A stretch of DNA of 64,000 nucleotides from Shinella zoogloeoides (GTDB lineage: Bacteria; Pseudomonadota; Alphaproteobacteria; Rhizobiales; Rhizobiaceae): the NCBI RefSeq assembly GCF_022682305.1, contig NZ_CP093529.1:358313-422312 (forward strand). Direction: 5' to 3'. A program made the position numbers and the translations under genes. Under the pieces are notes generated by a model that ran no database searches, was not told the DNA's origin, and was given only the letters and a program-made list of their open reading frames with translations. Within the stretch, counting starts at the first letter, position 1; every line of letters starts with the position of its first letter. Below are positions 1 to 64,000 of the stretch, piece after piece.

Positions 1-29
1 CGCGGCGCTGTTTGCGTTGATGGGCTTGC

Positions 30-2108
30 TCAGTAGAGCCGGGCGATATCCTCGCGCCGGAAGGGTGCGCGGTCGCGGTCGGCCGGTTCCCCGTAGGTGC
101 GGGCATATTGGTGGCCGGAATAGACGGCGGCGGCGATGATGCCGGGGGCGAGACAGTCGCCGAGGCGGGTCACCGTGCGGATGCCGGCGTCGGCCCACTC
201 CGCCTCGCGCGCCTTCAGGTCCAGCCAGAGGGTTTCGTCCGGCAGGCGCGCGGTGACCGGCACGAGCGTGGCGCAGTCGATGGTCTCGATCCGGTCACTG
301 TAGATGCAGGCGAGGTCCAGCCGGTCCTTCGTGCGACCGGCCAGCGCCTTCGCCGTGACGATCCCGACGCCGACCTCGATGAGGCGCTTCTGCACGCGGC
401 CCTGTTCCAGTGTGTGCTGGCTCCAGGGGGAGACCTGGGATTCCGGCGTCACGAAGGTCACCGCGCGGCCGGCCCGGGCGAGCAGTTCCGCCAGGACGCT
501 GCCCATGTAGTAGCCGTCGTCGTCGAAGACCACGACAGGCCCGTCGCCGGGAACGGCGGCTGCGCCGGCGGAGAGGATGGCGTCGGGCGAGACGACCGCT
601 CCCTCCGGGAGGAAGGCGAGGGGCCGGCGGTGGGTGCGGCCCGCGCCATCGGTACGCCAGCGCGCGCCGGTCGCGATCGCGACATGGGGTATGCCGTATT
701 GCAGCACGTCGTCGGCGGACAGCGGGCTGTGCAGGTAAAGCTCGGCATTGGGGCGCACATTCAACTGGCCGACGCGCCAGTCGCGCACGCGGCCCCAGGT
801 GGCAAGGCCGGGCAGGCGGCATTCGCGCGCGACGCGGCCACCCCATTCCCCGCCGCCTTCAGCCAGGACGACATCGACGCCACGCTGGGCGAGCGCCCGC
901 GCCGCCTCCAGCCCGGCCGGGCCGCCGCCGATGACGAGGGCGGGTTCGGGGGCTTCGGCGGTCGCGATGATTTCCGGGTGCCAGCCCTTGCGCCACTCCT
1001 CGCCGATGGTCGGGTTCTGCGTGCAGCGCATCGGCACGTTTGTGTTGTCGCCGGAAGTGCAGATGTTGCAGCCGATGCATTCGCGGATATCGTCGATGCG
1101 GCCTTCCTCGATCTTTCGCGGCAGGTAGGGATCGGCGATGGAGGGACGTGCGGCGCCGATGAAGTCGAGGATGCCCTGGCGGATCGCCCGCACCATGCTG
1201 TCCGGCGAGGTATAGCGCCCGACGCCCACCACGGGTTTCGTCGTGACGGACTTGACGAAGCGGATGTAGGGTTCCTGGAAACCCTCCTCGGAGAAGCGGG
1301 CTGTCTGGCTGTCGTTCGACCAGCCGGAAAGATTGACGTCCCAGAGATCGGGCAACTCGGCGAGCGCCGTCACGATATCCTTGCCCTCGCCCTCGCAGGT
1401 GATGCCCGAGGGGCCGAGGAGTTCGTCGACGGCGAGGCGGATGGCGAGGGCGCAGCTATCGCCGACGGCCTCGCGCGTATCGTCGATGATCTCGCGGAAG
1501 AGCCGCAGCCGGTTCTCGAAGGAACCGCCGTATTCGTCGGTGCGGTCGTTGTGGCGACGGGACAGGAAGTGCTGCAGCACGCTCATGTCGTGCCCGGCAT
1601 AGAGATAGATGATGTCGAAACCCGCCTTTTTCGCGCGTAGCGCGGCGTTGCGATACCAGCGGCGCATGTCGGCAATGTCGGTCTTGTCCATGGCGCGGGC
1701 CTGGACGGGATCGAGACAGTCGCTGATGACATGGGAGGGGGCGAGGGGGATCATCCGGCTGAAGCGGTTGGCGACATGCAGGCCGTTGTGCACGAGCTGG
1801 ATGGCGGCGAGGCTGCCGTGGGCATGGATGCTCTCGGTGACGGCCGAAAGGGCCGGCAGGTCGCCGTCGTCCCAAAGCCGCGCCTCATTGGCCGGGGTCA
1901 GGTCCGAGGTGGGATGGATTTCCGCCTCCTGGGTGGAGACGACGCCCCAGCCGCCTTCCGCCTTCATGCCGCGCAGCCGGGCTTCCGCATTGGGATAGCG
2001 GTAGCCCATGCCGGAACAGTGCGGCACCTGGTAGAAGCGGTTGCGCGCCGTGACCGGCCCGATCCTGACGGGTTCGAAGAGAATGTCGAAGCGGGGATCA
2101 CGAACCAT
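30..2108 (-). CDS. Trimethylamine-dehydrogenase-like FMN/4Fe-4S/FAD oxidoreductase (N-demethylase candidate)
   Basis: 692 residues with the full three-part build of the trimethylamine dehydrogenase family: an N-terminal old-yellow-enzyme barrel, a 4Fe-4S site and a C-terminal nucleotide-binding half. Visible residues are Cys31 in NRFYQVPHC (the 6-S-cysteinyl-FMN position), Tyr170 and His173 of the active site, cluster cysteines 344, 347, 350 and 362, and GGGPAG at 394-399. Trp263 of the aromatic bowl is kept, but the positions of the other two bowl aromatics appear to be Glu61 and about Asp354, so trimethylamine is an unlikely substrate. Relatives demethylate dimethylglycine, N-methylproline or similar small N-methyl compounds; the substrate is inferred, not seen. 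The gene stands alone, with an inverted repeat about 80-100 nt upstream of its start. Confidence 0.85.
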   Translation of the reverse strand: MVRDPRFDILFEPVRIGPVTARNRFYQVPHCSGMGYRYPNAEARLRGMKAEGGWGVVSTQEAEIHPTSDLTPANEARLWDDGDLPALSAVTESIHAHGSLAAIQLVHNGLHVANRFSRMIPLAPSHVISDCLDPVQARAMDKTDIADMRRWYRNAALRAKKAGFDIIYLYAGHDMSVLQHFLSRRHNDRTDEYGGSFENRLRLFREIIDDTREAVGDSCALAIRLAVDELLGPSGITCEGEGKDIVTALAELPDLWDVNLSGWSNDSQTARFSEEGFQEPYIRFVKSVTTKPVVGVGRYTSPDSMVRAIRQGILDFIGAARPSIADPYLPRKIEEGRIDDIRECIGCNICTSGDNTNVPMRCTQNPTIGEEWRKGWHPEIIATAEAPEPALVIGGGPAGLEAARALAQRGVDVVLAEGGGEWGGRVARECRLPGLATWGRVRDWRVGQLNVRPNAELYLHSPLSADDVLQYGIPHVAIATGARWRTDGAGRTHRRPLAFLPEGAVVSPDAILSAGAAAVPGDGPVVVFDDDGYYMGSVLAELLARAGRAVTFVTPESQVSPWSQHTLEQGRVQKRLIEVGVGIVTAKALAGRTKDRLDLACIYSDRIETIDCATLVPVTARLPDETLWLDLKAREAEWADAGIRTVTRLGDCLAPGIIAAAVYSGHQYARTYGEPADRDRAPFRREDIARLY

Positions 2109-2185
2109 GTCTTGCCATCCTGAAAGGGCCGGTGCTGCTCTGTTTATGGCGGCAGGATATCGGGATTGTATCCGGGAACAAGCAG

Positions 2186-2209
2186 ATTGTTATACATTTG
2201 CATAACAAT
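2186..2209. promoter_or_regulatory. Inverted repeat, probable operator upstream of the dehydrogenase
   Basis: ATTGTTAT and ATAACAAT form a perfect 8-bp inverted repeat with an 8-nt spacer, in an AT-rich island of an otherwise GC-rich gap. It lies 78-101 nt upstream of the start of the minus-strand dehydrogenase and just downstream of the stop of the FtsI-like gene. The position suits an activator or repressor of the dehydrogenase; the cognate regulator is not in the window. Confidence 0.5.
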
Positions 2210-2226
2210 GTTTGCGCGATGCGCGC

Positions 2227-3987
2227 TTAATAGTCGATCAGCCGCAGATCCGACGAGGCGTCCGCAAAGCGGGGCTGGACGCCGAGGAGGGGCGCGGTAC
2301 GGCGGATGATCGCTTTGACCATCGGTGCGGCGTTGGAGGCGGCGGTGCGCGCGCCATTCTCGCCGGTACGTGGAGCATCGATGATGGACAGGACGATGTA
2401 GCGCGGCTTGTCCATGGGGAAGGCGGCAAGGAAGGAGTTGAAGTTGCTGGTCTTGGAATAGCGGCCGTTGATGACTTTCTCGGCCGTGCCGGTCTTGCCA
2501 CCCACAAGGAAGCCCTCGACCTGCGCATGCCTGCCCGAGCCGATCTGGCCGTTCCGGTCGTAGAGAGTGCGCATGTCGGCGCTGGTCGTGTCCTTGAGGA
2601 CGCGCGTGGCGAGCGACTGTGCGACATCCCGGGAGCGCGGCAGGAAGGTCGGCGGGATGAGGTGGCCACCATTCATCAGCGCCGCCGCTGCGGCGGCAGT
2701 CTGCAGGGGGGTGGTCGAAACGCCGTGGCCGAAGGAGATCGTGACGGAATTGATCTTCTTCCAGTTTCGCGGCTGGGTGGGCGTCGCGACGCCCGGCATC
2801 TCCGTCTCCAGCTTCGAGAGCAGGCCAAGCCGGGTGAAGAACTGCTGGTGATTCTCGATGCCGACCATGTCGGCTACGGCGGCTGTGCCGATGTTGGAGG
2901 AATACTGGAAGACTTCCGGAATGGAGAGAGGACGGTTCTTGCCCTTGAAGTCGCGGATGGTGAAGCCGCCCATCCGGATCGGGCGGGAGGCGTCGACGAC
3001 GGAGTTCAGCGCGATCTTGCCTTCGTCCAGCCCCATGGCGAGCGTGAAGCTCTTGAAGGTCGACCCCATCTCGAAGGTCGCGTTGCTGATGCGGTTGAAC
3101 CAGCCCTTCTCATACTCCTTGTCGATACTGCCGTCGGTGAGCCGCCGCGAGGGTTCGTTCGGGTCGTAGTCGGGAACCGAGGCCATCGCGAGCACTTCGC
3201 CGGTTTGCGCGTCGAGGATCACCGCGCCGGCCGCTTCCGCCTCGTAGTCGACCATGGCCTTGGCGGCGACCTCGCGCACGATGTTCTGGACGCGCAGGTC
3301 GATGGAGAGTTTCACGGGTTCGAGCCGTGTGTCGTTGGTGAGGCCGGCGGCGCGCAGGTCCGCGAGGCCCTGCTGGTCGAGATACCGTTCCATGCCGGCG
3401 AGGCCCTGGTTGTCCACGTTGACATGACCGACGATATGGGCGGCGGTGACGCCACCCGGATAGAAGCGCCGCTTTTCCGGCCGGAAGCCGATGCCCGGCA
3501 AGCCGAGCGCCAGGATTTCGGCCTGCTGCTTGGGCGTGAGCTGGCGGCGTAGCCATTGGAAGGCGCTGTTCGAGTGCAGCTTGCGATGCGTTTCGCGCCA
3601 GTCGAGGTTGGGCACGACCAGCGCCAGCTTCTCCACCACCTCGTCGGCGTCGATGATGCGGCGCGGTTCGGCATAGAGCGAGACCGTGTTGAGGTCGGTC
3701 GCTAGCAGCAGGCCGTTGCGGTCCGTGAGGTCGGGGCGGGAGGCGACGGCATGCGCGCCCGCATCGATGGCGGCCGATTGCAGCGGCTCGTTGAGGCCGT
3801 ACTGGAGAAGGCGCGCGCCGAGCGCAAGATAGGCTGCAAGAAAGAGGCCGATGAGGATGGCGAGGCGCTGACGCGCCTGCTTGCGGCGGCGCGCATTGGT
3901 GCCGAGGAAGGTCGCGTCGCGAAGACCGGGCTGCGGCCCGATCGTAAAATGCGCGCGGCTCTTCAGCCGCATGATGAATGCGATCAT
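2227..3987 (-). CDS. FtsI/PBP3-type peptidoglycan D,D-transpeptidase
   Basis: 586 residues. A class B penicillin-binding protein: cytoplasmic tail, one membrane anchor at about 42-58, a dimerisation domain and a C-terminal transpeptidase domain. The active-site motifs are complete: STFK at 309-312 (Ser309 nucleophile), SSN at 363-365 and KTG at 498-500. It would cross-link septal peptidoglycan in the periplasm. It is not in a dcw cluster, so it is probably a second FtsI-like paralogue rather than the main ftsI. The start is uncertain: the first ATG has AGGGA almost touching it, while Met6 (3972) has a longer spacing. A perfect CtrA box lies 122 nt upstream. Confidence 0.88.
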   Translation of the reverse strand: MIAFIMRLKSRAHFTIGPQPGLRDATFLGTNARRRKQARQRLAILIGLFLAAYLALGARLLQYGLNEPLQSAAIDAGAHAVASRPDLTDRNGLLLATDLNTVSLYAEPRRIIDADEVVEKLALVVPNLDWRETHRKLHSNSAFQWLRRQLTPKQQAEILALGLPGIGFRPEKRRFYPGGVTAAHIVGHVNVDNQGLAGMERYLDQQGLADLRAAGLTNDTRLEPVKLSIDLRVQNIVREVAAKAMVDYEAEAAGAVILDAQTGEVLAMASVPDYDPNEPSRRLTDGSIDKEYEKGWFNRISNATFEMGSTFKSFTLAMGLDEGKIALNSVVDASRPIRMGGFTIRDFKGKNRPLSIPEVFQYSSNIGTAAVADMVGIENHQQFFTRLGLLSKLETEMPGVATPTQPRNWKKINSVTISFGHGVSTTPLQTAAAAAALMNGGHLIPPTFLPRSRDVAQSLATRVLKDTTSADMRTLYDRNGQIGSGRHAQVEGFLVGGKTGTAEKVINGRYSKTSNFNSFLAAFPMDKPRYIVLSIIDAPRTGENGARTAASNAAPMVKAIIRRTAPLLGVQPRFADASSDLRLIDY

Positions 3988-4108
3988 TCCCTACCTGCCC
4001 AGGAGTTCGCAGCCTGCCCGAACGGCGACCGTCACGATCCGGTAGATGAAAACCTGCGGGCAAAGAGTTGAAACGCCAAGGGAAATGTCGGGAAGCGGCG
4101 GCGGATCA

Positions 4109-4123
4109 TTAAAGTTGCATTAA
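4109..4123. promoter_or_regulatory. CtrA binding site (TTAA-N7-TTAA)
   Basis: TTAAAGTTGCATTAA matches the full CtrA consensus TTAA-N7-TTAA exactly. It lies in the divergent gap between the FtsI-like gene (start 3987, minus) and the TRAP operon (start 4291, plus). CtrA is the master cell-cycle regulator of alphaproteobacteria, so the division-type PBP is the likely target. The remainder of the 303-nt gap (3988-4290) is AT-rich and shows no ORF. Confidence 0.6.
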
Positions 4124-4247
4124 TATACATTTAAAATTGCTTACGGCCGATTAAGGACTGCGGCCGGCAGGAGCGCTGTACGCGGGCGGGGAAGGTCTGC
4201 CGGGATTCTTGACATTTGCACGGAAAACGGTTGACAGTCGATATCTC

Positions 4248-4255
4248 TGTATACA
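4248..4255. promoter_or_regulatory. TGTATACA palindrome before the TRAP operon
   Basis: A perfect 8-bp palindrome, TGTATACA, 36-43 nt upstream of the dctQ start. Two TTGACA hexamers precede it at 4209-4214 and 4231-4236, although neither has an ideally spaced -10. GTATAC-centred palindromes are typical operators of GntR-family regulators of TRAP uptake genes, so operator function is inferred. No GntR gene is present in the window. Confidence 0.4.
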
Positions 4256-4290
4256 TTTTAAATACAAAAAGAATTTTAGAGGGATGCAAT

Positions 4291-4905
4291 ATGTCGACAG
4301 AAAATGCGCCGACGGATCGCTCCACATGGGCGGACGGGGTCACGCAGCTATCCCAGGTTATCCTGCGCGGTGAGAAAGCCCTTGCCGGGTTTTTCATGAC
4401 GGTGCTGCTCGTGCTGATCCTGGTGAATGTCGTGACGCGCTTCGCCCGGGTGCCGATCTACTGGATCGACGAAGCCTCGATCTTCGCGATGATCTGGCTC
4501 GGCTTCATCGGCGCGTCGGTCATGACGCGGCTGCGTATCGATTTTGCGGTCACCCTCCTGGCGGACCAGCTTTCGACAAAATGGGTCGCACGGCTGCGCG
4601 CGCTTGCCACGGCCGTCTCGCTGCTCTTCGCGGTGGGGTTTGCGGTTGTATGCTGGCTTTGGCTGGATCCGGTGGGCATTGCCTCGCATGGCTTCGATGC
4701 CCAGGCCTATGCCGCCGAGACGTTCAATTTCCTCTACACGGAACGGACGCAGACGCTGGAATGGCCGACCTGGATCGTCAATCTCATCCTGCCGATCTTC
4801 GCGCTGACGCTGATCGTCCACAACGCCGCCAACCTACTTGAAGACCTCGGCCTTGCGCGCAAGCGCGAGCAGGTATCGCTGACGAGCGCGGAAGGAGCCG
4901 CCTGA
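4291..4905 (+). CDS. dctQ: TRAP transporter small permease (DctQ family)
   Basis: 204 residues and four predicted membrane segments, the size and layout of DctQ. The conserved EASIFAMIWLGFIGASV stretch near helix 2 is visible. DctQ is the small membrane subunit that pairs with DctM for sodium-driven import of organic acids delivered by the periplasmic DctP protein. The start at 4291 is chosen because AGAGGGA sits 6 nt upstream; an in-frame upstream ATG at 4216 lacks such a site and falls in the promoter. Its TGA overlaps the dctM ATG by one base, indicating coupled translation. Confidence 0.9.
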   Translation: MSTENAPTDRSTWADGVTQLSQVILRGEKALAGFFMTVLLVLILVNVVTRFARVPIYWIDEASIFAMIWLGFIGASVMTRLRIDFAVTLLADQLSTKWVARLRALATAVSLLFAVGFAVVCWLWLDPVGIASHGFDAQAYAAETFNFLYTERTQTLEWPTWIVNLILPIFALTLIVHNAANLLEDLGLARKREQVSLTSAEGAA

Positions 4906-6167
4906 TGTTCACCTTCGGCGCATTCGTCGTCCTCATGCTCGTGGGCCTGCCGATCTCCATCGTGCTCTGCCTGACGGCCGCGGCCTATATCTGGCAGAGC
5001 GACAATACGGTCCTCTTCGCCTCCTATCCCACCCAGATGTTCATGGGACTGGATAGCTATGGCCTGATCGCCATTCCGCTCTTCATCCTCATCGGCGAGA
5101 TCATGAACGGCGGCGGCATCACGCGGCGCATCATCGACATGGCGATGGCCTTCGTCGGCGCGCTCAAGGGCGGCCTTGCCTATGTAAACCTGCTTGCCAA
5201 CATGTTCGTGGCGTCGATCCTCGGCTCGGCCGCGGCGCAGGTCGCACTGATGTCGCAGATGATCGTGCCGGAAATGGTGAAGAAGGGCTACGACAAGACC
5301 TTCGCCGCCGGCCTCACCGCCTATGCGGGCATGCTCGGGCCGATCATTCCGCCCTCCATCATGTTCGTCGTCTACAGCGTCATCGCGCAGGTGCCCGTCG
5401 GCACCATGCTGGCCGCGGGCATCATCCCGGGTATCATCCTCACCGTCGCCTTCTGCGTGGTGATCGCGCTGATGGGCTATGTCTACAACTATCCGCGCGG
5501 CGCGAGCCTGCCGATGCGCGAGCGCGTGACGATCACGCTGAAGGCCCTGCCGACCCTCATCATCCCGCTGATCATCGTCGGGTCCATCGTGACCGGGCTT
5601 GCCAACCCGACCGAGGCTGCCGCCATGGGCGTCGTCGCCGCCGTCCTCGTTGGACGCTATGTGACCGGCGACCTCAGCCTGAAGCAGCTTCCGGCCATGT
5701 TCGTCAAGGCCGGCGTCCTGTCGGCGGGCATCCTGTTCCTGATCGCCGCGGCGGCCGTGTTCTCGTGGGTTCTCGTCTACGGCATGGTGCCACAGCGCGT
5801 GGCGGAATGGATCCAGACCATCGCCAAGGACCCGATCACCTTCATGCTGCTGGTCAACGTGATCCTGCTCGTCATCGGCACGGTGATCGATGGCGCGCCC
5901 GGCCTTATCATGACAGTCCCGATCCTGCTGCCGATCGCCACCGACGTCTACGGTATCGATCCCGTGCATTTCGGCGTCGTCGCGGTGATCAACCTCGTGC
6001 TCGGCTTCCTCTCTCCGCCGGTCGGCCTGAACTTCTTCATCGCCGCCGCGGTGACTGGAGCCAAGCCCGGCAAGATGTTCATCGTCACGCTGCCGTTCTT
6101 CGTCATCTGCTGCATCATCCTGGTGCTGCTGTCGATCTTCCCGGCGCTGTCGACCTACTTCGCCTGA
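4905..6167 (+). CDS. dctM: TRAP transporter large permease (DctM family)
   Basis: 420 residues, highly hydrophobic with about 12 membrane segments, the normal length for DctM. Typical family stretches are AGMLGPIIPPSIMFVVY (the first P-rich re-entrant region) and GFLSPPVGLNFF near the C-terminus. It forms the translocation channel in the inner membrane. It overlaps dctQ by one base and is followed 29 nt later by dctP, so the three genes form one operon. The substrate cannot be read from the permease. Confidence 0.93.
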   Translation: MFTFGAFVVLMLVGLPISIVLCLTAAAYIWQSDNTVLFASYPTQMFMGLDSYGLIAIPLFILIGEIMNGGGITRRIIDMAMAFVGALKGGLAYVNLLANMFVASILGSAAAQVALMSQMIVPEMVKKGYDKTFAAGLTAYAGMLGPIIPPSIMFVVYSVIAQVPVGTMLAAGIIPGIILTVAFCVVIALMGYVYNYPRGASLPMRERVTITLKALPTLIIPLIIVGSIVTGLANPTEAAAMGVVAAVLVGRYVTGDLSLKQLPAMFVKAGVLSAGILFLIAAAAVFSWVLVYGMVPQRVAEWIQTIAKDPITFMLLVNVILLVIGTVIDGAPGLIMTVPILLPIATDVYGIDPVHFGVVAVINLVLGFLSPPVGLNFFIAAAVTGAKPGKMFIVTLPFFVICCIILVLLSIFPALSTYFA

Positions 6168-6196
6168 TCACCAACTCACAACAGAGGGAACCTGCC

Positions 6197-7192
6197 ATGA
6201 ACATTACCCGTCGTACCCTGATGAAAAGCGTATCGCTCGGCGCGGCGATGGCCGTATCCGCGCCGTCGATCCTGCGCGCACAGGAGGCCAAGGTCTATCG
6301 CCTCGGTATCACCACGCCTCCGGGCCACCCGTGGAACCTTGCGGCCGAAGCCGTCGGTAAGCGTCTCGCCGAGGAGACCGGCGGCCGCCTCTCGATCCAA
6401 GTCTTCCCGTCGAACCAGCTCGGCAACGAAGGCGCGATGCTGCAGCAGATGCAGTCCGGCGCACTCGATCTCGGCTGGATCATGACCGCCGAACTCGGCT
6501 CGCGTATTCCGCAGATCGCCGCCATCAATGCGCCCTGGCTCGTCAAGAGCACGGAGAAGGTCGCAGCGCTCGTTCGCCATCCGGTCGCGATGAAGCTGCT
6601 TGATGTCCTGCCGGCCCAGACGGGCACCATTGGCCTTGGTTACGGCATCACCACGTTGCGCGTCGTCTTCACCGGCAAGGAGACCGGCGGCATCGAGGAC
6701 ATCCAGGGCATGAAGCTGCGCATCAATACGACGCCGGCCTACCGCGATTTCTATCAACTCCTCGGCGCCGCGCCGACGCCGATCCCGACGCCGCAGGTGT
6801 TCGACGCCATGTCCAACGGCCAGGTGGACGGCCTGGAAGCCGACCTCGACCTGTCCTGGAACCAGCGCTACGACAAGGTTGCCAAGACCATGCTGCGCAT
6901 GAACGCCATCTTCATGCCCTGCGTGGCGCTTGCTTCCGGCCGCGTCTGGAAGGGTGTCCCGGAGGCTGATCGCGAGCTGATCGCCCGCCTGACGCGCGAA
7001 GAACTCGACAAGCAGATCGATGCGACCGTCGCCAAGGAAGCGACGCTCCTGCAGAACTTCAAGGACACCGGCATCAAGATCGTCGATGTGAACCTCGAGA
7101 ACACCGCGGAAATCATCAGCGCCTATGATGCGATCTGGCTGCCCAAGGCGCCGGTTCTGAAGGAACTGCGCGAAGTCGGCGCAACCCTTTGA
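6197..7192 (+). CDS. dctP: TRAP transporter periplasmic solute-binding protein (DctP family)
   Basis: 331 residues. The leader begins MNITRRTLMKS, a twin-arginine-like motif, and the mature protein probably starts after SILRAQ near residue 25. The conserved carboxylate-binding Arg is in KLRINTTP, followed by PQVFDAMSNGQVDGLEAD, typical of DctP. It captures a carboxylate in the periplasm and delivers it to DctQM. The start at 6197 has AGAGGGAA about 8 nt upstream; the open frame extends much further upstream inside dctM but that part is a shadow. Ligand unknown; the demethylase at 30-2108 might act on the imported compound, but this is only proximity. Confidence 0.92.
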   Translation: MNITRRTLMKSVSLGAAMAVSAPSILRAQEAKVYRLGITTPPGHPWNLAAEAVGKRLAEETGGRLSIQVFPSNQLGNEGAMLQQMQSGALDLGWIMTAELGSRIPQIAAINAPWLVKSTEKVAALVRHPVAMKLLDVLPAQTGTIGLGYGITTLRVVFTGKETGGIEDIQGMKLRINTTPAYRDFYQLLGAAPTPIPTPQVFDAMSNGQVDGLEADLDLSWNQRYDKVAKTMLRMNAIFMPCVALASGRVWKGVPEADRELIARLTREELDKQIDATVAKEATLLQNFKDTGIKIVDVNLENTAEIISAYDAIWLPKAPVLKELREVGATL

Positions 7193-7259
7193 GATAAAAG
7201 GGTTCTCCCTGTCTGAGAGCCTGCCGTTCTTGCGGCGGGAGACGGAAGAGACCGGACTG

Positions 7260-7284
7260 GCAGGCGGCCCTTGTGGCCGCCTGC
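7260..7284 (+). terminator. Stem-loop after the TRAP operon
   Basis: GCAGGCGGCC (7260-7269) pairs perfectly with GGCCGCCTGC (7275-7284) around a 5-nt loop. It lies 68 nt past the dctP stop and before the carboxypeptidase gene. There is no U-run after the stem, so it may need Rho or act only as an mRNA-stabilising hairpin. Confidence 0.6.
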
Positions 7285-7363
7285 GCCGTTTGGCGCGGGG
7301 GCGGATGCTTGAATTTGCCGGGTACATCGTGCCATTAGGACGTCTTCCTCCGGAGAATGGCAC

Positions 7364-8419
7364 ATGACCAAAGACACGATGGCCGGACGGCCATGGAAGA
7401 AACTGGCGTTCATCGCATCCCTTTTCGCCTATGCGACGGCCGCGCAGGCGACCCCCGTGCTGGTGGTGGACGCCGACAGCCATCAGGTGCTCTACCAGGA
7501 AGATGCCGGCGTGCCCTGGTATCCGGCCTCCACGACCAAGCTCATGTCGGCCTTCATCGTGTTCGAGGCGCTGCGCGCCGGCGATGTCACCCTGAAGACG
7601 CCCGTCACCATGACGCGCAACGCGACGAAGCAGGCCTTTCTGGAATCCGGCCTGACCTTCGGGCGGGTGATGACGTTGGAGGACGCGCTGTTCGCCATGC
7701 TCACCGCCTCGGCAAACGACGTCGCCGTGGCGCTAGCGGAGGCCGTCGCGCCCGATGAGAAGGCCTTCGTGCAGCGCATGAACGATGCCGCCGCCCGCCT
7801 CGGCCTGAACGGCACCCGCTTCACCAATCCGAACGGCCTGTTCGACAAGCAGAACTACACGACCGCGCGTGACCTGGCGCTGCTCGGCATGGAGGTGGAC
7901 CGGGCGTTCCCCGAATATCGCCGCTTCTTCCAGGCCTCGGCGGTGACGATCGACGGCAAGGAGATCAAGTCCAACAACCTGCTCCTGACCCGCTTCAGCG
8001 GCACGGTCGGCATGAAGACCGGCTTCCTCTGTGCGTCCGGGCGAAACTTCGTGGGCCTTGCCGAGCGCAATGAGCGACGCGTGATGGTTGTCGTGCTGGG
8101 CGCGACGACGGAGCGGGAGCGCAACGAGCGTTCCGCGCAGTTCCTGACGCAGGCTTTCGCCGGCAAGCTACCGGCCGGCGGCGGCAGCGTCGAAAACGTC
8201 GCGAACCGGCGCGATGTCGCGCCCGAGGACATGCGCATCCGTCTCTGCACTGACAAGAGCGCGGAATACGAGGCCAGCCGCGACGCGCTCTACCCGATGG
8301 GCCTGCCGGGTCACGAGACCTATCTGCAGGATCAATTGCCGGGCGGTGTCCATGCGATCAGCACCTGGGCGGACGACAAGGCCGTAGATGTGCCGGTTCC
8401 CGCCCGGCGGCCATCGTGA
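7364..8419 (+). CDS. D-alanyl-D-alanine carboxypeptidase (DacF/PBP5-6 type, S11)
   Basis: 351 residues with a signal peptide (about 1-28, cleavage after AAQA). The S11 catalytic motifs are STTK 56-59 (Ser56 nucleophile), SAN 116-118 and KTG 218-220. It trims the terminal D-Ala from peptidoglycan stem peptides in the periplasm and so limits cross-linking. GGAGA lies 7 nt upstream of the ATG. The C-terminal tail after about residue 270 is not obviously the PBP5 beta domain and ends in a proline/arginine-rich stretch. It is transcribed alone and converges on a LysR gene 10 nt away. Confidence 0.9.
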   Translation: MTKDTMAGRPWKKLAFIASLFAYATAAQATPVLVVDADSHQVLYQEDAGVPWYPASTTKLMSAFIVFEALRAGDVTLKTPVTMTRNATKQAFLESGLTFGRVMTLEDALFAMLTASANDVAVALAEAVAPDEKAFVQRMNDAAARLGLNGTRFTNPNGLFDKQNYTTARDLALLGMEVDRAFPEYRRFFQASAVTIDGKEIKSNNLLLTRFSGTVGMKTGFLCASGRNFVGLAERNERRVMVVVLGATTERERNERSAQFLTQAFAGKLPAGGGSVENVANRRDVAPEDMRIRLCTDKSAEYEASRDALYPMGLPGHETYLQDQLPGGVHAISTWADDKAVDVPVPARRPS

Positions 8420-8429
8420 GCGTCGTCGT

Positions 8430-9332
8430 CTATTCCTGAAGCAAGGTGAGAAAGCGTTCCGCTGCCGGTGACGCAGGCCGCCGGGCTGGTTGGAGCAAGT
8501 AGAGCGTGCGGGTGAGGTCGAGGTCGGCCACATCGACGAAGGCGAGCGCCGGATCGGCAAAGAGCAGAACGGCTTCGCGCGGCAGCAGGGCGACGCCGAC
8601 GCCGGCGCGCACCAGGGCAAGCTGGGCGACGGTGGAGCGGGCGCTGAGATTGCCGGCGAGGAAGACTTCCGGCAGGCCGGCATGGCCGGCGAGCAGGCGC
8701 TGGGTCCCGGTGTCGCCGTCGAGCTGGATGAGGTCCTGCGGGTCGATATCCGCAAGGTGGACGGCTCCCCCTCGAAGCGCCAGCGGATGGTCTGCCCGGC
8801 AGGCGAGACCGAACGGGTCGCGGCCGATCTCGACCTGGGCGAGGTCCGGCGAGGTGCCCGCCCTTCCGGCAATCGCAAGGTCGAGCACGCCATCGGAAAC
8901 GAGGGTGGCCAGCCGCTCGGCGATATCGTCGTAAAGCGTGACGGTCACGGCCGGATGCGCCTTGCGGAACGCCGCGAGGGCAGGGGCGACGCGACCCGAG
9001 ATCGCCGAGGGCGATGCGCCGATGGCGAGCGAGCCATGTGCCAGCCGCGCCCCGCCGCGAAGGCGCTGCATCGCCCGGTCCAGTCCCTCCACCAGCGGGC
9101 GGGTCTCCTCCAGGAACTGCAGGCCGAGCGCCGTCGGCTGCGGCGGACGCAGGCGCCGGTCGAAGAGCGCATGCCCGGCATTCTCCTCCAGTTGCCGCAC
9201 GGCTTCCGTCAGGGCAGAGGGCACGACGCCGAGCGTTTCGGCCGCGCGCACGAAGGAGCCTTCCTGCCAGATGGCGTGGATGGCTCTCAGATGTCGAAGA
9301 TTTATGTTCGAATTATCAGAATTTATCTTCAT
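8430..9332 (-). CDS. LysR-family transcriptional regulator
   Basis: 300 residues, the standard LysR length. The N-terminal winged helix-turn-helix runs from about 10 to 70 (LRHLRAIHAIWQEGSFVRAAETLGVVPSAL region), followed by a periplasmic-binding-protein-like effector domain. It is divergent from the large FAD/Fe-S dehydrogenase at 9400, with a 67-nt shared promoter region, the classical arrangement in which the LysR protein controls its neighbour and itself. No good ribosome binding site precedes the ATG at 9332. The inducer is unknown; a 2-hydroxy acid would fit the neighbour. Confidence 0.9.
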   Translation of the reverse strand: MKINSDNSNINLRHLRAIHAIWQEGSFVRAAETLGVVPSALTEAVRQLEENAGHALFDRRLRPPQPTALGLQFLEETRPLVEGLDRAMQRLRGGARLAHGSLAIGASPSAISGRVAPALAAFRKAHPAVTVTLYDDIAERLATLVSDGVLDLAIAGRAGTSPDLAQVEIGRDPFGLACRADHPLALRGGAVHLADIDPQDLIQLDGDTGTQRLLAGHAGLPEVFLAGNLSARSTVAQLALVRAGVGVALLPREAVLLFADPALAFVDVADLDLTRTLYLLQPARRPASPAAERFLTLLQE

Positions 9333-9399
9333 GATTTTCTAATTCTACGAACATGGCTTCCATGGTTCAAGGGGATGCGAGCTTTTGAAAGGAACCCCA

Positions 9400-12246
9400 G
9401 TGCAATTTCCGGCGAAGAACCGTATCGGCGATCTTTCGGCTGCCCTGCGTGCGGGCGGTTTCAGCGGCGAGATCGAGACGGACAGCGCGCTGCGTGCCGC
9501 CATGTCCACCGACAATTCGGTCTACCGGATCGTGCCGGACCTGATCGTCGCCCCGCGTCATGCCGAGGACGTCGTGTGTCTTATGCGCGTGCTGGAGGAC
9601 CCGGCCTTCGATGGCATCGCGCTCACCGCGCGCGGCGGCGGAACCGGCACCAATGGCCAGAGCCTCAACAGCGGCGTCGTGATCGATTTCCGGCGGCACA
9701 TGAACCGGCTGATCGCCGTCGATCTCGCGGAGCGGTGGGCGGAGGTGGAGCCGGGCATCGTGCTCGACGACCTCAACGACCGGCTGCGGCCGCATGGCCT
9801 GTTCTTCGCGCCGGAGACCTCGACCTCGACGCGCTGCACCGTCGGCGGCATGGTCTCGACCGACGCTTCCGGCAAGGGATCGCGCGTCTACGGCAAGACC
9901 TCGGACAACCTCGCCGGCGTCGAGATCGCACGTGGGGAGGGCTGTCTCGCCTCCTTCGAGGAAACGCCGGACTGGGCGCGGCCGATGCTGGCGGCCGCCG
10001 AGGCGGCGGCCCGGGGCGGGCGGGAAGCCTTCGTCGCCAATACGCCGAAGCTCAACCGCCGCTTCACCGGCTACGACCTGGAGCGGGCCTGTCCGCCGGA
10101 AGGCGGCTTCGAGTGGTGGCGGCTGTTTCCCGGTTCCGAGGGCACGCTCGGCCCGATCACGCGCATCCGGGTGAAGCTCCTTCCCATCGAACCGGAAAAG
10201 CGGCTGATCGTCGTCGGCTTCGACAGTTTCCGCCAGGCGCTGGCGGCCGCAACGCCCCTGATGCAGGACGAGCCGACGGCCATTGAGGTCATGGACGAGC
10301 GCGTGCAGCAACTCGCGCAGGAGGCCGGCATTCTCCAGCGCCTGCCGGAAGGGCTGCGTCCGAAGGGCGGTGCGCGCGTCGCCTATGTCTTCGTGGAGTT
10401 CAACGGTTCGGATGCGGCGCTTCTTGAGGCGCGGCTTGCCGCCTGCCGCGTCCGGCTTGGCACATTGGATGGCGCGGGCGCTGTGCATGTGGCGGCGGAC
10501 AAGGCGGAGATCCGCGCACTCTGGGCGATCCGCTCGGCGGGCGTCGGGCTGCTCGGCAAGGTGGACGGCCGCGCGCGGCCGGTCGCCTTCGTGGAGGACT
10601 GCGTGGTGCCACCGGAAAACTTGCCGGCTTTCGTCGACGATTTCCTCTCCCTCATCGCCGCGCACGGCCTCGGTTTCGGCATCTATGGCCATGTGGACGT
10701 CGGCTGCCTGCATATCCGTCCCGCACTCGATATCGACGCGGACGCGGACCGGGAGAAGCTCGTCGCCGTCTCGGACGGCGTCTTCGCGCTGACGCGCAAG
10801 CATGGTGGCATCTTCTGGGGCGAGCACGGCAAGGGGGTGCGCGGCGCCTATCTGCGCGAATGGATCGGCCCGCAGGCCTATGCGGCCCTTGAGGGCGTCA
10901 AGGCCGCCTTCGATCCGAGGGCGCGTTTCAACCCCGGCAAGCTGGTTGGCGGCGAGGGCACGGTGATGGGCATTGCGACCACGCCCTTCCGGCCTTTCAA
11001 CGCGCCCGAAGGCGACACACTGGAAAAGGCCTTCCGCTGCAACGGCAATGCGCAATGCCTCAGCTATCAGGCGGCGACGCCGATGTGTCCCTCCTTCAAG
11101 GCGAGCGCGGACCTGCGCCACTCGCCGAAGGGCCGCGCCGATGCGCTGCGCGCCTGGAAGACAGCGAAAACAGCGGGCGGCGAGGGCATCGATGAAACCG
11201 ACCTGCTGGGCGTGCTCGATACCTGCCTCGGCTGCAAAGCCTGCGCCTCCACCTGTCCCGTACAGGTGGATATTCCGCAGATGCGTTCCGCCTTCTATGC
11301 CGATTACTACGCGCGCAACGCCCGCCCGCTCGCCGACCGGCTGACGCTGCTTGCCGAGCGGATGAGCCCGCTTCAGGTGAAGCTGGCCGGGGTGCTGCGG
11401 CCGGTCTGGCCGCTGCTGCGCCGCGTCGCGGCGGGCCTGATGGGGGCCGTCGACCTGCCGGAACGGCTCGCCGGTCCCGTGCCGGAGCTGGAGCGCATCG
11501 CGATTGCCGATCTCGGCGGTCCGCTGCCGGAGGGTGCGGTCCTCGTCTGGCAGGACTGGTTTACGGCGCTCTTTGACGCGGCCGTGCAGCGCGATGTGGC
11601 GGCCGGGCTGCGCGCGCTCGGCTATCGTCCGCTCTTCGTGGAGATGCTGCCGGCCGGCAAGGCCGCGCTCAATCTCGGAGATATGGCGGGCTTCCGCGCC
11701 ATGGCGGGACGGCTTGCCGCGGCGCTGGCGCAGGCGGCGCGCTCCGGTGTCCCGATGATCGGTCTCGACCCCGCCTTCGTCATGATGCTGCGGCAGGACT
11801 ATGCGAAGGCCGGCATCCGCCTGCCGGAGGTGCTTCTGCCACAGGCGTTCCTGGCCGGCGAGATCGCGGCGGGAAGGGTGATGCCCAGGGCGGCGGCCGG
11901 CGCAGATGCCGTCACGCTGCTCAGCCATTGCACCGAAACGACGGGGGATGCGGGCGCGCGCGCCGACTGGCAGGCGGTGTTTGCCGCGCTCGGTGTGGAG
12001 CTGGCCGCGCCTGAAACCGGCTGCTGCGGCATGGCGGGCCTCTTCGGCCACCAGAAGCGCCATCAGGCCGTCTCGAAGAGCCTCTTCGCGCTTTCCTGGG
12101 CCGGGCACGTGAAGGACGGTAAGACGGTGGTCGCAACCGGCTTCTCCTGCCGTTGCCAGACCGAGCGTCTGGCGGAACGGGACGTCCGCCACCCCCTCGG
12201 CCTCATCGCCGATCTTCTGGCGGTCAGAGCCAGCCGGCCTTCTTGA
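9400..12246 (+). CDS. FAD-linked oxidase/Fe-S dehydrogenase, YdiJ type (D-2-hydroxyacid dehydrogenase)
   Basis: 948 residues from the GTG start. An N-terminal FAD-binding-4 domain (GGGTGTNGQS, about 75-85) and FAD-oxidase C domain are fused to a C-terminal iron-sulfur half. The cluster motifs are CNGNAQCLSYQAATPMCP at about 546 and CLGCKACASTCP at about 608, with a CCG-type ETGCCGMAG near the end. This is the E. coli YdiJ layout; YdiJ-type enzymes oxidise D-2-hydroxyglutarate or related D-2-hydroxyacids. Start: GTG at 9400 has AAAGGA 6 nt upstream, whereas the earlier in-frame TTG at 9385 has none. The 3' end overlaps the convergent corA by 23 nt. Confidence 0.87.
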   Translation: MQFPAKNRIGDLSAALRAGGFSGEIETDSALRAAMSTDNSVYRIVPDLIVAPRHAEDVVCLMRVLEDPAFDGIALTARGGGTGTNGQSLNSGVVIDFRRHMNRLIAVDLAERWAEVEPGIVLDDLNDRLRPHGLFFAPETSTSTRCTVGGMVSTDASGKGSRVYGKTSDNLAGVEIARGEGCLASFEETPDWARPMLAAAEAAARGGREAFVANTPKLNRRFTGYDLERACPPEGGFEWWRLFPGSEGTLGPITRIRVKLLPIEPEKRLIVVGFDSFRQALAAATPLMQDEPTAIEVMDERVQQLAQEAGILQRLPEGLRPKGGARVAYVFVEFNGSDAALLEARLAACRVRLGTLDGAGAVHVAADKAEIRALWAIRSAGVGLLGKVDGRARPVAFVEDCVVPPENLPAFVDDFLSLIAAHGLGFGIYGHVDVGCLHIRPALDIDADADREKLVAVSDGVFALTRKHGGIFWGEHGKGVRGAYLREWIGPQAYAALEGVKAAFDPRARFNPGKLVGGEGTVMGIATTPFRPFNAPEGDTLEKAFRCNGNAQCLSYQAATPMCPSFKASADLRHSPKGRADALRAWKTAKTAGGEGIDETDLLGVLDTCLGCKACASTCPVQVDIPQMRSAFYADYYARNARPLADRLTLLAERMSPLQVKLAGVLRPVWPLLRRVAAGLMGAVDLPERLAGPVPELERIAIADLGGPLPEGAVLVWQDWFTALFDAAVQRDVAAGLRALGYRPLFVEMLPAGKAALNLGDMAGFRAMAGRLAAALAQAARSGVPMIGLDPAFVMMLRQDYAKAGIRLPEVLLPQAFLAGEIAAGRVMPRAAAGADAVTLLSHCTETTGDAGARADWQAVFAALGVELAAPETGCCGMAGLFGHQKRHQAVSKSLFALSWAGHVKDGKTVVATGFSCRCQTERLAERDVRHPLGLIADLLAVRASRPS

Positions 12247-13189
12247 AGCGGGCGAAGAGAATGCCGCAGAGAGCGGCGATGACCCCGAGGACGATGAAAT
12301 AGCCGTAGCGGGTCTCCAGTTCCGGCATGTTGCGGAAGTTCATCCCGTAGAGGCCCGCGATCGCCGTTGGAACCGCCAGGATGGCGGCCCAGGCGGCAAG
12401 CTGGCGGGTGATGACGCCCTGGCGCTGTTGCTCGAGCAGATTGCTCGCCTCGAACACGGATGTGATGACGTCGCGCAGGCCGGCGATCATCGTCTCCACC
12501 CGTTTGACATGGTCGAGGACGTCGCGGAAATAGGGGCGGGCGTTCTCGTCGATGCAGGGCAGGTCCAGATGGGTGAGCCGCCCCGCCACTTCCGCCATCG
12601 GCCCCAGCACGCGCTGGAACAGGATCACCTGGCGGCGCATGCGGAAGATGCGGCGGATCTGCTCGCGCTCGAGGAAGGAGATCAGCATGTGCTTTTCGAG
12701 CGCCAGAACGCTGTCCTCGATCTTCTCGACCATCGGCAGGTAGCCGTCGACGATGAAGTCGATGATGGCGTGCAGCACGTAGTCCGGCCCATGCCGCAGC
12801 ATCTGCGGCGATTGCTCCAGCAGGCGGCGCAGTTCCGTGTGCGTGCGCGCCGAGCCGTGGCGGACCGTGACGATATGATGCCGGCCGACGAAGATGCAGG
12901 TTTCGCCATAGACGATCTTGTCCGCCTCTAGATGCGCGGTCTTCACCACGACGAAGAGTTCTTCGCCATAGACCTCGACCTTCGGCACCTGCCGGCCTCG
13001 CAGCGCATCCTCCACGGCGAGCGGATGCAGGCCGAACATCGCCTTGAGTTTGCCCATCTCTTCCTCGGTCGGCTCCGTCAGGCCGATCCAGACGAAGGCG
13101 TTTTCCTCGGTTGCGAAGGGTTCGTCCGCAAGCGCGACCTCTTCGGCGCGCTTGCCGTCACGGTAGATACAGGAGGCGACGACTGTCAT
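12224..13189 (-). CDS. corA: Magnesium/cobalt transporter CorA
   Basis: 321 residues. A large soluble N-terminal cytoplasmic domain is followed by two C-terminal membrane helices. The diagnostic GMN motif is at 282-284 (YGMNFRNMPE), between TM1 and TM2 at the mouth of the pentameric pore. The C-terminus ends in a basic KK-containing tail, also typical. It mediates passive Mg2+ (and Co2+/Ni2+) entry at the inner membrane. It overlaps the tail of the convergent dehydrogenase gene by 23 nt. The region upstream, 13190-13347, shows no gene. Confidence 0.93.
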   Translation of the reverse strand: MTVVASCIYRDGKRAEEVALADEPFATEENAFVWIGLTEPTEEEMGKLKAMFGLHPLAVEDALRGRQVPKVEVYGEELFVVVKTAHLEADKIVYGETCIFVGRHHIVTVRHGSARTHTELRRLLEQSPQMLRHGPDYVLHAIIDFIVDGYLPMVEKIEDSVLALEKHMLISFLEREQIRRIFRMRRQVILFQRVLGPMAEVAGRLTHLDLPCIDENARPYFRDVLDHVKRVETMIAGLRDVITSVFEASNLLEQQRQGVITRQLAAWAAILAVPTAIAGLYGMNFRNMPELETRYGYFIVLGVIAALCGILFARFKKAGWL

Positions 13190-13347
13190 CGGGTGGCTCT
13201 TCGAGGCGCGTGATGGCGTTTGGGCGGGTCAAAGGCGCATATCCCGCCCTTGATGGATGAGCAAGCGTCACGGCATGGCTATACCGCCTAGCCTCCACGT
13301 AAGTTCCATAAGATAGATTATGCAATTTTCGTATGTAGCCGGGGTGG

Positions 13348-13372
13348 GTTCAAGGATGGAGTGCGACTTGCG
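13348..13372 (+). repeat. Left inverted repeat of the IS30 element
   Basis: GTTCAAG (13348-13354) and GCGACTTGCG (13363-13372) match the inverted right end block for block, with one base difference in spacer length. It lies 38 nt upstream of the transposase ATG. Confidence 0.8.
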
Positions 13373-13410
13373 AATGATGCCAATGGGTTATCCGCCGCAA
13401 GGACGCTGCC

Positions 13411-14421
13411 ATGAAACGCACCTACTCCCATATAGACCTGAACGAACGCCGCAGGATTGCGCGCTGGCGTCATGCTGGCGTGAGCATCGACATCATCGCC
13501 GAAAAGCTTGGGCGCCATCGCTCAACGATCTTCCGCGAGGTCCGTCGAAACGCCTACATCGACAAGGAATGGCCCGATCTCAGTGGCTACCATTGCGTGA
13601 CGGCGCATGACATGGCCTGCGAGCGTCGGACCAAGCTCAGGAAGCTTGCGCGCTTCTCGCATGTCCGCCAATCCGTCATCGAGCGGATCATGCATGGCTG
13701 GTCGCCGCAGCAAATCGCGGGTCGGATGCGGCTGGAGCGCCATCCGATCTCCGTCAGCCATGAAACGATCTACAAGTTCGCCTATTCGGTTGACGGACAC
13801 GCCATCAAGCTCTGGAAACATCTGCCGGAACATCGTGCACGACGTCGGCCGCGGCATGCCAGACGCCGACACGGCCAGCGCTTCAGCCCGGATCTCAACA
13901 TCTTGCGCCGCCCGGACGTGGTCGCCGATCGAAGGCAGCTCGGACACTGGGAATGCGACCTCATCCAGTTTCGCCAGAAGTTCGGCAAGGCAAACGTGAC
14001 GTCGCTGGTCGAACGCGTCAGCCGCTTCGCCGTTCTTCTCCGCAACAACGACCGGCAGTCGCGGCCGATTATGCAACGGCTCATCGGCGTGCTGCAGGCC
14101 CTGCCCCATCGCGCCCGCCGTTCGATCACCTTCGACCGCGGGACGGAGTTCACCGACTGGGCCTATCTCCAGGCCGGGATCGGCTCTGCGACCTGGTTCT
14201 GCGATCCGCAATCACCCTGGCAGAAAGGCACCGTCGAGAATACGAATGGCCGGGCCAGGAAATGGCTTTCGAGGGATGTCGATCCGCTCTCCATCACCGA
14301 CCATGACCTCAAAGAAATCTGCGATCGATTGAATACGACGCCCCGCAAGTGCCTCGGCTACAAAACGCCCGCCGAAGTCTTCCGCCAGAAGCTGCTCGCG
14401 CAGATGCGGTCGCGAGGATAG
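13411..14421 (+). CDS. IS30-family transposase
   Basis: 336 residues. It starts MKRTYSHIDLNERRRI with an N-terminal helix-turn-helix (AEKLGRHRSTIFREVRRN), typical of IS30 proteins, which bind the terminal repeats. The DDE catalytic triad is intact: Asp183 in HWECDLI, Asp242 in TFDRGTEF and Glu276 in KGTVENTNGR, with 33 residues between the last two. No frameshift or stop interrupts it, so the element may still be mobile. It cuts and joins DNA ends of its own element. Confidence 0.95.
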   Translation: MKRTYSHIDLNERRRIARWRHAGVSIDIIAEKLGRHRSTIFREVRRNAYIDKEWPDLSGYHCVTAHDMACERRTKLRKLARFSHVRQSVIERIMHGWSPQQIAGRMRLERHPISVSHETIYKFAYSVDGHAIKLWKHLPEHRARRRPRHARRRHGQRFSPDLNILRRPDVVADRRQLGHWECDLIQFRQKFGKANVTSLVERVSRFAVLLRNNDRQSRPIMQRLIGVLQALPHRARRSITFDRGTEFTDWAYLQAGIGSATWFCDPQSPWQKGTVENTNGRARKWLSRDVDPLSITDHDLKEICDRLNTTPRKCLGYKTPAEVFRQKLLAQMRSRG

Positions 14422-14433
14422 GATCACCGAGCC

Positions 14434-14457
14434 CGCAAGTCGCGTCTCGGCTTGAAC
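14434..14457 (-). repeat. Right inverted repeat of the IS30 element
   Basis: CGCAAGTCGC (14434-14443) and CTTGAAC (14451-14457) are the inverted counterparts of the left end. It begins 12 nt past the transposase stop. Confidence 0.8.
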
Positions 14458-14475
14458 TCACAAGGCTATTTAGTA

Positions 14476-14506
14476 ATGCGACAGTTGGGCTAGTTAGAGA
14501 TGCGAC
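14476..14506. repeat. ATGCGAC direct repeat, possible remnant end of another element
   Basis: ATGCGAC occurs at 14476-14482 and 14500-14506, 24 nt apart, in a non-coding stretch between the IS30 right end and the small membrane protein gene. Multiple short terminal repeats of this kind are seen at the ends of IS21-like elements. No transposase fragment accompanies it. Confidence 0.3.
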
Positions 14507-14566
14507 GGTCTCGCCTCATGACGCCGGTGTCGACGGCGCATGCCCGCCGCCATGTCTCCGGCGCGA

Positions 14567-14728
14567 CTACAATGCCTGCGGTGCGATGAACTGGTAGTAG
14601 GCCCAGGCGAGCACGATCACCGCGGCGACGGCGAGCCAGACCAGTCCCTTTTTCGGCCCCGGCGCGGCAGGCTTGTTTTCCTGCTTCGGTTTCCGTGGCT
14701 CGAATTTCAGAACATTTTTGTCGTTCAA
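14567..14728 (-). CDS. Small single-pass membrane protein (53 aa, TTG start)
   Basis: 53 codons beginning TTG-AAC-GAC, with GGAGGA 4 nt upstream and no in-frame ATG or GTG before it. The product starts (L/M)NDKNVLKFEPRKPKQ, continues with a Lys/Pro-rich segment to about residue 28 and then one hydrophobic helix (LVWLAVAAVIVLAWAYYQF, about 29-47), with a short C-terminal tail. I recall similar short KFEPRKPK-type proteins annotated as hypothetical in Rhizobiales, but function is unknown. The strong ribosome site, charged-then-hydrophobic design and codon use support a real gene. Confidence 0.7.
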   Translation of the reverse strand: MNDKNVLKFEPRKPKQENKPAAPGPKKGLVWLAVAAVIVLAWAYYQFIAPQAL

Positions 14729-14972
14729 GGCATCCTCCGTGGCATTGCGATACGCTAAAAGGTCTGCGGGCGGGTTTCAGGGCCGCCCTGCCCTCTGAAA
14801 ATCACCGGGCTTCTATCACGGCGGCCCGCCCGCCGGAAGTTCGACGTGCCCGCTGGTACGGCGGATGACGGCCATTCGGCTTGCAATCGGCGTTTCGATC
14901 AACGAGGCTGCGGGCCTGCCGGACGCTTTCGGGCGGAAGGCGCTGAACGACAGCATCGAAGCAGGAGCCGGC

Positions 14973-16277
14973 ATGGCCGTCAACGATATCGCGACCCGTA
15001 CCTACGACCATAATTTCCGGCTCGACCCGATCGTGCGCAGCCTGCTCGATACGGACTTCTACAAGCTGCTGATGCTTCAGATGATCCGGCAGCTTCACCC
15101 CGATGTAAACGCGACCTTTTCGCTGATCAACCGTACGAGGAGCGTGCGGCTGGCCGATATTATCGACGAGGGGGAGCTGCGCGCCCAGCTCGATCATGCC
15201 CGCAGCGTGCGCTTCACCAAGAAGGAGTTGATCTGGCTCGCCGGCAACAGCTTCTATGGCCGCGCGCGCATGTTCGGCCCGGATTTCATCGCGTGGCTGG
15301 CAGCCTTCCAGCTACCGGAATACGATCTGCGCAAGGTGGACGGGCAGTACGAATTGCACTTCGACGGGCCGTGGACGCATACGTCCATGTGGGAGATTCC
15401 CGCGCTTGCGATCATCAACGAAATGAAGTCGCGCGCGGCGATGCGCGACCGGGGGCGCTTCGCGCTCGACGTGCTCTATGCCCGCGCCAAGGCGCGGCTC
15501 TGGGAGAAGGTGGAGCGGTTGCGGCAGTTGCCCGATCTCGTCATCTCCGATTTCGGCACGCGCCGCCGGCATGGGTTCCTCTGGCAGCGCTGGTGCGTGG
15601 AGGCGCTGAAGGAGGGGCTTGGCGAGCGTTTCATCGGGACCTCCAACGTGCTGCTCGCCATGGATGCCGATCTCGAGGCGATCGGCACCAATGCGCATGA
15701 ACTGCCGATGGTCGCCGCCGCGCTCGCAGACGGCGACGAGGCGCTGGCGCGCGCGCCTTATCGGGTGCTGGAGGAATGGCGGCAGCACTATAACGGCAAC
15801 CTGCTGATCGCCCTGCCCGACGCCTTCGGCACCACCGCTTTCCTTGCCAATGCGCCGGATTGGGTGGCGGACTGGACCGGTTTTCGCCCGGACAGCGCAC
15901 CGCCGATCTCCGGCGGCGAGCAGATCATCGAGTGGTGGCGCAGCAAGGGGCGCGATCCGCGCGAGAAACTGCTGATCTTCTCCGACGGCATGGATGTCGA
16001 CACGATCGAGGAGACCTATCGCCATTTCCATGGCCGCGTGCGAATGAGCTTCGGCTGGGGTACGAACCTTACCAACGATTTCCGTGGCTGCGATCCGGAC
16101 GGCGGGACGCGCCTCGATCCGATATCGCTGGTCTGCAAGGTGACGAGCGCCAACGGCCGTCCGGCGGTCAAGCTCTCCGACAATCCCCTGAAGGCGACCG
16201 GCGCGCCGGCGGAAATCGAACGGTACCGCCGCGTCTTCGGCGTCGCGGGGCAGAAGGCGATTCCCGTACAGGTTTAA
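14973..16277 (+). CDS. pncB: Nicotinate phosphoribosyltransferase
   Basis: 434 residues. It converts nicotinate and PRPP to nicotinate mononucleotide in the Preiss-Handler NAD salvage pathway, in the cytoplasm. Family stretches visible are [13 protein letters not shown] near the N-terminus, [14 protein letters not shown] (with the phosphorylatable His), GTSNVLLAM and [10 protein letters not shown]. The start at 14973 has AGGAG 6 nt upstream and gives the usual length; the frame is open back to 14865 but those 36 residues look non-coding. It is divergent from the small membrane protein. The 244-nt gap before it shows GC-rich repeats but no gene. Confidence 0.93.
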
Positions 16278-16311
16278 GGATGGCCTGCCGGGTGTCCGGT
16301 CGCGGCCCGCG

Positions 16312-16776
16312 TCAGCCGGCGCGCTGTTCCAGCGCCTCGTCCTCGATCATGGCGGAGGCCCCGGGCACGGCGACGAACTGTTCGAGCGTCATCGTGTCGA
16401 GGATCGCGGCAATCGCGTCGCGCACCTCGGTCATCGCCCGGCGGACCTGACAGCCTTCCGGATCGGCGCAGTCCTCGCAGGCTTCATAGGCCGTGCGGCT
16501 TGCGCAGCGGATCGGCGCGAGGGGGCCGTCGAGCACGCGGATGGCGTGGCCGATGCGGATTTCGGCGGCGGGATGCGACAGCGAATAGCCGCCGCCCGGC
16601 CCTTTCTTCGACCGCAGCATGCCGGCATTGCGAAGCTCTAGAAGGATCGTGTCGAGGAATTTCTTCGGAATGTTGTTGCGCAACGCAATTTCGCTGACGA
16701 AGGCCGTTTCACCCGGGGCGAGGCGAGCGAGGTCCACGAGGGCCTTCAGTCCGTATTTTCCCTTTTTCGTCAGCAT
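16312..16776 (-). CDS. Rrf2-family transcriptional regulator
   Basis: 154 residues starting MLTKKGKYGLKALVDLA, the characteristic Rrf2 N-terminus, with a winged helix containing the GPGGGYSLSHP wing. Cysteines at CASRTAYEACEDCADPEGC resemble the cluster-binding region of IscR/RirA/NsrR-type members, so an Fe-S or thiol sensor is possible. Start chosen at the MLTKKGKYG methionine with GGAAAG upstream rather than an ATG 22 codons earlier. It is divergent from the taurine-type ABC operon, which suggests control of sulfur uptake as with CymR-like Rrf2 proteins; this role is inferred. Confidence 0.87.
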   Translation of the reverse strand: MLTKKGKYGLKALVDLARLAPGETAFVSEIALRNNIPKKFLDTILLELRNAGMLRSKKGPGGGYSLSHPAAEIRIGHAIRVLDGPLAPIRCASRTAYEACEDCADPEGCQVRRAMTEVRDAIAAILDTMTLEQFVAVPGASAMIEDEALEQRAG

Positions 16777-16918
16777 TCCGGTCTGCTTTCCATAGGCATG
16801 TGCGGCGGCATGGGCGCGGTTGCGCCCGGCAATTCTCACCATCGTCTTCGGGAAGATCGAGCGGCTTGCCCTGTCGGGCGCTGCCGATTGATTCGAGGCA
16901 ACGAAGTGCGAAAAAACA

Positions 16919-16930
16919 TATAAAAACAGT
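16919..16930 (+). promoter_or_regulatory. TATAAAAACAGT motif in the Rrf2-tau intergenic region
   Basis: The 469-nt gap 16777-17245 has no gene. It contains an AT-rich island with TATAAAAACAGT, immediately followed by TATAAT (16930-16935). A near copy, TATAAAAATAGT, lies upstream of the sulfonate monooxygenase operon in the same orientation relative to the transporter genes. A second pair, CGAATAT at 17154 and 17178 (24 nt apart), lies 60-90 nt before tauA. Confidence 0.4.
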
Positions 16931-17245
16931 ATAATTACTTTGAGCTTCCGACTGCAAGGAAATTGGCCGGCTTTCGCCGTCTTTTCATGCCGGAATGCAA
17001 GTATTTCTTCCGAAAGGAAGCATTTTTGTCACGAGATTTGCATTTGCGGCGGTTCAGCGCGGCGATTCCGCGCCGCGTATCCCGCCGGGCGGCCCGTTTC
17101 GCACCCTTCATGCAAAACGCAAAACCAATCGCTGCCGACCGGCGGAATTGAGGCGAATATTTCTCTACTAAGTTTACCGAATATATAGCCTAAAAGCCCT
17201 GCCCGCCGCAGATCGCCGGGCGACGGCAACTTGAGGAGACGACCA

Positions 17246-18250
17246 ATGACCATTACCCGCAGAACCCTGCTGGCCGCCACCGCCGCCCTTGCCATGGCCG
17301 CCTCGTTCGGCGCCGCCCATGCCGGGGAAGTGACGCTCAATATCGGTTACCAGCCGATCGTCGAGCCGTCGCGCGTGCCCCAGGCCGATGGCACCTATGA
17401 GAAGGTGACGGGAGCCAGGATCAATTGGCAGAAATTCGATGGCGGCGCAGATGTGATCGCCGCGATCGCTTCCGGTTCGCTCGATATCGGCTATGTCGGC
17501 TCCTCGCCGCTGGCCGCCGCCGCCAGCCGTGAGTTGCCCATCGAGACGATCTTCGTCGTCGGCCTCATCAGCGAGGCGGAAGCGCTCGCGGTGAGATCCG
17601 TCGAGAAGCCCGAAGATCTTGTCGGCAAGAAGATCGCGACGCCCTTCGTCTCCACCGCGCATTACAGCCTGCTGACGGCGCTGAAGCACTGGAACGTCGA
17701 TCCGAAGTCCGTCGAGATTCTCAACCTGCGCCCGCCGGAAATTGCGGCGGCCTGGCAGCGCGGCGATATCGACGGCGCCTATGTCTGGGATCCGGTCCTG
17801 GCCGAATTGAAGAAGGACGGCAAGGTGCTGGCGACATCCGCCGATGTTGCCGATTGGGGCGGCCCGACCTTTGATGCCTGGATCGTCAGCAAGACATTCG
17901 CCGAGGAGCATCCGGACGTCGTGACGGCCTTCGTGAAGGTGACCGGCGAGGCCACGGCGGCATACCGCGCCAATCCCGACGCGTGGAACGCCACCTCGCC
18001 CGAAGCCGAGAAGATCGCCCGCCTGACCGGCGCGCGGCAGGATGAGGTTCCGGCCCTCCTCAAGGGCTACATCTTCCCGACGCTCGAGGAACAGGCCGGC
18101 GAGACGCTGCTCGGCGGCGGCACGGTGAAGGCGGTTGCCGATACCTCCGCCTTCCTTCTCGAACAGGGCAAGATCCCGGCGGCGCTGTCCGACTACAAGC
18201 CCTACGTTTCCACCCGCTGGGTCAGCGACGCGAGCAAGCTCGCCTACTGA
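17246..18250 (+). CDS. tauA: Taurine-type ABC transporter substrate-binding protein
   Basis: 334 residues with a signal peptide MTITRRTLLAATAALAMAAS and cleavage after GAAHA (about residue 26). The mature part matches the TauA/SsuA fold: IGYQPIVEPSRV, then SGSLDIGYVGSSPLAAA, and PPEIAAAWQRGDIDGAYVWDPV, the last typical of TauA. It binds taurine or a related sulfonate in the periplasm. Start at 17246 has GGAGACGACC upstream; the ATG 15 nt earlier lacks a site. It heads a tauABC operon. No taurine dioxygenase (tauD) is in the window. Confidence 0.82.
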   Translation: MTITRRTLLAATAALAMAASFGAAHAGEVTLNIGYQPIVEPSRVPQADGTYEKVTGARINWQKFDGGADVIAAIASGSLDIGYVGSSPLAAAASRELPIETIFVVGLISEAEALAVRSVEKPEDLVGKKIATPFVSTAHYSLLTALKHWNVDPKSVEILNLRPPEIAAAWQRGDIDGAYVWDPVLAELKKDGKVLATSADVADWGGPTFDAWIVSKTFAEEHPDVVTAFVKVTGEATAAYRANPDAWNATSPEAEKIARLTGARQDEVPALLKGYIFPTLEEQAGETLLGGGTVKAVADTSAFLLEQGKIPAALSDYKPYVSTRWVSDASKLAY

Positions 18251-18331
18251 CCCGCCCCTTGCGGCGGAGGCGGCCCGGCGGCGCGCGAGCGTTGCCGGGT
18301 CGTCGCCGGACCACACTTCCCGGAGGGACCC

Positions 18332-19138
18332 ATGAGCATCCTCACATTCCGCAACGTTTCGCTACGCTATCCGCCGGGGGCGAGGCGCAGCGCCGCGCGC
18401 GAAAAGCGCGTTCTCGAAGGCATCGACCTGCAGATCGCCTCGGACGAGCTTGTCACCATCATCGGGCGCTCCGGTTCGGGCAAGACGAGCCTGCTCAATC
18501 TGGCGGCCGGTTTCATCGCGCCGACGGCGGGTGCGATCACCGTGGATGGCGCGCCCGTCCAGGGACCTGCGGCGGACCGCGCGGTCGTGTTCCAGGATGA
18601 TGCGCTCTATCCTTGGCTCGATGCGCGCGACAACGTCGCTTTTCCCTTCAAGTTGAAGGGGCTTGCCGTCGCCGAGCGCCATGCGCGGGCCGATGCGCTT
18701 CTGGAACGGGTCGGGCTTGCCGGGGCGGGCGACCGGCGCATATGGGAGCTTTCCGGCGGCATGCGCCAGCGGGTCGGCATCGCCCGGGCGCTCGCGGCCG
18801 AACCGCGCTTCCTGTTGCTGGACGAGCCGCTGGGCGCGCTCGATGCGCTGACGCGCACGCGCATGCAGGACTTCCTGCTGCGCATCAAGGCGGAGAGCGG
18901 CGCGGGCGGGCTTCTCATCACCCACAGTATCGAGGAGGCGCTGCTGCTCGGCACGCGCATCCTGGTGCTTTCGCCCAATCCGGGGCGGCTGACCGCGGAG
19001 ATCGAAGCGGGCTTCAACGCGGAGATTCTTCGCGGCGCGTCGATTGCCGCCGTGAAGGAGACGCCGCTTTTCAAGCGCATGCATGCCGGGTTGACCGGCC
19101 TCATCCATTCCGGCGCCGAAGAGGAGCTTGCCGCATGA
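18332..19138 (+). CDS. tauB: Taurine-type ABC transporter ATP-binding protein
   Basis: 268 residues. Walker A GRSGSGKTS at 45-53, Q-loop VVFQDDALYPWL, signature LSGGMRQRVGIARAL and Walker B FLLLDEPLGALD are all intact. The DDALYPWLD stretch after the Q-loop is typical of nitrate/sulfonate/taurine importers. It energises uptake at the cytoplasmic face. An 81-nt gap follows tauA, and its stop overlaps the tauC start in ATGA. Confidence 0.88.
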   Translation: MSILTFRNVSLRYPPGARRSAAREKRVLEGIDLQIASDELVTIIGRSGSGKTSLLNLAAGFIAPTAGAITVDGAPVQGPAADRAVVFQDDALYPWLDARDNVAFPFKLKGLAVAERHARADALLERVGLAGAGDRRIWELSGGMRQRVGIARALAAEPRFLLLDEPLGALDALTRTRMQDFLLRIKAESGAGGLLITHSIEEALLLGTRILVLSPNPGRLTAEIEAGFNAEILRGASIAAVKETPLFKRMHAGLTGLIHSGAEEELAA

Positions 19139-19971
19139 CGCTCTCTGCCGATATCGAAACCTTGCCGCAACGGATCGAGACCGGACAGGCCGTCCGTGCC
19201 TCGACGCCCCTTCCCGTCCCCGTTATCTCGGCCATCACGGTTGCGGCGATCGTCGCCCTCTGGGGGCTGGCCTCGGCCTATGCGCTGGTCTCGCCGATCT
19301 TCCTGCCCTCCCCGCGGCAGGTGGCGGTCGCCACCTACGATCTCGTCGTGAAAGGCTTCGTCGATGCGACGCTTGCCGAGCATGTCGGCGCCAGCCTCTA
19401 CCGTATCTTCGGGGCGCTGATCGCGTCCGTCGCGATCGGCATTCCGGCGGGCATCGCCATCGGTACCAGCCGGATCGGCCGGGGCATCCTCGATCCCATC
19501 GTCGAGTTCCTGCGGCCGCTGCCGCCCCTGGCCTATCTGCCGCTCGTCATCATCTGGGCCGGCATCGGCGAAGCCTCGAAGATCACCGTCATCGCGCTTT
19601 CCATGCTGCCGTCGATCATCCTGTCGACCTCGGCCGGTGTGCGCGCCGTTTCGAGGGATCATGTCAATGCGGCGCGTTCACTGGGCGCGGGCAGGCGGCA
19701 GGTCCTCACGGAGGTCGTGCTGCCGAGCGCCGTGCCGTCGATCCTCACCGGGATCCGTATCGCGCTCGGCGCGGGCTGGACGACGCTGGTGGCGGCCGAA
19801 CTTGTGGCGGCGACAAGTGGCATCGGCTTCATGATCCAGTCGGCGGCGCAGTTCCTCGTCACGGATATCGTGATCGCCGGCATCGTCGTCATCGCCCTGA
19901 TCGCGATCCTGCTGGAATATGCCGCCCGGCAGATCGAGCGGCGGCTGGCGCCCTGGGCGTTCCAGCGCTGA
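19135..19971 (+). CDS. tauC: Taurine-type ABC transporter permease
   Basis: 278 residues with about six membrane segments and the EAA loop AARSLGAGRRQVLTEVVLPSAVPSILTG. FLRPLPPLAYLPLVIIWAGIGEASK is the typical TauC/SsuC segment. The start ATG overlaps the tauB stop by 4 nt; the much longer open frame upstream lies over tauB and is a shadow. It forms the membrane channel of the importer. Confidence 0.88.
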   Translation: MTLSADIETLPQRIETGQAVRASTPLPVPVISAITVAAIVALWGLASAYALVSPIFLPSPRQVAVATYDLVVKGFVDATLAEHVGASLYRIFGALIASVAIGIPAGIAIGTSRIGRGILDPIVEFLRPLPPLAYLPLVIIWAGIGEASKITVIALSMLPSIILSTSAGVRAVSRDHVNAARSLGAGRRQVLTEVVLPSAVPSILTGIRIALGAGWTTLVAAELVAATSGIGFMIQSAAQFLVTDIVIAGIVVIALIAILLEYAARQIERRLAPWAFQR

Positions 19972-19975
19972 ACGG

Positions 19976-20839
19976 TCAGTCGCCCAGAAGCTGCCGGTCG
20001 TCGCCGTCGCGGCGGCTGACTAGCTCCTCCTTGATGGCGCGCAGCGTCTTCAGCGATTTCGACCGGTCGGCATAGGCGACGAGGTTCGCCAGCATGTCGA
20101 TGACGGCAAGGCAGGCATAGCGCGTCGCGGAGGGTCGGAAGACGTTCCGGCCCTCCGGCAGGTCCACGGCGATGACCACATCCGCCGCCGCCGCGACGGG
20201 CGATCCGCTCTGGGTGATGACGATGGTCGGCGCGCCGTGCCGGCGCGCCAGTTCCAGGCAGTGGACGAGGGCCGGGTCGCGGCCGGTGAAGGACGAGCCG
20301 AAAACCACAGTGCCCGGCTGCACCGCCGCCGCGAGCATGGCGTTCATATTGTGGTCGTTCGAGGCGTGGATGCGGCATCCGAGCCGGAAGAGCCGGTTGT
20401 GCAGCTCGTTGACGATCATCGCCGAGTTGCCGCTAGCTCCGAAAGCCTGGATGAAGGCGGCCCCGCCCAGCAGCCGCGCCGCCGTCTCCAGCGCGGCAAG
20501 GTCGAGCTGGCTGTGCATCTGGAACAGGGCGTTCTGCGCCTTGGCGACGATATCGCGGGCGACTTCGCCCGGTGTTTCCGCCGGCACGTCCGGCTTGACA
20601 TAGCGAAGGCCGACATAGGCGAGCTTGGCGAGCTGCACCTTGAAATCCGGAAATCCTTTGCAGCCCAGCCGGCGGCAGAAGCGGGTGACGGTGGGTGGCG
20701 AGACGCCGGCGCGCTCGGCGAGCGTGCCGATGGAGGCGTTCGTCACGAAGTCCACGTCTTCGAGCGCGATCCGTGCAAGCCTCCTGTCGAGGCCGGACAG
20801 CCTGCCCTCCTCGTCCGACAGCGCTTGAAACAGGTCCAT
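19976..20839 (-). CDS. MurR/RpiR-family transcriptional regulator
   Basis: 287 residues. An N-terminal helix-turn-helix of the HTH_6 type (TLAERAGVSPPTVTRFCRRLGCKGFPDFK, about 39-67) is followed by a C-terminal SIS sugar-phosphate-binding domain (VVFGSSFTGRDPALV, APTIVITQSGSPVA). Such proteins respond to phosphorylated sugars or amino sugars. The gene ends 4 nt past the convergent tauC stop, so it is unlikely to belong to the tau system. It is divergent from the MlrC-like gene, with a long inverted repeat centred in the shared 425-nt gap, so control of that gene is likely. Confidence 0.88.
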   Translation of the reverse strand: MDLFQALSDEEGRLSGLDRRLARIALEDVDFVTNASIGTLAERAGVSPPTVTRFCRRLGCKGFPDFKVQLAKLAYVGLRYVKPDVPAETPGEVARDIVAKAQNALFQMHSQLDLAALETAARLLGGAAFIQAFGASGNSAMIVNELHNRLFRLGCRIHASNDHNMNAMLAAAVQPGTVVFGSSFTGRDPALVHCLELARRHGAPTIVITQSGSPVAAAADVVIAVDLPEGRNVFRPSATRYACLAVIDMLANLVAYADRSKSLKTLRAIKEELVSRRDGDDRQLLGD

Positions 20840-21027
20840 CGGGTTCCTCCGCTCATGAAACGGGCCACGAATTTGAAAATGAATTTCTTAGCGGCTTTTC
20901 ATAACACGGCAGAGGAGGTCATCAAGAGGTGTGGATGTGGCGGCCCTGCCTTGTTTCTGCCCGATCTCCCATCGGATAAAAAATATTTTGCCCGGTAGCG
21001 TTATAGTGCGCCCCATTTCGTCGCACG

Positions 21028-21069
21028 CGATGAAAACGTCGATCATTTCGCGGTGATCGATTTTCATCG
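21028..21069. promoter_or_regulatory. Long inverted repeat, probable RpiR operator
   Basis: CGATGAAAACGTCGATCA (21028-21045) and TGATCGATTTTCATCG (21054-21069) are inverted copies differing only by a two-base insertion, with an 8-nt spacer. The centre (about 21049) is almost exactly the middle of the 425-nt gap between the RpiR gene and the MlrC-like gene. A third half site, GATGAAAATC, lies at 21104-21113. The rest of the gap 20840-21264 has no gene. Confidence 0.6.
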
Positions 21070-21264
21070 TTCCGGCGGATTTCCGGCGCCGGGCTTCGCG
21101 CCGGATGAAAATCCCATCGGAAATCGGCCCCTTGAAAAACAGCCTGCACGGCGCGCTGCGGAGCATGGCCGATATGTTGACTTTCCAGGCGATTGCCGCA
21201 TGTTCGAGAAAACAATTTACATCGCTGCGGCGTGCGGCATGCACGCGTTATCGGGAATGGACAT

Positions 21265-22746
21265 ATGCGCATCTTCACGGCCTCTCTTGCGACCGAGACC
21301 AACACCTTTTCCCCCGTTCCCACGGATATGAATTCCTTCAAGGCGGCGTTCTATGCCGGCCCCGGCGAGCATCCGGACACGCCGACGCTCTGCTCCTCGG
21401 TGGTGCCGATCCTGCGCCGGCGCGGCCGGGCGGAAGGGTTCACCGTCATCGAGGGCACGTCCTGCTGGGCGGAGCCGGCGGGTCTCATCCAGCGCCAGAC
21501 CTACGAGACCCTGCGCGACCGCATCCTCGATGAACTCAGGGCGGCCCTTCCCGTCGATGCGGTGGTCCTTGGCCTGCACGGCGCAATGGTGGCGCAGGGC
21601 TACGACGACCCGGAGGGCGATTTTCTCGCCCGTATCCGCGATATGGTCGGACCCACCGTCCTGATCGCCGTTGAATTCGATCCGCACAGCCACCTCACCG
21701 CCAGGCGCCTCGCCAATCTCGATGTCATGGCAGCCTTCCTCGAATTCCCGCACACGGATTTCGAGGAGCGCGGGGAGCATGTCGTGGAACTGGCGCTGCG
21801 CACCCTGAAGGGCGAGATCAAGCCGGTCGTTTCTACCTTCGACTGCCGCATGATCACCATCTACCCGACGAGCCGCGAGCCGATGCGTTCCTATGTCGAC
21901 CGCCTGAAGGCGATGGAAGGCAGGGACGGCATCCTCTCCATCTCCGTCATCCACGGCTTCATGGCCGGCGACGTGCCGGAGATGGGCACGCGCATCGTGG
22001 TCGTCACGGACGGCGACAAGGCGAAGGGCGATGCGCTCGCCGAAAAGCTCGGCCATGAACTCTACGGCCTGCGCAAGAGCACCGCCATGCCGATGCTCAA
22101 CACGGAATCCGGCCTCGATCGGGCGGCGGCGGTGCGCGAAGCGTGGCCGGACATGCCGGTCGTCATCGCCGATGTCTGGGACAATCCCGGCGGCGGCGTG
22201 GCGGGCGACGCCACCTTCATCCTGCGCCGGATGATCGAGCGCGGCTTTACGGATGTCGCGGTCGCCACCATCTGGGATCCCATCGCCGTTTCCTTCTGCC
22301 ATGCGGCCGGGCAAGGCGCAGAACTGGCGCTGCGCTTCGGCGGCAAGTCCGGTCCGGAAGGCGGTGAGCCGCTTGACCTGCGCGTCACGGTCCAGGCGGT
22401 CTTCGATGCCGGCTGGCAGAGCTTCCGCAACAGCCGCGTGACGCTCGGTGCGGCGGCCGTGGTGCGTCCACTCGGCACGACCATCGATATCGTGCTGATC
22501 ACCAGCCGCACCCAGACCTACGAGCCGGATATCTTCTCCAACCAGGGCGTGGATTTCACGAAGAAGGCGTTCCTGCTGGTGAAGTCGACCAACCATTTCC
22601 ATGCCGGTTTCCAGCCGGTCTCTTCCGAGATCGTCTACATTGCCGCCCCGACCTCCTATCCGACGGACCCGGCCACCACGGCCTATCGCAAGGCACGGCT
22701 GGACCTGTGGCCGCGCGTCGCCGATCCGCTCGGTCTCGATGGCTGA
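21265..22746 (+). CDS. MlrC-like M81-family metallopeptidase
   Basis: 493 residues starting MRIFTASLATETNTFSP, the conserved N-terminus of the microcystinase C family. Other family motifs are VVLGLHGAMVAQGYDDPEGD, EFDPHSHLT (probable zinc ligands) and DNPGGGVAGDATFILRRM. MlrC cleaves linearised microcystin, but most relatives in soil bacteria have unknown substrates. Met at 21265 is chosen since it begins the conserved block; an earlier ATG at 21193 adds 24 unrelated residues. No signal peptide. Probable control by the divergent RpiR protein suggests a sugar- or amino-sugar-linked role. Confidence 0.85.
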   Translation: MRIFTASLATETNTFSPVPTDMNSFKAAFYAGPGEHPDTPTLCSSVVPILRRRGRAEGFTVIEGTSCWAEPAGLIQRQTYETLRDRILDELRAALPVDAVVLGLHGAMVAQGYDDPEGDFLARIRDMVGPTVLIAVEFDPHSHLTARRLANLDVMAAFLEFPHTDFEERGEHVVELALRTLKGEIKPVVSTFDCRMITIYPTSREPMRSYVDRLKAMEGRDGILSISVIHGFMAGDVPEMGTRIVVVTDGDKAKGDALAEKLGHELYGLRKSTAMPMLNTESGLDRAAAVREAWPDMPVVIADVWDNPGGGVAGDATFILRRMIERGFTDVAVATIWDPIAVSFCHAAGQGAELALRFGGKSGPEGGEPLDLRVTVQAVFDAGWQSFRNSRVTLGAAAVVRPLGTTIDIVLITSRTQTYEPDIFSNQGVDFTKKAFLLVKSTNHFHAGFQPVSSEIVYIAAPTSYPTDPATTAYRKARLDLWPRVADPLGLDG

Positions 22747-22862
22747 TCTTTCGCTTCGACCGCGCGTAGTAATTTTTTGAATTGAGGCGAAAAGCGTCCG
22801 AGATTTGCCACATCCCGGGCTAGGATGCGGCCATTGCCTCAGCGCGGGTCGAAAGTCGGAAC

Positions 22863-25460
22863 ATGTCGGATGATAAGAGTGCGGTTGTCGAAGATCGGGC
22901 CTCGCGTTTCCTCCGGCTGCTCCTGACCTACAGGCTCTACATCCTCGGTGCTGCGAGTCTTTTCGTCTTCGCGCTCGTCGCATACGGCATCTACCGGCTG
23001 ACCGACGAGGTGCGTTACGACGAGGTGCTGGCCGCGCTCGCGGATACGCCCTGGAGCGCAATAGCCCTTGCCGCGCTCTTCACCGGCCTCAGCTTCGTTG
23101 CGCTGATCCTCTACGATTCCAATGCGCTCGATCATATCGGCCGCCGCCTGCCCTTCCCTTCCGTCGCGGTGACGGCCTTCATCGCCTACGCGGTAGGCAA
23201 TACGGTCGGCTTCGGGCCGCTCAGCGGCGGCGCGATCCGCTTTCGCGCCTATTCTCGTCTTGGCCTTTCGCCGGGCGAGATCGCCCGCGTCATCGCCTTC
23301 GTGACGCTGTCCTTCGGCCTCGGCCTCCTGTCCGTAAGCGCGCTCGCCACGCTTGCCGTCGCCCCACGCGTCGCAGGCATCCTCGGTGTGGACCCGCTGT
23401 GGCTGCGCGCCCTCGCCGGCCTTGTCCTCCTCGTGCTGGCCGGCCTGTTCTATATGGGTCGCAATGGCCGGGTCGTCGGGATTGGCGGCTTCAGCCTGCG
23501 CCTGCCGGACAGCCGCACGGCATCGCGCCAGTTCCTCGTCTCGGCTTTCGATATCGCCGCCGCCGCCTCCGTCCTCTATGTGCTCCTGCCGGAAACCCAT
23601 GTCGGCTGGCCAACCTTCCTGGCGGTCTATGCGGTGGCGATCGGCTTTGGCGTGCTGAGCCATGTGCCGGCCGGCCTCGGCGTCTTCGAGGCGGTCGTCA
23701 TGGCGGGCCTTTCCAACGCCATCGGGATCGATCAGCTCCTCGGCAGCCTCGTGCTCTACCGGCTGATCTACTACGTCCTGCCGCTGCTGCTGGCGACCGT
23801 GCTGCTGCTCGTCACCGAAATGCGCCAGCTCGCGCTGAAGCCCCAGGTCGCCGATGCGGCGCAGCTTGCCGGAAAGCTGGCCCCCGCGCTGATAGCGACG
23901 CTCGCGCTGGTGCTGGGTGTCATGCTGATCTTTTCCAGCGTGGTGCCCTCTCCCGATTCCGACCTCGACTTCCTCTCCACCTATCTGCCGCTCCCCATCG
24001 TCGAGGGCGCGCATTTCCTGTCCAGCCTGCTCGGGCTTCTCCTGATCGTGGCGGCCCGCGGCCTCGGCCAGCGGCTCGACGGTGCATGGTGGGTGGCGCT
24101 TGCCGGAGCCTCGGTGGCCTTCGCCTTCGCTTTCCTGAAGGCCATCGCCGTCTTCGAGGCGGGCCTGCTCGCGCTTCTCATCGTGGCGCTGCTGGTGAAT
24201 GCGCGCGCCTTCGACCGGCACAGCTCGCTCTTCAAGCAGGCCCTCGGACCGTCCTGGCTCGCGGCCATCGCCGTCGTGCTGGCGACCGCCTTCGTCATCC
24301 TGCTCTTCGTTTATCGCGACACGGAATATGCCCGTGAGCTGTGGTGGCAGTTCGAGTTTTCCGAGGAAGCGCCGCGCGGCCTGCGTGCGCTGCTCGGCCT
24401 CTGCATCGCCGCCTCGGCGCTCGCGCTCTCCAGCCTGCTGCGGCCCGCGCATTTCCGCACCGACGCGCCGGCGGCGGCCGAGCTGGAACAGGCGATAGCC
24501 GTCACGATGGCGCAGGACGGCGCGGACGCCAATCTGGTTCGGATGGGCGACAAGCGGCTGCTGTTCTCCCCTTCCGGCCGCTCCTACATCATGTACGGCA
24601 TCCACGGCCGGTCGTGGATCGCGCTTGCAGATCCGGTCGGCGTCGAGGAGGAGTTCGCGGAACTTGTCTGGCAGTTCGCTGCCACGGCCCGCACCGGCGG
24701 CGGCCGGGCCGCCTTCTACCAGATATCGCCAGCGCTGCTGGCCGCCTGCGCGGATGTCGGCCTCAGGGCCTTCAAGCTCGGCGAGATCGCGTTGATCGAC
24801 CTCGTGCATTTCGACATGAAGGGCAGTCGCTTCGCCAATCTGCGGCAATCGGCCAGCCGCGGCCTTCGCGACGGCCTTAGCTTCTCCGTCGCCCGGCCGG
24901 AGGAACTGGGGCCGATCGTGGCGGATTTGCGCGCCGTGTCCGATGGCTGGCTCGCCCATCACAATGCGAAGGAAAAGACCTTCTCGCTCGGGGCCTTCGA
25001 GGAGAGCTACGTGCTGTCCCAGCCCGTTGCCGTCGTTCGGCTCGACGAGCGGATCGTCGCCTTCGCCACGCTGATGGTGACGGACACGAAGGCGGAGGCG
25101 ACGGTGGACCTGATGCGCTTTTCCCCGGACGCGCCGAAGGGCACGATGGATTTCCTCTTCGTCGGCATCCTCGATTACCTGCGGGCCGAGGGCTACCGGC
25201 AGTTCAATCTCGGCATGGCGCCGCTGTCCGGCATGGCCCGGCGCGAGGCGGCCCCGGTCTGGGACCGCGTCGGCGGCGCGCTCTTCGAGCACGGCGAGCG
25301 GTTTTATAATTTCAAGGGCCTGCGTGCCTTCAAGTCGAAGTTCCACCCGCGCTGGGAGCCGCGTTACCTCGCGGTTTCCAACGGCACGGGCGCGGCGCTC
25401 GCGCTGATGGACGTGACCTTTCTCATCGGCGGCGGCGTCAAAGGGGTGATTTCCAAATGA
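22863..25460 (+). CDS. lpiA: Lysyl-phosphatidylglycerol synthase/flippase (MprF/LpiA)
   Basis: 865 residues. The N-terminal two thirds are a multi-pass flippase region (GNTVGFGPLSGGAIRFRAYSR is a typical MprF segment), followed by a C-terminal cytosolic DUF2156 aminoacyltransferase domain from about residue 540 (GIHGRSWIALADPVG, KGTMDFLFVGILDYLR, NLGMAPLSG, FYNFKGLRAFKSKF). It transfers lysine from Lys-tRNA to phosphatidylglycerol and flips the product, lowering envelope charge. In rhizobia this gene is lpiA (low-pH inducible) and is paired with acvB/atvA, exactly as here: the next gene overlaps by 4 nt. Confidence 0.93.
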   Translation: MSDDKSAVVEDRASRFLRLLLTYRLYILGAASLFVFALVAYGIYRLTDEVRYDEVLAALADTPWSAIALAALFTGLSFVALILYDSNALDHIGRRLPFPSVAVTAFIAYAVGNTVGFGPLSGGAIRFRAYSRLGLSPGEIARVIAFVTLSFGLGLLSVSALATLAVAPRVAGILGVDPLWLRALAGLVLLVLAGLFYMGRNGRVVGIGGFSLRLPDSRTASRQFLVSAFDIAAAASVLYVLLPETHVGWPTFLAVYAVAIGFGVLSHVPAGLGVFEAVVMAGLSNAIGIDQLLGSLVLYRLIYYVLPLLLATVLLLVTEMRQLALKPQVADAAQLAGKLAPALIATLALVLGVMLIFSSVVPSPDSDLDFLSTYLPLPIVEGAHFLSSLLGLLLIVAARGLGQRLDGAWWVALAGASVAFAFAFLKAIAVFEAGLLALLIVALLVNARAFDRHSSLFKQALGPSWLAAIAVVLATAFVILLFVYRDTEYARELWWQFEFSEEAPRGLRALLGLCIAASALALSSLLRPAHFRTDAPAAAELEQAIAVTMAQDGADANLVRMGDKRLLFSPSGRSYIMYGIHGRSWIALADPVGVEEEFAELVWQFAATARTGGGRAAFYQISPALLAACADVGLRAFKLGEIALIDLVHFDMKGSRFANLRQSASRGLRDGLSFSVARPEELGPIVADLRAVSDGWLAHHNAKEKTFSLGAFEESYVLSQPVAVVRLDERIVAFATLMVTDTKAEATVDLMRFSPDAPKGTMDFLFVGILDYLRAEGYRQFNLGMAPLSGMARREAAPVWDRVGGALFEHGERFYNFKGLRAFKSKFHPRWEPRYLAVSNGTGAALALMDVTFLIGGGVKGVISK

Positions 25461-26830
25461 ACATGTTCCATCGCATGGCCATCGCCGGGCTTCTCGCCGG
25501 CCTGCTGCCTCTTGCTGCCCTTGCCGAAACGCCACGCTTCGACATGGGCATGGTTCCCGGCGGCCATGTCCTGCTGCCGGAAGATACGCCCGAGGCCAGC
25601 ATATTCCTGATCTCGGACGCCGGAGGATGGGGCGCGCAGGAGGACCGGCAGGCGGCCGCTCTGGTGGACAAGGGCGCCGCGGTGATCGGCATCGATTTCC
25701 CGGCCTATCTCAAGGCCCTGCAGGCGGACGACGGCGACTGCGTCTACATGATCTCGGATATCGAGGCGCTCGCCCAGCAGGTGCAGCGCGCGACGGGTGC
25801 GACGCGCTACAGCCCGCCCATCGTCGCCGGCATCGGCGAAGGCGGCGCGCTGGCCCTCGCCATGATCGCGCAAAGCCCGGCGGCGACGCTCGGCGAGGCC
25901 ATCGCGGTCGATCCTACGGCCGGCATCCCTCTCGAAAAGGTCCTGTGCACGCCCGCCACCAAGGTGAGCGCCGGCGGCCGTACGGTCTACGGCCTAACCG
26001 ATGGTCCCCTGCCGGCCGCCGTGACCGTGCTCCTTACCGGCAACGCGCCCCAGGCGGGGCGCGACCATGTGGCGGCGCTGAAGGGGACCCATGCGGATAT
26101 AGACGTGCGGGACGTCTCCACCCAGGCGGCCGACGCTCTTTCGCAGGCGCTTGCGGATCGGGTGGACGCGGCCGGCGATGGCGATACGCCTCTCGGCCTG
26201 CCGCTGACCGTTCTCAAGGCCAAGCCCGCGTTCGATACGATGGCGGTGGTCTATTCCGGCGACGGTGGCTGGCGCGATATCGACAAGCAGGTGGCGGGTG
26301 CGCTGCAGGAGCGCGGCATCCCCGTCGTCGGCGTGGATTCGCTGCGCTACTTCTGGTCCGAGCGAAAGCCGCAGGAGACGGCCGACGATCTTGCGCGCAT
26401 CATCGAGGCTTTCCGCAAGGAATGGAACGTCGGCCATGTGCTGCTCGTCGGCTATTCCTTCGGTGCGGATATCCTGCCCGCGACCTACAACCGGCTTGCC
26501 GCCGCCGACAAGGCGCGCGTGCCGCAGATCACGCTCATGGCACTCTCCCATCAGGTCGACTACGAGATTTCCGTGAGCGGTTGGCTCGGCGTCGCCGGTG
26601 CGGGGGCTGGCGGCAATCCGGTCGGGGACATTGCGAAGATCGAGCTTGGCCGCGTGCAATGCATCTACGGTTCCGACGAGGACGACGACCCCTGCCCCAC
26701 GCTGAAGGCCTCCGGCGTGGAATCCATCGCCATCGACGGCGGGCATCATTTCGACGGTGACTACGAGGCGCTCGCCGAGCGCATCGTCGCGGGCCTCAAG
26801 CGGAGACTTCAACAGGCGCCGTCTCCGTAA
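25457..26830 (+). CDS. acvB: AcvB/VirJ-family periplasmic lysyl-PG hydrolase
   Basis: 457 residues with a signal peptide (MNMFHRMAIAGLLAGLLPLAALA). Two alpha/beta-type halves follow; the C-terminal VirJ domain (from about 240) has the nucleophile elbow GYSFGAD. In Agrobacterium AcvB hydrolyses lysyl-phosphatidylglycerol and is needed for virulence and acid tolerance; in Rhizobium tropici and Sinorhizobium medicae the orthologue atvA is co-transcribed with lpiA. The ATGA overlap with lpiA shows translational coupling, so synthesis and breakdown of lysyl-PG are made together. Confidence 0.92.
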   Translation: MNMFHRMAIAGLLAGLLPLAALAETPRFDMGMVPGGHVLLPEDTPEASIFLISDAGGWGAQEDRQAAALVDKGAAVIGIDFPAYLKALQADDGDCVYMISDIEALAQQVQRATGATRYSPPIVAGIGEGGALALAMIAQSPAATLGEAIAVDPTAGIPLEKVLCTPATKVSAGGRTVYGLTDGPLPAAVTVLLTGNAPQAGRDHVAALKGTHADIDVRDVSTQAADALSQALADRVDAAGDGDTPLGLPLTVLKAKPAFDTMAVVYSGDGGWRDIDKQVAGALQERGIPVVGVDSLRYFWSERKPQETADDLARIIEAFRKEWNVGHVLLVGYSFGADILPATYNRLAAADKARVPQITLMALSHQVDYEISVSGWLGVAGAGAGGNPVGDIAKIELGRVQCIYGSDEDDDPCPTLKASGVESIAIDGGHHFDGDYEALAERIVAGLKRRLQQAPSP

Positions 26831-26850
26831 ATCGAGGCTTTGCATTTTTC

Positions 26851-26860
26851 TTGTCGACAA
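26851..26860. promoter_or_regulatory. TTGTCGACAA palindrome before the M24 peptidase
   Basis: A perfect 10-bp palindrome, 75-84 nt upstream of the M24 peptidase start and 20 nt past the acvB stop. It is preceded by a T-rich run. Operator function is only inferred from symmetry and position. Confidence 0.25.
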
Positions 26861-26934
26861 GATGGGTGAGGAATCGCTAGGAATCACCATCAGGCCCGGC
26901 GCCTTGCCGTGGAAGAATGCAAGGAGAGTCGAGA

Positions 26935-28083
26935 ATGTCGTGGCAGCACCCCGTTCCCCCGATTGCCGATGAGGAGAGGCAGGCGCGTCTTGTCCGGCTG
27001 CGTGCGGCGCTGGAAGCCCGCGGTCTTGCGGGCATGCTGCTCGGGCCGAGCGAGAGCCTGCGCTATTTCACCGGTCTCGTCTGGCATGCCAGCGAGCGCT
27101 TTCTCGGGACGCTGGTCACGCCCACCGGCCTTTTCTACATCGTGCCGGGCTTCGAACGGAGCCGCGTCGAGACCCTGCCGCATCTGGCGGCCGACATTCT
27201 CGAATGGAAGGAAGAGGAAAGCAGCGCCGCGCTGGTGGCCGGCATGCTTGAGGCGGGTGGCGTTCTTGCCGTCGACGACGCCATGCCGCTTTACTTCTAT
27301 CATGCCTTGGCGGCGCGGCTGGGGACGGAGCGGCTGATGGACGGCGGACCGATCCTCAATACGCTCCGCCGCATCAAGTCGCCGGCCGAAATCGCGCTGA
27401 TCCAGTATGCTATGGACCTGACGCTCGGCCTCCACCGGCAGGTGCACGCCATGCTGGAACCGGGCGTGCGCGCTTCGGAGGTCGTCAAGTTCATCGACCG
27501 TCGGCATCGGGAACTTGGAGCCGACGACGGCTCGACCTTCGCCATCGTCTCCTTCGGCGCGGCGACCTCGCTGCCGCACGGCGCCGATGGCGATCAGGTC
27601 CTGACTGAGGATGACGTTATTCTGGTGGATACCGGCTGCCGCATCGACGGCTACCACTCCGACCTGACGCGTACCTACAAGCTGGCGCCAGGTGACACCG
27701 CCTTCGAGGATGCATGGGCGATCGAGCGCGAGGCCCAGCAGGCTGTGTTCGATGCGGCGAAGCTCGGCGCGTCCTGTTCCAGCCTGGACGATGCGGCGCG
27801 CGCAGTGCTCGCCCGATACGGCCTTGGCCCGGACTACGCCCTGCCCGGCCTGCCCCATCGCGCCGGCCATGGCCTCGGCCTGCAGATCCACGAAGAGCCG
27901 TATATCGTGCGCGGCAATGCGACGCCGCTTGCGGCGGGCATGTGTTTCTCCAACGAGCCGATGCTTGTTTTTCCGGGAAAATTCGGAATCCGCCTCGAGG
28001 ATCACATCTACATGACCGAGGACGGCCCCCGCTGGTTCACCGAGCCGGCCAAGGGGCCGACCGATCCGTTCCAGGCTGTCTGA
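26935..28083 (+). CDS. M24-family metallopeptidase (Xaa-Pro dipeptidase-like)
   Basis: 382 residues with an N-terminal creatinase-like domain and a C-terminal pita-bread domain. The dinuclear metal ligands are visible in VDTGCRIDGYHSDLTRTY (two Asp), HRAGHGLGLQIHEEPY (His), SNEPML (Glu) and RLEDH (Glu). It likely hydrolyses Xaa-Pro dipeptides or related amide bonds in the cytosol. The start at 26935 has AAGGAGA about 7 nt upstream; the ATG at 26917 would put that site inside the gene. It stands alone after the lpiA-acvB operon. Confidence 0.88.
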   Translation: MSWQHPVPPIADEERQARLVRLRAALEARGLAGMLLGPSESLRYFTGLVWHASERFLGTLVTPTGLFYIVPGFERSRVETLPHLAADILEWKEEESSAALVAGMLEAGGVLAVDDAMPLYFYHALAARLGTERLMDGGPILNTLRRIKSPAEIALIQYAMDLTLGLHRQVHAMLEPGVRASEVVKFIDRRHRELGADDGSTFAIVSFGAATSLPHGADGDQVLTEDDVILVDTGCRIDGYHSDLTRTYKLAPGDTAFEDAWAIEREAQQAVFDAAKLGASCSSLDDAARAVLARYGLGPDYALPGLPHRAGHGLGLQIHEEPYIVRGNATPLAAGMCFSNEPMLVFPGKFGIRLEDHIYMTEDGPRWFTEPAKGPTDPFQAV

Positions 28084-28130
28084 AGCGCTTTTCTTCGCAA
28101 TGAGCCAATGGAGTGCGCCAGTGGCGGATG

Positions 28131-29264
28131 TCAGGCGTGCGCGCCGGTGAGCGCCCGGTTCATCTTCCCGATCAGCGGCTTCTCAATATAGCGGAAGGAT
28201 AGCCTTGCGGCGCCTGTCGCTATTAGCGATGCAGCGACGAATACGGCGACGCGCAGGCCGACCGGAGAAGATTCACTGTCGCCGCCCACCAGGTTGAAAA
28301 CCAGTGTGATTGCGAGAGCGTGAAAGATATACCCGCCATAGGATATCTCACCGATGCGCTGGAAGAGTCGCACGCGTGTCAGCGAGCGCCAGGGTGCGGT
28401 TCCGGCGGCCGTCCAGGCTAGAATGCCGCCGGCGAAGAGTGCGACAGCCGAGTAGAGCCAGATTTCCCGGCCGTTGCCGTACATGATGCCGGAAAGGATA
28501 TCGCGGACGATATCGACGCCGGTGCGACCGAGCAGGAAATGGTTCACGCCGGCATAGACCAGCACATAGAGACCGAGGGCGGCCGTCCCTGCCGCGAAAA
28601 GCAGGCGTTCACCGCCTCTCTCGCGGATAAACGACCAGTTCAGGGCGAGTATGGCGCCGATGGCGAAGGAATCGAAATGTAGGAAGGAGGTCGCATAGAT
28701 GCCGTAGGCAACAGCCAGGTCGCTTCCGAGGATGTCAGGGGCCAGCATGCCGGCTACCCCGCGTACCAGGGGGCTGATGATCGCCATCGCCATCAGGGCT
28801 TGCAGCAGCCGCTTCCCGTTCAGATAGGCGAAGAGGAAGCCGTAGAGCGCATAGAACTGCATCTCGACGGAAATCGTCCAGAGATGCCCGACCGGCCAGT
28901 CCTGCATCTCGCCAAATCCGAAAATCATCGCGAAGTTGTTGTAGAAGAGTAGCAGCGATATCAGGGCGCCCGGTTCGGCGGTCTTGCCAAGCGCCCACAG
29001 CATGGTCACGCCCAGAAGCAGATAGAAGGCATAGACGGGAATGATCCTCGCGGAGCGCCGTGCATAGAACGATGTCAGCAATTGTGCCCTGTCGTCGTTG
29101 CCATGGCGCATCAGCGACAGGGTGACGACGAAACCGGAGATCACATAGAACAGCCAGACGCCGGTCCATCCGAACGGCAGGATGCCGCAATGCTGGGCGA
29201 CAACAGCCAACATCGCAAAGCACCGAAGGCTGTCCACCTCACCGGAACGTGTCCCCCCCTGCAT
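28131..29264 (-). CDS. Acyltransferase 3 family membrane protein (OafA/ExoZ type)
   Basis: 377 residues with about ten membrane helices. The N-terminus holds the family block EVDSLRCFAMLAVVAQHCG, with the conserved Arg and His, followed by WTGVWLFYVISGFVVTLSL. Such proteins O-acetylate or O-acylate surface polysaccharides in the inner membrane. It is the first gene of the polysaccharide locus. The gap to the upstream cupin gene on the same strand is 19 nt, so the two are co-transcribed. Confidence 0.87.
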   Translation of the reverse strand: MQGGTRSGEVDSLRCFAMLAVVAQHCGILPFGWTGVWLFYVISGFVVTLSLMRHGNDDRAQLLTSFYARRSARIIPVYAFYLLLGVTMLWALGKTAEPGALISLLLFYNNFAMIFGFGEMQDWPVGHLWTISVEMQFYALYGFLFAYLNGKRLLQALMAMAIISPLVRGVAGMLAPDILGSDLAVAYGIYATSFLHFDSFAIGAILALNWSFIRERGGERLLFAAGTAALGLYVLVYAGVNHFLLGRTGVDIVRDILSGIMYGNGREIWLYSAVALFAGGILAWTAAGTAPWRSLTRVRLFQRIGEISYGGYIFHALAITLVFNLVGGDSESSPVGLRVAVFVAASLIATGAARLSFRYIEKPLIGKMNRALTGAHA

Positions 29265-29283
29265 CGGCTGCTCCTTGCCCGGT

Positions 29284-29781
29284 TTAGAAAGACGGCTGCT
29301 GTTGGCGCATCGCGTTCCTCAGGCGGTAGAGGGCGGCGATGGGGGATGGGAAGGGACGGCGGATGAAGGCGGCTTTCTTGACGTAGTTGTCGATGCGCCA
29401 TGTCGCCCAGCTTCGCGCCGCGAAGTAGCCCATGTCCCCTGCGCGCAGCGTATAGGCGTTTCCGTCCTCGTCCGTGATATGGACCTCGCCTTCGAGGATG
29501 ATGACCGTCTCGTCCCAGTTGAAATGCCAGCGGAAGGTTCCGGCGGTGCAGTCCCATAGGGCCGAGAACGAGGAATCGTCCGCGCTGCGGACGTGCTCGG
29601 CGGCGCGCGCCACTGGGTTTCCTTCGAGGATCCAATCCGGTTCGATGGGCGCATCCCGCATCTCAAGGTCGCGTGCCCGTTTGCAGACGGTCGTCACGCG
29701 CTCCTGCGCCGCGGAATTGTTCGAGGATGCACGTCGCGCCGCCATGGCGACGGCACCGGCAACGAGTAGTTTCAAAACCAA
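29284..29781 (-). CDS. Membrane-anchored cupin-domain protein
   Basis: 165 residues. A short hydrophobic N-terminus (VLKLLVAGAVAMAA) may anchor or export the protein. The rest is a single Cupin_3 (DUF861-like) domain: ALWDCTAGTFRWHFNWDETVIILEGEVHITDEDG, then AGDMGYF, with the usual EGEV and GD turns. Function is unknown. It sits between the acyltransferase and a divergent polymerase in the polysaccharide locus, so a role in polymer modification or sugar binding is plausible only from context. Confidence 0.75.
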   Translation of the reverse strand: MVLKLLVAGAVAMAARRASSNNSAAQERVTTVCKRARDLEMRDAPIEPDWILEGNPVARAAEHVRSADDSSFSALWDCTAGTFRWHFNWDETVIILEGEVHITDEDGNAYTLRAGDMGYFAARSWATWRIDNYVKKAAFIRRPFPSPIAALYRLRNAMRQQQPSF

Positions 29782-29852
29782 GCTTCCGCTCCTTCTTCCT
29801 TAGGTTGTCTGCATCATGGAAAACAAGGATGACGATACGGTTGAAAAAACCG

Positions 29853-29864
29853 TTAAGATCTTAT
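29853..29864. promoter_or_regulatory. TTAAGATCTTAT near-palindrome in the cupin/polymerase gap
   Basis: The 281-nt divergent gap 29782-30062 has no gene. It holds this near-perfect palindrome centred on AAGATCTT. Similar TTAAG(G)AT strings occur in two other promoter gaps of the same locus (35146-35157 and 41757-41768). Confidence 0.3.
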
Positions 29865-30062
29865 CGATTGCTCGCAATTCCCGCGGTCCGGAACACGTTT
29901 TTCCGGTGAATGTCACACTTTGGGACGCACGGGCTTCCTACGGGCGGAGGAAGGCGGGATACGGCCGGCGCTTAAGCAAAGATTCACGTCGCTGTGGTTT
30001 GGTCGTTCCGGATAGGCTTAGAATGCAAGGACCGGGCGCGCCTCGCCTGCAAAGAGAGCGAA

Positions 30063-31490
30063 ATGGATTTGATACCGGTCATCGTGTTCTGGGGACTTCT
30101 GCTCGTCGGAATGTTCAGCCGGGGACCGTTCATCTTCTACTTGCTGTTCGGTTCCATGGCCTTCGGTGCCTTCGCCGTCATCCCGCCTGAATTCACGCAG
30201 GGTCTGAGCTTCACGCCGCCCCCTATCATCGCGCTTGCCATCATCCTCATCTATGGCGGCGGTACGAAGGGCCTGTCACGGATGCTGGACATTGCCCTGC
30301 GTCCCTCCCAGTGTCTGCTGCTGTTCCTGTTCTGGATCGTCGCCATCTGGGTCACCCTCTTCATGCCACGGATTTTCGCCGGGGCCGTCACGATCATTCC
30401 AATGAAGCTGGAAGGCTCAACCTCGGGTGATCCCCTTTACCCGACGATGCAGAACATCTCGCAGCTCATGTACCTGACGATTTCGATCGTGACGGTGTTC
30501 GCCTGTGCCCTTGCCTTTCGCACCGCGTCCACGCGTCAGCACCTGCTGGCAGCCCTGTGCGTCGGCGGGGCCGTCATCGTCCTGACTGGCATTCTCGACC
30601 TCGTCGGTCTTGGCCCTTATCTGGACATGTTCCGAACGGCCCAGTACGGCTACCTGACGGATGTAGAGATCGCGGATGTCAAGCGCATCGTCGGCCTGAT
30701 GTCGGAGGCGTCAGCCTACGGCTCCACGGCGGTGGCGTTCCTCTCCGCAATCTATTTCTTCCGCCGTGCGATCGTCTCGCCCTGGTTGCGGCTTTACGGC
30801 GCGCCCTGCCTCATCGTTCTTCTTTCGCTGTTCTCGCTTCTTTCCACATCCTCCGCGGCTTATGCGGGCCTTGGCGTCTTCGCCTGCGTGGCGGCGGCGG
30901 AATGGTTCTGGCGGCTGTTGATGACGGATCAGGGCAGCCAGGCGCGGGAAGGACTGGTGGCCGAATTCTGGGTAGTCGTTCTTGGTCTCGCTGCCATCTA
31001 CGTCCTGATGCTCACCTATCCTGCGATCTTTGATCCGTTTCTGAAGCTGATCGATACGATCATCTTCAAGAAGACTGCGTCGGATTCATTTGAGGAGCGT
31101 AGCATGTGGACGGCCGTATCCCTGCAAGCGCTCTGGGATACCTGGGGTCTGGGGGTCGGCGTGGGGGCGACCCGCGCCTCCAACGGCTTCGTGGCGGTCT
31201 TCAGCAACAGCGGCATCGCCGGCGGCCTGTTCTACTATGGCTTCATGCTGCAGACGTTCCTGCGCCGTGCGCGGCCGGGCGCGGCGGTGGATGCCGCCAT
31301 GCTGAACGCTGTGCGCTTCTATATGCCGCCGGTCTTCATAACGGGTGTCCTTGCCGGCACCTCTGCCGATTTTGGCATCATGAATGCCTGTATCTATGCG
31401 ATGGCGGCCTCGATTGCCTGGACCGCGCCGGCTCCCGCTACCGCGCGGCCCGTGACCGGCCGATCCATCCGCCATGAAAGGCCTGCCTGA
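30063..31490 (+). CDS. Polysaccharide polymerase/O-antigen-ligase-like membrane protein (Wzy type)
   Basis: 475 residues with about ten to twelve hydrophobic segments and a long extracytoplasmic loop around 340-390. Segments such as SLFSLLSTSSAAYAGLGVF and LWDTWGLGVGVGATRASNGFVAVFSNSGIAGGLFYYGFML resemble the Wzy/WaaL superfamily. It probably polymerises lipid-linked repeat units in the periplasmic leaflet. Start chosen at 30063 (GAGAG upstream) rather than 29994. It abuts the flippase gene with no gap (stop 31490, next start 31491). Family assignment rests on topology and context. Confidence 0.75.
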   Translation: MDLIPVIVFWGLLLVGMFSRGPFIFYLLFGSMAFGAFAVIPPEFTQGLSFTPPPIIALAIILIYGGGTKGLSRMLDIALRPSQCLLLFLFWIVAIWVTLFMPRIFAGAVTIIPMKLEGSTSGDPLYPTMQNISQLMYLTISIVTVFACALAFRTASTRQHLLAALCVGGAVIVLTGILDLVGLGPYLDMFRTAQYGYLTDVEIADVKRIVGLMSEASAYGSTAVAFLSAIYFFRRAIVSPWLRLYGAPCLIVLLSLFSLLSTSSAAYAGLGVFACVAAAEWFWRLLMTDQGSQAREGLVAEFWVVVLGLAAIYVLMLTYPAIFDPFLKLIDTIIFKKTASDSFEERSMWTAVSLQALWDTWGLGVGVGATRASNGFVAVFSNSGIAGGLFYYGFMLQTFLRRARPGAAVDAAMLNAVRFYMPPVFITGVLAGTSADFGIMNACIYAMAASIAWTAPAPATARPVTGRSIRHERPA

Positions 31491-32966
31491 ATGTCTTCTT
31501 CCGCCGATGCCCCCCTGTCGCAGCGAACTGTCCGTGCCGGCCTCTGGACGGTCGGCGCCCGCCTGTCCTCCCGGGTCATCGATCTGGTCGCCTTGCTCGT
31601 GCTGGCGCGCTTTCTTGGGCCGGCGGATTTCGGTCTCGTCGCGACGGCGATGACCATCATCTTCATCGTTGAGGCGATACTCGAATTGCCTCTTGCCTCT
31701 GCCCTTATCCGCCTTCCGGAGATCAGCCGGCGCGCTTATGATACGGCCTTTACTCTCGGGCTTATGCGTGGCATCGCCGTCGCCGCCCTCATGGCGGCCC
31801 TGTCCTATCCGCTCGCCCGTTTTTATGGCGACGAAAGGCTGGTGCCGCTGATCTGCACCCTCGCCCTCGCGCCCGCCATGCGCGGTTTGGCAAGCCCGCG
31901 CATGGTGCAGTTCGAAAAGTCGATGGATTTTCGCCGGCGCGGTATCCTGGAGTTCCTCGGAAAGACAACCGCCGCAGCCGTCGCCATCACGATTGCCGTG
32001 GCCACGGGAAGCTACTGGGCCATTGCCGCCAGCACCATCACCGCGCCGACCGTTATGATGATCGTTTCCTATGCCATGGCGCCGATGTTGCCGCGCCTGA
32101 CGTTGACGGACTGGCCCCTGTTTGCCGATGTGGTCGGCTGGAACTTCGCCTCACAGATCCTCGCCGCCATCAACTGGCAGATCGACCGCCTGCTTCTGCC
32201 TCGTTACATCGATACTGCATCCTTCGGCCGGTTCACGGCGGCTAACGATCTTGCCTCGCTGCCGTTCCAGGCGGTCGCGGCGCCCGCTGCGGGCCCGCTG
32301 ATGGCAGCCTTCGTCAATGCGCGCGAAAAGGGGACGCTCAGGGAAACCTATCTCAAGAGCAGCGGCGGCCTCGTTCTTATCCTGTTGCCGATCCTTTGCT
32401 TCATGGCGCTTCTTTCCGGCCCGGTGATCCGGGTCCTGCTCGGGGCGAACTGGAACGAGGCCGCGCCGATACTGACGTGGATCGCCCTCGTCGGCCTCGT
32501 TTCCCTGCCGGTGATCCCCATGCCGTCGCTCGCCATGCTGGTCGGCCGGTCGAAAGCGCTTGCGGTGCGGTCCCTGATCGAGTTCTCCGTCCGCCTTCCC
32601 CTTTCGCTCGCTGGAGTGATCTTCTTCGGCATCCCCGGCGCGATCGCGGCGAGATTGGGCGGTGCGCTCGCCGGGAGTGTCTCGTCCTTCTTCCTTATCA
32701 GGGAGATTGCCGGGATCGGTTGCCTCGAGCAGCTTTCGGTGGTCGTGCGTCCGCTTCTCGCCCTCGTCCCGGCGGCCCTCGCCCTGCATCTGTGCGAGCT
32801 GTATCTGGATTTCGACGGCGCGCTCCATGTCAGCTTCGTCGCGTCCGGCGCGGTATATTGCCTGACCTATGCCGCCTTCATCTATCTTTTCTGGGTGGCG
32901 GCCCGCCGGCCGGAAGGGGTGGAGGCGAGCCTTGCCGGAATGATCGCCCGCTACACCTGCAAATAG
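31491..32966 (+). CDS. Polysaccharide flippase (Wzx/MATE-like, PST family)
   Basis: 491 residues with 12-14 predicted helices. It begins with QRTVRAGLWTVGARLSSRVIDLVALLVLARFLGPADFGLVATA, a textbook start for the polysaccharide transporter (RfbX/ExoT) family. It flips undecaprenyl-linked oligosaccharides across the inner membrane. It directly follows the polymerase gene, as in Wzx/Wzy pathways. No regulation visible. Confidence 0.88.
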   Translation: MSSSADAPLSQRTVRAGLWTVGARLSSRVIDLVALLVLARFLGPADFGLVATAMTIIFIVEAILELPLASALIRLPEISRRAYDTAFTLGLMRGIAVAALMAALSYPLARFYGDERLVPLICTLALAPAMRGLASPRMVQFEKSMDFRRRGILEFLGKTTAAAVAITIAVATGSYWAIAASTITAPTVMMIVSYAMAPMLPRLTLTDWPLFADVVGWNFASQILAAINWQIDRLLLPRYIDTASFGRFTAANDLASLPFQAVAAPAAGPLMAAFVNAREKGTLRETYLKSSGGLVLILLPILCFMALLSGPVIRVLLGANWNEAAPILTWIALVGLVSLPVIPMPSLAMLVGRSKALAVRSLIEFSVRLPLSLAGVIFFGIPGAIAARLGGALAGSVSSFFLIREIAGIGCLEQLSVVVRPLLALVPAALALHLCELYLDFDGALHVSFVASGAVYCLTYAAFIYLFWVAARRPEGVEASLAGMIARYTCK

Positions 32967-33027
32967 GAAACGTCGCTCCTCCGCGCGGCGAACGGAAGGA
33001 TCGGATGCTTCGGACATTCGGCTAAGC

Positions 33028-33924
33028 CTACATGTCGAGGATATTCCTTGGATCGATGCGGCCGGTGAGAAGGTCGCGTAGCGCGAGCATGTTGCCCTGT
33101 AGCCGGCCGCGCCGGTCGGTCCAGGGTTCGGGCTTCAGGCTGCGGGCGAGGTTCGACGTGACGTTCCGCAGGATGCCGCCCAAGGCGTGGTGCAGGGGCA
33201 TGTTGCCCTTGCGATGGATGTAGACGCGGTTGGCGACCTGCGAATAGCCGAGCCGCCTTCCGGGGCTGCGCCCCGCCTTCTTCGTGCCGAGATGCACGCC
33301 GCGCATCCGGTCGGCCCGGACGATCCTGCCGGAGGTTGCCAACTGGCGTGAGAAGTCGATGTCCTCCAGCCAGGAGTAGAACGGCAGGTTCTCGTCGAAG
33401 CGAACGGCGCGATCGCGGACCGGCGCCATGCGGATCGCCATGTTGCAGCCATAGCCGTTGAAGGTCGGTTCGATCGAGGGCGCGCCGCCGGGGACGTCCG
33501 CGGCCAGCAGCGCGCGTCCCTCCTCGAATTCGAAACCCGGCCCGCCTATGCCGTCGGCGATGACGTGGCCGGTGGCGATCACGATTGTGGGGTCGGATGC
33601 GAAGAGCTTCTCGACCTCGCCGAGATAGTCGGCGGCCGGAAGGAAGTCGTCGTCGAAGAAGACGACGATATCCGCCGTCGCGGCGGACAGGAGGAGGTTG
33701 CGTTGATATGACAGGCCGGCAGAACCCGGCAGGATCATGATAGCGCCGTCATAGGCCGAAAGCCCCTCGGGATCGATATCCTCGGGGCTGGCGGGGCAGA
33801 TGAGGAATTCGTCGGGCCGGCGCTGCTGGTTGTTGAGGAAGACGACTGTCTGCGTCAGGATATCCCGGCGCCCGGCCGTGGCGATGGCGATGGCGATGGT
33901 CAGGCCATCCTTCTGGATGCTCAT
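33028..33924 (-). CDS. Glycosyltransferase family 2
   Basis: 298 residues. GT-A fold signatures: TIAIATAGRRDILTQTVVFLNNQ at the N-terminus and VFFDDDFLP with the metal-binding Asp triplet. ENLPFYSWLEDIDFSRQL is the typical acceptor-side motif with the ED pair. It adds one sugar to the lipid-linked repeat unit in the cytosol. Start at 33924 is preceded by GAGGA; the frame opens at a TTG 18 nt earlier. It follows the epimerase gene (same strand, 42 nt gap) and converges on the flippase gene. Confidence 0.88.
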   Translation of the reverse strand: MSIQKDGLTIAIAIATAGRRDILTQTVVFLNNQQRRPDEFLICPASPEDIDPEGLSAYDGAIMILPGSAGLSYQRNLLLSAATADIVVFFDDDFLPAADYLGEVEKLFASDPTIVIATGHVIADGIGGPGFEFEEGRALLAADVPGGAPSIEPTFNGYGCNMAIRMAPVRDRAVRFDENLPFYSWLEDIDFSRQLATSGRIVRADRMRGVHLGTKKAGRSPGRRLGYSQVANRVYIHRKGNMPLHHALGGILRNVTSNLARSLKPEPWTDRRGRLQGNMLALRDLLTGRIDPRNILDM

Positions 33925-33966
33925 GGTCTGGTCCTCGTGCAAATCCGGTATTCCGCGTTTCCGTGG

Positions 33967-34938
33967 CTAGATGAAGCGGCCGCCGCTCTGGGCGTTCCAT
34001 CGCTCGATGGCCGACGGAAGCTTCCCCTCCGCCGCTCTGCCCGCCGTTTCCAGCCAGGCGGGAACCACATCGGTCGAGCGTACGAGCTTCATGACGCGGT
34101 CGGGATGGATACCGAGGCCCATGACGGAGAAGGGGCGCAGGAGTGTGGCGGCCAATGTCACCACGCCGCGTGGCACGAGGAAGGTTTTCGCGCCGCGCAT
34201 GTGCTGCGCGCGGAACGTCTCGACGATCTCTTCGAGCGTATAGCGGTCGGGGTAGCAGCCGTTGAAGAGGACGAAGCGTTCAGGCTGCCGGGCGGCGAAT
34301 TCCAGTGCGTCCAGCAGGTCCTCCACGTAGAAGCACGCCTTGATCGTGTCCTTGCGGCCCGGATAGATGAAGAAGCCTTTCTTCAGCAGCTTGGCCATGC
34401 GCGTGAAATTGCCGCCTTCCCCGGGGCCGAAGATGACCGCGGGCCGGCATATGACGAGGCGGCGGCTCTCGTCCTCCTCCAGCCAGTCCCGCTGGATGCG
34501 CTCGGCCATGTATTTCGACCAGCCATAGGGCGACTCAGGAGCGGGGGGCGTGTCTTCCCGCTTGGTTTCCTCGCCCGGGCCGTAGACGGAGATCGAGCTG
34601 GTGAAGACGATCTCGCGGATGCCGAGCCGTCGCGCCAGCGCCGTGATCGCGGTCGCGCCGAGGATGTTCGTTTCATAATATTCGTGGGCGGGATGTCCGG
34701 GCGTGGTATGGACGGCCGCGAGATTGTAGATGCGGTCGATCCGCATGCCGGGATCGAATGCCGACAGGTCGCGCACATCGCCGTGCAGATAGGACACGCC
34801 ATCCAGCCGCTCGCGCGGCGGACGTATATCGACCGAGACGACATGCTGCCCTTCTGCGGCAAGCCTGCGCACCAGGTGCGTTCCGATGAAACCGGAGCCG
34901 CCGAAGACGAGGGCGTTCCTGGATGTCTCACCAATCAT
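33967..34938 (-). CDS. NAD-dependent sugar-nucleotide epimerase/dehydratase
   Basis: 323 residues of the extended short-chain dehydrogenase family. Rossmann motif GGSGFIGTHLV near the N-terminus, VDIRPPRE after strand 2, SSISVYGPGE and the catalytic YGWSKYMAE (YxxxK). It probably makes a modified nucleotide sugar for the polysaccharide. GGGAGG lies 9 nt upstream of the ATG at 34938; the open frame reaches back to 35091 but the first 51 residues are not SDR-like. Co-directional with the GT2 gene. A 7-bp inverted repeat (TTGCGCC/GGCGCAA) is 48-71 nt upstream. Confidence 0.88.
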   Translation of the reverse strand: MIGETSRNALVFGGSGFIGTHLVRRLAAEGQHVVSVDIRPPRERLDGVSYLHGDVRDLSAFDPGMRIDRIYNLAAVHTTPGHPAHEYYETNILGATAITALARRLGIREIVFTSSISVYGPGEETKREDTPPAPESPYGWSKYMAERIQRDWLEEDESRRLVICRPAVIFGPGEGGNFTRMAKLLKKGFFIYPGRKDTIKACFYVEDLLDALEFAARQPERFVLFNGCYPDRYTLEEIVETFRAQHMRGAKTFLVPRGVVTLAATLLRPFSVMGLGIHPDRVMKLVRSTDVVPAWLETAGRAAEGKLPSAIERWNAQSGGRFI

Positions 34939-34985
34939 AGTGATATGCCTCCCGAGGCAGATAGGGGCGCAAGAAAACGAGGTGT

Positions 34986-35009
34986 TTGCGCCGATTCTAA
35001 TAGGCGCAA
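34986..35009. promoter_or_regulatory. Inverted repeat upstream of the epimerase
   Basis: TTGCGCC (34986-34992) and GGCGCAA (35003-35009), 10-nt spacer, in the 285-nt divergent gap between epimerase and hydrolase genes. The same gap carries TCTTAAGGATAT at 35146-35157. Otherwise the gap has no gene. Confidence 0.35.
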
Positions 35010-35223
35010 CATCTGGATAATTGTTTAAGCCGCCGCCCGAAATCCGAACGGTCCGACCTTTCCCGCTCGAAATAGGGCGCCTTGAAGGCAAAGAAGCGCG
35101 CGCTTATCCGCTCAATTGGGCGAAAAATGGTGAGAAATTCAGGTTTCTTAAGGATATTCGGGTTTTCTGTGGACTGATGGAAAGTCTCGCCGAGCGGTAT
35201 CTCCCGGCAGGAAAGGTTCGATA

Positions 35224-36996
35224 ATGCATGGAACAGCCGCCCACGGCAGCGCACGCCCGCTCACGACGACGTTCGAGCAGGCGGATTTTCCCGTAACCTT
35301 TGCGGGCACCGTTGGTCTTTATCATGTCGCGCCGCAGCCGAGCGATACGGCTGTGCTGTTCGTCGGCGCGTGGGGGCTGGAAGAACTCTGTGCGCGCAAA
35401 TTCTGGCGGCTGCTAGCGGCCGACCTCGGGCGGGCGGGAATATCCAGCCTGCGCTTCGACTATCCGGGAACCGGCGATGCGCTGGATCCTCAGGATTACT
35501 CCGCGGGTCTCGATATCTGGCGCGAGAGCATCCTTGCCGCGGCAGCGGTCCTGCGCGATCTGTCGGGCGCAAAGCGGCTGCTGCTTGTCGGCCATAGCAT
35601 CGGCGCCGCGCTCGCCTGGCAGGCGGCGGAGACGCTTAGGGACGTCGCGGGTATCGCCCTGGCGGCGCCGGCCCTGTCGGGACGCCGCTGGATTCGCGAG
35701 TTCATGGCCCTGAGCCGCATCGCCGATCATGGCGCCATCACGCACGTAACGCTGCCGAGCGGGCCGGCCATGGGCGAGCAGCATATACCGGACCCTGTTC
35801 TCGCCGGTATCCGCGCGCTCGACGTGTCCAAATCCGCTAAAGCTCCTGCACCGGATATGCTGTTCCTGCCGCAGGAGGGGCGCGCAACCGACCCGGTCCT
35901 GCTGGAACGCCTCGTTTCGCTTGGTGCGAAGGTGCGCGAGACGTCGTTTGAGGATTACGACGCTTTCATCCGCGATGTCCTGCTGTCGGTTCCGCCGACA
36001 ACGGCGATCGGCGTGCTGGCGGAGTGGGCTGTAGGCCTGAAGGGCGACGGGACTGCGGAGCAGCGTCCCCGGCCTTCCGGGACTGCCCCACTCACCGGTG
36101 ACGGTTTCCGGGAAACTCCGGTGCGCTTCGGCCGAGGACAGCGTCTTTATGGCGCGTTGTGCGAGCCGGAGGGGCCGCCGAAGGGGGCCGCGGTGATAAT
36201 CCTTTCCACAGGATACGACCGTATGTCCGGGCGCGGGCGGATCGGTGTCCGGATCTGCCGCGATCTGGCGAAGGCGGGTATCCCGGCTTTCCGTTTCGAT
36301 TTCTCCAACATTGCCGACAGTCCGCCGCAACCGGGCATGCCCGACCAGATCCTCTATCACCCCGGCCTCGAGAGAGACGTTGGCGAGGCTGCGGACTTCC
36401 TGGAGGCTCACGGGCTACACCCGGCGGTTCTGAGCGGCCGATGCAGCGGTGGGTATACGGCCTTTCGCAGCGCTCTCCATATGGATGGCGTCAAGGCCAT
36501 CGTCGCCGTCAACCCGTTCGATTTCTCCGTCGGGCCGGGTGCTGACGTGGATGCGCTCATCGCATCGGTCCTGCCGTTCGGCAGTTACAAGGAGAAGTTC
36601 CGCAACAAGGCTTACTGGAAACAGGTCCTGCGCCTGGAGATCGATATCCTGAAGGAGGCGCGTCACCTGCTGCGGAAGGTCTCCGACAAGATGATGATCA
36701 AAGCCTTGCCGCTTCTGGCGCACATCCCGCCGTTGTCCCGCTTCCTCAATCCCAGCGAGCGCGATTTCGACAGGCTGGCGGAGAAGGGGACGAAGATTTC
36801 GCTCATCTACAGCAACGGCGATCCCGTCATCTCGAACCTGGAGGCGCGCCTTGGCAAGCGGGGCCACCTGATCGCGCGATACGGCAATGCGGGCATCGTC
36901 TTCCTCGACGATGCCGACCACAATTTCTCGACGGCGCATACGCGCGGGTACTGGCTCGACGCGCTGGTGAAAACGGCTTCTCAGTTCAAGGTGTAG
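35224..36996 (+). CDS. Tandem alpha/beta hydrolase, Ser-type and Cys-type halves
   Basis: 590 residues made of two consecutive alpha/beta-hydrolase units. The N-terminal half (about 20-270) has the elbow GHSIG at 123-127 (Ser125). The C-terminal half (about 295-590) has GRCSG at 405-409, which puts Cys407 at the nucleophile position, and a likely catalytic His at 566 (DADHNF). No signal peptide. Exosortase-A-linked polysaccharide clusters carry two separate hydrolases of this general kind, one of which I recall having a Cys elbow; here they may be fused. GGAAAGG lies upstream of the ATG. It is flanked by divergent epimerase and convergent GT4 genes. Substrate unknown. Confidence 0.8.
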   Translation: MHGTAAHGSARPLTTTFEQADFPVTFAGTVGLYHVAPQPSDTAVLFVGAWGLEELCARKFWRLLAADLGRAGISSLRFDYPGTGDALDPQDYSAGLDIWRESILAAAAVLRDLSGAKRLLLVGHSIGAALAWQAAETLRDVAGIALAAPALSGRRWIREFMALSRIADHGAITHVTLPSGPAMGEQHIPDPVLAGIRALDVSKSAKAPAPDMLFLPQEGRATDPVLLERLVSLGAKVRETSFEDYDAFIRDVLLSVPPTTAIGVLAEWAVGLKGDGTAEQRPRPSGTAPLTGDGFRETPVRFGRGQRLYGALCEPEGPPKGAAVIILSTGYDRMSGRGRIGVRICRDLAKAGIPAFRFDFSNIADSPPQPGMPDQILYHPGLERDVGEAADFLEAHGLHPAVLSGRCSGGYTAFRSALHMDGVKAIVAVNPFDFSVGPGADVDALIASVLPFGSYKEKFRNKAYWKQVLRLEIDILKEARHLLRKVSDKMMIKALPLLAHIPPLSRFLNPSERDFDRLAEKGTKISLIYSNGDPVISNLEARLGKRGHLIARYGNAGIVFLDDADHNFSTAHTRGYWLDALVKTASQFKV

Positions 36997-37012
36997 ACGA
37001 AGGGCCGGCGCC

Positions 37013-38149
37013 CTACTCAGCCGCGACGGGCGGATAGGGGCGTTCGGCTTCCTCACGGGCATCGACCTTGAGGCCGAGCAGAAGGGCTAGCTTGCGGGCG
37101 GCGCGATCCCAGGTGAAGGCCGCGGCGTGCGTGCGGCCGCGCGCCCGCATCTGCGCGGAGAAGCCTGCATCGTCCGCAAGCGCGCGGATCTGATCGACCC
37201 ATTCGTCTGGATCGTGCGCGGCTGCCGTGAGGGCGGCATCGCCGCACACCTCGGGCAAGGCGCCGCATGGCGCGACGATGGCGGGGCAGCCGAGGATCAT
37301 CGCCTCGAGCGGAGGAAGGCCGAAGCCCTCGGTCGTCGACGGGCATGCAAAGGCGCAGGCCCCGGCGATCAGCCCGGTTAGCTGTGCATCGTTGATACGG
37401 CCGGCGAAGTGGATATTCGCAGGCACCGTCATGCCGAGCCGTTCGAAATCCTCTCGCTTTGCTGCGCCGAAGAGCACGAGCGTCATGTCGGCAAGGCGGG
37501 GGTCCGAAAATGCCTTCAGCAGGACCGCGATGTTCTTGTGCGCCTGGGTATTGGCGAGGGCGAGAACGTATCTGCCCTTCTTCAGCCCGCTTGCGGCGAC
37601 GAAGGTGCTGTCGGGCTCATGCGCGAGGACATGGTCGCACCCGTTGTGGATGACATCGATCCTGTCCGCCGTCGCAACGCCGAACCGGACGAGCTGCTGC
37701 CGGGAGAATTCCGAGACCGTCAGGATTCGCCGGCTCGTTTTTCCGATGAGGGGCAGGAGAAAGCGATACCAGAGGCGGAAACCGCGCGAATAGGAATCCG
37801 GCGTCAGGTAGACCTGCGCGTCATGGATCATTGTGATCGCATCCGCATGGAAGACCGGCCCCAGATTGCACAGGCTGATAAGCCGGCCCTTGCGGGCGGA
37901 CCAGGGCAAGGCGAAGTGCGCCCAGGGAATGTTCTTGGCGATGCCGCTGAGAAAAGGCGTGTGAACCACCCGCGTGCGTGTAAGCGAGGCCGCTTTCGCT
38001 TCAGTTGCGGGGGTGAGGATGATCGTCTCCGGTGCATCCGGCTGCGTGGCCAGCAGCCGGTCCGTAGCCTGGATGAGTTCTTCCGCAACGCGGTGCACGC
38101 CCGTCGGGGCGGCGGTGAGGAACCTGCCGTTGAAATAGAGCGGTTTCAT
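37013..38149 (-). CDS. Glycosyltransferase family 4
   Basis: 378 residues, GT-B fold. It starts MKPLYFNGRFLTAAPTGVHRVAEEL, typical of the mannosyltransferase-like GT4 group. The donor-binding half shows ILTVSEFSRQQLVRFGV, VIHNGCDHV and the signature CPSTTEGFGLPPLEAMILGCPAIV with the EX7E pair. It uses a nucleotide sugar to extend the repeat unit. Its ATG overlaps the stop of the upstream GT4 gene by 4 nt, so the two transferases are translated together. Confidence 0.9.
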   Translation of the reverse strand: MKPLYFNGRFLTAAPTGVHRVAEELIQATDRLLATQPDAPETIILTPATEAKAASLTRTRVVHTPFLSGIAKNIPWAHFALPWSARKGRLISLCNLGPVFHADAITMIHDAQVYLTPDSYSRGFRLWYRFLLPLIGKTSRRILTVSEFSRQQLVRFGVATADRIDVIHNGCDHVLAHEPDSTFVAASGLKKGRYVLALANTQAHKNIAVLLKAFSDPRLADMTLVLFGAAKREDFERLGMTVPANIHFAGRINDAQLTGLIAGACAFACPSTTEGFGLPPLEAMILGCPAIVAPCGALPEVCGDAALTAAAHDPDEWVDQIRALADDAGFSAQMRARGRTHAAAFTWDRAARKLALLLGLKVDAREEAERPYPPVAAE

Positions 38150-39261
38150 GCCGTGAGCCTCATGCTTTCCGTCATGCCGGAGAAACCGGGCAGGTTGCCC
38201 AGGAACCGTCGCAGTTCTCTTTCGAAGCGCCGCGGTTCGAATTTGAGCGCGTGGGCGCGGATTTCCGTGGGCGAGAGGAGGTTTGTGGTCTTCTCGAAGC
38301 GGGTGATGACGGCCATCAGGGATTCGGGGGTCTGCTCATGGAAGAACAGGCCCGTCTTGCCGTCCACAACGGTTTCGAGCACCCCGCCCCGCCCGAAGGC
38401 GATCACCGGCCGGCCGCTCGCCATTACCTCGAGCGGGACGATGCCGAAGTCCTCGACGCCCGGATAGAGCAGCGCCTTGCAGTTGGAGAAGTGGGTTTCC
38501 ATCTCGGCGTTGGAAACGCCGCCGAGGAACTGCACGGTCGGGCCGGCGGATTGCTTCAGCTTGGCGGAAGCGCCGTCGCCGATGACGACCAGCGGCAGGT
38601 TCAGGCGCGTGCAGGCCGTAACGGCCAGTTCGATCTTCTTGTAGGGCGTGATCTGGCCGGCGCACAGATAGTAGTCCTTCGGCCCGTCGGTGATGGTGAA
38701 GCGGCTGACCTCGACGGGCGGATGGATGACCGCTGCATCGCGCCGGTAGAATTTCTCGATACGCTTTGCGACATAGCCCGAATTGGCGATGAAATGGTCG
38801 ACGCGGTGCGAGGTGGTGACGTCCCACTGGCGCAGCCTGGGCGCGGCGAAGGCCAGGATCATGCGTGCAAGGAAGCCGGCCTCGGCGAGATACTGGGGAT
38901 AGAGGTCCCAGATATAGCGCATGGGGGAATGGCAATAGCAGACATGCAGCGCATCGGGCCGTGTGATGACACCCTTGGCGGGACCCGCCTCGCTGGAAAT
39001 GACGAGGTCGTAGCCGGTCAGGTCGAGGGATTCCAGCGCATGGGGCATGAGCGGCAGCATCTTCTGGTAATGCTTGCGCCCGCCGATCTTCTGCAGGAAG
39101 GAAGTGGTGAGCTTGTGGCGCCGGAGCTTCGGGGAAAGCTTTTCCGGATCTGCCACGAGGGTGAAGATATCGGCATCGGGGAAGATGTCGCAGAAGGTCT
39201 CGAGGACCTTTTCGCCACCGCGCATTCCGACAAGCCAATAATGGACCAGGGCAACCTTCAC
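38146..39261 (-). CDS. Glycosyltransferase family 4 (GTG start)
   Basis: 371 residues. It starts VKVALVHYWLVGMRGGEKVLE, a typical GT4 N-terminus with the glycine-rich donor loop; later motifs are ANSGYVAKRIEKFY, VIHPPVEVSRF and YPGVEDFGIVPLEVMASGRPVIAFGRGG. The start is GTG at 39261, with GGGAG 7 nt upstream. A much longer open frame upstream runs antisense-frame over the Wzc-like gene and is a shadow. It overlaps the following GT4 by 4 nt. The 241-nt gap before it (39262-39502) shows no gene. Confidence 0.88.
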   Translation of the reverse strand: MKVALVHYWLVGMRGGEKVLETFCDIFPDADIFTLVADPEKLSPKLRRHKLTTSFLQKIGGRKHYQKMLPLMPHALESLDLTGYDLVISSEAGPAKGVITRPDALHVCYCHSPMRYIWDLYPQYLAEAGFLARMILAFAAPRLRQWDVTTSHRVDHFIANSGYVAKRIEKFYRRDAAVIHPPVEVSRFTITDGPKDYYLCAGQITPYKKIELAVTACTRLNLPLVVIGDGASAKLKQSAGPTVQFLGGVSNAEMETHFSNCKALLYPGVEDFGIVPLEVMASGRPVIAFGRGGVLETVVDGKTGLFFHEQTPESLMAVITRFEKTTNLLSPTEIRAHALKFEPRRFERELRRFLGNLPGFSGMTESMRLTA

Positions 39262-39502
39262 CGCGAACTCCCGGGAATTGTATATTTCTGCTGATCGGGG
39301 GATACGCCAACATTGTCGAGAAACAGTGAAGACGATTGTTCGCATTCGACTCAAAGGCCGTCTTCCCGGTCTTTCTTGACCGAAACCGGGAAAAACCGGG
39401 CTGCCAAACACAAACAGGCTTAACGGTTTACTATCGGGGAAGGCCGGAATGCCGGGTTGCAGGCCCGGTTTGAGGCAGCTCTTCCCGGGGCTTAGCGACC
39501 TA

Positions 39503-41674
39503 TCAGCTTGCCCGCGAGACGCTGCCTTCCTCGTCGTCGATGAACACAGGTGCAACCGGCGAGAGACCGCGTTGCCGGAGAGAGGCCACGGCGCCCTCGG
39601 TTCCCTTGCGGTTGAACCGGCTCGCGATGACCGCGAAGCGATCCGCGGCCGCCTCCACTGCGGCGATGGGCTTCGGCTGATCGAAGCGGCCTGCATAGAC
39701 GATGACGAGATCGAAGGCATAGCCCTCCGCATCCAGCCAGTCGGGCAAGGTGCCGGCATCGGGGCCGCGGCGTGTCGAGACGCGCGGCGACCGCCGGCCT
39801 GCGGGCAGAAGCCACGGGCCGCGCGCCCTGGAAAGATTGATGAGGTCTCCTTCCAGCCGTTGCAGCGAAATCGAATCGTGCAGGCCCGGCAGGCCGGTGG
39901 CCGAGGCCTGCCGCGTGAGGCCGGCTTCGGCTTCCGCGTCGACCAGCAGAACCGCCTTGCCGGTGCGGGCGATGGTGCGCGCGAGGTGAAGGGCGGCCCG
40001 CGCCGTGCTGGCGTTCGGCTGCGTGGAATAGAGTACGACGGAGTAGTTCGTCTGCCCGTACGCTTCCTGAAGGAGGTCCTGCGCGATATCGGCGTAGCCG
40101 CCGTGGAACGCGGCTGGCTCCGCCACGGAACGAAGGCCCCGTGAGGGGGCATTATTTGCAGCGAACCGCCGGGCTGGTTCATCGTGCCGGGCCTGTTCGG
40201 GTGCCGGGTCTCCCTGCTTCTTGCGTTTGCCGCGCCGCAGCCATCCGAAGAGCCGTGCCGGGAGGCCCTCGCCGGCCGGCTTTGCCCGGCTGGGGGCGGC
40301 GTCTTCCGCAAGGCCCCTCGCCTGGGGCTTGCGATCCCAGGCAAGCGCGATGCCGCAGCCGAACAGCATGCCGAGCATCGTCGCACCCGCGATGATCAGC
40401 GAGCGCTTGGGGCCTGCCTTGCCGAGCGGGACCTGCGCGGCGGAGATGATCTGCGGGTTTTCACTCGTGGTGCGCTCCTGGCCGGAAAGCTGGCGCGTGC
40501 GCAGCAGGAAGGATTCGTAGACGGCCCGGTCGCTGGCCAGCTTGCGCTCCAGTTCCCGCAAGCGGACCATCGACTGGTCGTTCTCGTTGAGGCCCGCCTT
40601 GAGCGTTGTGAGGTTCTGACGAAGCAGTTCGCGCTGGCTCTTCAGCTTGTCGCCGTTGCGGGAAAGCGACGTGGTGAAATCCTTCAACTGCGTGTCGAGC
40701 AGCTTGGAGGCCGCGCGGGTCCTTGCCATGGCGTTGAGAAGGGAGGGATGGCGATCGCCGAAGGACGACCGCAGGACGGATTCCTGTTCCTGGGCGGCGT
40801 GGTAGCGCGTGCGTAGCTCGATGATTGCCGGTGTCAGGGAGCTGTCCGGGGTCGAGCGCAAGTAGTCCGGGTTGGAGCGGGCGAGCGCGAGTTCGGAGAT
40901 CAGCGCCTCGTTCTCCGCGATGCTGGCGGAGATGCGGGTGATTTCCGTGTTGGTGTCGGCGATCTGCTGCTCGGCGGTCGGCCGGCCGCCGACATCGACG
41001 AGATTGTTCTCGGCCTTGTAGGCCTGGATCGCGCGGTCGCCGTCCTCTACCGCCTTCTCGAGACTCGCCAGCTGCGCGGAGAGGTCCGTGGTCGCCTGCC
41101 GAACGACGCTGTTGTTCATTTCAACGCGGGTGTCGATATAGGTCTGCGCGATGGCGTTGGCGATGCGCGCGGCCTTCTGCGGGTCGAAGGACGTGACGGA
41201 GAGGTTGATGACGAAGCTGGACTTGGTGAGTTCGGCGCGGATCGCGCCCTGCAGGACGGCAAGTGCGCGTTGGGCGCGCTGGTCGGCATCCGGCTCGTAG
41301 GGCTGCCCGGCGCCGAAATCCGGATCGTCGGCAAGCCCGAGCGACTTCACCACCGAGGAGAGGACCTTCACGGAGGTCAGAATATATTGCTGGTTGAGTG
41401 CGCGGGCGTCCGTCGCTCCGCCTTTGTCGAGAAGGTCGCCCTCCACAACCCGCGAGCCTTCGGGGTCGACCAGGATGCTGACGGTCGAGACATAGTAGTT
41501 GCGCATGAACTGCGACAGGAACACGGCCGCACCGCAGAACAGGATCGTGATGGCCACGATCATGATGAAACGGTTACGTAGCACCGAAAAGACATGGCCG
41601 AAGTCGATCAGGGGGACGGCGCCGGCATCCTGCGCGTCCTCATGTTCGGCATAGGGGGTGATAGTATCGACCAT
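39503..41674 (-). CDS. Wzc/ExoP-like chain-length protein with degenerate kinase domain
   Basis: 723 residues. N-terminal Wzz domain with TM1 at about 36-56, a long periplasmic coiled-coil region (190-390), TM2 at about 425-447, then a cytosolic domain placed as in Wzc/ExoP tyrosine autokinases. The P-loop position reads STQPNASTA (550-558), lacking the Gly-Lys-Ser/Thr of Walker A, though VLLVDA (575-580) and DLVIVYAG (655-662) keep the Walker A' and B strands. The C-terminus has no tyrosine cluster. It probably sets polymer length and export as a scaffold without kinase activity. Confidence 0.85.
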   Translation of the reverse strand: MVDTITPYAEHEDAQDAGAVPLIDFGHVFSVLRNRFIMIVAITILFCGAAVFLSQFMRNYYVSTVSILVDPEGSRVVEGDLLDKGGATDARALNQQYILTSVKVLSSVVKSLGLADDPDFGAGQPYEPDADQRAQRALAVLQGAIRAELTKSSFVINLSVTSFDPQKAARIANAIAQTYIDTRVEMNNSVVRQATTDLSAQLASLEKAVEDGDRAIQAYKAENNLVDVGGRPTAEQQIADTNTEITRISASIAENEALISELALARSNPDYLRSTPDSSLTPAIIELRTRYHAAQEQESVLRSSFGDRHPSLLNAMARTRAASKLLDTQLKDFTTSLSRNGDKLKSQRELLRQNLTTLKAGLNENDQSMVRLRELERKLASDRAVYESFLLRTRQLSGQERTTSENPQIISAAQVPLGKAGPKRSLIIAGATMLGMLFGCGIALAWDRKPQARGLAEDAAPSRAKPAGEGLPARLFGWLRRGKRKKQGDPAPEQARHDEPARRFAANNAPSRGLRSVAEPAAFHGGYADIAQDLLQEAYGQTNYSVVLYSTQPNASTARAALHLARTIARTGKAVLLVDAEAEAGLTRQASATGLPGLHDSISLQRLEGDLINLSRARGPWLLPAGRRSPRVSTRRGPDAGTLPDWLDAEGYAFDLVIVYAGRFDQPKPIAAVEAAADRFAVIASRFNRKGTEGAVASLRQRGLSPVAPVFIDDEEGSVSRAS

Positions 41675-41756
41675 GCTGCTTCGGCACCGTTCCGGTGGGT
41701 TCTCCTGATGTGATGGCGGGAATCACAACGACTTGGCCTGAATCGTATTTTCCATG

Positions 41757-41768
41757 TCTTAAGATATC
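41757..41768. promoter_or_regulatory. TCTTAAGATATC element in the Wzc/GNAT divergent gap
   Basis: The 276-nt gap 41675-41950 between the Wzc-like gene (minus) and the GNAT operon (plus) has no gene. It contains TCTTAAGATATC, close to TCTTAAGGATAT at 35146-35157 before the tandem hydrolase. Shared control of the locus is a guess. Confidence 0.3.
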
Positions 41769-41950
41769 ATTTACCGTAATTTCACTTTCCCGCACCGGCT
41801 TTGGCCGCCGGGGCCTGCAAAGGCACGGCAAGCCGGCCTCAGGGGCGCGGTTTCCGCGCTTTTTGACCTTTTCTTCACGCTCATCCCGTAAGCAGGATCG
41901 ACGGCGGACACCCGCCGGAACCAGAATGGACAGGTTCTGAGCGGATCGTG

Positions 41951-43060
41951 ATGTCGAGTGTACGTTCATTGGAAGCCGGAGATATAGAGGCCGTCGCGGA
42001 CCTCTTCCAGCGCTTGCTCCGCAAGAGCGGAAAGCCGGCGGGCAATGACCTGAAAACCTATCTCGGAACGGTCTTCCTCGACGGTGCGGCGCAAGACGGC
42101 AAGCTTCATTCCAAGGTCCATGTGCGTGAGGATGGCACAGTGTCCGGCTTTCTCGGCGTGCTGCCCATGGAGATGGAGTTCGAGGGACGCCGCCTGCTGG
42201 CCGCCAATTGCGGAACATTCGTCAGTGACGACCGGGGCACGGATCCCTTTACCGGCGCGCGCCTGCTGCGCGAGGTCCTGTCGGGACCGCAGGACCTTTC
42301 CTTCAGCGAAACCTCGAACGATGTCTCCACCGACATGTGGCGGACGGCGCGGGCCACGGTTCTTGCGCCCTACAGCCTCGAATGGCTGCGCATCCTCAAG
42401 CCCGCGGCCTTCGTGCTGGAGACCGTCGCCTCGCGCTTTTCGCCGGTAAGGCTCGCCCGGCCCGTCGCCCGCCTTGCCGATGCCGTCGTCGCGCGCGGCG
42501 GGGACAAGCAGGCCTGGTCCCATTATACACCCCTTGCCGGCAAGGCGGATGCCTTCGTCGATGCGCCGGCGACGGATGAGGATTCCGTTGAGGCCTGCCG
42601 GCAACTCGTGCGCCGGTTTGCGCTGCGCCCCTCCTGGGAGCGGCCGGTGCTGGAGGAGATGTTGCGGCACGCGGCGCGCAAGGCGCTGCACGGCGCGCGG
42701 GTCCAGCATGTGGTGAAGAACCGCGCGGGCAAGGTGGCCGGCTTCTATCTCTATTACGGCGATGCCGGCGGGATCGGCCGCGTGGTGCAGATCATGGCCG
42801 AACAGGGCATGGAGGCGATCGTCATCGACTGCCTGCTGCGCAATGCCCATGAGCGGGGCCTTGTGGCGATCCGCGGCCGCACGCAGCCGGCCCTGCTGCA
42901 GGCGATGATCGGCAAGAAATGCGCGTTCCTGCACGCATCCTCCACGGTCGTCCATTCCCGCGACCCCGCCCTCCTCGAAGCGATGACGAGCGGCCGCGTA
43001 TTCCTCAACGGCCTTGCCGGCGAGGGCTGGACCCGCCTCATCGGCGACCGGTTCGAGTAA
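41951..43060 (+). CDS. GNAT-like acyltransferase, first gene of the amidotransferase operon
   Basis: 369 residues. The N-terminal part (VRSLEAGDIEAVADLFQRLL, GTVSGFLGVLPMEMEF) has the GNAT acetyltransferase pattern, and a second GNAT-like repeat is suggested by NRAGKVAGFYLYYGDAGG near 255. No signal peptide or membrane segment. It could acylate an amino sugar or an ACP-linked intermediate. ATG at 41951 is used; a GTG 3 nt earlier is possible. The stop is 5 nt before asnB, so it opens a five-gene operon running to the terminator at 47798. Confidence 0.7.
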   Translation: MSSVRSLEAGDIEAVADLFQRLLRKSGKPAGNDLKTYLGTVFLDGAAQDGKLHSKVHVREDGTVSGFLGVLPMEMEFEGRRLLAANCGTFVSDDRGTDPFTGARLLREVLSGPQDLSFSETSNDVSTDMWRTARATVLAPYSLEWLRILKPAAFVLETVASRFSPVRLARPVARLADAVVARGGDKQAWSHYTPLAGKADAFVDAPATDEDSVEACRQLVRRFALRPSWERPVLEEMLRHAARKALHGARVQHVVKNRAGKVAGFYLYYGDAGGIGRVVQIMAEQGMEAIVIDCLLRNAHERGLVAIRGRTQPALLQAMIGKKCAFLHASSTVVHSRDPALLEAMTSGRVFLNGLAGEGWTRLIGDRFE

Positions 43061-43065
43061 CGGCC

Positions 43066-45021
43066 ATGTGTGGAATCGCCGGATATCACGGAAAGCTCAT
43101 GGCGCCGGAAGCGGCCGCCGATCGCCTCGGCCGCATGGTGGCCGCGCTTCGGCATCGCGGGCCGGATGGCGAGGGCATAGCGGTGCGCGGCGAGACGGGG
43201 CTTGCCCATACCCGCCTTTCCATCGTCGGCCTCACCGACGGCGCGCAGCCGATGATGAGCGAGGACGGCGCGCTCGCGGTCTCCTTCAACGGCGAGATCT
43301 TCAACTATGTCGAACTGCGCGACGACCTGAAGGCGCGGGGCCACCGCTTCCGCACGCATTCGGACACGGAGGTGCTGCTGGCTTCCTACGCCGCGAAGGG
43401 GCTGGACTGCCTTGCCGATTTCAACGGCGACTTCGCCTTCGCCCTGCACGATACCGCCAACCGGACGCTCGTGCTTGCCCGCGACCGCATGGGCGTGCGA
43501 CCGCTCTTCTATGCGGAACATGACGGCGCGCTGTTCTTCGCCTCGGAGATCGGGGCGCTGCTTGCCCTGCCCGGCATGGCGGCGGAGATCGATCCGGTGG
43601 CGCTCGACCAGATCTTCACCCTCTGGTGCCCCATTCCGCCGCGCACCGCCTATCGCGGCATTCACGAGCTTCCGCCCGGCCACATGATGATCGTGCGCGA
43701 TGGCCAGCGCACGATCCGCCCCTGGTGGCAGCTCAGCTATCCCGACCGCGCCGACATCCGCCCCGCCCCGCGTGTCGAGGTACAGGCCGAGGAACTGCGC
43801 GCGCTCATCACCGACGCGACCCGCATTCGCCTGCGCGCCGACGTTCCTGTCGGTTCCTACCTTTCCGGCGGCCTCGACTCCTCGTTCATCGCGGCGCTGG
43901 CCGCGCGGACGGTGACGCGGGGGCTGCGTACATTCTCGCTCACCTTCCGCAGCGCCGAGCACGATGAAGGCCATTGGCAGCGCCAGATGGCCGCCACGCT
44001 CGACGCCGAGGCGGACAGCGTCGAATGCTCGACGCAGGCGATCGCCGCGCATATGCCGGAGGCGATGCGGCATATCGGCTGCCCCATCCTGCGCACTGCT
44101 CCCGTTCCGCTCCATCTTCTGTCCGCGCGGGTGCGGGAGCGGGGCATGAAGGTCGTGCTGACGGGCGAAGGCGCGGACGAGGTCTTCGCCGGCTACGATA
44201 TCTTCCGGGAGGCGCGCGTGCGCCGCTTCTGCGGGCGGCAGCCTGCGTCCCCCCGGCGGCCGCGGCTTTTCCAGCGGCTCTATCCTTACCTGCCCGGCCT
44301 CAAGCAGCAGTCGCCGGAATATCTCGCACGCTTCTTCTCCTTCGGTTCCGAGGCGCTGGACGATCCGCTCTATTCCCATCGCCCGCGCTTCCGCTCCACG
44401 GCGGCGGCCAAGCTGTTCTTTTCCGCCGGCCTCAAGGACGCGCTCGGCGACTATGACGCCGCCGCCGAGCTTGTCGAACGGTTGCCGGCCGATTTTTCCC
44501 GCTGGCATCCACTGCACCAGGCGCAATATCTCGAAACGGCCTTCCTGCTGCCGGGCTATCTTCTGTCCAGCCAGGGTGACCGGGTGATGATGGCGAATGC
44601 GGTGGAGGGACGTTTTCCCTTCCTCGACCACCGGGTCGTTTCCTTCGCCGCAGGCCTCTCGCCGGATGCCAAGCTGTCGGGGCTGAAGGAAAAGCACATC
44701 CTCAAGGAGGCTGCGCGGGGTATCGTGCCGGCAGCCATCATCGACCGCGCCAAACAGCCCTACCGTGCGCCGGATGCGGAAGCCTTCGCCGCTCCGGCAA
44801 GCCCAGCCTATCTCGAAACGGTGCTCTCCCCGGAGCGGCTTGCGATGAGCGGCCTCTTCAACGTCCAGGCCGTGGGCAAGCTGAAGGAGAAGGCGCTGAA
44901 GGGACAGGCGACCGGCTTCCGCGACAATGCGGCCTTCATCGGCATCCTGTCGACGGAGCTGCTTGCCCGCACCGGGACAACACAATCGACACAACCCGCA
45001 TTGCACATTGGGACATGCTGA
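43066..45021 (+). CDS. Asparagine-synthase-like glutamine amidotransferase
   Basis: 651 residues. MCGIAGYHG puts the Ntn nucleophile Cys at position 2, with RHRGPDGEG and SFNGEIFNYVELR completing the class II glutaminase. The C-terminal synthetase half has the PP-loop SYLSGGLDSSFIAAL and TGEGADEVFAGYD. It transfers glutamine nitrogen onto an adenylated carboxylate. Placed in a polysaccharide locus beside ACP and acyl ligase, it resembles the amidotransferase 1 of exosortase-A clusters more than a housekeeping asnB. It overlaps the ACP reading region by the stop. Confidence 0.88.
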   Translation: MCGIAGYHGKLMAPEAAADRLGRMVAALRHRGPDGEGIAVRGETGLAHTRLSIVGLTDGAQPMMSEDGALAVSFNGEIFNYVELRDDLKARGHRFRTHSDTEVLLASYAAKGLDCLADFNGDFAFALHDTANRTLVLARDRMGVRPLFYAEHDGALFFASEIGALLALPGMAAEIDPVALDQIFTLWCPIPPRTAYRGIHELPPGHMMIVRDGQRTIRPWWQLSYPDRADIRPAPRVEVQAEELRALITDATRIRLRADVPVGSYLSGGLDSSFIAALAARTVTRGLRTFSLTFRSAEHDEGHWQRQMAATLDAEADSVECSTQAIAAHMPEAMRHIGCPILRTAPVPLHLLSARVRERGMKVVLTGEGADEVFAGYDIFREARVRRFCGRQPASPRRPRLFQRLYPYLPGLKQQSPEYLARFFSFGSEALDDPLYSHRPRFRSTAAAKLFFSAGLKDALGDYDAAAELVERLPADFSRWHPLHQAQYLETAFLLPGYLLSSQGDRVMMANAVEGRFPFLDHRVVSFAAGLSPDAKLSGLKEKHILKEAARGIVPAAIIDRAKQPYRAPDAEAFAAPASPAYLETVLSPERLAMSGLFNVQAVGKLKEKALKGQATGFRDNAAFIGILSTELLARTGTTQSTQPALHIGTC

Positions 45022-45023
45022 CC

Positions 45024-45278
45024 ATGACAGACGAAACCAGATCCGCCATCCGCGCCTTCATCGTGGAGAACTTCCTATTCGGCGACGAAAGCCATCCGCT
45101 TCCCGCCGACCAGTCGCTGATCGACAACGATCTCGTCGACTCCACTGGCATCCTAGAGCTTGTCGGCTTCATCGAGGAGCGCTTCGCCGTCTCGATCGCC
45201 GACGCGGATATCGTGCCCGCCAATCTCGACTCGATCGACCGCATCGCCGGCTTCATCGCGCGCAAGCAGGCGGCCTGA
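45024..45278 (+). CDS. Acyl carrier protein
   Basis: 84 residues from the second ATG (an ATG at 45015 would add three residues and overlap asnB by 7 nt; GGGA lies 10 nt upstream of 45024). The four-helix ACP pattern holds the phosphopantetheine Ser in DLVDSTGILELVGFIEE, with Ser in the D-S context at residue 40. It would carry an activated acyl group as a thioester. Its position between the amidotransferase and the AMP ligase implies that the ligase loads it. This is not fatty-acid AcpP, which lies in fab clusters. Confidence 0.88.
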   Translation: MTDETRSAIRAFIVENFLFGDESHPLPADQSLIDNDLVDSTGILELVGFIEERFAVSIADADIVPANLDSIDRIAGFIARKQAA

Positions 45279-45292
45279 AGGACGCGGTGACC

Positions 45293-46810
45293 ATGCGGAT
45301 CGAGCAGTATCTTCGCGACAGCACCGCCCGCGACGGCGCCCATGAGGCGATTGTCGCGGGTGACGTGCGGCTGAGCTACGACCGCTTCCTCGATCTTTCG
45401 GCCCGCATGGCGACGACGCTGCGCGCAAGGGGCGTCGCGCCGGGCGACCGCGTGCTCATTTTGCTGGAAAATGGCTGGCAGGCCGCCGTCACGGTCTTTG
45501 CCACATGGATGGCCGGGAGCGTCATCTGCTTCGTCAACCCGTCGACCAAGGCCGCCCGGCTTGCGCAGATCGTGCGCGATTGCGGCCCGGCGCTGGTGGT
45601 TGCCGAGGGCCGGCTCGAAAAACTCGTCGATGGCGTTGCCGAGCTTGCCGAAACGCCGCGTCTAGTGACGGGCGCAAGCTTCGAGGCAGGGCTGGAAGCG
45701 GAGCCTTTCGCCGGTGAGACCTTGCCTGACAGCGACCTTGCCGCGCTGATCTACACATCCGGCTCGACCGGTGATCCGAAGGGCGTGATGCTCGCCCACG
45801 AGAACATGGATGCGGCCGCCCGGTCGATTGCGTGCTATCTGGAAAACGCTGCAACCGACCGTATCCTCGTCGTCTTGCCCATGTCCTTCGGCTACGGGCT
45901 GAACCAGCTCGTGACCGCCATGTTGACCGGCGCTACCCTTGTCATCGAGAAGTCCTTCGCCTTTCCGCAGGCGATCTTCGAGAGGATCCGCGATGAGCGC
46001 GTCACCGGTTTCCCACTGGTGCCGGCCATGGTGGCCATGATGATGCAGGCCCGCGACCTCGATCCCGCCTTGTTTGCCAGCCTGCGCTACATCACCAGCG
46101 CCGCCGCTCCGCTGCCGCTTGCCCATCTCGACCGGCTGCGCGCCTTCCTGCCCCATGTCCGCCCCTATGTGATGTACGGCCAGACCGAGTGCACCCGCAT
46201 TGCCTACCTGCCGCCGGAGGAGATCGATGCCCGGCGCGGATCGGTCGGCATCGCCATTCCGGGCGTTCGCACCGAAGTGGTGGACGAGGCCGGCCTGCCG
46301 GTGCCACCGGGCACGGTCGGAGAGCTGGTGGTCCGCGGGCCGAACGTGATGCGTGGCTACTGGCGGAACGAGGCCGCGACCCGCAGGGCGTTGAGGCCCG
46401 ATCCGCGCGACGGCACACTGCGCCTCCACACCGGCGATCTCTTCACCGCGGATGCGGATGGTTATCTCACCTTCGTTTCGCGCACCGACGACATTATCAA
46501 GCCGCGCGGCGAGAAGGTCGCGCCGAAGGCGGTCGAGGACGTGCTGCACCGCATGCCGGGCATTGCCGAGGCGCTCGTCGTCGGCGTTCCGCACGATATT
46601 CTCGGGCAGGCCGTCAAGGCCGTTGTGGTCGCCGCCTCCGGCGCCGTGCTGACCGAGCGGGAAGTCATGCGCTTCTGCGCGCAACACCTTGAGGATCATA
46701 TGGTCCCGAAGGTCGTCGAATTCCGGGATGCCCTTCCCAAAACCGAATCCGGCAAGGCCAGCCGCAGGCTGGCGGCCGAACCCGCCCCCACGACAGGATC
46801 GAACGCATGA
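45293..46810 (+). CDS. AMP-dependent acyl ligase (ANL superfamily)
   Basis: 505 residues. The adenylate-forming motifs are all present: IYTSGSTGDPKGVMLAHEN (A3), YGQTECTR (A5), LHTGDLF (A7), RTDDIIKPRGEKVAPKAVED (A8) and the C-terminal catalytic Lys in ALPKTESGKASRR (A10). It activates a carboxylic acid with ATP and would pass it to the neighbouring ACP or CoA. Start ATG at 45293; an in-frame GTG at 45287 is closer to AAGGA and cannot be excluded. Its stop overlaps the nadE-like start in ATGA. Confidence 0.9.
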   Translation: MRIEQYLRDSTARDGAHEAIVAGDVRLSYDRFLDLSARMATTLRARGVAPGDRVLILLENGWQAAVTVFATWMAGSVICFVNPSTKAARLAQIVRDCGPALVVAEGRLEKLVDGVAELAETPRLVTGASFEAGLEAEPFAGETLPDSDLAALIYTSGSTGDPKGVMLAHENMDAAARSIACYLENAATDRILVVLPMSFGYGLNQLVTAMLTGATLVIEKSFAFPQAIFERIRDERVTGFPLVPAMVAMMMQARDLDPALFASLRYITSAAAPLPLAHLDRLRAFLPHVRPYVMYGQTECTRIAYLPPEEIDARRGSVGIAIPGVRTEVVDEAGLPVPPGTVGELVVRGPNVMRGYWRNEAATRRALRPDPRDGTLRLHTGDLFTADADGYLTFVSRTDDIIKPRGEKVAPKAVEDVLHRMPGIAEALVVGVPHDILGQAVKAVVVAASGAVLTEREVMRFCAQHLEDHMVPKVVEFRDALPKTESGKASRRLAAEPAPTTGSNA

Positions 46811-47787
46811 CCGCACAGACGACCCATACGCCCTCCTTCGCCCCGCTCGCGCTCGATCCGGCCGCCGAGGTTGAGCGCATCACCGCCTGGATGCGCGAGA
46901 AGCTGCGCGTGGACCTGCGCAAGCGCGGCCTGGTGCTCGGCCTTTCCGGCGGCATCGATTCCAGTCTTTCGGCGGCGTTGGCGGTGCGGGCGCTCGGCGC
47001 GAAGAACGTCTTCGCCCTCTACATGCCGGAAAACGATTCCGATCCGGAAAGCCTGCGCCTCGGGCGCAGCGTGGCCGAGACCTTCGGCATCGACAGCGTC
47101 GTGGAGGATATCGGCCCGTCGCTGGCGGCGCAGGGGTGCTATGAGCGGCGCGACGCCTTCATCCGTGAGGCCGTGCCGGAATATACGACCGGCTGGGCCT
47201 CGAAGATCGTCTTCGAGAATTCCATGACGACCGGGGGCTATAACATATCCTCACTGGTCGTCCGTTCGCCGGACGGCGAGATGCGCAAGGTACGCCTGCC
47301 GGCCAGCGCCTATCTCGGCATCGTCGCGGCGACGAACATGAAGCAGCGCACCCGCAAGCAGCTCGAATACTACCATGCCGACCGGCTGAACTTCGCCGTG
47401 ATCGGCACACCGAACCGGCTGGAATACGACCAGGGCTTCTTCGTGAAGAACGGCGACGGCGCGGCCGATATCAAGCCCATCGCCCATCTCTATAAGTCGC
47501 AGGTCTACCAGCTTGCCGCCTATCTCGGCGTGCCTTCGGAAATCCTCTCGCGCCCGCCGACCACGGATACCTATTCGCTGCCGCAGACGCAGGAGGAATT
47601 CTACTTCGCCCTGCCCTACGGCAAGATGGATATCTGCCTCTACGGCCTGGAAAACGCCCTGCCGGCGAAAACCGTTGCCGAGGCGACGGGTCTCAAGGAG
47701 AGCGATGTGGAACTGGTCTGGGCGGATATCGCTGCCAAGCGCAAGGTCGCGCGCTACCTGCATGCCCAGCCGCTCACCATGATCTGA
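46807..47787 (+). CDS. nadE: NadE-family NAD synthase-like amide ligase
   Basis: 326 residues of the NadE/ATP-pyrophosphatase family. SGGIDS at 47-52 is the PP-loop, followed by VFALYMPENDSDP, TNMKQRTRK, GTPNRLEYDQGFFVKNGDGAADIKPIAHLYKSQVY and SRPPTTDTYSLPQTQEEFYF, all NadE hallmarks. It has no nitrilase glutaminase domain, so it would use free ammonia or nitrogen from a partner. Its 4-nt overlap with the acyl ligase places it inside the polysaccharide operon, so it may amidate something other than nicotinate adenine dinucleotide. Housekeeping NAD synthesis remains possible. Confidence 0.85.
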   Translation: MTAQTTHTPSFAPLALDPAAEVERITAWMREKLRVDLRKRGLVLGLSGGIDSSLSAALAVRALGAKNVFALYMPENDSDPESLRLGRSVAETFGIDSVVEDIGPSLAAQGCYERRDAFIREAVPEYTTGWASKIVFENSMTTGGYNISSLVVRSPDGEMRKVRLPASAYLGIVAATNMKQRTRKQLEYYHADRLNFAVIGTPNRLEYDQGFFVKNGDGAADIKPIAHLYKSQVYQLAAYLGVPSEILSRPPTTDTYSLPQTQEEFYFALPYGKMDICLYGLENALPAKTVAEATGLKESDVELVWADIAAKRKVARYLHAQPLTMI

Positions 47788-47797
47788 AAACGAAAAG

Positions 47798-47830
47798 GCC
47801 GGGGCTGCTTGCGCAACCCCGGCTCTTTTT
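47798..47830. terminator. Rho-independent terminator, probably bidirectional
   Basis: GCCGGGG (47798-47804) pairs with CCCCGGC (47817-47823), 12-nt loop, followed by TCTTTTT. On the other strand the stem is followed by CTTTTCGTTTT. It closes the GNAT-to-nadE operon, and the converging RidA gene ends 15 nt away. Confidence 0.88.
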
Positions 47831-47844
47831 AGCTGAAAACCGGC

Positions 47845-48183
47845 TCAGACGAGCGCGGTGACCTGGATCTCGACCAGCAGTTCCGGCGTCGCAAGGCGTG
47901 CTTCGACCGTGGCGCGGACCGGCAGGTTGTTCTTGTCGACCCACTGGTCCCAGACTTCGTTCATCTGGCTGAAATGGGCGATGTCGCGCAGCCAGATGGC
48001 GGCGCTGATGAGGTTTGCCTTCGAGGAGCCGGCTTCTGCGAGCAGCGCGTCGATCTGTGCGAGGATGTCGCGGGTCTGGGTGGCCGTGTCGGCGCCCGAG
48101 CCGGTGACGCCAGCCGTGGTGACGATACCGTTGACGACGACGGCGCTGCAGAAGCGCTGGCCGGGCTTGATACGCTTGATCAT
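47845..48183 (-). CDS. RidA/YjgF family protein
   Basis: 112 residues, a compact single-domain RidA-fold protein. It shows VTTAGVTGSGADTATQTRDILAQIDALLAEAG and ends PVRATVEARLATPELLVEIQVTALV, where the Arg in RATVEARL is the substrate-binding Arg of the family. Active members hydrolyse reactive enamines/imines such as 2-aminoacrylate. It lies downstream of the ureohydrolase on the same strand with a 122-nt gap, so it may be co-transcribed. Its target enzyme is unknown. Confidence 0.85.
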   Translation of the reverse strand: MIKRIKPGQRFCSAVVVNGIVTTAGVTGSGADTATQTRDILAQIDALLAEAGSSKANLISAAIWLRDIAHFSQMNEVWDQWVDKNNLPVRATVEARLATPELLVEIQVTALV

Positions 48184-48305
48184 GAAAAGCTCCCTTTTGA
48201 TCTAAGAATGGTTTTGCCGGGAGCCGGCCCGGTAAGGGCCGGCGGAGGCAGCGCGGCATCAATGCCCGAAACGCCGGGCAAGTGCAACGTGCCGCCGGCC
48301 GCGAT

Positions 48306-49259
48306 TTATCGCCGCTGGACGCCCGGCAGGATGCAGAGCATTTCGAAGAGCAGGTTCGCCGCGGTGATGGCGGTGTTGCCCGAGGGGTCGTAGGGCGGCG
48401 AGACCTCGACGAGGTCGCAGCCGACGATGTTGAGGCCCCAGCAGCCGCGGATGATCTCCAGCGCCTGTATGGTGTTGAGGCCTGCGATCTCGGGCGTGCC
48501 GGTGCCGGGCGCGATGGAAGGGTCGAGGCTGTCGATATCGAAGGAGAGATAGACCGGGCGGTCGCCCATCTGCGCGCGGACTTCCTCCATCAGCGGCGTC
48601 AGCGACTTGTGCCAGCATTCTTCCACCTGCACGACGCGGAAACCCTGCTCGCGCGGCCAGTCGAAGTCGTCGGCCGCATAGCCAGTGCCGCGCACGCCGA
48701 TCTGGATGCAGCGCTTCGTGTCGAGCACGCCGGCTTCGACCGCGCGGCGGAACGGGGTGCCGTGGGCGATGGGTTCACCGAACATGTGCTCGTTGATATC
48801 GGCATGGGCGTCGACATGGATGAGGCCGACGGGGCCATACTTTTCAGCCATGGCGCGCAGGATTGGATAGGAGAGCGTATGATCGCCGCCGAGCGTCAGC
48901 GGCTTGCAACCGTCCTTGATGATGTCGCGATAGGAATCGGTGATGATGTCGACGCATTTCGGCAGGTTGAACGTGTCGATGGCGACGTCGCCGATATCGG
49001 CGACCTGCAGGCTGTCGAAGGGCGCGGCGCGGGTCGCCATGTTGTAGGGGCGGATCATGCAGCTTTCGGTGCGGATCTGGCGCGGCCCGAAGCGCGTGCC
49101 CGGCCGGTTCGACGTGCCGATATCCATGGGAATGCCGACGAAGCAGGCATCCAGCCCCTCGGTGGTCGGTTGCGTCGGCAGGCGCATCATGGTGGCGGGA
49201 CCGCCGAAGCGCGGCATTTCGTTGCCGCCGAGCGGCTGGTTAAAGGTCTTGGTCGTCAT
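48306..49259 (-). CDS. Agmatinase/ureohydrolase
   Basis: 317 residues of the arginase/agmatinase family. The binuclear manganese ligands are His127 in GGDH, Asp150, His152 and Asp154 in HVDAHAD, and Asp241 and Asp243 in SFDIDSLDP. It releases urea from a guanidino compound; agmatine, guanidinobutyrate and guanidinopropionate enzymes cannot be told apart by eye. The start at 49259 has GGAGGAAA 6 nt upstream, so the ATG at 49328 is rejected. It is followed by a RidA gene. Confidence 0.88.
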   Translation of the reverse strand: MTTKTFNQPLGGNEMPRFGGPATMMRLPTQPTTEGLDACFVGIPMDIGTSNRPGTRFGPRQIRTESCMIRPYNMATRAAPFDSLQVADIGDVAIDTFNLPKCVDIITDSYRDIIKDGCKPLTLGGDHTLSYPILRAMAEKYGPVGLIHVDAHADINEHMFGEPIAHGTPFRRAVEAGVLDTKRCIQIGVRGTGYAADDFDWPREQGFRVVQVEECWHKSLTPLMEEVRAQMGDRPVYLSFDIDSLDPSIAPGTGTPEIAGLNTIQALEIIRGCWGLNIVGCDLVEVSPPYDPSGNTAITAANLLFEMLCILPGVQRR

Positions 49260-49371
49260 CTGTTTTCCTCCGGCGGGGCGATATTCGTCTCTGTGGCCTC
49301 GCCTTGCCGCCACCTTAAGGGACTCCACTCAGCGACGGGAATACCCTTTTTGGCCAAGGAAGGCGATGGTC

Positions 49372-50304
49372 TCATGTCCATGCGTAGCGCACGATATGGA
49401 AGAAGACAGGCGCGGCGAAGACAAGGCTGTCCGCCCGGTCCAGCATGCCCCCATGGCCTTCGATGAGATGGCCCCAATCCTTCACGCCGCGGTCGCGCTT
49501 GATGGCGGAGGCGACGAGGCCGCCGAAGAAGCCCATGATGCAGGCAAGCCCGGCGAGCGTCCCCGCCTCCAGCGGCGAGAAGGGCGTCAGCCAGTAGAGG
49601 CCCGCCCCCATCAGCGAGGCACTGGCAATGCCGCCGATCAGCCCTTCCCAGGTTTTCGAGGGCGAGATGTTCGGTGCGACCTTGCGGCGGCCGAAAAGCT
49701 TGCCAAAGATATATTGCAGCACATCGCTGCCCTGTACGGTGGCGATGAGGAAGGCGATCAGCAGAAGGCCCCTGCCCTCGTTGCCAGGAATGGGCAGCGT
49801 CACCAGTGCGGGCACATGGCTGATGCAGTAGACGGAGAGCATGAGACCCCATTGCTGCTCGCTGACCCGTTCGAGGAAGCGGGACGTATCGCCCCGCAGC
49901 GCCGTCAGTGCCGGCATGGCGAGGAAGCAGTAGACGGGGATGAAGATCGAATAGAGGCCATACCAGTCGATCCAGATCAGGTAATATTGAACGGGGATGA
50001 CGACGAGGAACATGCCGAGCAGCGTCCAGCGGTCGGCATGGCGCGTGTTGGTGAGCGTGACGTATTCCCGAAGTGCGGCGAAGGAGACGAAGGCGAAGAG
50101 CAGGATCACCCCACCCTTGCCGAAGAGGAAGGCGAGGCTGATGCCCGCCACCATGATCCACCATGCCTTGATGCGGGCATTGAGATTTTCCAGCGTCGAC
50201 GGCAGCGGCTGGGGGCTGCGCCAGGTGAGGACACCGGCGACGGCGCTTGCCGTCGTGAGTACGGCGACGAGGCCCAGGAAGAGACGTGTCGTATCGTCGC
50301 TCAT
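49372..50304 (-). CDS. ynbB: CdsA-like phosphatidate cytidylyltransferase (YnbB type)
   Basis: 310 residues, about eight membrane helices. The CTP-transferase signature is split as SPSKTWEGLIGG and SAIKRDRGVKDWGHLIEGHGGMLDRADS. It makes CDP-diacylglycerol from phosphatidate and CTP in the inner membrane. It closes a run of five overlapping genes that also encode YnbC- and YnbD-like proteins, and a YnbA-like gene is divergent. Thus it is the YnbB-type paralogue rather than the essential cdsA. In E. coli YnbB has been linked to synthesis of the glycolipid MPIase. Its ATG overlaps the acyltransferase stop by 4 nt. Confidence 0.87.
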   Translation of the reverse strand: MSDDTTRLFLGLVAVLTTASAVAGVLTWRSPQPLPSTLENLNARIKAWWIMVAGISLAFLFGKGGVILLFAFVSFAALREYVTLTNTRHADRWTLLGMFLVVIPVQYYLIWIDWYGLYSIFIPVYCFLAMPALTALRGDTSRFLERVSEQQWGLMLSVYCISHVPALVTLPIPGNEGRGLLLIAFLIATVQGSDVLQYIFGKLFGRRKVAPNISPSKTWEGLIGGIASASLMGAGLYWLTPFSPLEAGTLAGLACIMGFFGGLVASAIKRDRGVKDWGHLIEGHGGMLDRADSLVFAAPVFFHIVRYAWT

Positions 50305-50954
50305 CGGCGGGTTCCATCCTTTTCAGGGGCAAGCGAGAGAAGCGCATGGCGGGCGCGGTCGAGGAAGACCTTGCGGTCCTCGCCCTCCCCCAGTGCCACC
50401 GGAGCGCCGAAGACGACGCGGCAGAGCAGCGGCACAGGCAGTACCGCGCCCTTGGGCAGCACGCGGGACATGTTCTCGATCCAGCAGGGCACCAGTTCCA
50501 CATCCGGCCGGGCAAAAGCGAGATTGTAGAGGCCGGAACGGAACCGCAGCAGCGGCTCCTCCGTCATGTTGCGCGTACCTTCGGGGAAGAAGATGAGGGA
50601 TTCTCCCGCATCGAGGGCGGCCAGCATCACTTGTAGCGGATCGGCCGTGCGCTCCACCCAGTTGCGCTCGACGAGCACCGTGCGCAGCAGTCTGCCGGCG
50701 ATGAAGCGGCGCGCCGGGCCGGCGTTCCAGTAGTCCGAGCCGGCAACAGCCGCCGTGCGGCTGCGCTCGGCGGGGCGCAGGCAGGTCGAGACCAGGATGA
50801 AATCGCCGTGGCTGGCATGGTTGGCGAAATAGATACGCTGCCGTCCGCTCGGCGCAACGCCCGCCCAAATTGGCCGGACGCCCGTGACGGCGCGCGAAAG
50901 GCCGGCAAGTGCGGCACCGGATGCCCGTTGCAGAAGGGAGGCCTTGGCCATCAT
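50301..50954 (-). CDS. PlsC-type 1-acylglycerol-3-phosphate acyltransferase
   Basis: 217 residues. The HX4D catalytic motif is NHASHGD, and FFPEGTRN is the phosphate-binding block III; both are diagnostic of PlsC-like enzymes. It would acylate lysophosphatidic acid or a similar glycerolipid at the membrane face. It starts with ATGATG overlapping the preceding stop and ends overlapping ynbB, so it is embedded in the ynb operon. E. coli ynbABCD has no such gene, so this is an extension of the module. A longer frame upstream is a shadow. Confidence 0.85.
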   Translation of the reverse strand: MMAKASLLQRASGAALAGLSRAVTGVRPIWAGVAPSGRQRIYFANHASHGDFILVSTCLRPAERSRTAAVAGSDYWNAGPARRFIAGRLLRTVLVERNWVERTADPLQVMLAALDAGESLIFFPEGTRNMTEEPLLRFRSGLYNLAFARPDVELVPCWIENMSRVLPKGAVLPVPLLCRVVFGAPVALGEGEDRKVFLDRARHALLSLAPEKDGTRR

Positions 50955-51388
50955 GCGCCGCCTCCGTCCATCCCGTCGAGCAACAGGATGGCATAGAGTA
51001 GCAGGGCGATGGCCAGCGTTGCCCGCTGGAGCCAGATCAGCCTTCCGCAGCCGGCAAGCCGTTCGATCAGTGAGGCCGTTACACCGTCCTTCTTGCGCAG
51101 CCCCATGCGGGCGAGAACGTCGTCTATTGCGGCGAGGCCCGCTTCTTCGTCCTGATGGGAAGCCGAAAGCCGGAACAGGGCGGCATCGAAGAGAAGATGG
51201 GCGGACAATGCGAGCGGCAGAAGGCAGAAGGCGAGCAGAAGCCACCAGGCGAGCGGTCCCGTGAAGCCATAGGCCCCGGCCGTCGGCGGCGCGACGGCGA
51301 GGATCAGCAAGGCGACCGCCCCGCCGACGAAACCGTTGCGTCGCAGGCGGCGGGCCGCGTTGAGCATCGATCCGTTTGCATCCTTCAT
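50951..51388 (-). CDS. Small membrane protein of the ynb-like operon
   Basis: 145 residues with hydrophobic helices at about 21-40 (FVGGAVALLILAVAPPTAGA), about 44-66 and a C-terminal one (ATLAIALLLYAILLLDGMD), and a soluble middle containing SASHQDEEAGLAAIDDVLARMGLRKKDG. I do not recognise the family. The start ATG overlaps the ynbD-like stop by 4 nt (ATGA), with AGAGG upstream, and its stop overlaps the acyltransferase start, so it is translated as part of the operon. Role in phospholipid metabolism is inferred only from context. Confidence 0.75.
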   Translation of the reverse strand: MKDANGSMLNAARRLRRNGFVGGAVALLILAVAPPTAGAYGFTGPLAWWLLLAFCLLPLALSAHLLFDAALFRLSASHQDEEAGLAAIDDVLARMGLRKKDGVTASLIERLAGCGRLIWLQRATLAIALLLYAILLLDGMDGGGA

Positions 51389-52719
51389 CTTGCGGCCTCT
51401 TCGATGACCGCATACGCCTCGAAGGGCAGATGCACGGGGCGGCCGGCAGCCTTGATCTGCGCCACAGCGGTGACGGCGTTGGTGGCGGTTCCCGTCCGCA
51501 GCAAGGTGCAGGCCGCAACCACGGCGCTGCGCTGGAAGCCAAGTGCGCAGCAGATGAGGACGGGGCCGCGCCTCTGCGCTGCCTCGACGGCAAGCGCGGC
51601 TTCGCGAATGCGGGCGGCAGGCATGGAAAGGAGATCGAGCGAGGGGAAGGCATGCCAGGCAAGGCCCGGCACGGCCATGCCCGGCAGCTCGGCCGTCATG
51701 TCGATCACGGCGACATAGGGGGAGAGCGCCTCGCGCGTCGGGAAGCGCCCGAGAAAGATACCGTCCGCGATCTCCGTTGCGGCCGGCAGCCGGCGCGTCC
51801 ACCACAGCAGGTTCACCCAAGCGCCAAGACGATAGGGCAGGAGCAGCCAGCGGCTCGCCAGACTGATGTGGCCATTTCCCTCCTTCTGGAAGACGGTCGC
51901 CCCGGCGCCGGAATAACCGGCCGCGACGATTGCAAAGGCAAGCGCCGGCCAGAGAAGCATCAGTCCTGCCCCCGAATTGCGCGTCTGCCAGACGGTCAGG
52001 GCGATGAAGGCGACTGAGCTGGCAGCATAACAGATCGCCAGCCGCCGGGCCTTGGGATGTTCGGTAAGGCGGAAGCCCGCGAGTGGCGAGGTTTTTCCCG
52101 CCGGGAACAGCCAGAGGGCGAAGAGACCGAGAAGTGCGCCCGTCGGAATGTCGATGGCATGGTGCTGCCATGTCGTCAGCACCGAAAGGCCGATCAGCAG
52201 GCTCCAGATATGCCAGAAGATCAGCCACGCTCCGCGCAGCCGGTCCCGCCAATGATCCCAGATGATGACGAGCAGCGCGATATGCAGCGACGGGGCCTGG
52301 TTGAACGGCTTGTCGAAGCCGCCGAGCACATCGAACATGAAGCCCGGCAGCCCATCGGTTTCAGGGCGCACGAAGATCGCCTGAAGCGGAAGGGCGAGGA
52401 AGCAGGCGACGGCGATGACTTGCGCCGTGAGATAGCGCCGCGCCAGCCGTCCGACCTCCGCAGGCGTGTAGTTGACGAAGAGGGAGAGCGCGTAGAAAGC
52501 GTTGATCGACCAGTAGGGAACGATCGTCCAGGCGATGAAGGGGATATGTTGTTCCCAGCCGAAGGCGAGATTCGGCACGCCTGCCCGCAGCGAGGCCAGC
52601 CAGTTCGCCGTGCCGTAGGTCAGGTAGAAGAACGGCGCGAGGAACGCGAGCCAGAGCGCTGCCGCCCGAAGGACGGTGCGACGCTCGGTGGCGACAGAAG
52701 GTGAAATCCCCTCCCCCAT
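51385..52719 (-). CDS. ynbD: PAP2/dual-specificity phosphatase fusion (YnbD type)
   Basis: 444 residues. An N-terminal multi-pass PAP2-like lipid phosphatase (PSLHIALLVI with the catalytic His, HHAIDIPTG) is joined to a C-terminal dual-specificity phosphatase domain. The CX5R loop is CALGFQR (Cys391 to Arg397), but the residue before the catalytic Cys is Cys390 rather than the usual His. This domain order is that of E. coli YnbD. It probably dephosphorylates a lipid phosphate in the periplasm. It lies 6 nt after the ynbC-like gene and overlaps the next gene. Confidence 0.87.
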   Translation of the reverse strand: MGEGISPSVATERRTVLRAAALWLAFLAPFFYLTYGTANWLASLRAGVPNLAFGWEQHIPFIAWTIVPYWSINAFYALSLFVNYTPAEVGRLARRYLTAQVIAVACFLALPLQAIFVRPETDGLPGFMFDVLGGFDKPFNQAPSLHIALLVIIWDHWRDRLRGAWLIFWHIWSLLIGLSVLTTWQHHAIDIPTGALLGLFALWLFPAGKTSPLAGFRLTEHPKARRLAICYAASSVAFIALTVWQTRNSGAGLMLLWPALAFAIVAAGYSGAGATVFQKEGNGHISLASRWLLLPYRLGAWVNLLWWTRRLPAATEIADGIFLGRFPTREALSPYVAVIDMTAELPGMAVPGLAWHAFPSLDLLSMPAARIREAALAVEAAQRRGPVLICCALGFQRSAVVAACTLLRTGTATNAVTAVAQIKAAGRPVHLPFEAYAVIEEAAR

Positions 52720-52725
52720 GCGCCG

Positions 52726-54462
52726 TCAGATCCGTTCGGCCATGGAGACGGTGAAGATGCCCCATTTGTCGATGCGCTGTTCGATCTTGCGGAAGCCGGC
52801 GGCAGCCACGAGCTGGTCCATCTCCTGCTGCGTGCGCCGGCGCATGATCCAGGCCTCGCCGCCGCGATGGGAGGTCAGCGCCCGGGCAATCATCTCCAGT
52901 TGCGGATGCCACGGCTGGCCCGTGTAGAGGAGCAGCGCGCCTGGCTCCATCGCCCGCGCGAGGCCGGCAAGGGAGGCTTCGATCTGGGTATTGTCCGGGA
53001 AGAGTTCGTAGAGGCCGGAGACGATGGAGAGCGTCGGGCGCGGCTCGGTTGCCGCCAGCGCTTCCGTATCGAAGGCGTCGGCACGGTGGAAGGAGGCCAC
53101 GGCCTGCAGGCCGCGTTCAGCGATCAGCGCCGTGCCCTTGTCCACATTGATCGGCGAATAGTCCTGCAGGCGGATGCTGTCGGGCTTCGCATCCGACGCA
53201 GCGACGGCGTCGAGCACGTAGCGCCCGTGGCCGGCAGCGATGTCGAGCAGGCGCAGCGGCTTGCCGTCCGCCTTTAAGCGGGCAAGCGCCTTGCCGATAA
53301 GTTCCTCCAGATGGACCTTGCGCTGGCGGATGCCGCGCCAGCCGATGGCGTCGAGGAACTGCCGGTCGATCAGCCGCCCACCGGGGCCGAGGCCGCGCGG
53401 TTCGTCCTCATAGACGTAATCCAGCGTCGAGCCGGAATCGAAGCCGGTGCGCAGGCCGGTCGCGATCCCCTTGGAAAAAATGCCGCCGAACCGGATGGAG
53501 GCGCGCGTCAGCGCCCAGTAGAGGCCGCGCGGCGAGAAGAGCGAGAGCGGTGTCGCCAGCCGGTCGGCCTCGTCGCGGGTATAGCCGGTGAGATGCGCGC
53601 GCCGCATATCCGCCACGACGGGCGGCTCGGCAAAGCGAGCGAGGAGGAAGGCGCGCACCTTCTCCAGTGCTTTCGCCCTGTCCCGCTCGCCGAGCGTGTC
53701 ATGGTAGAAGCCGGGCAGCACATGGCGTTCCTTGATCGTGCCGCCAAGATTTTCGAAGAAACGGTGCTGCGGCGCATGGCGCACGACGAAATCGCTGCCG
53801 GAAACGAGAAGCTGCGTCGGCACCGTGATGGCGCGCGCATCGGCCACCACGCGGTCGGCCGCCTCGTAGAGTTCCAGAAGAATGTTGGAAGCGATGGGGC
53901 GGGTGATCAACGGATCGGCCTCGAAGGAGGCGATGCGCGCCGGGTCGTGCGTCAGGAAACGCGCCTTGACATAGGAATTGACGAAGAAGGTGCCTTTCAG
54001 CTTCTGCCAGAGTGCAATGCCCTCTTTCGCAAAGGGAACGTATAGCTTCACGTCGAAGGCCGGCGAGGCGAGCACCAGCGCGCGGATATCCGGCGCATAG
54101 TCATGCACCCAGGTCGCCGCCAGCACGGCGCCGACGCTCTGGGCGACGACGGCGATATCGTCCATCGCAAAGCCGTCGGTTTCCCGGATATGGCGGACGA
54201 AGCAGTCGAGATCGCGCACCGAATGAGCGAAGGAGGGCGAATGGCCGCGCTCGCCGGGCGAACGACCATGGCCGCGCGCATCCCAAGCGTAGAAGGTAAA
54301 ATCGTCGAGGCCGAGTTCTTCGGCGATATGCGCCACGCGCCCACCATGCTCGTGGCCACGATGCAGGAGCACGATCGCGCCTTTTGCCGTACCCGAACGG
54401 GCGGGCCACACGCGGTAAAACAGCTCCACGCCGTCATGGCTCGCGAACGTCTTTTCGATCAT
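52726..54462 (-). CDS. ynbC: Alpha/beta hydrolase-methyltransferase fusion (YnbC type)
   Basis: 578 residues. The N-terminal half (1-290) is a lysophospholipase-like alpha/beta hydrolase: HEHGGR, AWDARGHGRSPGERGHSPSF, and an elbow AQSVG with Ser109 (Ala replaces the first Gly). The C-terminal half (about 370-578) is a class I SAM-dependent methyltransferase with LRLLDIAAGHGRYVLDAV as motif I. This fusion is the E. coli YnbC architecture. Start at 54462 has AAGGA 9 nt upstream; an ATG 30 nt earlier lacks it. It is the first gene of the minus-strand ynb-like operon. Confidence 0.87.
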   Translation of the reverse strand: MIEKTFASHDGVELFYRVWPARSGTAKGAIVLLHRGHEHGGRVAHIAEELGLDDFTFYAWDARGHGRSPGERGHSPSFAHSVRDLDCFVRHIRETDGFAMDDIAVVAQSVGAVLAATWVHDYAPDIRALVLASPAFDVKLYVPFAKEGIALWQKLKGTFFVNSYVKARFLTHDPARIASFEADPLITRPIASNILLELYEAADRVVADARAITVPTQLLVSGSDFVVRHAPQHRFFENLGGTIKERHVLPGFYHDTLGERDRAKALEKVRAFLLARFAEPPVVADMRRAHLTGYTRDEADRLATPLSLFSPRGLYWALTRASIRFGGIFSKGIATGLRTGFDSGSTLDYVYEDEPRGLGPGGRLIDRQFLDAIGWRGIRQRKVHLEELIGKALARLKADGKPLRLLDIAAGHGRYVLDAVAASDAKPDSIRLQDYSPINVDKGTALIAERGLQAVASFHRADAFDTEALAATEPRPTLSIVSGLYELFPDNTQIEASLAGLARAMEPGALLLYTGQPWHPQLEMIARALTSHRGGEAWIMRRRTQQEMDQLVAAAGFRKIEQRIDKWGIFTVSMAERI

Positions 54463-54579
54463 GCCACCATTCCTTCGCTGTGAGATCATCACCTATACGG
54501 ATGAGCCCGCAGGTTTGCAGTTGATTTCATTGCGTTGCGTCTGCATTTGTTGAAGGCAATCGAGCGGATTCGAGCTTTC

Positions 54580-55176
54580 ATGTCGATCTATAAACTGAAA
54601 TCGTCTTTCCAGAACCTCCTTCGCCCGATGGTCGGGCGGCTGGCGGCCATGGGCCTCACGGCCAATCAGGTGACGCTCGTCGCCGCCATCGTTTCGATTG
54701 CGATCGGGGGGCTGCTTGTCGTCCAGCCCGAGCCGGCGCTCTTCGCGCTTGTGCCGGTGTGGATGTTCCTGCGCATGGCCTTCAATGCCGTCGATGGCAT
54801 GCTGGCGCGCGAGCATGGGCAGAAGAGCGCGCTCGGCGGCTATCTCAACGAGATTGCGGACGTCGTGTCCGACGCGGCGCTCTACGTGCCTTTCGCGCTG
54901 GTTGCGCCGTTTTCTCTGCCCTGGCTGATGGCGATCGTCTTCCTTGCGACATTGACCGAATTCGCCGGCGTTCTCGGCGCGGTCCACGGTAATGGCCGCA
55001 ATTACGAAGGCCCGATGGGCAAGAGCGACCGGGCGCTGCTTTTCGGCGCGCTCGGCGCGCTCGTTGCGGGCTTCGGCACGCTGCCGGCCTGGACATGGCA
55101 TATCCAGCCGATGGCCTGCGTCCTTCTCGCCTGGACGGTGGTGAACCGGGTGCGCAGCGGCCTCGCAGAAGGCTGA
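54580..55176 (+). CDS. ynbA: CDP-alcohol phosphatidyltransferase (YnbA type)
   Basis: 198 residues, about five helices. The CDP-OH-P signature is present as DGMLAREHGQKSALGGYLNEIADVVSD, but the first Asp of the consensus is Asn and the third is in a LNE context; as I recall this NAVDG...LNE...DVxSD form is typical of YnbA, not PgsA or PssA. SDRALLFG near 155 also matches. It would condense CDP-diacylglycerol with an unidentified alcohol. ATG at 54580 is used although its ribosome site is weak; a TTG at 54535 is in frame. Divergent from the ynbC-like gene, 117 nt apart. Confidence 0.85.
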   Translation: MSIYKLKSSFQNLLRPMVGRLAAMGLTANQVTLVAAIVSIAIGGLLVVQPEPALFALVPVWMFLRMAFNAVDGMLAREHGQKSALGGYLNEIADVVSDAALYVPFALVAPFSLPWLMAIVFLATLTEFAGVLGAVHGNGRNYEGPMGKSDRALLFGALGALVAGFGTLPAWTWHIQPMACVLLAWTVVNRVRSGLAEG

Positions 55177-55180
55177 GGCG

Positions 55181-56497
55181 TCAGCGCTTCCCGGTGAAGC
55201 GGGCCAGCGTCGGGCGACCCGTCACCTGCTCCCAATGTTCGTCCGCCCGCCGTTCGAAGGTTGCCGCATCGCGGGCGTCGCTCTGGTAGAACGCGCCGCG
55301 CGGCACGTCCGGCGCATAGACCTGCTCGCTCCAGCCGCGCCCGTCGTCATGCGGGAAGGCGTAGCCGACATGGCCGAGCGCCGCCGCGCCCTTGTAATGC
55401 GCGTCGCGCAGATGCATCGGCACGGCGGAGGGCGCTTCGTTCGCCACATGGGAGAGCGCCAGCCCGATACCGCGGCAGGCGGAGTTGGATTTCGGCGCAC
55501 GTGCGACATGGAGGGCGGCGTGGGCCAGTATGATCTGGGCCTCGGGATAGCCGATCTTCTCCACCGCATGGAGGGCCGCGACGGCGGTCTGGAGCGCGGT
55601 ATTGTCGGCAAGGCCGACGTCCTCGGAAGCATGGATCATGATGCGGCGGGCGATGTAGCGCGGATCCTCGCCGCCATGGACCAGCCGGGCGAGCCAGTAG
55701 AGCGTCGCGTCCGGGTCGGAGCCGCGCATCGACTTCACGAAGGCGGAGACCACGTCGTAGTGAGCGTCGCCCGAGCGGTCGTGATTGACGGGCGCGGCGG
55801 CATAGGCCTCCTCGACCATCGCCTCCGATATGACGACAGGTTCGCCCGGTGCATGGCCGACGGCGAGGCTTTCCAGCACGGTCAGCGCGCGGCGGGCATC
55901 GCCTCCCGAACGTCCCGCGATCCGGCGCAGTTGCTCCGGCGCAAGCTCCACGGTGATGCCGCGCGCCGCCAGATGCTGGAGACCACGTCGCACCACCTCT
56001 TCCATCTCCTCGATGCTCAGCGGCTCCAGCTTCAGAATGGTGGAGCGCGAGATGAGAGCGGGCGTCAGCGTGTGGTAGGGATTGCCGGTCGTCGCGCCGA
56101 TGAAGTCGGCGACACCCTCCTCGCAGAGCGCCAGCAGGTGATCCTGCTGTGTTGCGCTGAAGCGATGCACCTCGTCCGCAAAGAGCAGCGTCGGGCGCAT
56201 GCGGGCCTCGTCTGCGATCTTGCGGATATCGGCGACGTTGTTGTGCGCGGCATGCAGCGGGCGGAAATTCTTGCCGAGCATGTTGCCGATAGCGCGGGCG
56301 ATGGAAGTCTTTCCAAGCCCGGGCGGGCCGTAGAGGATGATGCTGCCGAGCCGGCCGGCGGCGATGCGCCGGCGCAGCATGGTGCCGGGGCCGATGACCT
56401 TTTCCTGGCCGATCACGTCGTCCAGCGTCGCCGGGCGCAATTCCGCCGCCAGCGGCATCGATCCGGTGCGTGGTGCGGCGTCGAAAAGGTCACTCAT
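55181..56497 (-). CDS. rarA: Replication-associated recombination protein A (RarA/MgsA)
   Basis: 438 residues, close to E. coli RarA (447). An AAA+ ATPase with GPPGLGKT at 57-64, LLFADEVHRF (Walker B) and FIGATTGNPYHTLTPALISRS (sensor 1), followed by the RarA C-terminal tetramerisation domain (GYPEAQIILAHAALHVARAPKSN, PMHLRDAHYKG). It acts at stalled replication forks in the cytoplasm. Start at 56497 has GGAGGGA upstream; the ATG at 56605 is rejected. Its stop faces the ynbA stop 4 nt away. It follows the sulfonate operon on the same strand but is separated by a hairpin. Confidence 0.93.
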   Translation of the reverse strand: MSDLFDAAPRTGSMPLAAELRPATLDDVIGQEKVIGPGTMLRRRIAAGRLGSIILYGPPGLGKTSIARAIGNMLGKNFRPLHAAHNNVADIRKIADEARMRPTLLFADEVHRFSATQQDHLLALCEEGVADFIGATTGNPYHTLTPALISRSTILKLEPLSIEEMEEVVRRGLQHLAARGITVELAPEQLRRIAGRSGGDARRALTVLESLAVGHAPGEPVVISEAMVEEAYAAAPVNHDRSGDAHYDVVSAFVKSMRGSDPDATLYWLARLVHGGEDPRYIARRIMIHASEDVGLADNTALQTAVAALHAVEKIGYPEAQIILAHAALHVARAPKSNSACRGIGLALSHVANEAPSAVPMHLRDAHYKGAAALGHVGYAFPHDDGRGWSEQVYAPDVPRGAFYQSDARDAATFERRADEHWEQVTGRPTLARFTGKR

Positions 56498-56556
56498 GGA
56501 ATCCCTCCGTCGAATGGCTCTGTCCAGTCGGGCGGGCGGAAAGGAACCCCGCCGCC

Positions 56557-56582
56557 GGCCGGAAGACGTTCGTCTATCGGCC
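56557..56582 (-). terminator. Hairpin between the sulfonate operon and rarA
   Basis: GGCCG (56557-56561) with CGGCC (56578-56582) enclose AGACG (56564-56568) and CGTCT (56571-56575). It follows the ATP-binding subunit gene in the 123-nt gap before rarA. No U-run, so termination is uncertain. Confidence 0.4.
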
Positions 56583-56620
56583 GAAGCGGACGGGGTCAAA
56601 GGCAATCGTGCGGCGCGCGC

Positions 56621-57391
56621 TCAGTGGAGGCCGAAGAGGTTCAGCAATTCCTCGCGATGGCGCACGAAATCCGGGGCGCTGCGGTCGCGCGGGCGGGGCA
56701 GGTCGATCTCGATCAGGCGCGGAGCGGCGTTCTTCTCGCGCGGCAGGATCAGGATTCTGTCGGCGAGATAGATCGCCTCCTCCAGATCGTGGGTGACGAG
56801 GATCGTGGTCACGTCCTCGTCGCGCCAGATACGCGTCAGTTCCTGCTGCATGCCGATCTTCGTCATGGCGTCGAGCGCACCGAGCGGCTCGTCCAGCAGC
56901 AGGATCTCCGGCCGGACGGCGAGCGCCCGGGCGATGCCGACGCGCTGCGCCATGCCGCCGGAAAGCTGGCGCGGGTAGGCGCTTTCGAAGGCCTGAAGGC
57001 CGACAAGATGCACATATCGGCGCGCCCGGCTCCTCGCCTCCGCCCGGCCGACGCCGCGCGTGTCGAGACCGAAGGCGACATTCTCCAGCACGGTGAGCCA
57101 GGGCAGGAGGCGCGGCTCCTGGAAGATGACGGCGCGTTCCGCGCCGACGCCCTCGACGGCCTTGCCGTCGATCAGTACCTCGCCGCCATCGGCATCTTCC
57201 AACCCGGCGAGAATGCGCAGCAGCGTGGTCTTGCCCGAGCCGCTGGCTCCGACGATGGCAAGGCTCTCGCCAGCGCGGATGTCGAGGTTGATGTCGCTGA
57301 GGACGGGCAAGGGCCGGCCGTTCAGGCTGTAGGATTTCGAGAGGTGACGGATGGTCACCTCTCCGCGGGCCGTTTCAGGGGAAAGGCTCAT
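56621..57391 (-). CDS. ssuB: Sulfonate-type ABC transporter ATP-binding protein
   Basis: 256 residues. Walker A GASGSGKTT at about 53-61, VIFQEPRLLPWLTVLENVAFG after the Q-loop (the PRLLPW form is typical of SsuB), signature LSGGMAQRVGIARAL, Walker B ILLLDEPLGALDAMTK. It powers sulfonate uptake. Last gene of the reductase-monooxygenase-permease-binding protein-ATPase operon; 9 nt separate it from the binding protein gene. Confidence 0.87.
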   Translation of the reverse strand: MSLSPETARGEVTIRHLSKSYSLNGRPLPVLSDINLDIRAGESLAIVGASGSGKTTLLRILAGLEDADGGEVLIDGKAVEGVGAERAVIFQEPRLLPWLTVLENVAFGLDTRGVGRAEARSRARRYVHLVGLQAFESAYPRQLSGGMAQRVGIARALAVRPEILLLDEPLGALDAMTKIGMQQELTRIWRDEDVTTILVTHDLEEAIYLADRILILPREKNAAPRLIEIDLPRPRDRSAPDFVRHREELLNLFGLH

Positions 57392-57400
57392 CGGTGCACC

Positions 57401-58375
57401 TCAGTTCGTCGCCGCTTCGGGCGCGTAGAGCACGTTGCGGGCGGTGAGCTGGCCTTCCTTCAACTTGCCCTCGCGCACGAGCACGTCGATCCAGAACTGC
57501 ACGTCCCGCTCGACCGGCAGGCCACCGGCGCGCACGCCGAAGCCCTGGAAATACTGGGCGATGTCCGGGTTCTCGCCGCGCTTTTCGAGGGCCTTGGCGA
57601 AGATCTCGCGGGTTTCTTCCGGGTGCTCGCGGGCGTAGTCCAGCGCGCGCGCGGATTGTTTCACGAAGGTCTTGGCCGCCTCTGGATGCGCCTTCACGAA
57701 ATCGCGCCGCAGCACCACGAAGCCGCCGGCGATCTCCCCGAGCACATCAGTATCGCCGAAGATGGGGCGCAGGCCCCCGTTCTTGCGCGCCGCACCCTCG
57801 AAGGTCGTCTGCCAGTAACCGAAGGCCGAGACGTCGACCTGGCCGGAGCGCAGGACCTGCTCGAGCTGCGGCCCCGGCACGACGACCTGGTTGGCCGCAT
57901 CCGAAGGCAGGCCCTCCTTATGCAGCGCCTCGCGGATCGTATAGTCGAGATGGGCGCCGAGCGTGTTCACCGCGACGCTCTTTGCGGCAATGTCCCCGAT
58001 GGTTTTGATGGGGCTGTCTTCCAGCACGTAGAAGATCGACTGGACCTCCTTGTTGATGCCGTTCGACGGGTAGGCGGCGACGAAGTCGTTGCCGCTGACG
58101 ATGGCGTTGAGCACCGCGGCGGTCGCGGCGCTGCCGATCTCCACGTCGCCGGAAGCGAGCGCAATCAGCGAGGCCGGGCCGCCGCCGGCATAGCCGACAT
58201 TGTCGAGCGTGATGCCGGTACCCTCGAAATAGCCGAGTTCGGCGGCTAGCTCATGGGCGGTAAGGCCGCCCTGGCTGGCGAGGTAGCGCAGCTTGACCTC
58301 TTCCGCCGAAGCGGTGGCGGCAAGGCCGAGGAAAAGGGCTGCGGAAAGAAGAAGCTTGCGGGAATGGAAGGTCAT
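57401..58375 (-). CDS. ssuA: Sulfonate-type ABC transporter substrate-binding protein
   Basis: 324 residues with a signal peptide (MTFHSRKLLLSAALFLGLAATASAEE). The NMT1/SsuA-like fold shows KLRYLASQGGLTAHELAAELGYFEG, ALASGDVEIGSAATAAVLNA and GAHLDYTIREALHKEGLPSDAAN. It captures an aliphatic sulfonate or similar organosulfur compound in the periplasm. The exact ligand cannot be deduced. It is 32 nt downstream of the permease gene. Confidence 0.83.
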   Translation of the reverse strand: MTFHSRKLLLSAALFLGLAATASAEEVKLRYLASQGGLTAHELAAELGYFEGTGITLDNVGYAGGGPASLIALASGDVEIGSAATAAVLNAIVSGNDFVAAYPSNGINKEVQSIFYVLEDSPIKTIGDIAAKSVAVNTLGAHLDYTIREALHKEGLPSDAANQVVVPGPQLEQVLRSGQVDVSAFGYWQTTFEGAARKNGGLRPIFGDTDVLGEIAGGFVVLRRDFVKAHPEAAKTFVKQSARALDYAREHPEETREIFAKALEKRGENPDIAQYFQGFGVRAGGLPVERDVQFWIDVLVREGKLKEGQLTARNVLYAPEAATN

Positions 58376-58407
58376 GTCGGTGTCCTTTCGGAATGGGAGA
58401 GGGAGGA

Positions 58408-59259
58408 TCAGATGCCGGGCTGCGACCAGCGGCAGAGCTTCTTCTGGAGAAGGACGAGCACGGCATTGGCGAGGAGGCCGAGCAGCGCCAGCAGCAGGAT
58501 CGCCGCGAACATCAGCGGGATCTGGAAATTGTACTGGGCGTTCATCACCTGGAAGCCGACACCCTTGTTGGCGCCGATCATCTCGGCGGCGATGAGAAGC
58601 AGCAGCGCCGTGGTGGCCGAGAGGCGCAGGCCGACGAAGATGGCCGGGACCGAGGCCGGTAGCACGACGCGGCGGAAGATGGCGAGGCGGCTCGCCCCAT
58701 AGGTCCGCGCCATCTCGACAAGCTTGCCGTCCACCTCCTTCACGCCGCCGATGGTCGACAGCAGGATCGGGAAGAGCGTCGCCCAGAAGATCACGAAGAC
58801 CTTGGAGGTTTCGCCCAGCCCGAGCAACAGGATGAAGACCGGGTAGAGTGCGAGCGCGGAGGTCTGGCGGAAGAACTGGAGCAAGGGATCGAGCGCCTGC
58901 TCGACGACCCGCGCCTGCCCCATGACGAGACCGAGCGGAATGCCGACGACGACGGCGGCGGCGAAGGCGATACCGGAACGCTGGAGGCTGATGGCGATAT
59001 CGTCGATGAGCGCCCCGCTCGCCAGGCTGCTCCAGAGCGCCGAGACGATGACGTCGAGCGGCGGGAAGACGGACGGATTGACCCAGCCCCGCGTGCTCGC
59101 AATCTGCCAGAGCGCCAGGAAGGCCAGAACCAGCCCGTAGCGGGCGAAGAACGGCGTGAGGATGGCGTTCAGCCTTGCGAGGGTAACGAGCGCCGGGCGT
59201 GGCCGGTCCGTGAGACGCAGGTCTGCCCCCAGCGTGGAGTTGATGTTCTCGTAGGACAT
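58408..59259 (-). CDS. ssuC: Sulfonate-type ABC transporter permease
   Basis: 283 residues, six predicted helices, with the EAA loop MARTYGASRLAIFRRVVLPASVPAIFVGLRL. LQFFRQTSALALYPVFILLLGLGETSKVFVIFWATLFPI is the usual SsuC/TauC segment. It forms the membrane channel. Ten nt separate it from the upstream monooxygenase gene, so enzyme and transporter are clearly co-transcribed. Confidence 0.87.
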   Translation of the reverse strand: MSYENINSTLGADLRLTDRPRPALVTLARLNAILTPFFARYGLVLAFLALWQIASTRGWVNPSVFPPLDVIVSALWSSLASGALIDDIAISLQRSGIAFAAAVVVGIPLGLVMGQARVVEQALDPLLQFFRQTSALALYPVFILLLGLGETSKVFVIFWATLFPILLSTIGGVKEVDGKLVEMARTYGASRLAIFRRVVLPASVPAIFVGLRLSATTALLLLIAAEMIGANKGVGFQVMNAQYNFQIPLMFAAILLLALLGLLANAVLVLLQKKLCRWSQPGI

Positions 59260-59269
59260 GCTTTGCTCC

Positions 59270-60622
59270 CTATTCGGCGGCCTGGAGACCGGTGCGCGCG
59301 CCGGCCCAGCGGTTGACGGGGAACGGCAGACCGAGGTTCTCGCGCAGCGTCCTGCCCTCGTAGGCCGTGCGGAACAGGCCGCGGCGCTGCAGTTCGGGGA
59401 TGACGAGATCGACGAAATCGTCGAGTGCGGTCGGCAGCCATGGCGGCAGGATGTTGAAACCGTCGGCGGCTTCGTTCTCGAACCATTCCTGCAGCGTGTC
59501 GACGATGGTCTCCGGTGTGCCGACGATGGTGAAGTGCCCGCGGGCGGTGGCTACCCACTGATAGAGCTGGCGGATCGAGAAATTGTTCTCGTCGGCGATC
59601 TGGCGGATGAGCGCCTGCCGGCTCTTCATGCCCTCGGTCGGCGGGGCGGGTGGCAGCGGACCGTCGACATCGTAGCCGCGCAGGTCCAGCGTGCCGCCGG
59701 TCAGGCCGTTGAGCAGGCCGACGCCGTCCTCTTCGAGGATCAGCGAGGTCAGCCGGTCGTATTTCTCCTGCGCTTCGGCCTGCGTGCGGCCCACGAAGGG
59801 CGCGACGCCGGGCATGACGAGGATATGGCCCGGCTCCCGTCCGAGACCGCGGGCGCGCGCCTTGATGTCGCGGTAGAATTCCTGCGCCGTCTCGATGTGC
59901 TGGTGAGCGGTGAAAATGACCTCGGCGGTGGCGGCGGCAAGCCCGCGCCCGTCATCCGACTGGCCAGCCTGCACGATGACCGGGTGGCCCTGCGGCGAGC
60001 GGGGCACGTTGAGCGGCCCGCGCACCTGGAAATGCTCGCCGCGATGATCGCTCTCGTGCAGCTTTTCCGGCTCGTAGAAAACGCCGCTCTCCTTGTCGCG
60101 CAGGAAGGCGTCGTCCTCGAAGCTGTCCCAGAGCTTCTTGACCACATCGACATGCTCGGCCGCCCGACGGTAGCGCGAGGCATGGGGAAGCTGGGTGTCG
60201 CGGTTGAAGTTCTGCGCGGTCGGATCGCCCGTCGTGGTGACGACGTTCCAGCCGGCGCGGCCGCCGGAAATGAGGTCCAGCGAGGCGAATTTGCGCGCCG
60301 TGTTGTACGGTTCCTCGTAGGTGGTGGAGGCGGTGGCGATGAAGCCGAGATTGGTCGTGACCGTGGAGAGCGCCGAGAAGAGCGTCACCGGCTCGAAGCC
60401 GGCGACACGCGCATTGCCACCCTCCCTCGCGCCGCCGAAGCCGATCGCGAGATTGTCCGCCAGGAAATAGGCGTCGAAGAGGCCGCGCTCGGCCGTTCGG
60501 GCGAGCTGCTTGTGGAAGTCGAGGCTGGTCGCCCCGTCCGCCGGCTGGTCCGGGTGCCGCCAGGAGGCGATGTGCTGGCCGCCGCCGGGAAGGAATGCGC
60601 CAAGCCTGATCTTGCGTGTCAT
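59270..60622 (-). CDS. FMN-dependent monooxygenase, NtaA/SnaA/DszA family
   Basis: 450 residues of the luciferase-like group. Family stretches are MTRKIRLGAFLPGGGQHIASWRHP, GLFDAYFLADN, FSALSTVTTNLGFIATASTTYEEPYNTARKFASLDLISGGRAGWNVVTT and HPVIVQAGQSDDGRGLAA. It uses reduced FMN and oxygen to oxidise an organosulfur (or chelator-type) substrate, releasing sulfur as sulfite. The reductase that supplies FMNH2 is encoded just upstream. Start at 60622 has AAAGGAAA 6 nt before it; the longer open frame is a shadow. The substrate is unknown, sulfur scavenging is the likely role. Confidence 0.88.
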   Translation of the reverse strand: MTRKIRLGAFLPGGGQHIASWRHPDQPADGATSLDFHKQLARTAERGLFDAYFLADNLAIGFGGAREGGNARVAGFEPVTLFSALSTVTTNLGFIATASTTYEEPYNTARKFASLDLISGGRAGWNVVTTTGDPTAQNFNRDTQLPHASRYRRAAEHVDVVKKLWDSFEDDAFLRDKESGVFYEPEKLHESDHRGEHFQVRGPLNVPRSPQGHPVIVQAGQSDDGRGLAAATAEVIFTAHQHIETAQEFYRDIKARARGLGREPGHILVMPGVAPFVGRTQAEAQEKYDRLTSLILEEDGVGLLNGLTGGTLDLRGYDVDGPLPPAPPTEGMKSRQALIRQIADENNFSIRQLYQWVATARGHFTIVGTPETIVDTLQEWFENEAADGFNILPPWLPTALDDFVDLVIPELQRRGLFRTAYEGRTLRENLGLPFPVNRWAGARTGLQAAE

Positions 60623-60738
60623 GTCGTTTCCTTTCGTGTCTGTCGAAGGTGGCGCGGGGCCACGGGTTCGCGATCCCGCTCTCGGCGGGTCAGGATGCAG
60701 GGTGAGTGGTGGAGTGCGGCCGGGAGGCCGTTCAGTCG

Positions 60739-61281
60739 TTAGCGGGGGACGGCATGGTAGCGGCCGTCCTGGTAGAGCAGCGAATGGCCGGAGCCGATGC
60801 GGATGGCCAGCACCTTGCCGATGACGATGACATGGCTGTGCCGCTCGATCGCCTCCTCGACGATACAATCGATGGCCGCGGCGGCATTAACGAGCAATGG
60901 CGCGCCGCTGACGGCGGTGGTCCAGTCCGCGCCGCGGTAGCGATCCGGGCCACGCAGGCCGCCACGGCCGGCGAACTGGTTGGCAAGCGCCTCATGGTCC
61001 GCACCGGCGATGTTTATGGCGAAATGGCCGAAGCGCTCGACGACGGGCCAAGTGGAAGAGCTGCGGTTGAGGGAAACGAGCATGCGCGCCGGCTCGACGG
61101 AAAGCGCGGTCGCCGAGGTAACGGTCGCGCCTGTGCGCGCCTCCCCCTCCCCCGCCGTGATGATGCTGACCCCGCCACCCAGCGTGCGCAGCGCCGCCTT
61201 CAGGCTGTCGGCATCGGCCGGATGGTCTGGCACCGCCGTGCTGTGAAGCTTGAAATGCGTGTTCTCGACATGAGCATTCAT
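60739..61281 (-). CDS. Flavin reductase (FMN reductase family)
   Basis: 180 residues, flavin-reductase-like domain: FRTLGGGVSIITA-like core (LRTLGGGVSIITAGEGEARTG), ATVTSATALSVEPARMLVSLNRSSSTWP and FAINIAGADHEALANQFAG, ending with the HSHVIVIGKV block. It reduces FMN with NAD(P)H for the two-component monooxygenase next door. First gene of the sulfonate operon; 116 nt separate it from the monooxygenase start. The gap upstream holds the TATAAAAATAGT motif. Confidence 0.88.
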   Translation of the reverse strand: MNAHVENTHFKLHSTAVPDHPADADSLKAALRTLGGGVSIITAGEGEARTGATVTSATALSVEPARMLVSLNRSSSTWPVVERFGHFAINIAGADHEALANQFAGRGGLRGPDRYRGADWTTAVSGAPLLVNAAAAIDCIVEEAIERHSHVIVIGKVLAIRIGSGHSLLYQDGRYHAVPR

Positions 61282-61365
61282 TGTTCCCGCTCCGCTGGAG
61301 ACCCCTGATGCTCATAGGGATAACAAACGGAAGAGGGTGGCAGCAGGCACGGCTTTCTTAAATTG

Positions 61366-61377
61366 ACTATTTTTATA
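61366..61377 (-). promoter_or_regulatory. TATAAAAATAGT motif upstream of the sulfonate operon
   Basis: On the minus strand, 85-96 nt before the flavin reductase start, TATAAAAATAGT is followed by CAATTTA. The Rrf2/tau intergenic copy is TATAAAAACAGT followed by ATAATTA. The plus-strand form also shows CTAT/ATAG symmetry. Confidence 0.4.
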
Positions 61378-61400
61378 GAAAATATGCACATTTGGCCTGT

Positions 61401-61432
61401 GCGCGCCCGGCATCTCCTGCCGGATGGGCGCG
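61401..61432. other. GC-rich hairpin between the RidA and reductase genes
   Basis: CCGGCA (61407-61412) pairs with TGCCGG (61418-61423) around TCTCC, and the outer GCGCG arms pair across a small bulge. It lies just beyond the stop of the RidA gene, which reads toward it, and upstream of the reductase promoter. It lacks a U-run; it may end RidA transcription with Rho. Confidence 0.35.
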
Positions 61433-61474
61433 GGGCATGGAAAAGCGCGCTGCAGAAAGGCGACGCGCCGTTCT

Positions 61475-61867
61475 TCAGTCGGCCCTGCGCCGCGCCGCCA
61501 TCGCGGTCACTTCCACCTTCATGCCGGGATCGGCGAGCGCGGCGACGCCGACGGCGCAACGGACCGGATAGGGCTTCCTGAAATAGGTGCAGTAGACCTC
61601 GTTGAAGATCGGCCGCTCGGCCATGTCGGTAAGGTAGATGGTCAGGTGGATGACGTCGGCAAGGCTGCTGCCGGTCTTTTCCAGAGAGGCCTTCAGGCTT
61701 TCCAGTGTCGCGATGCTCTGCGTCCGGACATCGCCGGTCTCCAGCGAGCCATCCGCACGCAGGGGAATGTGGGTCGTCATCATGAGGTTGCCGAGGCCGG
61801 CGACATCGGAGGAAATCTCGCTCTCGTCCGTGTCCTCGATGAAGAAGGGTGCGTTGTTGTCAGCCAT
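61475..61867 (-). CDS. RidA family protein paired with the PLP enzyme
   Basis: 130 residues of the RidA/YjgF fold: MMTTHIPLRADGSLETGDVRTQSIATLESLKASLEKTGSSLADVIHLTIYLTD, then KPYPVRCAVGVAALADPGMKVEVTAMAARR. The usual substrate-binding Arg is in PVRCAVGV, where Cys follows it. Start at 61867 has AGGAG 7 nt upstream. It lies 54 nt downstream of a D-serine-dehydratase-like gene, whose 2-aminoacrylate-type product is a typical RidA substrate, so a scavenging role is likely. Confidence 0.85.
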   Translation of the reverse strand: MADNNAPFFIEDTDESEISSDVAGLGNLMMTTHIPLRADGSLETGDVRTQSIATLESLKASLEKTGSSLADVIHLTIYLTDMAERPIFNEVYCTYFRKPYPVRCAVGVAALADPGMKVEVTAMAARRRAD

Positions 61868-61921
61868 GGCCTGTTCTCCTGTCATGCATGTCGCCGGCGG
61901 CAGGGCCGGCCTTGTTCCGTC

Positions 61922-63010
61922 TCACCATACGGTGCCGCGCGCCGCAACGTCCTCGACGCGGGTGACGACGCCATTTCGGTGAAAGACCATCCGGTCGAAG
62001 AGGTTGCTTACGACACAGGTATGGTTCGGCACGATCCGCACCTGGCCGCCGATGGGCGGGAAGCCCTCGCGGCACGCGCCGATATCGACGACGGCGTGTT
62101 CCTCGGAGAGCGATACGATGCGCGCGCCCTCGAAGCCGTCGATCTCGCCATAGTCGTTGAAGCCCAGCAGGTCCGAGGTCAGCGTCTTCGACCCGGCGTC
62201 GAGAACGGCGCGGTCTTCCGCAGGGCGCGAAACCACGGTGGCGAGGATATGCATGGCGAGATCGGCCCGCGTACACTCCCCGGCGCGCACCATGCTGCGA
62301 TCGTTGTAGACATAGGTGCCGGCGCGGTGCTCCGTCGCCGACGGCACGAGGTGGGCCTTAAACAGGTCCGGCGAGCCGCCGCTCGAGCGTATCGGACAGT
62401 CGATGCCCTTTCCGGCAAGAAGCGTCATGGTGCTGCTGAGGAAAGCCTCGACGGCTTGCGCCCCGCCTGCGGCCGGATAGGTGAGTACCCCGCCGAAGCG
62501 CAAGGAGGGAGCGGCGGCGATGCGCACGGCAAGCGCTGCGGCGGCCTCCGGTGTCTGGACGCCGCAGCGCTTGCCGCCCGTATCGCATTCGACGAGAACC
62601 GTCAGCGGCCGCGCCGCGTCGAAGGCATCGGCAAGCCCATCGACCGTCACCGTGCTGTCGGCGACGACGCTGAGTTTCGGCACGCGTTCGTGCAGGGCGC
62701 GCAGGCGCTTGAGCTTCGCCGCGCCGAGAATGTTGTAGGTGATCAATATGTCTTCGAAGCCGGCGTCAGCAAAGACTTCCGCCTCGCTCACCTTCTGGCA
62801 ATTGATACCGGCGGCGCCGGCCGCGCGCTGCGCCTCGGCGACGGCCACGATCTTGTGCGTCTTGATATGGGGGCGCAGTCCCTTGCCGTGCTGGTCGAAA
62901 TAGGCCTGCGCGCGGCGGATATTGGCCTCCAGCCGGTCCTCGTCGATGACGGGCATGGGGGTGGAGACCTGATCGAGCGGGGTGCCGGCTTCGGGCCAGG
63001 AGGACTGCAT
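61922..63010 (-). CDS. D-serine dehydratase/D-threonine aldolase family PLP enzyme
   Basis: 362 residues. The N-terminal alanine-racemase-like barrel carries the PLP Lys50 in RPHIKTHK; the C-terminal beta domain carries an HxC metal pair, His330 and Cys332 in PNHTC. An HxC pair is the zinc site of eukaryotic-type D-serine dehydratase and D-threo-3-hydroxyaspartate dehydratase, while D-threonine aldolases have HxD, as I recall. So elimination of a D-hydroxy amino acid to an enamine is the better guess. Start at 63010 has AAGG upstream; an ATG at 63109 adds 33 unlike residues. A RidA gene follows. Confidence 0.85.
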   Translation of the reverse strand: MQSSWPEAGTPLDQVSTPMPVIDEDRLEANIRRAQAYFDQHGKGLRPHIKTHKIVAVAEAQRAAGAAGINCQKVSEAEVFADAGFEDILITYNILGAAKLKRLRALHERVPKLSVVADSTVTVDGLADAFDAARPLTVLVECDTGGKRCGVQTPEAAAALAVRIAAAPSLRFGGVLTYPAAGGAQAVEAFLSSTMTLLAGKGIDCPIRSSGGSPDLFKAHLVPSATEHRAGTYVYNDRSMVRAGECTRADLAMHILATVVSRPAEDRAVLDAGSKTLTSDLLGFNDYGEIDGFEGARIVSLSEEHAVVDIGACREGFPPIGGQVRIVPNHTCVVSNLFDRMVFHRNGVVTRVEDVAARGTVW

Positions 63011-63107
63011 GGGAAACCTTCGGATAGAGCGGCGCCGGAGCGCGCATTGATGATGCCGGCCACTATGGTATGAAAGGCGGCGAGAGGAAATCGTTTTCGA
63101 GCACGCC

Positions 63108-63725
63108 ATGCCGCTTCAAAACCGCGTCACGCCCTTCGGCGAGATCGTCGCCATTTCCCAGCGCGGCCTTTTCACGGGTAACCGGGGCATCCTGCACGAC
63201 CCGCAGACAAAGACGCTGCTGGCCAGACGCTGGTCCAGCAAGGCCTGGCTGATCTGCTCCCGCGATTATCAGGGCGTGCGCCGCACGGTGATGGGCGGCC
63301 GGAGCTGGACGGAGCTGTTCTTCCTCGACGAGGCCGTCGCGCTTGCCGCCGGTCACCGGCCTTGCTTCACCTGCCGGTGGGAGGCCGCGCAACGGTTCCG
63401 GGCTTCCTGGGCCGAGGCGCGGCGCGAAGCACTTCCCGCCGCCGGCGCAATGGACGCGGTTCTCCACGCCGAACGTCTGGAGAACCGTGTGAAACGCCTG
63501 CACCCCCTGCCCTGCCCGCTTGCCGACCTTCCGGACGGCGCGGTCGTGGCGTCGGGCGGAGAGGCCTTCACGCTGCTGTCGGGCCGCGCCCATCGCTGGA
63601 CGACGGATGGCTATGCCCCGGCTGAAAGGCTGGATGGCGCCGACTGGCTTCTCACGCCGCCCTCCACGGTGCTGACCCTCGGGGCAGGATACAGGCCCGT
63701 CCTTCATCCTTCCATCAGGCAATAA
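63108..63725 (+). CDS. Uncharacterised protein (205 aa) with CxxC motif
   Basis: 205 residues that I cannot assign to a named family. It is soluble, without signal or membrane segments. Notable features are the N-terminal FGEIVAISQRGLFTGNRGILHDP, SKAWLICSRDYQGVRRTVMGGRSWTELFFLDEAVALAAGHRPCFTC with a CxxC that could bind metal or be redox active, and GGEAFTLLSGRAHRWTTDGY. Similar proteins are, as I recall, widespread hypothetical proteins in Rhizobiales. It is divergent from the PLP enzyme gene, with 97 nt between them, and ends before a non-coding stretch. Confidence 0.75.
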   Translation: MPLQNRVTPFGEIVAISQRGLFTGNRGILHDPQTKTLLARRWSSKAWLICSRDYQGVRRTVMGGRSWTELFFLDEAVALAAGHRPCFTCRWEAAQRFRASWAEARREALPAAGAMDAVLHAERLENRVKRLHPLPCPLADLPDGAVVASGGEAFTLLSGRAHRWTTDGYAPAERLDGADWLLTPPSTVLTLGAGYRPVLHPSIRQ

Positions 63726-63906
63726 ACAGTGGACTGATTCGCGGGTCCCCTGTCTGGCCGTCCCATTCTGCGGTAGAACGATGCCGGAAGGGCGCACCGG
63801 CCCGTTGCGAAAGCGGTGTCGCGGTCGATCGAGATGATCCCGCGCCGGAATATTATAGGCGATCCGCCGGTTTCGGCCCCTTTTGGAGGCTGCCCGCGAT
63901 ATTTCG

Positions 63907-63914
63907 TTAACCAT
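63907..63914 (+). promoter_or_regulatory. TTAACCAT, CtrA half-site-like
   Basis: TTAACCAT is the common CtrA half site. It lies in the 275-nt terminal gap 63726-64000, which holds no gene, 33 nt before the inverted repeat at the right edge. Its target, if any, is beyond the window. Confidence 0.3.
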
Positions 63915-63946
63915 TAAATCCTTGCCCGAACGTCAGAATCGGTTCT

Positions 63947-63987
63947 AAATGCGATTTAATCCATCATATGGGCTTGAAATCGCATTT
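63947..63987. promoter_or_regulatory. Perfect 11-bp inverted repeat at the right edge
   Basis: AAATGCGATTT (63947-63957) and AAATCGCATTT (63977-63987) are perfect inverted copies with a 19-nt spacer. The arms start 30 bp apart, close to three helical turns, so a dimer or tetramer could bind both on one face. It probably belongs to a promoter just outside the window. Confidence 0.5.
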
Positions 63988-64000
63988 TGAGATTCTTGAT

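Follow-up and report, generated by a model that had tools for sequence, protein, structure and literature searches.

A five-gene operon beside a polysaccharide cluster

The window, by which we mean the whole 64,000 nt stretch of Shinella zoogloeoides DNA analysed here, contains a plus-strand operon at 41951-47787 whose genes, read directly, encode in order a tandem-GNAT protein, an AsnB-type amidotransferase, an acyl carrier protein (ACP), an AMP ligase and a NadE-like enzyme (Table 1). The intergenic gaps are in order +5, -7 (or +2 with a later ACP start), +14 and -4 nt, which confirms the tight packing described in the initial annotation as no gap exceeds 14 nt. The alternative ACP start at 45024 agrees with the annotated start in S. 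zoogloeoides ATCC 19623. A closing terminator had also been proposed and at this position we found a palindromic stem of 11 pairs with a T run on both sides, although in the scan it received a score for the minus strand alone.

Table 1. Features of the operon and of the adjoining polysaccharide cluster, in window coordinates
Feature	Coordinates	Strand	Basis and remarks
Acyltransferase-3 membrane acyltransferase	28131..29264	-	Pfam Acyl_transf_3
Cupin-domain protein of polysaccharide cluster	29284..29781	-	Pfam Cupin_3
Multi-span membrane protein, probable Wzy-type polymerase	29994..31490	+	No family match; inferred from sequence
Wzx-type flippase	31491..32966	+	Pfam Polysacc_synt_3
GT2 glycosyltransferase	33028..33942	-	Pfam search
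SDR sugar epimerase/dehydratase	33967..35091	-	Pfam search
Fused alpha/beta hydrolase	35224..36996	+	N half resembles exosortase-A hydrolase 2 and C half exosortase-A hydrolase 1, each scoring below cut-off
GT4 glycosyltransferase	37013..38149	-	Pfam search
GT4 glycosyltransferase	38146..39300	-	C-terminal part of longer ORF 38146-40386; start approximate
GumC/Wzc-type chain-length protein, divergent neighbour	39503..41674	-	Pfam Wzz and GNVR
Tandem-GNAT acyltransferase-like protein, 369 aa	41951..43060	+	No Pfam/NCBIfam family; predicted model
AsnB-type glutamine-dependent amidotransferase, 651 aa	43066..45021	+	TIGR01536 480.7 bits; TIGR03108 409.6
Acyl carrier protein, 87 aa	45015..45278	+	PP-binding weak; DSTG serine; start may be 45024
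AMP-forming acyl ligase, probable acyl-ACP synthetase, 505 aa	45293..46810	+	Best NCBIfam model TIGR03098
NadE-fold enzyme without glutaminase domain (NF002048/PRK00876), 326 aa	46807..47787	+	501.9 bits
Palindromic terminator-like stem closing operon and opposite-strand ridA	47798..47823	.	Terminator scan

Pfam and NCBIfam searches bore out the identities given to the AsnB-type, ligase and NadE-like proteins. The AsnB-type protein exceeds the cut-off of the asparagine synthase model TIGR01536 (267.1 bits) by a wide margin and its Cys2 and GEGADE motif are kept in 62 of 62 aligned relatives. For the ACP the call is supported by the DSTG serine, kept in the same 62 of 62, but the Pfam PP-binding score is weak, at 13.7 bits where 20.8 are needed. 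The product of the first gene has no family match in either Pfam or NCBIfam, and its designation as a GNAT is right by fold because the predicted model is that of a tandem GNAT. The best solved-structure match of the ligase is a non-ribosomal peptide synthetase (NRPS) adenylation domain, which made an amino acid a candidate substrate, but the alignment position that we take to bind the substrate amino group varies (D in 17, G in 27 and T in 13 of 62 aligned relatives).

Conservation of the module

At 42 of 43 named loci the five genes recur in an unchanged arrangement, the contig ending first at the 43rd, and because of this conserved co-occurrence the set is more than a chance grouping. The five genes are a real and widely conserved module. 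In a family sample of 151 genomes the NadE-like gene was found above cut-off in 28 and GNAT relatives in 30, with both in 26 (Fisher p 8.6e-23), and in those 26 the two always lie on the same contig at most 17.1 kb apart. A core of four genes (AsnB, ACP, ligase and NadE-like) is co-inherited from the Rhizobiales through to a gammaproteobacterium and remains together while gene order changes, with concordant protein distances (Mantel r 0.74-0.91; 63 loci were chosen and all four genes were present in 62). GNAT relatives are absent from eight of the 14 module genomes searched, including the four outside the class. Beyond the operon no flanking gene is generally conserved, the widest family, which reads like an ABC-transporter ATPase, being present at 18 of 45 clustered loci and the next at seven. 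Our literature search found no description of the five-gene module.

Two points had escaped the initial annotation, namely that the NadE-like gene belongs to the core no less than its companions do and that the four-gene operon has a counterpart in S. meliloti. This operon, asnB/ACP/ligase/nadE on pSymB, shares all four core genes with the window, in identical order and at 62, 57, 55 and 74% identity respectively. It was reportedly described by Ramos-Vega in 2009 as including SMb20650 and SMb20651, presumably the ligase and ACP compared here; the numbers are those of the literature (PMC7232532 among it), the pSymB record being unannotated. The four orthologous genes standing together place the window's operon in this S. 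meliloti type, as they do 62 of the 63 chosen loci. The same plasmid has a nearby polysaccharide cluster holding relatives of the window's GNAT, which in S. meliloti, unlike in the window, lie in that cluster and outside the operon. Published passages on these genes report that the ligase SMb20650 acylates the ACP SMb20651 in E. coli, that the two are cotranscribed in S. meliloti and that the ligase cannot replace FadD (PMC7232532), and elsewhere the role of SMb20651 is said to need further investigation (PMC5686131). Acid activation and ACP loading, as first proposed for the operon, are thus published for the counterpart, whereas for the window we infer them.

The NadE-like enzyme

The NadE-like protein scores well above the NF002048 cut-off of 313 bits, its predicted model has a NadE fold (mean pLDDT 85.5) and alignment to 2e18 reveals an insertion of about 50 residues. 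It shares its fold and ATP-binding motif with the NH3-dependent NAD synthetase NadE and with the Francisella NMN synthetase (3fiu) but differs from them in the insertion, in having genomic partners of its own and in coexisting with other NadE matches. A separate NadE frame of 621 aa lies at G000:C1, and every one of the 28 module genomes of the family sample has two or more additional NadE-model matches, with a frame of 558-674 aa listed in 22. We therefore reject the protein as the sole source of NAD, as it is not the only NAD synthetase. It is an extra paralogue distinguished by its insertion, and it may have been reused for a job other than making NAD.

One could still read the operon as housekeeping chemistry. 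AsnB would then make asparagine, the ligase would activate fatty acids for its ACP and the NadE-like protein would be a second NAD synthetase, all of them merely occupying one operon. The AsnB and NadE-like scores above the cut-offs of the respective enzyme models and the database name NAD(+) synthase are consistent with this, NF002048 is also exceeded in one of 14 control genomes, and the NadE-like enzyme may still make NAD because its catalytic motifs are intact. The additional NadE matches in every module genome, the persistence of the four genes together with concordant distances despite changing order, and the reported failure of the S. meliloti ligase to substitute for FadD all argue against it, and we regard this explanation as very improbable. 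Proteins of this type are numerous: at least 8000 match the Alkalilimnicola copy (8000 of 8000 scored candidates, E 1e-3), with 61-100% identity among the 120 matches listed. They are listed as NAD(+) synthase, a name that may mislead for those in such modules.

Comparison with exosortase-A loci

The initial annotation likened the operon to exosortase-A exopolysaccharide clusters, and this label holds only as a distant resemblance. Exosortase-A/PEP-CTERM loci (TIGR03108, TIGR03098, TIGR03100, TIGR03101) contain the same enzyme classes as the window and their models are the best NCBIfam matches of its ligase and fused hydrolase, but amidotransferase, ligase and hydrolases 1 and 2 all fall below cut-off. 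The AsnB-type protein reaches 409.6 bits against 816.9 for TIGR03108 (six relatives 359-443), the ligase 404 against 592.35 for TIGR03098 (five relatives 335-484), and the fused hydrolase 74.3 against 168.45 for TIGR03100 and 54.3 against 202.75 for TIGR03101. No exosortase (TIGR02602) was found in the window's genome, so that the absence first noted for the window holds genome-wide. Among the module genomes of the family sample one of 28 has an exosortase (G065, 27 being without), and in the wider set one of 12 does, 3.2 Mb away from the module.

These likenesses could mark the module as a relic of an exosortase-A system, or a satellite of one: a sugar-modifying set that once served the anchor of sorted proteins and outlived the loss of exosortase and PEP-CTERM proteins. 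TIGR03098 is the top NCBIfam model for five of six module ligases (second for that of L103), TIGR03108 is second-best for seven of seven module AsnB proteins, and in Alkalilimnicola, whose genome has no exosortase, the module lies within an exosortase-A-type cluster with TIGR03006, TIGR03007 and TIGR03013 above cut-off. Against such descent, module AsnB proteins share just 29-37% identity with genuine members of TIGR03108, and at 20 true TIGR03108 loci (20 of 61 genomes above cut-off) a NadE-like gene was present within about 9 kb at none and a ligase-like gene at one; two of these stretches are short (L151 10 kb, L152 13 kb) and the NadE-like absence there therefore holds for a span shorter than 9 kb to one side. 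In the phylum sample 67 genomes match TIGR03108 strongly and 15 have the module; no genome does both, where about 2.3 were expected, a difference that is not significant. On the missed cut-offs and the 20 true loci we reject membership of an exosortase-A system, and we consider a relic origin improbable. The module does suggest that part of exosortase-A polysaccharide chemistry can work without an exosortase.

Association with surface polysaccharide genes

In the window the module has a Wzx/Wzy-type cluster next to it, as it also does in S. zoogloeoides ATCC 19623, which carries the entire cluster and operon, in S. zoogloeoides UPHL-collab-1 and in Sinorhizobium. Within the family sample a polysaccharide cluster adjoins the module in nine of the 28 module genomes, the window's included, and in two of these nine (L062, L085) asnB itself lies within the cluster. 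With stretches covering 26 of the 28 genomes, 16 had no such polysaccharide gene in the stretch examined and one (G100) had only weak matches 6-10 kb away. All four module genomes of the phylum sample that fall outside the class carry polysaccharide genes close to the module, in one case within an exosortase-A-type cluster lacking an exosortase. At the 43 named five-gene loci no gene of two query polysaccharide clusters lies within 10 kb, except for weak single matches at L007 and L009. The proposed link to a surface polysaccharide is thus supported in part, by adjoining clusters kept in several lineages, and qualified by the many loci that stand alone.

The alpha/beta hydrolase, at first counted as part of the set, belongs instead to the neighbouring cluster. 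Taking full-length matches at about E 1e-40 (the next were 1e-10 or weaker), it occurs in 29 of 151 family genomes and shares only 10 with the NadE-like gene (p 0.018) as compared with 26 of 28 for the GNAT, and this weak overlap led us to reject it as a module member. Its place is in a single type of Shinella cluster, since all four hydrolases of more than 60% identity on plasmid records are found no more than 10 kb from the GNAT.

The solitary loci fit a small-molecule pathway, in which the product would be a free compound, either an N-acyl amino acid or a fatty-acid amide, that acts as a signal, a surfactant or a membrane lipid. The polysaccharide genes would then be incidental or serve the same biofilm. 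GNAT relatives on 103 plasmid records and the likeness of the GNAT model to N-myristoyltransferase and Eis acyltransferases point the same way, as do stieleriacine-type N-acyl amino acid synthase loci, where N-acylation from acyl-ACP is described close to PEP-CTERM/polysaccharide genes and where the portion of the source cited names no AsnB/NadE module (PMC7293339). The window's GNAT has no NCBIfam match and therefore none to N-acyl amino acid synthase models, no widely recurring family accompanies the five genes, the polysaccharide linkage recurs in different types of cluster and in lineages unrelated to one another, and asnB has been relocated into the cluster in two genomes. On this evidence we hold a small-molecule product to be unlikely, albeit the most serious of the alternatives.

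Proposed function

The reading that we prefer, at slightly under even odds, is that the module is a self-contained pathway that tailors a surface polysaccharide by means of acyl-ACP and amidation. The ligase would activate a carboxylic acid with ATP and load the dedicated ACP, as reported for the S. meliloti counterpart. The AsnB-type enzyme would use ammonia from glutamine to turn a carboxyl into an amide, on either the ACP-bound acyl or a sugar acid, and the NadE-fold enzyme may catalyse a further ATP-driven step that yields another amide or an acyl-adenylate, its substrate not being deamido-NAD. Where present the tandem-GNAT, judging by fold and gene position, would transfer the acyl from ACP to the amino group of a sugar or precursor, and the product would enter a Wzx/Wzy-type polysaccharide with neither exosortase nor sorted protein. 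More tentatively, and with appreciable doubt, these steps may represent an exosortase-independent, Proteobacteria-wide route to amidated acyl decoration of surface polysaccharide via a dedicated ACP, for which a NadE-fold enzyme was recruited alongside AsnB to amidate or ligate a substrate different from deamido-NAD.

A partial parallel exists in P. gingivalis, where the AsnB-type PGN_1234 is needed for a uronamide and the Wbp/Vim linking-sugar pathway (amidotransferase WbpS/PGN_1234, acyltransferase VimA) likewise modifies a cell-surface sugar by AsnB-type amidation and a GNAT-type transferase; there secreted proteins carry the sugar and the sections cited name no ACP, ligase or NadE-like partner (PMC7468200). 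On the proposed model an operon without an assigned function in the literature gains a testable role, in surface polysaccharide and not in protein sorting. S. zoogloeoides ATCC 19623 is described as a floc-former in which transposon mutagenesis and complementation have already been used (PMC9012009).

Conservation of the five-gene unit

The genes for the tandem-GNAT protein, AsnB-type amidotransferase, ACP, AMP ligase and NadE-like protein are one unit. An alignment of 22 GNAT sequences, used to scan named genomes, recovered 43 five-gene loci, of which 42 carry labels of Rhizobiales genera or MAGs and the other, a short contig, that of Methylococcaceae. By tblastn the first four genes stand in identical order in all 43 and NadE is present in 42, the contig of L042 ending before its position; the conserved co-occurrence on which the initial annotation depended was thus borne out across Rhizobiales. 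NadE is truncated at L039, and at the Nitratireductor aquibiodomus locus (L029) it is matched in two pieces, possibly a frameshift or assembly error. The Methylococcaceae-labelled contig (L017) carries a Rhizobiales-like operon, 56-74% identical, and may be mis-binned. Clustering of flanking ORFs at 45 loci gave, beyond the five genes, a widest family present at 18 loci, which by sequence reads like an ABC-transporter ATPase, and a next at 7.

In an even GTDB-family sample of 151 genomes the NadE-like gene passed its cut-off in 28 and GNAT relatives were found in 30, with both in 26 (Fisher p 8.6e-23), always on one contig and at most 17.1 kb apart. The NadE-like gene occurs without GNAT in G054 and G106, and in the four genomes with the converse pattern (G017, G119, G120, G149) the GNAT relative is in each case the divergent one belonging to a polysaccharide cluster. 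A NadE-like match of E 1e-60 or better was found in 15 of 398 genomes sampled across the phylum, and the four core genes (those other than GNAT) are clustered in 13, including the window's genome and G054; asnB of G047 lies on a separate contig within a polysaccharide cluster, and G340 yielded ligase/NadE and GNAT/asnB pieces with no ACP seen. Gene order varies among these lineages, and GNAT relatives are missing in 8 of 14 module genomes searched, including all 4 outside the class. For 62 loci with all four core genes, out of 63 that we selected after setting aside L039, L042 and some further loci, protein distance matrices were concordant (Mantel r 0.735-0.910; 0/500 permutations as high) and the catalytic residues, namely ACP Ser, AsnB Cys2 and GEGADE, and the NadE P-loop Ser-Gly-Gly and Asp, were each retained in 62 of 62, which together argues for joint function. 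Many non-Shinella relatives have a SAM methyltransferase beside GNAT or near asnB (L046, L047, L059, L063, L064, L070, L071, L083), which may be a further module member.

The NadE-like protein

The NadE model matched in 150 of 151 family genomes, and because each of the 28 module genomes has at least two matches in addition to the module copy, the NadE-like protein is an additional paralogue. Among the matches listed, at least 22 of the 28 have a frame of 558-674 aa (621 aa in the window's genome). The predicted structure has the NadE fold, with TM 0.82 to NadE 2e18 (by target length) and 0.83 to NMN synthetase 3fiu; in the alignment to 2e18, 71 residues stand opposite 18. The further copies speak against a housekeeping module, and we consider such a role very improbable. 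A nicotinate phosphoribosyltransferase gene lies 31 kb away, with no sign of joint action.

Relationship to exosortase-A systems

The operon had been described as exosortase-A-like, and this holds for kinship only. The exosortase-A ligase model TIGR03098 is the best model for five of six module ligases, the window's among them, and the amidotransferase model TIGR03108 is second best for AsnB in all seven proteins, yet every one scores under cut-off (335-484 against 592.35 for six ligases; 359-443 against 816.9 for seven AsnB proteins). TIGR03108 is passed in 61 of the 398 phylum-sample genomes; the list of 67 at E 1e-200 includes none of the 15 module genomes, an absence that is not significant with these numbers. 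At 20 of the 61 true loci the amidotransferase shares 29-37% identity with the AsnB of the window; searching them gave no match to the NadE-like gene or the ACP (tblastn easily misses ACP), and one, L137, has a ligase-like gene (27%, opposite strand). Three of the 151 family genomes have an exosortase, and one of these (G065) also has the module. Given the low scores, the true loci lacking NadE-like genes and this rarity, the module is at most like part of an exosortase-A system, not a member; descent as a relic of one, which the model ranking would fit, appears unlikely. One true locus (L149) has a pair of AsnB genes separated by 6 kb, reminiscent of Zoogloea, for which passages of PMC9012009 describe two asparagine synthetase genes.

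Genomic neighbourhood

Features of the window and of related loci, with coordinates on the stretch named
Feature	Stretch	Coordinates	Remarks
Transposase	window	13411-14421	HTH_38 + rve domains, IS30-like; 14 kb before polysaccharide cluster
Nicotinate phosphoribosyltransferase	window	14865-16277	
MprF-type lysyl-phosphatidylglycerol synthase, then AcvB/VirJ-type protein	window	22863-26830	in S. zoogloeoides ATCC 19623 the pair likewise borders the cluster
Polysaccharide cluster	window		upstream of, and divergent from, operon; GumC/Wzc-type protein, 2 GT4, fused alpha/beta hydrolase, SDR, GT2, flippase, multi-span protein, cupin, acyltransferase-3
Phospholipid-type set	window	49372-55101	CdsA, acyltransferase-like, PAP2 phosphatase, hydrolase-methyltransferase fusion, CDP-alcohol transferase; CdsA and fusion named in window, others from homologous L153
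NadE-like gene in two pieces	L029	from about 14057	
SAM methyltransferase	L046	14219-14947	
Second GNAT relative	L047 (S. meliloti)	about 31386-32600	matched in two pieces, no annotated gene; may be broken in this strain

We take the multi-span membrane protein of the cluster to be its polymerase. In the fused hydrolase the N half is like exosortase-A hydrolase 2 and the C half like hydrolase 1, each below cut-off.

Linkage to polysaccharide genes

S. zoogloeoides ATCC 19623, investigated for cellulose-based floc formation according to passages of PMC9012009, and UPHL-collab-1 have cluster and operon as in the window, complete on a 372-kb plasmid in the former (L153, NZ_CP086611.1) and lacking GumC gene and acyltransferase over the region read in the latter. 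GNAT lies within 10 kb in all four plasmid records with a hydrolase >60% identical. NZ_CP084753.1, named Roseateles sp. XES5, has Shinella-like GNAT, NadE and hydrolase (76, 92 and 63% identical), and its organism name may be wrong. S. medicae and S. meliloti carry asnB-ACP-ligase-nadE at a distance of about 9-17 kb from a cluster of GumC, O-antigen ligase, deacetylase and GT4 genes, which in S. medicae contains two GNAT relatives (44% and 28%).

Across the 28 family module genomes, in a count covering all but G059 and G096, nine are linked to polysaccharide genes: the window's, five in which a ligase gene of the Sinorhizobium type lies no more than 16 kb away (G138, G045, G071, G028, G127), one with a window-like cluster surrounding the operon (G063) and two with asnB within the cluster (G047, G140). 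G100 gave weak transferase and hydrolase matches at 6-10 kb. In sixteen the stretch covered held no gene of this kind; nine of these were judged via the named loci with equal coordinates (L022, L024, L027, L028, L031, L033, L035, L040, L043). Each of the four module-bearing phylum-sample genomes from outside the class has polysaccharide genes nearby. In Alkalilimnicola sp. S0819 (G427) the module sits between exosortase-A-type polysaccharide genes that exceed the cut-offs of TIGR03013, TIGR03006 and, by a small margin (279.8 against 278.85), TIGR03007; matches to TIGR03015 and TIGR03016 stayed under cut-off, and a search of the genome found no exosortase.

The proposed attachment to a surface polysaccharide finds partial support in these adjoining clusters, but the 43 named five-gene loci, with no more than two weak single matches within 10 kb, count against it. 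A free N-acyl amide as the product would accommodate those loci better than the adjoining clusters, and seems rather unlikely; N-acyl amino acid synthase genes themselves occur near PEP-CTERM/polysaccharide genes in passages of PMC7293339. We tentatively favour polysaccharide tailoring, at a probability of about 0.48.

Proposed mechanism

Most likely ACP charging would fall to the ligase and amide-bond formation to AsnB and the NadE-like enzyme, with GNAT or another transferase installing the group on a sugar. OxyD, which amidates malonyl units, is a precedent for AsnB action on a thioester-bound acid. The order asnB-ACP-ligase-nadE was observed directly in S. meliloti (L047), where the operon of ligase SMb20650 and ACP SMb20651 is said (Ramos-Vega 2009) to include also asparagine synthetase and NadE. 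Passages of PMC7468200 report that the AsnB-type PGN_1234 is required for a glucuronamide and that an amino acid is presumably added to the same sugar by VimA; they also speculate that a similar sugar is produced by exosortase-A loci. In those of PMC7232532, SMb20650 is cotranscribed with SMb20651, cannot replace FadD and yields acylated SMb20651 in E. coli; charging of the ACP is the one step with experimental support, which comes from this relative.
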